Part shown: piece by piece, positions 1-26,689 of the stretch
Layout: the number at the start of each line of letters is the position of its first letter
Numbering within the stretch: position 1 is the first letter of the stretch
DNA from: a virus
Direction: 5' to 3' (one strand)
Length of the DNA: 26,689 nucleotides
Virus record (IMG/VR): IMGVR_UViG_3300025151_000247
Location: 1 to 26,689 of that record
Notes under the pieces: generated by a model
The model's input: only the letters and a program-made list of their open reading frames with translations
Databases searched by the model: none
Told to the model about the DNA's origin: nothing
Translations under genes and position numbers: made by a program

Positions 1-3000
1 GACTCAACCACCCGACAAATCAGCGTCAACCCCCTCAATAACCTCTCTTCCTCGCTCACAACATGGGGAACCTACGGCTTCCCTGCTACGGGGCGCATTT
101 ATTTGCCGAACGGAGCAAGCGCAGAATACGCCAGCAGAACAGGGGTGTTGTTTCAATTTGCAAGCGGCACAGCACACACGGGGAGTGGAAAGTTCAAACT
201 TGCTAATGGAAGAGAAACAAACTCGTTTGCAAATTGGGTCACGCAGACAGGTGTGACATTCGGCACAACTCTTCTGCTTGACCCGTTATTCAGTTCTGCA
301 TCTATTTGCGCTGACGGAACAACCGTCAATGACCGATTGTTTCAGTCCATCGGCTCAGTCCAGCACGACTATCAGTTGGGGACACAATACGCCAGCACAC
401 GCGCGCTTGTTGAAATCCCATTGTTCCCTCAACAATTTTTTGAAGACCGAGACGCGGGAGTATTCCCAGGTCCCGATAATAGCATGAAGTTGCACCTTGA
501 CGCAACCATGACTGCTCACACATGGAATCCTTCTCCTGTCGGTCGTCGCGCCCCCAACTATCCCGCTAACGACTACGAAGCGTATGGTCAGTATCAATAT
601 CGCCTCGTCAATGACTTACCCATACGCACAACTGTGAGCCGATACGAGCGAAGAGGAAGTAGCACAACTTTGTATATCCAAGACGGTCGTGAGCGCGTCC
701 CAAAGTCTTCGTTTGACGCCGCTGGTCCTGTTCGCGGGGTTAGCACAGGGAGGACACGACGAGTTATTTTGGGCAACGGTGAGTGGGCGTATTACGAAAA
801 AGGCGCTACAAACATCACACTCAGCCATGCGGCAGGTCATTCAAGCGAAGACTTCTTTTCATCGTTGGGAGTTGGCTCTCAAATCATCGTTGGCGCGGTC
901 GCAAACGGCAACAACTTCCCAATGACAGGTGACGACAATTATTCATCATCTGCTCAAGAATACCGACGACCGTTTTACTACGACCGAGGAAGCGTGATGA
1001 CGCAAGGAGGCAACCTTGACTACGGGCTACGGCAATATGTCAGCGCAGTTGAGTTTAAGGCTGGCCCTCTCGCAAATCCTCACCTTGCCCGTATTGAAAC
1101 GCGCGGAGCAAAACTCACTTTGATTGCAATTAAATCGGGACAGACCTTCTATTTTGAAGGCAACTTACCCAAAGGCCATTTGCCCACCAACTATGCGTTC
1201 GCCGCAATCAATGAAGCCACAGGTCGCAAGTATCAAATCACCTACAACTCATCAACCGCAGAAAATGAATTGACAACTGCGGCACACCCTGTTCTTGATA
1301 GCACCGCACCAAACCTTGCCGCAGACGATGTTATCACCGTTATCGGCATTTACGCGACCAATGCAACAACACTTCCTCTTAAGCAAGAAGACGGCATTGC
1401 TAACTCAACATGGAACAATCCGTATTGTGGTGGTGGTTTGCGCTATGGTGATACGGTTTGGATGAACATGCACTACACCAACCCGCACGCAATTGAGGGT
1501 ATGTTTTGTAAGTCGCGAGGTGTTCTTAACGAATACGAGGTGTGGAGTGGTTTCAATGGCGGCAAGGGCGCGTTGGGAGTGGAAGCGCGCGACTCTCTCC
1601 CTCTTGAGAACTTCCTTGTTGGCGATACTTGCATTGAGACTGCTCGCAACTTTGTTCAACATGTGAACAAAACCATTGAACTCAATTGGACTGAACTCGG
1701 TCACAGCACATCCGCACCCGTTGTTGCATACCTTGACCCTTACCTCAGCACCGAGCAACATGCTCGCGTTTTGCTTTACGATGTTGAACATGACCGCGAG
1801 TTTATCTCGTTTCATGATTTGCACATGCAAGTTCAAACGAGTGCGACAACACCGACGATTGAAGGTCTTGATGTAGCGGCTGGCTTCAAAACGCAACGCA
1901 AAGACAAAGCCACGACATCAACCACCAATGCTCAAACCATCAACAGCACAGCATACAATCTCATCAAAGACGAAGGCAAGTCGCAATTTGTTGAAGGTGC
2001 GTATGCACACAAATCATGGTGGCTGATGGACAATGCGTATTTGGCGGTCGCGGCTGGAACTCATTATGTTCGTAAAACGCGCAACACAGAACACACGATT
2101 GCTTTCGGAAATGAATCGGTTGAATACGGTCAAGGGCGACTTGCACAGTCAACTCTTGATATTGACGCGGCGGCAACCCGACATGCTGAAACGGCAGACC
2201 ACGATGTGTCCGAAGCCATTGTTGACGACACGGCAGGGCATTACGAGTTTAGCGCTACATTCTTTGACTCGCCCGAAGGAACGCGTGTTGTTTCAGCCTT
2301 CTTATGCTTGAAGGGTAAGCGAACTGTTGCTAACACATTAACTGATACGCGCTTGAAAGAACTTCCTCATTGGACTGAGATGGACTTTGTTCGTCGCCTT
2401 ACAATTGACATGGGTGAAGTTGGATTGCGCGAAGGTGTCACGGACATTGAAGCGGCGGCTCGCGAAGTTGTCCGTCTTATCAACCAAGGAGGTGCGCTTA
2501 ACGGTCGTAGCAGTCAACGCCGCCCATCCGACCAATACGCAGGCGAAGGAGAACGCTTTGACATCAATCGTCGTTCTGTATCGGTTGCAGGTAGCGACAC
2601 CAACGAGCCAACCGATGCTACCGCTATTCACCATCATGCAGACTTTGCGGTCACAGGGTCAACTCACGACCCTGCTCCATTTTGGAACACGACAAGCGCG
2701 TTTACATCATTTGACCGTGGTTCACACATGGGCTACTTGCGCGCCCACATTGGTCGCGTAGTTGAGGATGCAAACGGCAATGAAGGGTATAGCATCGTCA
2801 TTCACTCAACTGTCCCTGGCGCGACGGGACGCAACTTCTGCGCGTGGATGGATAATAGCAAATCACAGGTTGAATACAAACCGCAATTCCTTATTGGACA
2901 CGGCGGTCGCTTCCGCAATTTCTTTTGTTCACCTCCCGAAATTGCAGGCGAAAACATGCATCCAGCACCCATGCCGATTGACAAAAACGGCAAACCATTT

Positions 3001-6000
3001 GCACCAATTACAACCTTGCGCGAATATGTGGCGTTAGACGAAGCGGCTGATGAGTTCATCACCAACCTTCACCTCGGATACGAAGCCAACTACAACACAA
3101 CGGCGGACGGTCAAGAAAGCCCCAACACAGGCGCTTCAACGGGACGCGGTTCTAACAGCGGCGCAATGGAGTCATTTGAGAATGGAGGTCAAAAGTTCAC
3201 TATCCGAGAAGGATTGCAGATGGGGACGCGCGCAAGGTCAAGAGTCAACTTTGGCGGTATTGTCGCGGCAGGCGTCCCAGGATTTGCACCCGACGCGGGG
3301 CTTTGGGGTTTTGGCGAAGACGGAAAGTCCAGCGGTCGTTTTGTCAAAATCTACGGCGAGTATTTACCTACTGACTCAAACTACTATTCTGCGTATCCTA
3401 CCTACGCACCCGCTGATGAAATAAACGACACGATAACAGGAACGCAATCACTTTACGGATTAAAAATGGTTGACCACCGAGGAAAGTCACATATCATTCG
3501 CTACATTTACCGTCGCGCAGGTGACACATTTTCTCACAAAAACTCGGTAATGCCTACAACAATTGACGAAGAGACACTCATTCATTTCAATGACCGCGAT
3601 ATTGCGCAAGGTGGGTTTACAATTGGCGCTAATATGTGGGGTCAAGGGGGAGACGGAACACCTTTCTTTTACACAGGAACCACAGACAAAGCGTGGCGCG
3701 GCAACAAATGGCGCGGCGTTTACACACCCAACGCAGGCTATGCCGTCAGCGTTGATGCATCAATGGCGAACAACACACTCGGCATTCACGATGCGAGCGG
3801 CTACGGGTATTATGCTAACGGGATATGGCATCATTTGCCCGATGTTGACGATGTGTTGGGATGGATGGGGTTCCCCGATAGCGGCTTGGTGTGGTTGGCT
3901 ATTCCTTCATCTGCGTCGCAATACGACAAAGTTGGCCTTGTTTTCTCCTACACATCGCGAACGCACAATGGTCGCGCAGGTCCACATACCTTCTTTGGGC
4001 TTGAAGGGGAAGGCGCTGATGACATCATTAACCAATGGTTTAACGCCGCGGCAAAGCGTGGACCAACGGCTTACAACAACAACAACACGCCTGTTATTAT
4101 CAGCCCTCACCTTAACCAAACAACCATCGTGACTGACGAATTGATTGCCGCGGCAACGGCTTATGCTTTCACAATTGACCCGAACGAAGAAGACCAATTC
4201 TTTGACTGTTCACATTTGCGCGCACCCGATGGGCGCACTTACGGTGAAATCATGGGTGAAAATGCACAGACTGCAATTAAAATCACAACCTTCAACCCGA
4301 ACAAACAGGTGATACCTCTTCGTTCAATGTTCAGCGTTTCATTGTCAAAGGATTGGGGTATCAACGCAAGTAGCAAAGAAAGTGCAAACCAAGCCGCTAC
4401 ACATGGTTCGGGAGGTCAATTTGGTGGCGTTCAATCCACCCAAGACCTCAACGCTTTGATGCTTGATTGCGGCTATCTCCCAAGCACGCTGTTGACAATA
4501 ACAACGCGCTACCGAGGCTACAACGCTAACACGGCTACACCTATTCTCGTTGACCAAACCAACAATGCAGTTCCGACAGATGACTGGCGAAAACATTTGC
4601 GCGGTGACAAGTTTACGCGATTTGAGGGCGACCACATTACCCCTGCTCTTGAGGCTCACACTTTCCAATTGGATGCTCAGTCGGGCAGTCTTTCTTTACC
4701 TACTGCAACTGACCAAGACACCTATCAAATTGAGTTGCGCGAGCCTCACAACTTTGCGGTGCTTGGTCGTCAATATGCATGGCAGTTGCAACATGTTGAC
4801 ACCAGCGGCAACAACCTTAACCGTCAAGCAACCAATGAGTTTGGTGGGGCTATTGACGGTTCATGGTCGCCGTTTAAACGCATGGATTTGAATGATGAAT
4901 CCTACATCTATTGCGCCGCATTCAGCCCTGTTGAGCAAGGTGGTGGAGAAGCCATCGTTGTTGCAAACCAACTGATAGGCTGGCATCATGACGAAACAAA
5001 AGGCGATTTCCAAACATTGCTCAGTAGCGCTGGAATAATCATGCAACGATTCAAGTCGGTCAACGACATTCAAGGTATGCGTTTGCGCGCAAATCGCCGA
5101 GGCAATCCGTTGCTTTACTTCCGAGGTGCGCATGATAGCGTTGACCATCATGTGCCGCTTTACTTTGGAGGCGGGTTTAGCGGTGTTGTTATGGACATTA
5201 ACGACGGGTCGCGGACAGATTATTCCACACACAACAAACACCCCTACGCCAACGGCCCGACAGGTAGCGCGGGATTGCAAGACATTGGTGAAAAAATGGG
5301 TGCATACGCGCTTCTTGACACAGCGGCTATGTTCGCCATGTTCCCTGCAACGGCGTTAGCAAATCAACATCGTGGTGAGGCTTCGCCACCGTTTGCAAAT
5401 GTTGATTCAGTTCTCAATCCCGATGTTGACGGCAACACGGACACGCACAACATTCCCAACACCACCTACACCAATATCAAAATCGCTCAACCAATGCCTG
5501 TTATTCTTCGTTTTGCTCATCCTTACGCGCGCTACAACGATAGTGAAAATAGCGTAGCCTACATAATTTTTGGACCTGGGCAAGCGGTTCCCAAACATTG
5601 GAGCGGAGAAAGCGCGACCTTGACAACATCAGTTGAGCCTTCTGCAAAATGGACAGCGGCGTGGAAAAAATACTGCTCGCTTGATGGTGCAATGGCGACA
5701 ACCTTCAATCAAGGCGTGGAGTCGGGATACTTTCTTCCTAACGAATTAAGCAATGGAACGCTCAATAGCGCAAGCAATCAGTTCTTACCTCCAACCGATG
5801 CATACGGTGCGAACAATGTGTTCCCATACGAGACATTCCGACATTGGGAACCGTCGTATGGTTCACCCAATAGCGCATTCAATCAAACCCTATCAACGCA
5901 GGGTCGTTATGTCAGCAGTCATTTCCGCACTCCAAGTAGCGCGTCTTCAAGTGCGGCAAATGAATACGGCCACCCGTTCTCCTATTACAATGCAAGCGCG

Positions 6001-9000
6001 CGCTTTGCAACCGCTATCAGCAACTTCACCATTAGCAAAATTGTGTTCCACCTTGACGGAGGCTACACCGCTGGTGGTTCATGGTTTGACGATAGCGTGC
6101 GCAAAAATCCACCACACCCTGTCACGGCAACGCTGGTTGACTCAGCAAACGCGGCGGTGCAATACATTGACCGCATCGGCCTTAACGCCACCATGTTCCG
6201 AGTTGGCTCTCAAGTGCTGACCAACTACGACCATGACTTGAGCGATAGTGTCCCCGACGATGTGTTCCTCGTTGATGCAACGCGCTGTCAAAACAGCGAA
6301 GAGTTAGGTGCAATTGTCGCCGCGGCCATCAACACATTTCCAGGTCGCGCAAATCTCAAAGCCCTCGGAGGCTCTTTCTTGCCTTCATTCCAAGACGCGC
6401 AACGGCAAGACCGCTACGGTTGGATTGATGTTGGTAGTCTCGGCACTTACACCGACCACGGTAGCGGCGGTCATGTTTCCGTAGGAACGGCTCTTCCTAT
6501 GACCTTGCCCGAAAACGGATGGATACGCGTTAGCAACGGCACAAAATCCTACTACGGCTACTACTCTCACTACGATGTTGCGCAAGGAACATTTATTCTT
6601 GGAGCAAACACGCGTAGCGGATATAATCGTTTAGAAGAGCCAAGTCGTAGCGGCACAGGAGATGTGTCCAGCGTTGAAGGAACAGGCCACAAAGTCTTCG
6701 TTTGGTCAAAAGCAGGTTGTTTGCGATGGGACAATGGATTCCAAAACGCAACTGATGGAACACGCGCCACAGGAACAACTTCTTCGGGTCAAATGTCCAA
6801 CTCACCCTTTGACCATTATGCGACAACGCAAGTGCATTTCAACGGCGTGACAGACGCTATTGATAGAACGCGCGCCGTTGGCGCTATTGGCTGGCATGGT
6901 GAGCGGTATTCTTACCTCAACAGTCTCAACATCAGCAACAAAGTAGCGGCTGGTCTTGGTGCATGGCATCCAATGCTTGGTTTCAATCCGTATGGTTCGG
7001 GCATGGCGTGTCATCAACCCAAGTCAATTGAGTGGGTGCTTGCGGTAAATGGCTCAAGCGACTCTTCCGACTTTACATGGTCGCCTAAGAACAATGTAAA
7101 CGAATCAACAGGGCTACACCAACGGCACTTCGTGGTTGTTTCCTACGAAGGCGACCTGCCCATCATTGCTAAAGCCTCGCGCAACGGTCAACAGGCGTGT
7201 GGCGATATGCTCCAACTCAAGTGGGGAGGCACGCAGGGAGGGACGGTCACGGCTTATCACAACGAGCGTTTCAACAATGACCGCTACTCTGCTGAGTCAA
7301 ATGCTGGTCCGCATGTTGAAGCATTGTTTGACACGACCATAACGCGACCAACAGATTCTTCGCCGCTTTGGACAACCGCGGCGGCAACTGCCGTTCAACT
7401 TACACAGGCCGAAACCTGTTTGTTCCCTACGGGCGATTTGTTCTTTGACAAGCAAGAAAATCCAAACAACGCTCATTATCCAAGCGACGCTTTGTTTGAT
7501 TCCGAAACTGCAAAGGTGGAGATGACAGGATACGAAAATTATCAAACAGAACACCGCGATACCATTTACTCGTTTTGGAAAGACCGTAGTGCGGCTCGCA
7601 ACTTCTTCGTTGAACATGTCGTGTGGAAGCGCATGAGTGGAGGCAATCTTACACTACCTGCTCAAAATGCCCGTGGTCTTGGAAGCGTGCCGTGGCAGGT
7701 GCATAAGGTTGGCTCGGACTATGTGAAGTTCGGTGAAACAATTTACGGCAATGTCCGCTTTTCGTTTGAGTCAACTAACGCCGCTATGTTCCCAATCATT
7801 CAAGCGCAAGAGTTGGCTCACCCTGCTCTTGCTGAACAACATCCATACGAAGTGCGCAACGCTCTCAGCATCCCAAACGAAGAGATGCAGTTCATTAGCG
7901 CTACGGTGGTTGACGATACGGGGCAACAACATGTGCTTGAGGGCGGCTCTCCGCTTGGTGTAATTATTCGCGACTACGAGTTGGTGCATGACCGCGAAAA
8001 CGAGGGACTTGCACCTGCTCTTGCTGGTTCGGGTGTGTCGCCGAACTTGAAAATACGCTTGCCGAACCACGACGAAATCCCTGGCAACATCCTTGTGCGC
8101 GCGGGTTTTGACCGCCTTCAAGCCTATCAGCACGAAACAATGGGAAGCGGAGGTATGCATCATCCAAACCAACCTCCAAAGAGTCTTCAAGCAACATTTG
8201 AATCCGACGCTTCTCGTCCGAAGACCGCACCCCGTTGGGAACAAGAAGGATACGAACACATCAATCAAAACCCTAACAACTTCCCCGATAGCAACAACGC
8301 GTTGCAATCAACCAACATTCTTGAGACTGCATACGAACCACACGACCGCGCTCTGTATTTCCATGTCACCAAAATGGGCTACACCTACACCGAGCGCGAA
8401 CCATTGAGCATCGTCAACAACGCTATGACGCTCAACCGTCTTACAATTGACACGACAGGAACCAACACCATCACCGCAAAAGAAACCATCACGGCTGACA
8501 TTTGGAAGCAAGACCCGACACCCGACGGGCGCTACTTCCTTTCAGTCAACGGCACAATTGCATCATTTACGAATGTTAGCGGCAAGCAATTTACAGGCGT
8601 CGTCTTCGCACCCGACTTTACCGCTTCCGAGAATGATAGCATCAAGCCGTCGTTCTATGTCCCTGCTGGCTCAACACGCCACTTTGCCGCTCGTCGTCTT
8701 CGCGACCATGCTGAGGTGAGCGGCAACAGTCCCGACAAAGCACACACCGCTTGGACAACGGTTGCCGATACCGTCAGCCCTGCCGCCGTTGTTCGCGCGG
8801 CAAACAAACTTACACCAATGCCGTTGCCTCGTATGGGCCATCATTATGTCGCGCCAACAATGGCGATGATGCCAGGTCACCTCGCGCACCCGTTGTATCA
8901 AAAGTTGAATGCCGAGGCTCGCGCGTGTTTTGGTGCAACAGATGTGGATTCAAGCAAAGCAATTCACAACCCTCTTCTTTGGTTTTCGGGAACGACTGCG

Positions 9001-12000
9001 CCTCATCCACCGAGCGATATTCACGGTGATGGTTTTACGCTATTGACCGAAACCAAGTTGCGCTTTGATGGCTACGGTATTGCGGACGATAGTGCGGCGT
9101 GCAACAAAGCAGGTGGTCATCGTATCCAACTTGAAAGCGGCACGAACTACAACACATCATGGAACTTCCCCGACCCTGCTGAGGTGGGCGCATATCAAAT
9201 TGTGATTCAACCCAACCTGTTTAGCAAGCAGTTCATGGGCAACAACGAGAACACCGCATACGCCTCAACCGATGCACCCGAAGACCCAAGCGGCACGAAC
9301 ACTACGAAGCGCACGCTGACTGACCAATTGGTGGCTACGGTTGTTGCGCTTCAATGGAACAACACGCAATTTGACCTCATCCTTTCCGAAGCAACAATGG
9401 CTGATACGCGCGGATGTGAAATCTTTGTCAATGAGTTGATTCTTGACCATGACGCTTCAACGCGTGAACAATTCGCCAACACGCCTGTTCTTGGACTCGC
9501 CAACCCGTTCGGTGTCAACGCCACCTCATCGGGTGCATTTACCCGTCGTAGCCTCCCCTATCATCCAAACATGTTCCACCGCGCAACACCAGCGCATACG
9601 GTCACCGTTCCGTGGTGGAGCGTTGCTCTTTCATCATCAACGATATTCGGAACCAACAAATGGAAGCGCATTGACCATTATCAGCCCGACGATTACTACC
9701 ACTTCTGTCGGTCAACGCTTGGTGGCGTAGGCACGCAGACGACAATGCTTGGTTATCCTTCTCACTACCTTGATGTTTACACCGAATACCTTGCATCGTT
9801 CACTCCTACGACAATTGTTGAAAGCGCTAATCAAGGTGCGAGCAAGTTGTATGTGCGCAACAATTCTTTGTTCCCACTCGTCGGAAGCGACTACTACAAT
9901 CACCACTTGGTGATTATTGATTCAAACGGTATCACGCAAACGGCAACTTACACCGACCGTGGCTACATTAGCGCTACGGGAGCAACGGGTCCTGTCGTGT
10001 TTAACGGAGTGACTGCCGTTACGAGTGGCTTTTGGACTGCGGCAGTTCAAGGTGCTGAGTTGCGTTTGTCGGAACCTGCAAAACAAAATCAATTTGGAGC
10101 AAACGAGATTTACACCAACTCCAAGTCAAGTGTTGCTACACGCAACTTACCTCAGTTGTTGTCGGGGACGCGCGACACTAACAGCCTACACTTGCCCGAC
10201 GCATACCTGTGCCTATGGCACTACAACCTCGGTCGCCCGATGACTTGGTTTTCGGATAGCCGAACGAACAAAGTTGATGCGGCAGTTGACAAGAAAGCCT
10301 ACAACCACGCACCCGAACACTACGAAATGGTTCACTATCATGAGTTCACCTACGCTATGAGCGACGGTCCATTCAAGTTCCGAATGAAGGCTTGGGAGGG
10401 GCCAGGTGATGGCTTGACTGACTCATATCCCGACACCAGCAACTATCCTCACCAAGCAGGCGCAGACGGTAAGTCGCGCAAATATCAACTTGGTGCATTT
10501 TGGTCGGGGGGTCATCGCTTTGGTGCGCAAATGAGTTCACTCAGTCTTTACGGGACTGCAATGGTCGGATGGCGCAACAAATGGGATGACGCTAACATCA
10601 AGCAAGTGAGTGATGCGAAGGGACTGACTGTGACCAACGCGAATGTTGAGACGATGACTGACACCATCTCAACCAAGTCAACCAATCGCAATGCTGGATG
10701 GGGCTACCGCGTTTCAGTTCGTCAGCCCTACAACCGCCCACGGTGGGCTATCAAAGCCAATCAAGCGTTGCGCGACCCCTACGCCGCTTATCACTACCAA
10801 GCAGAAGGGCAGTTCGTTAGCAATGAAGGAACCACCATGACAACCACCACTCAATCTGCGGGGACGACGACGACTCCTACATCAACCGTCAACCCCTCCT
10901 ATGTCGGTATTCTTGAACGACAGACCAACGCATCAGCGCTTGTGGGTAGCGACCTTAAAGGACAACAGGTGCAATATAGCGACGGTCGCCGAATGACGAA
11001 AGGTTTCGGTTGCGCGGTTCGCAACATTCGCAATCCTTCAACCGCGCTTCGGCGATTCCATGCTGACATGCCTGCGGGTTTGAAAGCGGGGACTGATGTT
11101 GTTGACCAGCGTGTAAACCTCGCTCTTGCTCAAGCCCACTACATGATTGATTGGTGGGGCAACACGACAGGCGAAGAGGTGCGACGCTTCCCTGTTCGCG
11201 GTTTCGGCATTCGCCCGTCATGGGATGCAGAGGATGCTTACCGCGCAACCGACCGAACAAAGGTTGCTGAAACAATGTTTACTGATTCAGCGGTGCGCAC
11301 ATCAGTTGCCGCCGAGCGCTTCTTTGACCCTGCTACGGCAAAGCGTGTTGGTGACCGTGGGGATGGGCGCGGTGTGCGTTATCCGACTTACTTCAACGAA
11401 GACATCATCCAAGATGTGTCCGAGGATATGCGACCGTTTGGTTTAGTATTGTCGCACCACACCAGCGAGCCAGCGTTCACCAATGGTTTGATTCGCCCTT
11501 CAAATGTTCAATTGGAAAATCACGAAGCGCCACACGGAATTAGCGCGCGTTTGGAGTTGGCGGGTGATGACGGCTTGCTTAAGCGCGAAGCAAACATTGG
11601 AAGCAATGTTGAGAAATCAAACTTCACTTTCATGCAAGAACCAATTGCAAAATCAAAACCTCGTATTGGTTTGGACGCAATGACGGTTGGTGAAAACGAC
11701 GGGGAGATGAGTCCAAACTACGGCATCGCAAGCACAGAAGCGCATAGCCTCCACACCGACCGACAGGTTGGACAACGCTTCATTCTTGCAGGTGGCGTCA
11801 GCACATCCAATCGCGCAGTTGACAACCTCAACTTACACACGCTCAACCTCTCGTCGGCGAAACAGGTGTTGAAGTTCGGAACAACACACGGCATACCCGT
11901 CATGGGCGGGACTTACATTTTGGAAGTGTCATCGGACGGTGAACCTATCAACGATTATTTGTGGGGCGCGGCGAGCGGTCCAACAACGAATCCATATCAA

Positions 12001-12576
12001 ACCAGCAACCACGATTCAAAATCCTACAAAACAAACGCAAAGGATGAAACCATCAAGTTCCTCGTTCGCCCTGTGCGCGTGCTTGACAACAAACACATTG
12101 AGTTGTTCCGTGATGATACGGCGCATGTTTTGTCAGCCACCGCCGCAGGTCGCTACGGTGTGTTTGTTTACGATACGCCAAACGCACGCGCCGCTGATTC
12201 TGCTTCAACCTACATGCGAGGTAGCAACCCTGCACCGAACAACCCTCCATACGCGCCTGCTTACCTTTTCAACCTCTCATCATCAACCAGCGCACCTTCA
12301 AGCACAGGGCCGAAAATTGCAGGTAGCGAAGCAAGTGATTTCACCACGACGGCAACGCAAGCCGTAGCGCGCATGATTGTCAGCAACAACACGCTACAAC
12401 ACTTCCGAGGGGATGCAAGCCGTAGGCAGTCTGTGCGTGAAAACGAAGAGGTGTTTATCCGACACGACTACACCGTTCAGCCGCGCTATACACAATCGCT
12501 TTACGCTGGCGATAATCTCAACACGGCCACACACACCAACGAGGGCGACAGAACCGACATGGAGGGGACGCTATGA
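1..12576 (+). CDS. Giant virion-type structural protein (tail/baseplate/adhesin-like), 5' partial
   Basis: Frame 1 is open from the first base to a TGA at 12574-12576, at least 4191 codons. The first in-frame start-like codon is the TTG at 103, but the 34 codons before it are open and read like the same protein, so the true start lies off the left edge. The protein is rich in Gly, Asn, Thr, Ser, Tyr and His, with many short beta-strand-like stretches. I see no signal peptide, no membrane segment and no long coiled coil, so it does not look like a tape measure. A Thr-rich linker lies near codons 3611-3630. Phrases such as GFPDSG (about 3870) and GWIRVSNGTKSYYGYY (about 6518) resemble beta-rich phage tail modules. 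Its stop overlaps the hub-like gene (ATGA), which supports a tail, baseplate or host-adhesion role. I do not recognise a named family; the role is inferred from size, composition and context. Confidence 0.85.
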   Translation, partial: DSTTRQISVNPLNNLSSSLTTWGTYGFPATGRIYLPNGASAEYASRTGVLFQFASGTAHTGSGKFKLANGRETNSFANWVTQTGVTFGTTLLLDPLFSSASICADGTTVNDRLFQSIGSVQHDYQLGTQYASTRALVEIPLFPQQFFEDRDAGVFPGPDNSMKLHLDATMTAHTWNPSPVGRRAPNYPANDYEAYGQYQYRLVNDLPIRTTVSRYERRGSSTTLYIQDGRERVPKSSFDAAGPVRGVSTGRTRRVILGNGEWAYYEKGATNITLSHAAGHSSEDFFSSLGVGSQIIVGAVANGNNFPMTGDDNYSSSAQEYRRPFYYDRGSVMTQGGNLDYGLRQYVSAVEFKAGPLANPHLARIETRGAKLTLIAIKSGQTFYFEGNLPKGHLPTNYAFAAINEATGRKYQITYNSSTAENELTTAAHPVLDSTAPNLAADDVITVIGIYATNATTLPLKQEDGIANSTWNNPYCGGGLRYGDTVWMNMHYTNPHAIEGMFCKSRGVLNEYEVWSGFNGGKGALGVEARDSLPLENFLVGDTCIETARNFVQHVNKTIELNWTELGHSTSAPVVAYLDPYLSTEQHARVLLYDVEHDREFISFHDLHMQVQTSATTPTIEGLDVAAGFKTQRKDKATTSTTNAQTINSTAYNLIKDEGKSQFVEGAYAHKSWWLMDNAYLAVAAGTHYVRKTRNTEHTIAFGNESVEYGQGRLAQSTLDIDAAATRHAETADHDVSEAIVDDTAGHYEFSATFFDSPEGTRVVSAFLCLKGKRTVANTLTDTRLKELPHWTEMDFVRRLTIDMGEVGLREGVTDIEAAAREVVRLINQGGALNGRSSQRRPSDQYAGEGERFDINRRSVSVAGSDTNEPTDATAIHHHADFAVTGSTHDPAPFWNTTSAFTSFDRGSHMGYLRAHIGRVVEDANGNEGYSIVIHSTVPGATGRNFCAWMDNSKSQVEYKPQFLIGHGGRFRNFFCSPPEIAGENMHPAPMPIDKNGKPFAPITTLREYVALDEAADEFITNLHLGYEANYNTTADGQESPNTGASTGRGSNSGAMESFENGGQKFTIREGLQMGTRARSRVNFGGIVAAGVPGFAPDAGLWGFGEDGKSSGRFVKIYGEYLPTDSNYYSAYPTYAPADEINDTITGTQSLYGLKMVDHRGKSHIIRYIYRRAGDTFSHKNSVMPTTIDEETLIHFNDRDIAQGGFTIGANMWGQGGDGTPFFYTGTTDKAWRGNKWRGVYTPNAGYAVSVDASMANNTLGIHDASGYGYYANGIWHHLPDVDDVLGWMGFPDSGLVWLAIPSSASQYDKVGLVFSYTSRTHNGRAGPHTFFGLEGEGADDIINQWFNAAAKRGPTAYNNNNTPVIISPHLNQTTIVTDELIAAATAYAFTIDPNEEDQFFDCSHLRAPDGRTYGEIMGENAQTAIKITTFNPNKQVIPLRSMFSVSLSKDWGINASSKESANQAATHGSGGQFGGVQSTQDLNALMLDCGYLPSTLLTITTRYRGYNANTATPILVDQTNNAVPTDDWRKHLRGDKFTRFEGDHITPALEAHTFQLDAQSGSLSLPTATDQDTYQIELREPHNFAVLGRQYAWQLQHVDTSGNNLNRQATNEFGGAIDGSWSPFKRMDLNDESYIYCAAFSPVEQGGGEAIVVANQLIGWHHDETKGDFQTLLSSAGIIMQRFKSVNDIQGMRLRANRRGNPLLYFRGAHDSVDHHVPLYFGGGFSGVVMDINDGSRTDYSTHNKHPYANGPTGSAGLQDIGEKMGAYALLDTAAMFAMFPATALANQHRGEASPPFANVDSVLNPDVDGNTDTHNIPNTTYTNIKIAQPMPVILRFAHPYARYNDSENSVAYIIFGPGQAVPKHWSGESATLTTSVEPSAKWTAAWKKYCSLDGAMATTFNQGVESGYFLPNELSNGTLNSASNQFLPPTDAYGANNVFPYETFRHWEPSYGSPNSAFNQTLSTQGRYVSSHFRTPSSASSSAANEYGHPFSYYNASARFATAISNFTISKIVFHLDGGYTAGGSWFDDSVRKNPPHPVTATLVDSANAAVQYIDRIGLNATMFRVGSQVLTNYDHDLSDSVPDDVFLVDATRCQNSEELGAIVAAAINTFPGRANLKALGGSFLPSFQDAQRQDRYGWIDVGSLGTYTDHGSGGHVSVGTALPMTLPENGWIRVSNGTKSYYGYYSHYDVAQGTFILGANTRSGYNRLEEPSRSGTGDVSSVEGTGHKVFVWSKAGCLRWDNGFQNATDGTRATGTTSSGQMSNSPFDHYATTQVHFNGVTDAIDRTRAVGAIGWHGERYSYLNSLNISNKVAAGLGAWHPMLGFNPYGSGMACHQPKSIEWVLAVNGSSDSSDFTWSPKNNVNESTGLHQRHFVVVSYEGDLPIIAKASRNGQQACGDMLQLKWGGTQGGTVTAYHNERFNNDRYSAESNAGPHVEALFDTTITRPTDSSPLWTTAAATAVQLTQAETCLFPTGDLFFDKQENPNNAHYPSDALFDSETAKVEMTGYENYQTEHRDTIYSFWKDRSAARNFFVEHVVWKRMSGGNLTLPAQNARGLGSVPWQVHKVGSDYVKFGETIYGNVRFSFESTNAAMFPIIQAQELAHPALAEQHPYEVRNALSIPNEEMQFISATVVDDTGQQHVLEGGSPLGVIIRDYELVHDRENEGLAPALAGSGVSPNLKIRLPNHDEIPGNILVRAGFDRLQAYQHETMGSGGMHHPNQPPKSLQATFESDASRPKTAPRWEQEGYEHINQNPNNFPDSNNALQSTNILETAYEPHDRALYFHVTKMGYTYTEREPLSIVNNAMTLNRLTIDTTGTNTITAKETITADIWKQDPTPDGRYFLSVNGTIASFTNVSGKQFTGVVFAPDFTASENDSIKPSFYVPAGSTRHFAARRLRDHAEVSGNSPDKAHTAWTTVADTVSPAAVVRAANKLTPMPLPRMGHHYVAPTMAMMPGHLAHPLYQKLNAEARACFGATDVDSSKAIHNPLLWFSGTTAPHPPSDIHGDGFTLLTETKLRFDGYGIADDSAACNKAGGHRIQLESGTNYNTSWNFPDPAEVGAYQIVIQPNLFSKQFMGNNENTAYASTDAPEDPSGTNTTKRTLTDQLVATVVALQWNNTQFDLILSEATMADTRGCEIFVNELILDHDASTREQFANTPVLGLANPFGVNATSSGAFTRRSLPYHPNMFHRATPAHTVTVPWWSVALSSSTIFGTNKWKRIDHYQPDDYYHFCRSTLGGVGTQTTMLGYPSHYLDVYTEYLASFTPTTIVESANQGASKLYVRNNSLFPLVGSDYYNHHLVIIDSNGITQTATYTDRGYISATGATGPVVFNGVTAVTSGFWTAAVQGAELRLSEPAKQNQFGANEIYTNSKSSVATRNLPQLLSGTRDTNSLHLPDAYLCLWHYNLGRPMTWFSDSRTNKVDAAVDKKAYNHAPEHYEMVHYHEFTYAMSDGPFKFRMKAWEGPGDGLTDSYPDTSNYPHQAGADGKSRKYQLGAFWSGGHRFGAQMSSLSLYGTAMVGWRNKWDDANIKQVSDAKGLTVTNANVETMTDTISTKSTNRNAGWGYRVSVRQPYNRPRWAIKANQALRDPYAAYHYQAEGQFVSNEGTTMTTTTQSAGTTTTPTSTVNPSYVGILERQTNASALVGSDLKGQQVQYSDGRRMTKGFGCAVRNIRNPSTALRRFHADMPAGLKAGTDVVDQRVNLALAQAHYMIDWWGNTTGEEVRRFPVRGFGIRPSWDAEDAYRATDRTKVAETMFTDSAVRTSVAAERFFDPATAKRVGDRGDGRGVRYPTYFNEDIIQDVSEDMRPFGLVLSHHTSEPAFTNGLIRPSNVQLENHEAPHGISARLELAGDDGLLKREANIGSNVEKSNFTFMQEPIAKSKPRIGLDAMTVGENDGEMSPNYGIASTEAHSLHTDRQVGQRFILAGGVSTSNRAVDNLNLHTLNLSSAKQVLKFGTTHGIPVMGGTYILEVSSDGEPINDYLWGAASGPTTNPYQTSNHDSKSYKTNAKDETIKFLVRPVRVLDNKHIELFRDDTAHVLSATAAGRYGVFVYDTPNARAADSASTYMRGSNPAPNNPPYAPAYLFNLSSSTSAPSSTGPKIAGSEASDFTTTATQAVARMIVSNNTLQHFRGDASRRQSVRENEEVFIRHDYTVQPRYTQSLYAGDNLNTATHTNEGDRTDMEGTL

Positions 12577-14243
12577 CCTACACCGTTCCTTCTCCCACCA
12601 ACACTTCGTATGCCGCACCAAGTCAAGGGCGTAGCGATACGGTGCATGACGAAATTGGCGCGCTTGCAGAAGAGCCTACATTTGTTGACAACGCCGTTCA
12701 CCATGTCATTTACAAACCAGCGCAGTCAAACAGTTTGACCGTTCAAGTGGACAAACCAAATCAAAGCGACTTTCAAAGCACACACCCGCGCCAATACCGT
12801 TTGAGTGAGGAAGCCACGGGTGTTCGTTTGTCTCACACCTCTCACGAAGACTCACCGTTTTTTGACGGTCAACAACTTTCGCCAACATCCAAGCGCCCCA
12901 TGCTTCTTTACGATGTGAAAGAACCTGTCAATCGTTTGAGGACTGATGAGATAACAACGACATCAAAAGGTGTTCGCATCGCGCTCAACAACATGAAAGG
13001 GCGCAGTTTGGCTGACATGCAGATGGGTGAGACAACGCATGTTTACGGTGGACAGTCGGTGAGTGTCGGTTTGCGAAGCACCGACTTGGTTGAGAAGTTG
13101 TTTGACAAAGCCTTGCATGGTTTGAACAGCGTATCAACCAAAGGAACAAGCACGCTCTTCGTAGCCAAAAACTTTCAAGCACTCGTCGTGCCGAGCGCCA
13201 TTCGCTCTGTTGCGCGCCACGACCATTTCATCATTTATTACGACCGCTTCGGTAACTTCACTTACGCACCGAAAGTGTTCAAGACCAAAGACCGAAAGTT
13301 GGGCGTTCAGCGCGGCGTTGGCGAGACGAGCATTGACCCCATTATTGATGTTGCAAACCGCGTGACGGTTAAAGGAAAGGGCATTGCAGTCAACGATGTT
13401 ATTAGCGCGCAGGTGGACGATGCTGAATCACAGAAGCGGCTTGGTTCAATCAAGCAGATGGTGGTCTTTGACCCCACGGCAAACAACGAATCATCGGCGC
13501 GCAAATCAGCAAGTCAAGCACTACGCTTGAACAGAAAGGCGCAGGGTGCGCTCATGTCAAACCGACACACTTTGTCATGGGACTTGGAGCCTGCTGACAT
13601 TGTTCAATACGACTCGCCTATCGGCAATGTGCAACAGGCAATCATTGAGGTCAACCACAATTCAAGCGGCGAATCAAACTTTCAATTGCTTTCTTACGAG
13701 GCTGGACTTGAAGCCGTATTGACAGGGTTCGGGGATGGTGACGATGCGGACTCCGAAGAGGATGAGGTTGACCGCTCTTTCCAAATTGTCAAAGTGAACA
13801 AAAGCGGCATCGGCATCGGCAACTTGCGCGTCACAGGAGTGCTTACAGTCAAGCCTGTCATCGCTACGCTGGCGCGAACCAAGACCAGCGCAGGCAACGC
13901 CTTTCCCGATATTCACGCTGGCGTTCTGTTGGGACACAGAGACGCGGGCTACGGTGCGGGTAGGTCAGCGCTTGGGTTTGGTGTGACGCGACGCATCAAC
14001 GGCACTCATGCAGGTAGCACCATCACCGTGACCAGCACCGATGGATTCGCCGATAGTGGACACCTTATCCTTGATGACAAGTCCTTCGTTTCGTATAGCG
14101 GCAAGACTGCAACCACATTCACGGGTGTTACCTTGATAAGCGGAGCCTCAATAACCTCACCCATAGCGGAGATGCGAATGCTCCGACCGCGCGCACACGA
14201 AATGCGAACAACAAAGGGACGACGAATACGGAGGAAGATTTGA
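12573..14243 (+). CDS. Baseplate hub / tail-tip-like structural protein
   Basis: A 556-aa protein whose ATG overlaps the stop of the giant gene (ATGA); GGAGGGG sits about six bases before the start. The middle (roughly residues 245-375) runs from a beta-rich stretch into a helix with many Ala and Ser, then a W-D-L-E-P-A-D-I-V-Q-Y phrase. That order resembles the end of phage hub and late-control-D-like proteins, where a helix precedes a 'pGD.v.v' strand. An acidic linker (GDGDDADSEEDE, about residues 386-398) separates this from a C-terminal beta domain with a GFADSGHLILDD...SYSGK phrase seen in tail-type modules. The end is very basic (GRRIRRKI). The position between the giant protein and the fibre fits a tail-tip component. 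Assignment is by pattern only; another virion role is possible. Confidence 0.6.
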   Translation: MTYTVPSPTNTSYAAPSQGRSDTVHDEIGALAEEPTFVDNAVHHVIYKPAQSNSLTVQVDKPNQSDFQSTHPRQYRLSEEATGVRLSHTSHEDSPFFDGQQLSPTSKRPMLLYDVKEPVNRLRTDEITTTSKGVRIALNNMKGRSLADMQMGETTHVYGGQSVSVGLRSTDLVEKLFDKALHGLNSVSTKGTSTLFVAKNFQALVVPSAIRSVARHDHFIIYYDRFGNFTYAPKVFKTKDRKLGVQRGVGETSIDPIIDVANRVTVKGKGIAVNDVISAQVDDAESQKRLGSIKQMVVFDPTANNESSARKSASQALRLNRKAQGALMSNRHTLSWDLEPADIVQYDSPIGNVQQAIIEVNHNSSGESNFQLLSYEAGLEAVLTGFGDGDDADSEEDEVDRSFQIVKVNKSGIGIGNLRVTGVLTVKPVIATLARTKTSAGNAFPDIHAGVLLGHRDAGYGAGRSALGFGVTRRINGTHAGSTITVTSTDGFADSGHLILDDKSFVSYSGKTATTFTGVTLISGASITSPIAEMRMLRPRAHEMRTTKGRRIRRKI

Positions 14244-14245
14244 TG
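14230..14245 (+). repeat. Gene-junction repeat, copy 1 (ribosome site plus TGATG)
   Basis: GGAGGAAGATTTGATG holds the last codons of the hub-like gene (R-K-I-stop), a strong ribosome site and the start of the next gene. The same 16 bases occur at 14661-14676. Confidence 0.75.
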
Positions 14246-14674
14246 GACGCGTTTGAGGAAGCATGGGTGTTGCTCAAAGGCAATCCCGATGCGCGCGTTC
14301 AAGCAGTAAATCCGACAGGAACACATTTCTCGGATAGAGATTTTGCCGCCCACCCTGCGGCTATTGGCGCGGCTAACAGACAAGTGTATGCGACGATGGA
14401 AAACAGGCAAAAATTGATTGATTCGGGCATGTCTCCGAACAACCCAAGACTCATGGTAGCGGCTCGCAAAAAAGTGACGCCTCAACAAAGACGAGAAATG
14501 GAAAACACCTCTTTTGATTTGAAATACAAAAACCCTAATTTTATCAGCAGGGTTAGAGGAAGAGGGAGTGCGCCGAAAACCAAAGAAGAAAAGGCAATTC
14601 TCATTCAAGAAGCAGAAGACGCAAAAGCCCGAAGAAGAGAGGCTGGCTTCAACAAGCGCGGGAGGAAGATTTGA
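14243..14674 (+). CDS. Small basic protein with N-terminal LLK module
   Basis: I choose the ATG at 14243 over the TTG at 14240: it forms a TGATG overlap with the upstream stop and lies seven bases after GGAGGA. That gives 143 aa. The N-terminus, MDAFEEAWVLLKGNPDARV, is one copy of a motif found in three other genes here. A region with FSDRDFAAHP follows, similar to the segment after the motif in the 18337 gene (M-F-Y-D-N-L-A-H-Q) and the 20293 gene (T-P-T-D-F-A-A). The C-terminal half is Lys/Arg-rich and probably helical or disordered, ending in RGRKI. There are no catalytic motifs or cysteine pairs. I do not recognise a family. The place in the late operon suggests a virion or assembly role, but this is inference. 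Confidence 0.75.
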   Translation: MDAFEEAWVLLKGNPDARVQAVNPTGTHFSDRDFAAHPAAIGAANRQVYATMENRQKLIDSGMSPNNPRLMVAARKKVTPQQRREMENTSFDLKYKNPNFISRVRGRGSAPKTKEEKAILIQEAEDAKARRREAGFNKRGRKI

Positions 14675-14676
14675 TG
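14661..14676 (+). repeat. Gene-junction repeat, copy 2 (ribosome site plus TGATG)
   Basis: An exact second copy of GGAGGAAGATTTGATG, ending the 143-aa gene (R-K-I-stop) and starting the 115-aa gene. The two copies bracket the 143-aa gene. Confidence 0.75.
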
Positions 14677-15021
14677 CCGATGCTGAACGCTGTCAAGAGA
14701 CGCTTGGTTGAACACCTTGCTACGCTCATCAATGAGTTGCACATTGGAAGCGACGGAACAGTCGCGACCTCCGACGATGGTGGAGCGCGAACGCTGGCGC
14801 GAGTTGTGCCGCGCGTGCAAATCATTGACGACACCAGCCTGCTCGTTGAGGGAACCTTCAACGCATCGTATGTGTTCGCCAAGCCGATTCAAGAGGTTTA
14901 CATTCAATACAAAGACGCATCCACAGGTGAGTTCATTCCCGTGTATCGCGCGGACATTAACTCCTTCACCAAAGACGCACAGAATGAAGTGCGCTTCTCA
15001 TTCATTTTGGAGGTGGCTTGA
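14674..15021 (+). CDS. Small tail/baseplate-like protein
   Basis: A 115-aa protein starting at the ATG at 14674, which overlaps the upstream stop as TGATG and follows a GGAGGA ribosome site; the TTG at 14671 is less likely. The N-terminus (MLNAVKRRLVEHLATLI) is an amphipathic helix. It is followed by a GSDGT...D-D-G-G-A-R-T loop and then alternating strands with AKPIQEVYIQYKD and FSFILEV. This layout, a helix with 'x-x-L-I' then a small beta domain ending in a hydrophobic strand, resembles small phage virion proteins encoded beside tail fibres. I cannot name a family. The neighbours (hub-like protein upstream, fibre downstream) support a baseplate or tail accessory role. Confidence 0.7.
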   Translation: MPMLNAVKRRLVEHLATLINELHIGSDGTVATSDDGGARTLARVVPRVQIIDDTSLLVEGTFNASYVFAKPIQEVYIQYKDASTGEFIPVYRADINSFTKDAQNEVRFSFILEVA

Positions 15022-15578
15022 TGAGCGACGACCCTCTTGACCAAGAGTTCGTATGCCCTGCATGCGATGGCGCAGGTGGATGGGATGAAGGCGGAGCGGA
15101 CGGCGTTATGCGCGGTAGCCCCGACGACTTCCTCGGTTGTCAAAACTGCATGGGTAGAGGCTCAATTGAACCGACTCATCACCCTGGCAAAGACGATGTA
15201 GGCGCGCGAAGCATGGTTACTTTTGACACTCGCGAACCAACACATGTTGAACAATACGATGTGGAAAACGCAATGCCGTTTGGGAACATAGCGGTGGTGG
15301 GCGGTGATGGGAAGATAAGGGACCCTTACAGGTCGGGGTTTTCGCGCGACTCACCAATGAAACAAACAAGAGTTCCTATCGTATCCGATGAAGAAATTGC
15401 AAACACAGACCCCGCCCTTCGCCACAGATTGCCGTCTGTTTACATGCGCGAGTTGAATGGGCAACCAACGAATAGTGGGCTAAACATAACAGGCAACCCC
15501 GAAGAAGGCGGAACTCCTTTCTTCACAAGAGGTAATCCAATGGACATGGCATGGAGGTTGTTGAAACATGACGAGTGA
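15021..15578 (+). CDS. DnaJ-type zinc-finger protein with C-terminal LLK motif
   Basis: A 185-aa protein. The ATG at 15021 overlaps the previous stop (TGATG), with GGAGG eight bases upstream. The N-terminus carries C12-P-A-C15-D-G-A-G-G and C40-Q-N-C43-M-G-R-G, a four-cysteine site spaced like one zinc site of the DnaJ CxxCxGxG domain. The middle (about 50-165) is Pro/Asp/Asn-rich with no recognisable fold. The last 16 residues, RGNPMDMAWRLLKHDE, are a clear copy of the LLK motif, here as a C-terminal tag. It overlaps the tail-fibre gene by 11 bases, so the motif codons also carry that gene's ribosome site (GGAGG at 15553-15557). A zinc-binding adaptor or assembly role is plausible. It is not a full J-protein, because there is no J domain or HPD. 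Confidence 0.75.
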   Translation: MSDDPLDQEFVCPACDGAGGWDEGGADGVMRGSPDDFLGCQNCMGRGSIEPTHHPGKDDVGARSMVTFDTREPTHVEQYDVENAMPFGNIAVVGGDGKIRDPYRSGFSRDSPMKQTRVPIVSDEEIANTDPALRHRLPSVYMRELNGQPTNSGLNITGNPEEGGTPFFTRGNPMDMAWRLLKHDE

Positions 15579-17991
15579 TAACATTGCTGGACACACCGCC
15601 GCGCAGAACACGCTCGGCGAAGACGGACTACGAGACGGCGATTCGTTGTCGCCCACGACTTTAACCAATTTAATTCAAGGCGTGCAGGGCAACGGAGTTC
15701 TGCGTTATCAAGACGGAGCCTACGGCTCCACGCGCAACGAGACAAATAGCGGCAACCAGCCAGCATCAATGGTTCGCGCTTCCGCAAGCACGCTGACGGT
15801 AAGCGGCGGCTTCGTCGTGCTTGACGGTGCGGTTTACGAGTTCGGTAGCGGCGTAGGTAACACCATCACGCTTGACCTCAACAACGGTTCTCACGGAACA
15901 GGCGCGCTCGCTCTGTCAGCCAATGAGGAAGCCATTTACACCATCTATGTTGCACCAAGCGGCGGCAACAACAAAGTCCACTACGAGGGCGGAAGCCCTG
16001 TTGACACGACCACAGGACTTTACCCATCTGCGTCTAACCAATACCTCATTGACTATGACACAGGGGCGACGCAAGACAACATGAAAGCCGTTGTCCTTGC
16101 TCATGTCCGAGTGCAATATGTCGCAAGCGGCGGAGGGGCGAAGAACCTCAACATTACAGAAATCAACGATAAGCGCGTATTTGTTGGTGGTGCGGCTGAT
16201 TACCGCGTGCCTCTTTCTGTCGGCACAATCACCAGCGGTGAAATTGCTGACGGTGGTGCGGAAGGTGTGAACAACATTGCGCACCTCAACGCAGTTCACA
16301 ATGAGAATGGTGACCTCGCCGTCACCGACACCATCAACGCACATTGGGTGAGCCATCCGCGCTACGGTGCGTTCAATCAATCTCCACCATCGGCCAGCGA
16401 CGCTGGCTACGGGCAAGGTCCATCACGCGGTGCAGACCGTGGGGGTAGCCATGCGGCTGACTCGTTTTACTTCGCAGGGCGCAACAACGAGCAGACGGGA
16501 CACTACTCGGTGCGACTCCAAGGAATGGGTGTTGATGCAACCAGCACCGCGCTAACAACAAACGGCACTTGGGTGTTGACGGCGGAAGGTGATTCGTTCC
16601 TCATGCTCTCACCAAACGGCGGCGTGACCATTACGCTCAACCCCGAACGAGACGGAAGCGCGAATTACAAGTTCCCCGAAGGCCACATCATTGAGGTGTG
16701 CAACGACGGTGCGGGGGACATTGTGTTTGACAACCAAACTTCGCCGAGTGGGTTGAATGCTACGCTCTCATCGGGACACCGCGCTACATTCATTTACGAA
16801 GGAACGGTGTGGGTTCGGTGCGATTATCAGTCAGCCATCATCGCCAACGCCCCTGCAATTGAAATCAGCGGCGGTGCGCCAGCCTTTGCGACAGGTATTA
16901 CGCAAGGTGAGATGCTTACACTTCTCGGCGTTGAGGCTGGCGCAACGGCTGACCAGTCAAACGCTGAAATACGCGCGGCTGTTGAAGCGGCTACCGATTC
17001 CAATGTGTTCACCGATGCTGACCACACCAAGTTGAACGGAATTGAAGCGAGCGCGGATGTCACCGATGCGACCAATGTGAACGCCGCGGGTGCAATCATG
17101 AATAGCGATGTCGCAACGAAAGGCCAAATCATCGTAGGCGATGGTTCGGGCGACCCGACGATATTGAGTGTTGGAACCAACGGCCATGTCTTGACGGCTG
17201 ATAGCGCGGAAGCATCGGGTGTCAAGTGGGCGGCGGCGGCGGCAGGTTATACCGATTCGCAAGCCATTGCCGCAGTTGAGGGGGAGGCTACGCTTGACCT
17301 AACAGGCGATGTGACCATAGCGAACAAGAAGTTCATCATTGATACCACAACGCTTGTAGTCAACGCGCCTTCCTACACCGACAAAGTGGGTATCGGAACA
17401 GCAACCCCCGCCAACCCGCTCCATGTGAAACAGACTGCGACGACAAGCGGAGATGCGGTTTATACCGCAAGGTTTCAGTCAGCGGAAGGCAATGTAGGTA
17501 TGACGCGCTACGGTGGTATCCACATCAACAACGACAACAGTTCACCTATGGACGGTGCAGATTGGGATACCGACCGCTGGCAAATGAGCCAGCGAGACAC
17601 AAATCAATTTGACATCGCGCATGGAACACCTACGCACACAAATATCCCTGCTTCCGACACAAAATTGCGAGTCAAAACCGATGGTAAAGTCGGTATCAAC
17701 TTGGGTGCAACCGACCCTACTGTTGAACTTGATGTAAGCGGAAGCGGAAAGTTCAGTTCCAATTTGGAGATTGACGGCGCGCTTAACCACGATGGTTCTA
17801 CTGTCGGTTTTTACGGGACTACCCCCGCATCAAAGACAACGGTGGCTGCGCTTGGCGCGCAGGTGGTAAACCCCGATGCACCGTCAAATCCAACTGCCGC
17901 CGAACATGCTTCAACACAAGCCGCAATAGACGCAGTTCAAGCAAAGTTGGACGCACTTATCACAGCGTTGAGCAATTTGGGGTTGGTTTGA
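15568..17991 (+). CDS. Tail fibre / receptor-binding protein
   Basis: An 807-aa protein starting at ATG 15568, eleven bases inside the previous gene, after GGAGG. The N-terminal part (about 1-200), with L-T-V-S-G-G-F-V-V-L-D-G-A-V-Y-E, is like the attachment region of marine phage fibres. The middle (about 340-420) is a repetitive beta stretch. Near residue 479 it has VFTDADHTKLNGIE, and near residue 608 VGIGTATPANPLHVKQ; both phrases are common in the shafts of long tail fibres. The last 40 residues form a heptad-like helix (AAIDAVQAKLDALITALSNL) that could trimerise the tip. No S74-type chaperone domain is visible. It should bind the host surface. The fibre class is secure by pattern; the receptor is unknown. 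Confidence 0.85.
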   Translation: MTSDNIAGHTAAQNTLGEDGLRDGDSLSPTTLTNLIQGVQGNGVLRYQDGAYGSTRNETNSGNQPASMVRASASTLTVSGGFVVLDGAVYEFGSGVGNTITLDLNNGSHGTGALALSANEEAIYTIYVAPSGGNNKVHYEGGSPVDTTTGLYPSASNQYLIDYDTGATQDNMKAVVLAHVRVQYVASGGGAKNLNITEINDKRVFVGGAADYRVPLSVGTITSGEIADGGAEGVNNIAHLNAVHNENGDLAVTDTINAHWVSHPRYGAFNQSPPSASDAGYGQGPSRGADRGGSHAADSFYFAGRNNEQTGHYSVRLQGMGVDATSTALTTNGTWVLTAEGDSFLMLSPNGGVTITLNPERDGSANYKFPEGHIIEVCNDGAGDIVFDNQTSPSGLNATLSSGHRATFIYEGTVWVRCDYQSAIIANAPAIEISGGAPAFATGITQGEMLTLLGVEAGATADQSNAEIRAAVEAATDSNVFTDADHTKLNGIEASADVTDATNVNAAGAIMNSDVATKGQIIVGDGSGDPTILSVGTNGHVLTADSAEASGVKWAAAAAGYTDSQAIAAVEGEATLDLTGDVTIANKKFIIDTTTLVVNAPSYTDKVGIGTATPANPLHVKQTATTSGDAVYTARFQSAEGNVGMTRYGGIHINNDNSSPMDGADWDTDRWQMSQRDTNQFDIAHGTPTHTNIPASDTKLRVKTDGKVGINLGATDPTVELDVSGSGKFSSNLEIDGALNHDGSTVGFYGTTPASKTTVAALGAQVVNPDAPSNPTAAEHASTQAAIDAVQAKLDALITALSNLGLV

Positions 17992-18146
17992 TGAGTCTAT
18001 GGGTTTACTTTTGGATTGCGTTTGCTTTGGGTTTCATCACGATTTGGTTTGGGGTTCCCGACGATGTTGACACCTTCATCATTTTTGAGAGCGATGAAGA
18101 GTTGCAACAGGCATGTTGGGATGGACTACGAAAGGGGGTTCAATGA
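17991..18146 (+). CDS. 51-aa single-pass membrane protein
   Basis: A short ORF whose ATG overlaps the fibre stop as TGATG and whose TGA overlaps the next start as ATGA. It fills the only gap between two real genes, with matching spacing. The N-terminus is one hydrophobic segment (residues 4-22, WVYFWIAFALGFITIWFGV), followed by an acidic region (DDVD, ESDEE) and a short basic end. The small size, single membrane helix and place after the fibre gene would fit a holin-like or envelope-associated lysis protein, but nothing in the sequence proves lysis. The ribosome site (GGGGTTGG) is weak, so it may depend on coupling to the fibre gene. Confidence 0.65.
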   Translation: MSLWVYFWIAFALGFITIWFGVPDDVDTFIIFESDEELQQACWDGLRKGVQ

Positions 18147-18340
18147 TGGGTAAACTGAAAGCGCGCTTATCACAAAAGTGTCCAAGTTGTTTTGAGACTG
18201 TTCTCGCAAAGCGGCTGGAAGGGCGATATGTTAATGACCGTGATACGCGTGTCCTTGTTTGGGAGTGTCCACTTTGTTCGCGACTATGGCGAGAATCGCG
18301 ACTTGAGAAACCGAAGTTCAAAGAACATGGGGTGGTATGA
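18143..18340 (+). CDS. 65-aa zinc-ribbon protein
   Basis: Starts at the ATG at 18143 (ATGA overlap, with GGGGG four bases upstream); an ATG at 18146 is also possible. An upstream in-frame ATG at 18113 would lie inside the membrane-protein gene and lacks a ribosome site. The protein has two CPxC knuckles, C13-P-S-C16 and C42-P-L-C45, 26 residues apart, typical of a small zinc ribbon. The flanks are basic (KLKARLSQK; RESRLEKPKFK). Zinc ribbons of this size often bind nucleic acid or a protein partner; here the context is late virion genes. It overlaps the next gene by up to four bases. The specific role is unknown. Confidence 0.7.
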   Translation: MMGKLKARLSQKCPSCFETVLAKRLEGRYVNDRDTRVLVWECPLCSRLWRESRLEKPKFKEHGVV

Positions 18341-20283
18341 TGGCGAAAGGAGAAAACCTTGAGAAGCCGAAGAAAAAAGGCGGCATGGTGATTGTTATCG
18401 GTATGGGTGCTAAACCCAAAAACATGAAGAAATCGTATGGTCGCGGAAGCGATGATGCAAAACTCGCCAATCGCGCGAAGACGCTTCGCAGATTCAAAAG
18501 CGGTCGTAGCGAGATTGACGACATTCTTGAGAGGCGCAAAATTGACCCCGACGAGTTTCATGGTGAGTTCTTCCAAAGAACCAATATGAGTTTTGAAGAC
18601 TACCTTGAGAGCGGTAAAACTGATGTTGATGTTCAATCCATGATTGACGAGATGGCCGAGCGTAAACACGGTGAGCGGCGAGATGAGGGTATGCGAGCAG
18701 GGAGGGCAAGGTCAATCCGTCAAGGTCTTCTTAATACTGATAGATTCAAAGGGGCGCTACAAGCGCGCGGCATTGATGAAGACACTTGGGTTAGTCATGT
18801 TAAAGACATGTCCGACGATGAATTGAATGATAACACCTTTAACAGATTGCTTGATTCTTTACAGTCCGCCCCTACTACGGAAGAACAATCTCCCGAAAGT
18901 AGGCGCGCACAACTGCGCGATATGGGGTTGGGGTTTCACGAAATTGAAGAGCAATTGGAACACGACCGATTGACCGACGAAGACGAAGCATACCGACGAA
19001 GAAACGCAAACCGTGGATACAAGGGGAAGCAAACCGTTGACGCCAATGACGAAGAAGCACCCTCCGAAGAAGAAAAGTTCACGAGATTATTGCAGATATT
19101 TGAAGCGCGCGGTCATGAAAGACCCGAAGAAGCGGCATTTAATGCATTGATGGGTGGAGGTGTAGCAACAGGTGGTAAAACTTCCGCCGAGCGTGAAGCG
19201 GCGAAGACGAAGAGAAGTGCGACAGACCCACGGCAGGGTGGCGATGTTTACTTTCAACCGTCAACTCAAGACACCCTTCCATTCGCAGGTAGCGGACAAC
19301 GCGACCAAGGATATTACGGCGGAAGCAAGCAAGCACCCAAAGGTTCTGTTGAGTCCGAATACTACGGATTCCGTGGTGCGCAACCTGTTCGTGGTCAACC
19401 GAAAGAAGACGAAGAGGCTGACTTGGATGCGGTGCAAGACCTCATGATGACGGGCGAGCCGATGAATGTCATGGACGCGGCGTGGGCTTTGTTGAAGGGC
19501 AACCGCGATATGCGCGATACAGAAGGTAAACCCATTGAACATACGAGTCCGATGTTTTACGATAACCTCGCTCATCAAATCGCACAAGGTGAGCAAAACC
19601 CACAATCCCCAATGGTTGGGCGCGAAGATGATGAAAGCGCGGCAGACATCATGGCCGTGATGCAAGGGAGGAAACCCGACGCCGCACCGCATTCTTTGCC
19701 TAAACGCTCAACTGTTCGCCGAGTCCTTCAGCAAATGAACCCAAAATCGCGTCCTCCTTCGTTTAAACAAAGAGCGGAACTTGGCGCAGTCAACAGGAGA
19801 AAATTAAGAGGACACCAGCAAGAAGCGGCAGAAGAAACGCGCAACACGATGGAGTTCGGTAACGAAGACGATTCGCCGTCGCCCAACTACGGCATACGAC
19901 GGATGCCCCGACCCGAAGAAGAAATGTTGAAAGGCAATCCCGACATGACAGACATGAGTGGTGCTTCGGTTCCTCCCGCGGCGATGAATTATGCTCAACA
20001 GGCTCGCGCGCTTGAAGACTCATTGGAATGGCGAGGGGGGAAAAGGCGAGGTGTTGCCGCTCCCGAAATGATGGCTGACGAAAATGCTTCGCGTTTTGCT
20101 GATAAATTGAGCAAACCACGATTTGCACGAAAGAAGGTTGGTGGAGAAACAATGCAAGAACATCACGACTTTGCTCGCGAGCGTTCTAAGCGCGACACGG
20201 CAGGCTACATGGATGAAGCAGAAGGGCATAATCAGTTTGGACCCGATGTAAACATCAAGAGAATGCCTCGCCCCGCTCCTTGA
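18337..20283 (+). CDS. Large charged, probably disordered protein with internal LLK module
   Basis: A 648-aa protein. ATGs at 18337 and 18340 both fit; GGGGTGG at 18329-18335 is better spaced for 18340. The N-terminus is Lys-rich with a short hydrophobic stretch (GMVIVIGMG, about 15-23). Residues 40-350 are highly charged, probably helical, with many D/E/R/K. An LLK module is centred at residues 373-392 (GEPMNVMDAAWALLKGNRDM), followed by a segment similar to the 143-aa protein's N-terminal half. A second, shorter copy is MLKGNPDM at 530-537. RRMPRP (about 521-526) and KRMPRP (about 641-646) are a near repeat. The protein lacks cysteine pairs and enzyme motifs. It looks like a modular linker, scaffold or internal virion protein. 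The family is not recognised. Confidence 0.75.
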   Translation: MMAKGENLEKPKKKGGMVIVIGMGAKPKNMKKSYGRGSDDAKLANRAKTLRRFKSGRSEIDDILERRKIDPDEFHGEFFQRTNMSFEDYLESGKTDVDVQSMIDEMAERKHGERRDEGMRAGRARSIRQGLLNTDRFKGALQARGIDEDTWVSHVKDMSDDELNDNTFNRLLDSLQSAPTTEEQSPESRRAQLRDMGLGFHEIEEQLEHDRLTDEDEAYRRRNANRGYKGKQTVDANDEEAPSEEEKFTRLLQIFEARGHERPEEAAFNALMGGGVATGGKTSAEREAAKTKRSATDPRQGGDVYFQPSTQDTLPFAGSGQRDQGYYGGSKQAPKGSVESEYYGFRGAQPVRGQPKEDEEADLDAVQDLMMTGEPMNVMDAAWALLKGNRDMRDTEGKPIEHTSPMFYDNLAHQIAQGEQNPQSPMVGREDDESAADIMAVMQGRKPDAAPHSLPKRSTVRRVLQQMNPKSRPPSFKQRAELGAVNRRKLRGHQQEAAEETRNTMEFGNEDDSPSPNYGIRRMPRPEEEMLKGNPDMTDMSGASVPPAAMNYAQQARALEDSLEWRGGKRRGVAAPEMMADENASRFADKLSKPRFARKKVGGETMQEHHDFARERSKRDTAGYMDEAEGHNQFGPDVNIKRMPRPAP

Positions 20284-20292
20284 GGTGCGCGC

Positions 20293-21564
20293 ATGAGCGA
20301 CCTATGGTGGATGCTTCTCAAGTATCAAACGAGTTTACCTCAGTTTGACCCGAACCTTGACTACACCACAGGATACGCAGGCGTGCCGCCTGTGCAAATG
20401 GCGAGCGCACAACACCCTCGGCACTACAAAGAATACCTGCAAGGAAAATACCCTTCCCAATTTTGGGCTTTTCAAGGCAAGGATGCATCGGTTCAACACG
20501 GCGCTTCCGCGCACAGAAGCGATGATGAGGGGACATTTCTTGATGTAGGTGTTCGCTCGTGGGAGCCGTTAGGGAGTAAACAAAAGGTTGGTCGCATGGC
20601 TACTCCCGACGAGATGCCCGATAAGCGCAACATTGTCGTTCGTCGCCGAAGTGCCGCTGACCATCCGCGCCACATACGCAACATAGACAAAGACATTCGC
20701 CGCCGCAATGCGAAGCGTGAACGACGGTTGAAGTTGAGGCAACGGGCAACGGGCGGTCTTTCGCCTATGGACATGTTGCGTCGTCGTGATTTGAAAATGC
20801 TCAAAGAAGCCAAGTCTCCAAAGGCGCTGGCGAACAAACGCAAATACGAAACCCAATACGAGTCCTCACCCGCGCGCAAGAAATACCGCAGAGAGTTGGA
20901 AAGAGAGCGTCGCAAGCGTGGCGTTGCAGGCAAGGGCGGTAAGGACATGAGCCACACTAAGAGGGGGACAATCGTTCCCGAAGACCCGCACGCCAACAGA
21001 GCGCGCTCTCATCCATCCGTAGGCTCAACGCTGAAAATGACCATCACTAAAGAAGCGCCTCTTGGTTGCATTCGGTGCGGAAAGCGCTCTAAGTTGACAC
21101 GAATTAACGACGAAGGCGGCTACAACATTTGCACAGATTGCTACATGGGCATGATATTGAGTGCGGGGAGGGAGTTGAGTCAACAACGGCAGGCTCAACA
21201 GGCTCACGACAGTCGCTACGACACCATGATGTATCACGGTGAGCCGATGGACATAGCCATGCGCTTGCTCAAAGAACAGAAGAAACTCTTCGTTCAAGGA
21301 CAGAAGACTCTTGACGGGCAACCTGCCTTCACACCGACTGACTTTGCGGCGGAGGAACGACGAAGGCAAGCCGCCCTAAAGGAAGCCAAGGCGAAGGAAC
21401 AACGGATGATTGCAGTTCAACAGCATGAAGCCATGACCAACGAAGAGCGCAGGGCAGACCATGAAGCAAAGAGGCTCCAACAAAAACAAGCGCGCGAAGC
21501 ACAGCAACGAAAGACCGCTGAAGGCAACGCTACTCTTCCTCAGTTTCAGCCGAGTTCGGAATAG
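20293..21564 (+). CDS. Basic coiled-coil protein with zinc knuckle and two LLK motifs
   Basis: A 423-aa protein nine bases after the previous stop, with GAGGTG six bases before ATG. The N-terminus, MSDLWWMLLKYQ, is a variant of the LLK motif. Residues about 115-225 are strongly Arg/Lys-rich and could bind nucleic acid. A zinc site follows: C259-x2-C262 and C280-x2-C283. The full motif HGEPMDIAMRLLKEQ is at about 315-329, then T-P-T-D-F-A-A, then a Gln/Lys/Glu-rich coiled coil to the end. LPQF occurs near both ends (T-S-L-P-Q-F about 13-18; T-L-P-Q-F-Q near the C-terminus). The last 35 bases overlap the end of an antisense gene. It is the last gene of the + strand block. A DNA-associated virion or assembly role is a guess. 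Confidence 0.75.
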   Translation: MSDLWWMLLKYQTSLPQFDPNLDYTTGYAGVPPVQMASAQHPRHYKEYLQGKYPSQFWAFQGKDASVQHGASAHRSDDEGTFLDVGVRSWEPLGSKQKVGRMATPDEMPDKRNIVVRRRSAADHPRHIRNIDKDIRRRNAKRERRLKLRQRATGGLSPMDMLRRRDLKMLKEAKSPKALANKRKYETQYESSPARKKYRRELERERRKRGVAGKGGKDMSHTKRGTIVPEDPHANRARSHPSVGSTLKMTITKEAPLGCIRCGKRSKLTRINDEGGYNICTDCYMGMILSAGRELSQQRQAQQAHDSRYDTMMYHGEPMDIAMRLLKEQKKLFVQGQKTLDGQPAFTPTDFAAEERRRQAALKEAKAKEQRMIAVQQHEAMTNEERRADHEAKRLQQKQAREAQQRKTAEGNATLPQFQPSSE

Positions 21565-21664
21565 GGATGTTGTTCATTTTCTTCACGACCAAGTTCACGA
21601 CTTGATAACCAATCTCAATCGTCACCAGCATGACGACAATCCAAAGAAAGGCGCTGAGAATCAT
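21530..21664 (-). CDS. 44-aa membrane protein coupled to the chaperonin gene
   Basis: On the - strand an ATG at 21664 overlaps the chaperonin stop (ATGA) and runs 44 codons to TAG at 21530. The N-terminal half is one hydrophobic helix (residues 2-27: ILSAFLWIVVMLVTIEIGYQ, then VVNLVV). KK and then a short acidic tail ending AETEEE follow. The last 35 bases lie antisense to the end of the 20293 gene. The coupling, clean membrane helix and charged tail argue that it is real rather than chance. The function is unknown; it could be a small viral membrane protein. An ORF this small can arise by chance, so confidence is moderate. Confidence 0.6.
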   Translation of the reverse strand: MILSAFLWIVVMLVTIEIGYQVVNLVVKKMNNIPIPNSAETEEE

Positions 21665-23169
21665 TGACCACGCCTCGCGATGATGTCATCAATGCGAAGG
21701 ATGGAGCAAGCAACCTCGGTGGCCGACTTGATGATTTGCTCAACAAGCGCGGCAGGTTCCCAAACATTGTGTTCACGCATATCCACGATAGAGCCTTCGC
21801 CTGTAAAGTCAATGTAAAGCCCCATGTTGCTTGTCACCGAACGCAACTCCATGACCACATCAAGCGCATCCATACCAGCGTTGCTGGCGATAGCGGCAGG
21901 GATGATTTCAAGAGCATCAGCAAACGCCTCCATGCACATGCGCTCACGGGCTGATGATTGACGCTCATGTGTCGCATGGTTGCGAACGGCCATCGCCAAT
22001 TTAGAGAGGACTGCGCCGCCGCCAGGGTAAAGTCGCTTATCGTTCAAGTAAAGGCAGGCAACACCAAGAGCATCGTCAAACGCGCGCTCGTATTCATCCA
22101 GCGTTTGACGAGTTGCACCTCTCACAATCATGGTGATGGTGTCGCTCTCCTTTGCTTCAACAGAAACATAGTCAAGGTCGCCAATGCGGATGGGTTTGAT
22201 TGAACCTTCAATGCGTGTGTCCTCTTCGGGAACATCGGTGATGCGGTGATAAATGGGGACACCTGTAATACGCGCAATGCTATCAATGTCGCTTTGTTGC
22301 ACACGGCTTACAACACCAATGTTTTGAGCGTCAAGGTATTTCGCAACGGCTTCATGAACTCCATCACGGACAATGAGAATGTCAGTCATCTCTGCTATGG
22401 CTTTGCTGATGTTGCTCAAAATCTCCATCTCTTGATGACGGATTGCTTCAAGTTGCGCAGGGTCGTTGATTTGCATTTGCACATCCTCGTAGTTGAAACC
22501 ATCAAGGCCACCGTCAAGCATTAAAACGCGAGGGTCCTCCTTGCCTGCGAAGTCGGGGTTGGCGAAAGTCTTGTTGAGAACGAGGCCACTATGGATGTAG
22601 GAGTCGCCCATGTCACCACCCGCTTGAGTGAGTGTGCGAACACGGTCAAGGTTTCCATCCACGGTAAGTGCGGCGTTCTCAACGAGTTGAGCGGCAAACC
22701 CAAGAGCAGACTCGGATGCTTTGCCGCGCAAAGCAGTTGCGGCCACCAAGTCAACGCGAATGTCCTCTTCGGGAAGCGGCATGTCTTCAAGAGCAATCTT
22801 GGATGCTTTGTTGTAAGCGCGCACGATTGTTTGCGGGTGGATGCCTCGCATGAGCAATCCCTCGCTCAAGGCCAGCATTTGTCCAGCCAACACAACCACG
22901 CTGGTCGTGCCGTCTTTACACACTTCTTCTTGCGTTTGACTTGCTTGAACCATCATTTGCGCGCCTGGGTGCGCAGTCTCAAGTTCTCGCAAAATCGTGA
23001 TACCGTCGTTGGTCACGATTGTTTCTCCGCGTTCGTCAACGAGCATTTTATCCATTCCCGCGGGGCCAAGCGTTGACCTCACGGTTTCGGCCACTTGCAC
23101 CGCGGCACGAATGTTGCTCATTTGGGCTTCTCTTCCTGTTTTTCTTTCTTCGGTCATTGGGGTCACCAT
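21661..23169 (-). CDS. Group II chaperonin (thermosome subunit), virus-type
   Basis: A 502-aa member of the thermosome/CCT family, which folds proteins in an ATP-driven double ring closed by a built-in lid. Visible landmarks: LGPAGMDKML (34-43), TNDG (53-56), KDGTT (85-89), the Lys after the L-R-G (K150), a helical-protrusion region (about 222-262), D377 before PGGGA (382-386), EAFADALEIIP (414-424), NAGMDALDVV (430-439) and LRIDDII (491-497). The Asp residues used for ATP binding and hydrolysis appear kept, but the usual G-D-G-T-T is K-D-G-T-T. It is shorter than the roughly 540-550 aa of cellular subunits: the N-terminus starts close to the first conserved helix, and the Gly-rich C-terminal tail is gone. 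The ATG at 23169 overlaps the exonuclease gene; an ATG at 23157 has a better ribosome site (GGTGA). It probably folds viral proteins, alone or mixed with host subunits. Confidence 0.95.
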   Translation of the reverse strand: MVTPMTEERKTGREAQMSNIRAAVQVAETVRSTLGPAGMDKMLVDERGETIVTNDGITILRELETAHPGAQMMVQASQTQEEVCKDGTTSVVVLAGQMLALSEGLLMRGIHPQTIVRAYNKASKIALEDMPLPEEDIRVDLVAATALRGKASESALGFAAQLVENAALTVDGNLDRVRTLTQAGGDMGDSYIHSGLVLNKTFANPDFAGKEDPRVLMLDGGLDGFNYEDVQMQINDPAQLEAIRHQEMEILSNISKAIAEMTDILIVRDGVHEAVAKYLDAQNIGVVSRVQQSDIDSIARITGVPIYHRITDVPEEDTRIEGSIKPIRIGDLDYVSVEAKESDTITMIVRGATRQTLDEYERAFDDALGVACLYLNDKRLYPGGGAVLSKLAMAVRNHATHERQSSARERMCMEAFADALEIIPAAIASNAGMDALDVVMELRSVTSNMGLYIDFTGEGSIVDMREHNVWEPAALVEQIIKSATEVACSILRIDDIIARRGQ

Positions 23170-23786
23170 CCTATTTGGTATTCTTCAATCATGCCTGTCT
23201 CGTCATTTCGGCTTTTCACAAAGCCTTCATTCCTCCCATGAAGGAACAGGTCATAATTGAGTTTGCAGTCTGCAATGCAGTATTTGATTACCTCAGCATG
23301 TCGCCCTTCACGCCATGCTACGGGCGCGTCTGCTGAGTCCATGATTTCTTTTCCTTTACCGAGCGTGTGCTTGCACAGAGAGTCAAGGTGATGACTCTTG
23401 CCGCACGCTTCTCGCACCGCCCATGAGGTATCAACGAGTGATTCTTTTTTGTTGAGAAGAACGCCAGCGTAGTGCATGTCAAGCGCGTCTCGGAGAACGG
23501 GAAGGTCAAAGCCTCGGATGTTGTGTCCAACAATGATGCCTCCTTCGTCAACATGCTTCTTGAGATGCTCACCGAGTTCACGGGGGTGCAGTTCATGATG
23601 AGTCACACCGTAGAAATCCGAGTTGCGTAGTTGGTTGTCGGTAAGGTCGCCTTTGTGAAACACATGGGCTTCTTCACCATCCCATGTAGCAACGACGGTA
23701 GGGTCAAACAAATGCGTCTTACCCCAACCACCGATTTCATGCGAGAAGTTGCTGGTTTCAATGTCAATCGCCATCACTTTACTCAT
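23163..23786 (-). CDS. DEDDy-type 3'-5' exonuclease (RNase H fold)
   Basis: 207 aa from the ATG at 23786, which follows AAGGAGG; an in-frame GTG at 23792 is less likely. Metal-binding residues fit the DEDD superfamily: D8-I-E10 in AIDIET (Exo I), N-I-R-G-F-D94 after VGHN (Exo II) and Y169-x3-D173 in YCIADCKLNYDL (Exo III). The Tyr makes it DEDDy, as in the proofreading domains of family A and B polymerases and in YprB-like RNase_H_2 proteins. No polymerase domain is attached. The ribosome site lies in the last codons of the ATPase gene (GAGGAG), and the 3' end overlaps the chaperonin start by seven bases, so the three genes are probably translated together. A likely role is trimming DNA ends in viral replication or recombination. 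Confidence 0.85.
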   Translation of the reverse strand: MSKVMAIDIETSNFSHEIGGWGKTHLFDPTVVATWDGEEAHVFHKGDLTDNQLRNSDFYGVTHHELHPRELGEHLKKHVDEGGIIVGHNIRGFDLPVLRDALDMHYAGVLLNKKESLVDTSWAVREACGKSHHLDSLCKHTLGKGKEIMDSADAPVAWREGRHAEVIKYCIADCKLNYDLFLHGRNEGFVKSRNDETGMIEEYQIGW

Positions 23787-23788
23787 GT

Positions 23789-25213
23789 TCACTCCTCCTT
23801 GAAACGGACATAGACAGAGTTGCGCACCTTGTATGAGTTGAAAAGACCTTCCACATCCTTGAATCGCTTGTAAACCGTAGGCTTGCTCTTGCCGAGTTGG
23901 TTAGCGTATCGTTCAAACATGTCGTTCTTGAGAACCCAACCGTCACCCTTGCCTTCAATCTCGCTGGTTTTGCAAGCCTTGAACGCATTGTTCCATTCAT
24001 CACGACGAGCGATTTTCTCAGCGGCCTTTGCGCCAACCTCAACCTCGGACTCAAGCCAAAGAACGAGTTGCTCGTAAATGTCGTAAAGCATCTCGGTAGC
24101 GACTTCAACATCGTCACCCGTCACTTTCCATTCAGCATCGTGCGGAATATCGTCGCGCATCACTCTCATCAAAGCAAGGTGAGTCGCAAACACAACGGTG
24201 TAGTTGAGGATGTTGGGGATGAACGAACAAACAACATCGGAAAGGTGTTTTTCCATACCGCGAACCAGCGTGTAGTATTCTTCAACCGAAGCAAGAATCT
24301 GCGGCTCAAACGACGGGTCAATGGTGAACATGTCGTTCATGCAAGCGCGAGCGATTTCTTCCTTTCCAGCAGGCAGAAGCGCATCCCACTCTTCATCGGT
24401 GGTGTTGCTCAAGAGAAGAAGGCGTTGCCTCGTCTTCTCAGCGATGCCCGAAAAGTGCGTAGCAATGTCGTCAAGGGATTGAACATCAGTCAACTTATTC
24501 TTGAAGACACCAGCCATTCTGCGCTCGGACACCATCTGTCGCATGTCATCGCTCCACGGTCGGTAAAGCAAAAGCACTCGCTGAAACAAACCTTTGGTCA
24601 AGACATATTCCTTCACGCCACTTGGCGGGAAAGAGGTAATCCAAAACGATACGCGCGATTCAGTCTCAACCTTTCCGTTCTTCATGTGCTTGGTCAAGGT
24701 GTTGCTATGGCTTCCGACGGTGTTCATTGCCTGTTGCAAATAGAGGATGACCTCGGAGAAGAATTGCTTGGGGTTGGACTGCAAGAGGATTGAACCTTCG
24801 TCAAAGTTCAAACACTTCTTGCCGCCAAGCAAACCTTCCTTCTCAACGGTTTCGTATCCGCCTTCGCCATCGCTGAACGAGTCAATTGACCCGATAAGCG
24901 CGCTATCTGTTCCGCTGGTGAACATGTCGGTGTTCAGTCCAGCCTTCTCTGCAACTTCGCCTGTAAACTCCCACGCGATGGTTTTCCCCGAACGGGTTGG
25001 CTGAATCCAAAAGACATGGATTCGCGGGTCAAGGGCTGACGCCCAAACGGGTATTCTCACATAGTCCACAAGGGCTTGACCTTGCAGATAGAAGAAGGAA
25101 ATGAGGCCAGGGACTTCGTTGAAAAACGAAGTAGTCCTAAACCTATCAAGGTAGTCCTTCATCATCGGGTATTCTTTCACGGCGGTGTATTGGTTCCACA
25201 ATCTTTGGGGCAT
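23789..25213 (-). CDS. AAA+ helicase-like ATPase with C-terminal winged helix
   Basis: 474 aa. The ATG at 25213 follows AAAGGAGAG by seven bases. A P-loop is at 71-78, Q-P-T-R-S-G-K-T, which has GKT but not the usual first Gly. Walker B is C-L-N-F-D138-E139. A sensor-1-like F-W-I-T-S-F is at about 190-195, and an arginine-finger-like K-G-L-F-Q-R is at 207-212, similar in layout to MCM and related replicative helicases. The C-terminus (about 405-474) has a winged-helix pattern ending S-K-P-T-V-Y-K-R-F...Y-V-R-F-K. It heads the operon with the exonuclease and chaperonin, right after the promoter and operator. A replicative helicase or loader role is likely. It is not clearly MCM, and a DUF3987-like primase/helicase relative is an alternative. 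Confidence 0.75.
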   Translation of the reverse strand: MPQRLWNQYTAVKEYPMMKDYLDRFRTTSFFNEVPGLISFFYLQGQALVDYVRIPVWASALDPRIHVFWIQPTRSGKTIAWEFTGEVAEKAGLNTDMFTSGTDSALIGSIDSFSDGEGGYETVEKEGLLGGKKCLNFDEGSILLQSNPKQFFSEVILYLQQAMNTVGSHSNTLTKHMKNGKVETESRVSFWITSFPPSGVKEYVLTKGLFQRVLLLYRPWSDDMRQMVSERRMAGVFKNKLTDVQSLDDIATHFSGIAEKTRQRLLLLSNTTDEEWDALLPAGKEEIARACMNDMFTIDPSFEPQILASVEEYYTLVRGMEKHLSDVVCSFIPNILNYTVVFATHLALMRVMRDDIPHDAEWKVTGDDVEVATEMLYDIYEQLVLWLESEVEVGAKAAEKIARRDEWNNAFKACKTSEIEGKGDGWVLKNDMFERYANQLGKSKPTVYKRFKDVEGLFNSYKVRNSVYVRFKEE

Positions 25214-25286
25214 TTTTTTTCTCTCCTTTGGGGGTTGGCTGATGCTTCGGGTATGGTGTTCAGCCTATAACCATTTCTCATTTTCT
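25214..25286 (-). promoter_or_regulatory. Leader of the ATPase-exonuclease-chaperonin operon
   Basis: The stretch between the palindrome and the ATPase start would form most of an approximately 90-base 5' leader. It holds the ribosome site AAAGGAGAG (25221-25229) and a weak possible stem, GGCTGA with TCAGCC (25237-25242 and 25260-25265, 17-base loop). I see no riboswitch I can name. Confidence 0.5.
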
Positions 25287-25318
25287 CAATTATCGCTATA
25301 CTATCATAGAGATAATTG
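25287..25318. promoter_or_regulatory. 32-bp near-perfect palindrome, probable operator
   Basis: The + strand reads CAATTATC-n-CTAT-n6-ATAG-n-GATAATTG. Each 13-base arm matches its partner at 12 positions. Its centre (about 25302) is 26-28 bases downstream of the TATA box on the - strand, so it covers the predicted transcription start. In archaea, repressors commonly act by blocking this site. A dimeric winged-helix or HTH protein would bind such a site, and the 77-aa winged-helix gene at 26034 is the nearest candidate. An RNA hairpin at the very start of the message is an alternative reading. Confidence 0.75.
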
Positions 25319-25325
25319 TTGAGTG

Positions 25326-25333
25326 TATATAAA
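25326..25333 (-). promoter_or_regulatory. Archaeal TATA box for the ATPase operon
   Basis: On the - strand the sequence is TTTATATA, the classic archaeal TATA-box core. It lies 15 bases after the XPF-like gene's stop, in the only gap of more than 100 bases in the window. The start of transcription is expected near 25303, within the palindrome. The BRE just upstream is not obvious. Confidence 0.75.
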
Positions 25334-25347
25334 GAATGCAATTGAAA

Positions 25348-26037
25348 TCACCTCTCCACGCGAACTTCGTCTTCGCTGGTCAAGACTTCAATCACTCTGT
25401 TGCGCAACACCTTCCCCATGCGGGGAACATCGCGCAGACAGTCTCCGCATGCGGCTTCTTCAATAGAACCGCATGCGTCAAGGATAGCGTCAACCATGTC
25501 GGGGCCAACGCCTGGAATCGTAAGTAACATATCCGCGCGCACATCATTTGTGCTAACTCGTCGGACTGCTTGCGCACCGTGGCGACTTGCTTTTTTGTAG
25601 GTCTTCTCATGAAGAGCGACCATGAATGCTGATGCCTCAGCGACATTCGGCGCTCGGTAAATGAGACAGCCGAAGTCTGCGACAACACGACCGAGGAAGC
25701 CTGTCATCTGCTTGAGGGCTTGACTTGCGGTAATGGATGAGCCGCGCTCACGGGCGCGGGCTACATAGCCACCAATCTCACCCCAAATAACCAAGCCGTA
25801 GTTGCCGTCGTTTGCATCCATGTTGTCAAGTTGTCGCATAAGGTGTCCACTTCTCATGGATGAGAAGAGGTCATCAATGCTCTTGGCTTCAATCAGCCAA
25901 TCACCGCATCGGTAATCACCGTTGACAAGGTTTTCACGCGCTACGGCAATGCGTGGTGAGCGGGACTTGGCTCTTCGCTCAACTGCCGAGACGAGTGAGC
26001 CGCGCTCGTTTGTATCAATAACGAGAGGTGGCTTCAT
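25348..26037 (-). CDS. XPF/Mus81-like (ERCC4) nuclease with helix-hairpin-helix
   Basis: 229 aa from the ATG at 26037, which overlaps the upstream stop (ATGA) and follows GAGGGG; a GTG at 26046 is less likely. The nuclease part (about 1-145) has V-I-D8-T-N-E11, G40-D41-Y and I-E50-A-K52-x3-D56. The family signature here is usually E-R-K-x3-D, so Arg is replaced by Ala while the acidic and Lys residues are kept. The C-terminus has an HhH pair (IPGVG at 174-178; a second hairpin about 200-214) that binds DNA. There is no helicase domain, as in short archaeal XPF. It probably cuts branched DNA such as flaps, forks or recombination intermediates during viral replication or packaging. Family call is confident; activity is uncertain because of the Arg change. 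Confidence 0.85.
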   Translation of the reverse strand: MKPPLVIDTNERGSLVSAVERRAKSRSPRIAVARENLVNGDYRCGDWLIEAKSIDDLFSSMRSGHLMRQLDNMDANDGNYGLVIWGEIGGYVARARERGSSITASQALKQMTGFLGRVVADFGCLIYRAPNVAEASAFMVALHEKTYKKASRHGAQAVRRVSTNDVRADMLLTIPGVGPDMVDAILDACGSIEEAACGDCLRDVPRMGKVLRNRVIEVLTSEDEVRVER

Positions 26038-26267
26038 GACTGACACCCCTCATGTGCAGGGAACTCAAACGCTCTTTTGTATTCCGAGCGCTTATTGCTC
26101 ACCTTGCGATATTCAAGGAGTCCTTCATTCTTCAACTTGGTCAAGAAGCGCACGACCTTGTGATGGCTCATGTGTCTCAATGTGTCGCTATGCTTGCAAA
26201 GTTCTCCGCGCGACCTCCATGTTGAGTCAATGTTCAATAACAATTCAATCTGCCATTCTTCAATCAT
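26034..26267 (-). CDS. Winged-helix DNA-binding regulator
   Basis: 77 aa. The ATG overlaps the previous gene's stop (ATGA) after AAGGTGA. The pattern is helix (EEWQIELLLNI), helix (SRGELCKHS), recognition helix (SHHKVVRFLTKLKNEGLL), then a wing (EYRKVSNKRSEYKRAFEF). This is the usual winged-helix order, like small MarR- or ArsR-type archaeal regulators, though I cannot name the family. It sits two genes upstream of the palindromic operator and is a natural candidate to bind it. A replication-accessory role is an alternative. Confidence 0.75.
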   Translation of the reverse strand: MIEEWQIELLLNIDSTWRSRGELCKHSDTLRHMSHHKVVRFLTKLKNEGLLEYRKVSNKRSEYKRAFEFPAHEGCQS

Positions 26268-26689
26268 GCAATCACCTTCAAAGCGGAATAAATTGTCGTG
26301 ATTTCTTTCATGTCCTTTTCGTTTTTAAGCCAAATGTTATCGCAAATTGTCTTGATGGGTGTGCCTTTCGCCTTAATTTCGTAAGCGTTATTCCATCCTT
26401 TGAGATTAACATTGTAGTCCATGTGGTCGTAGGAATCAACTGTGGCCCAAACGATGATTGCTTTGTTAGCGACATATTTTTCCAACTGATGAGGGGGTAT
26501 CATTCTTCCTAACTTATCCCATTGCTCTTCGGTTACGGTTTTGACCTCAATCGGCACACCATCAATTTGTAAATCGCCTTTGCCTTTTTGAACATCAAAG
26601 GTTCGCGACAGGTAAAAACTGACGGCGGCTTCTGCCTTCAACCCGATAAATGTTGAAGACACATTGTTGTGAGAGTAGTCTCCTACGCG
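26264..26689 (-). CDS. PD-(D/E)XK-like nuclease, 5' end truncated by the window
   Basis: The frame is open from the right edge to the TGA at 26264. A GTG at 26662 is the first internal start-like codon (132 aa), but the nine codons before it are also open (R-V-G-D-Y-S-H-N-N) and no ribosome site fits the GTG, so the true start is probably outside. Numbered from the GTG: E11 in a helix, D30 in KGKGDLQIDG and E39-V-K41 in PIEVKT match the E...D-x8-E-x-K core of PD-(D/E)XK nucleases. Relatives include Holliday junction resolvases and restriction-like enzymes; I cannot tell which. Its ATGA overlap with the regulator gene puts it in the same operon. Confidence 0.75.
   Translation of the reverse strand, partial: RVGDYSHNNVSSTFIGLKAEAAVSFYLSRTFDVQKGKGDLQIDGVPIEVKTVTEEQWDKLGRMIPPHQLEKYVANKAIIVWATVDSYDHMDYNVNLKGWNNAYEIKAKGTPIKTICDNIWLKNEKDMKEITTIYSALKVIA

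What the first reader, a model, noticed from the sequence alone, without database searches (positions are those of the whole stretch)
14243..21276. A shared 'PMDxAxxLLK' module scattered through four neighbouring proteins
Copies: MDAFEEAWVLLKGNPD at the start of the 14243 gene; GNPMDMAWRLLKHDE at the end of the 15021 gene (15528-15575); GEPMNVMDAAWALLKGNRD (19453-19512) and MLKGNPD (about 19924) inside the 18337 gene; MSDLWWMLLK at the start of the 20293 gene and GEPMDIAMRLLKEQ inside it (21238-21276). In three cases a D-F-A-A or D-N-L-A-H segment follows about 20-30 residues later. The same short helix at the N-terminus, the C-terminus and internally, in otherwise unrelated disordered proteins, looks like a docking tag for one common partner (for example a capsid, portal or protease), or the scar of repeated gene fusion. 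I know of no described system with this tag.
Basis: partly seen in the sequence, partly recalled or inferred. Interest (0 to 1): 0.75.

Follow-up and report, generated by a model that had tools for sequence, protein, structure and literature searches.

The report
Docking tag on archaeal-virus virion-module proteins
Tailed viruses that probably infect marine Poseidoniales archaea put the same 12-residue peptide on hundreds of otherwise different proteins made with their virus particle, including ADP-ribosyltransferase-like enzymes, which looks like an address label for loading proteins into the particle so that they are injected into the host.

Summary
The window carries the 12-residue motif [GS]EPM[DE][IL]A[FMW][RQ]LLK, or an N-terminal form M-x-[AP]-F-[DE]-x-A-W-x-L-L-K, on four virion-module proteins. 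Across related viral contigs a profile finds 535 copies, against 8 in shuffled and 10 in reversed proteins. 438 proteins carry it at or near the start, mostly at residue 1; with the tag removed they form 194 sequence clusters. A scan of 84,980 cellular genomes found 10 hits, about chance.

The tag is confined to one lineage: 45 of 49 long contigs share an HVTV-1-type capsid protein. Tags lie on the capsid-gene strand (95 of 95 N-terminal, 73 of 75 internal), opposite the viral chaperonin. Cargo includes many ADP-ribosyltransferase-fold proteins fused directly to the tag, plus NUDIX, SLOG, cytosine methyltransferase and zinc-ribbon domains.

The closest analogue is the T4 capsid-targeting sequence, which loads internal proteins and the ADP-ribosyltransferase Alt into the head for injection. 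I propose the same role, position-independent and often multivalent. Binding partner, packaging and injection are inferred, not shown. No earlier description was found in the papers searched.

The parts
14243..14278 (+). N-terminal tag MDAFEEAWVLLK (residues 1-12) of the 143-aa protein 14243-14671
   Evidence: Sequence; profile score 27.1 bits; same N-terminal form MxAFDxAWxxLK is the consensus of 148 otherwise dissimilar proteins
14243..14671 (+). Tagged protein, 143 aa, no family match; in the relatives L009 and L011 a small tagged ADP-ribosyltransferase-like protein lies in the same interval between the 556-aa and about 808-aa genes
15021..15575 (+). 185-aa protein with CxxCxGxG-like zinc motif and a C-terminal tag
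   Evidence: 74% identical relative L071 keeps the C-terminal tag GNPMEIAWRLLK
15531..15566 (+). C-terminal tag GNPMDMAWRLLK (residues 171-182 of 185)
   Evidence: profile 34.8 bits
18337..20280 (+). 648-aa protein without family match, carrying an internal tag
   Evidence: relatives L003, L006-L012, L015 keep the internal tag
19453..19497 (+). Internal tag GEPMNVMDAAWALLK (residues 373-387)
   Evidence: profile 12.7 bits in the strict version; variants NVMDxAWALLK in relatives
19924..19944 (+). Half copy MLKGNPD, probably a degenerate remnant
   Evidence: below profile threshold
20293..21561 (+). 423-aa protein: N-terminal MSDLWWMLLK, phrog_6437 domain (174-239), CxxC zinc ribbon (about 258-285), internal tag, basic coiled tail
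   Evidence: AF2 model mean pLDDT 53.8, helices at 3-13 and 319-336
20296..20322 (+). N-terminal degenerate tag SDLWWMLLK
   Evidence: 9.8 bits, borderline; MSxLWW kept in relatives
21238..21273 (+). Internal tag GEPMDIAMRLLK (residues 316-327)
   Evidence: 44.6 bits on the strict profile; kept in most relatives in A3; predicted helix starts at residue 319, right after GEP

Best explanation
The peptide is a cargo-docking tag of a lineage of marine archaeal tailed viruses. It is a short amphipathic helix with an N-cap ([GS]EPMD...). It is added to late, virion-module proteins at the N-terminus, the C-terminus or inside, often several times in one chain. I propose that it binds one conserved component of the procapsid (scaffold part of the S78 protease, capsid protein, or another inner-head protein), so that tagged proteins are loaded into the head and ejected into the host with the DNA. 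There the cargo (ADP-ribosyltransferase-like and other enzymes, zinc-ribbon and phrog_6437 modules) would act against host functions or defences. Shown here: the tag, its distribution, its limitation to one lineage and one strand, and the ADP-ribosyltransferase fold of part of the cargo. Inferred: binding, packaging, injection, effector role, and the Poseidoniales host.
For: 535 profile hits against 8 shuffled / 10 reversed. 438 proteins with the tag at or near the start, in 194 clusters after masking; motif at offset 0 in 313 and 1 in 71. Consensus of 148 dissimilar proteins is MxAFDxAWxxLK. Conservation stops at the K of LLK. N-terminal tags on the capsid-gene strand 95/95, internal 73/75, mostly 20-40 kb upstream of the capsid gene; in G040 and in the window they lie inside the head and tail gene run. 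Opposite strand from the viral chaperonin of the replication half, matching the two opposing modules of magroviruses (PMC10768690). Capsid gene in 45 of 49 long records, S78 protease in 32/32. Tag fused directly to ADP-ribosyltransferase-fold proteins: PDB profile hits are KptA/Tpt1 and DarT, Foldseek top 50 all of that superfamily. Other cargo domains: NUDIX, SLOG, DnaJ-type zinc, cytosine methylase. T4 precedent: unlike internal proteins share only a capsid-targeting sequence, the first 10 residues suffice, and Alt is a packaged, injected ADP-ribosyltransferase (PMC3012670, PMC9026906, PMC7411985).
Against: No virion proteome exists for these viruses, and no complex could be modelled. No conserved cleavage site follows the tag, unlike T4. 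Portal, protease and capsid protein of G040 carry no tag, which fits a receptor role but does not show it. Cargo is not more diverse than other proteins of the same loci (139 clusters of 278 against 117-134), so an arms-race signature is not seen. Tagged genes in the long viruses lie 20-40 kb upstream of the capsid gene, so late expression there is inferred from strand only.
Confidence: 0.58

Rival explanations
1. The tag docks its bearers on a host protein (for example transcription, translation or protein-turnover machinery), so that the virus keeps many effectors on one host target late in infection.
For: A position-independent amphipathic helix is typical of motifs for host hubs; cargo looks like effectors. 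Absent from the cellular genomes scanned, as expected if only the virus uses the docking site.
Against: A host-docking tag would be expected on early, replication-half genes too, but 168 of 170 tags are on the virion-gene strand. In the window and G040 tagged genes sit between head and tail genes.
Confidence: 0.15
2. The tag docks proteins on another viral assembly: tail tip or tape measure, or an intracellular virus factory, without head packaging.
For: In the window type, tagged genes lie next to baseplate-like and tail-fibre genes. A few tagged proteins match PHROGs for endolysin, tail lysin and tape measure.
Against: In ~100-kb relatives the tag clusters lie upstream of terminase, portal and capsid genes, far from the tail genes. 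Dozens of different cargo proteins are hard to place on a tail.
Confidence: 0.15
3. The tag recruits proteins to the virus-encoded thermosome (Cpn60/TCP-1) as folding clients.
For: Cpn60/TCP-1 is present in 30 of 32 long tag-bearing records and directly follows the tagged genes in the window.
Against: G049 (92.8 kb, six N-terminal tags) and G007 (96.5 kb) have no Cpn60 match. Disordered zinc-ribbon proteins and the tags themselves need no chaperonin.
Confidence: 0.05
4. The copies are scars of repeated gene fusion or DNA-level recombination and have no function of their own.
For: Codon identity among copies within one locus is higher than between loci (0.66 against 0.47), so some copies spread by local duplication.
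Against: Strict residue conservation with free synonymous codons across unrelated contexts; exact placement at residue 1 in 313 proteins; conservation of positions that the search pattern did not force ([GS] at -2 in 91%, [RQ] in 97%).
Confidence: 0.04

Closest known systems
Capsid-targeting sequence of bacteriophage T4 internal proteins IPI-IPIII and Alt
   Same: One short shared peptide on otherwise unrelated late proteins; about 10 N-terminal residues; cargo includes an ADP-ribosyltransferase; virus has a prohead protease and an HK97-fold capsid protein (PMC3012670, PMC9026906, PMC7411985).
   Different: Here the tag is also internal and C-terminal, repeated several times per chain, found on far more proteins, on an archaeal-virus lineage, without a recognisable cleavage site after it. 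Homology to the T4 sequence was not tested.
N-terminal propeptides of ejection proteins in giant phages (SPN3US)
   Same: Proposed to target many injected proteins into the prohead (PMC7411985).
   Different: Those propeptides are long (about 111-130 residues) and cleaved at a T4-like site; this tag is 12 residues.
Encapsulation peptides of bacterial microcompartments
   Same: Short amphipathic helix on the N- or C-terminus of cargo, docking into a protein shell (PMC11157265).
   Different: Different shell and organism, no fixed sequence; here a strict 12-residue consensus in a virus.
Druskaviridae (HVTV-1)
   Same: Related capsid protein (33% identity) and the same portal-protease-capsid gene order; HVTV-1 is reported to encode an ADP-ribosyltransferase (PMC8651126).
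   Different: No copy of the tag in HVTV-1.

Membership tests
T4-type capsid-targeting sequence | Short peptide shared by otherwise unrelated proteins | tested here: met
   194 sequence clusters share only the tag
T4-type capsid-targeting sequence | Located at the protein N-terminus | tested here: inconclusive
   Met for 438 proteins, but many copies are internal (245) or C-terminal (32) in complete ORFs
T4-type capsid-targeting sequence | Removed by the prohead protease at a conserved site | tested here: not met
   No conserved residues after the tag; in the ADP-ribosyltransferase set the enzyme starts 2-6 residues after the tag
T4-type capsid-targeting sequence | Directs the protein into the prohead core | not testable with these tools
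   No virion proteome, no complex prediction
T4-type capsid-targeting sequence | Cargo enters the host and acts there | not testable with these tools
   Only cargo folds were examined
ADP-ribosyltransferase superfamily (for the YHGT cargo) | Conserved (Y/F)HGT motif and ADP-ribosyltransferase fold | tested here: met
   H16, G17, G30 invariant and T18 nearly so; profile and Foldseek hits to KptA/Tpt1, DarT and related enzymes
ADP-ribosyltransferase superfamily (for the YHGT cargo) | Catalytic activity and target | not testable with these tools
   Catalytic residues beyond the H-G-T motif were not assigned
Magrovirus-type marine archaeal viruses | HVTV-related HK97-fold capsid protein, S78 protease, PolB, thermosome, two opposing modules, 90-110 kb | tested here: met
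   For the long relatives; compared with PMC10768690 and PMC12999244. The window itself is a 26.7-kb fragment with the thermosome and part of both modules
Magrovirus-type marine archaeal viruses | Poseidoniales host | not testable with these tools
   No reference magrovirus is in the phage collection and no host link was available

The most novel reading that the evidence does not exclude
A whole virus lineage runs a general protein-delivery system: a position-independent, multivalent docking peptide lets any late protein be loaded into the particle, so each virus carries an exchangeable arsenal of injected effectors (ADP-ribosyltransferase-like and other enzymes) into archaeal hosts, and long chains with 4-8 tags act as scaffolds of an inner body. 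No such system is described for archaeal viruses in the papers searched.
Probability: 0.45. Interest if true: 0.9.

Novelty: new variant of a known kind. Interest (0 to 1): 0.82.

Why it matters
Magroviruses are reported to be possibly the third most abundant group of marine planktonic viruses (PMC10160649), yet most of their genes are unannotated and none has been cultured. A 12-residue signature that marks cargo by sequence alone would give a function class to hundreds of orphan proteins, predict the injected effectors of these viruses, and offer a compact tag for loading foreign proteins into an archaeal virus shell. It also makes a direct test possible: does the peptide carry a reporter into a procapsid?

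Tried and rejected
Phage collection (INPHARED) for annotated relatives of the 20293 protein: none; magrovirus accessions not held. Relatives of the 15021 protein: only one. Tag in HVTV-1: none; in the methanogen virus vir519 one profile hit (NPMTATRIAWRLLK) that may be chance. DFAA follow-up segment as part of the module: rejected. Higher diversity of cargo than of other proteins: not found. Thermosome as sole partner: disfavoured. DNA-level repeat or fusion scar: disfavoured by codon variation. AlphaFold of the window's 20293 protein: mean pLDDT 53.8; a helix starts at residue 319, right after GEP, but confidence is low, so it is weak support.
Full report
OBSERVATION. The window is a 26,689-bp virus record. 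Its + strand carries an open-ended 4,191-aa ORF, a baseplate-like 556-aa protein, a tail-fibre-like 807-aa protein and the four genes of the finding; the - strand from 21.66 kb carries a thermosome-type chaperonin, an ERCC4-type nuclease and others. Two are weak: MLKGNPD is a half copy, and MSDLWWMLLK is borderline.

IS IT CHANCE? No. The degenerate DNA pattern for xPM[DE]hAxxLLK has no match in 100 shuffles of the window. Positions that the pattern did not force are conserved too: [GS] two residues before P in 91%, [RQ] before LLK in 97%. Conservation ends at the K. A profile of 12 columns found 535 copies in 1,592 proteins (465,129 residues), against 8 in shuffled and 10 in reversed proteins. 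A cellular scan of 84,980 species gave 10 hits, about the 8 expected from the pattern's base content (my estimate), all filed under bacteria; one of them (L205) looks like a misbinned contig of this virus group, because it carries the MTxGMxGRxSDTRxYNPRSES gene.

SECOND FORM. Many copies are at the very start of proteins: M-[TNS]-[AP]-F-[DE]-x-A-W-x-L-L-K. 438 proteins carry the tag at or near the start, in 313 with offset 0 from the start codon; with the tag masked they fall into 194 clusters, 131 of them single. The majority consensus of 148 such dissimilar proteins is MxAFDxAWxxLK. Runs of consecutive genes each begin with it (L150, L156).

WHERE. Of 33 long tag-related records, 29 have a capsid protein of phrog_24667, and all of 16 further ones; this is the family of the HVTV-1 capsid protein. 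S78 protease: 32 of 32; Cpn60/TCP-1: 30 of 32, on the strand opposite to the capsid gene where both were found. N-terminal tags lie on the capsid-gene strand in 95 of 95 cases, internal ones in 73 of 75, mostly 20-40 kb upstream on a circularised map. Seven bacterial-phage records with the phrog_6437 domain, HVTV-1 and vir519 have no N-terminal tag, and the bacterial-phage records have no internal tag either. In the 43.7-kb relative G040 tagged genes sit just after protease and capsid genes and around the head-tail genes, while portal, protease and capsid protein carry no tag. G010 (108.65 kb) has PolB, Cpn60/TCP-1 and an SNF2 helicase. This fits the published description of magroviruses, whose replication and virion modules run in opposite directions (PMC10768690). 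The Poseidoniales host is an inference.

CARGO. About 25 N-tagged proteins have a (Y/F)HGT motif right after the tag, as in MTAFDTAWxLLK-MPYHGT. A profile of 15 matches KptA/Tpt1 and DarT in the PDB (best E 0.004); the model (pLDDT 76) has only ADP-ribosyltransferase-superfamily entries among the 50 best Foldseek hits (best KptA, E 4.4e-4). The TM-scores are low (about 0.4), so the fold class is supported but not the exact activity. L009 and L011, close relatives of the window, have such a protein between the same two flanking genes. Other tagged proteins match NUDIX, SLOG (YAcAr), GP88, DnaJ-type zinc, cytosine methylase, LIM and DUF5872 models; 19 of 119 internally tagged representatives carry phrog_6437; some have a GNAT-like stretch.

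MECHANISM. The tag acts as a docking helix. The strand bias, the placement among head and tail genes, the lineage limits and the enzyme cargo are best explained by loading into the head and ejection, as with the T4 capsid-targeting sequence: T-even internal proteins are diverse and share only that sequence (PMC3012670), the first 10 residues suffice, and Alt, an ADP-ribosyltransferase, is packaged and injected (PMC9026906). Differences from T4: internal, C-terminal and repeated copies, and no recognisable cleavage site. Shown: presence, conservation, distribution, cargo fold class. Inferred: partner, packaging, injection, effector role.

LIMITS. Genes were called as longest ORFs, not by a gene finder. 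Many contigs are fragments and some loci overlap, so counts are of distinct sequences, not of independent origins. Contigs found by the pattern contain it by construction; independent support is the unforced positions, the second form, the strand bias and the chance-level cellular scan. Cargo was not more diverse than other proteins of these loci.

NOVELTY. Text searches of the held library gave no description of this motif or of a packaging tag in archaeal viruses; subscription papers and preprints were not searchable.

Noticed in passing
L200:3874-4221 and L200:10459-11865, plus 20 more hits in other loci: A second shared motif, MSW[DE][DE][IV]Hx[LM]A, sits at the extreme C-terminus of the S78 protease (about 450-480 aa) and of a separate 109-120-aa protein encoded near the portal gene; probably a scaffold or capsid-binding helix.
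   Followed up: partly
window 1-12576: A single open frame of at least 4,191 aa that runs off the left end of the contig: a giant late, probably tail or virion, protein.
   Followed up: no
window 20812-21009 (residues 174-239 of the 20293 gene): phrog_6437 domain (SPxAxxHKLxYDxxYESSPxRxKYRxELxRERRKRG...DMSHT...NRAR): a small protein of unknown function in bacterial-phage loci, here fused behind tags in many archaeal-virus proteins.
   Followed up: partly
window 21664-23169 (-): Viral thermosome-type chaperonin; Cpn60/TCP-1 is found in 30 of 32 long tag-bearing relatives, on the strand opposite to the capsid gene.
   Followed up: yes
L205 (contig NZMJ01000140.1): A contig filed under a Maricaulis MAG carries genes of this virus group and looks misbinned.
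   Followed up: partly
L215:30170-30670: Methanofastidiosa virus vir519, with a related capsid protein, has one tag-like peptide NPMTATRIAWRLLK in a 167-aa protein; chance or a distant relative of the tag.
   Followed up: no
L011:9983-10984, L015:3005-4696: Within the 20293 family the stretch between the phrog_6437 domain and the tag is swapped between a zinc ribbon and a GNAT-like stretch, a sign of modular cargo exchange.
   Followed up: partly
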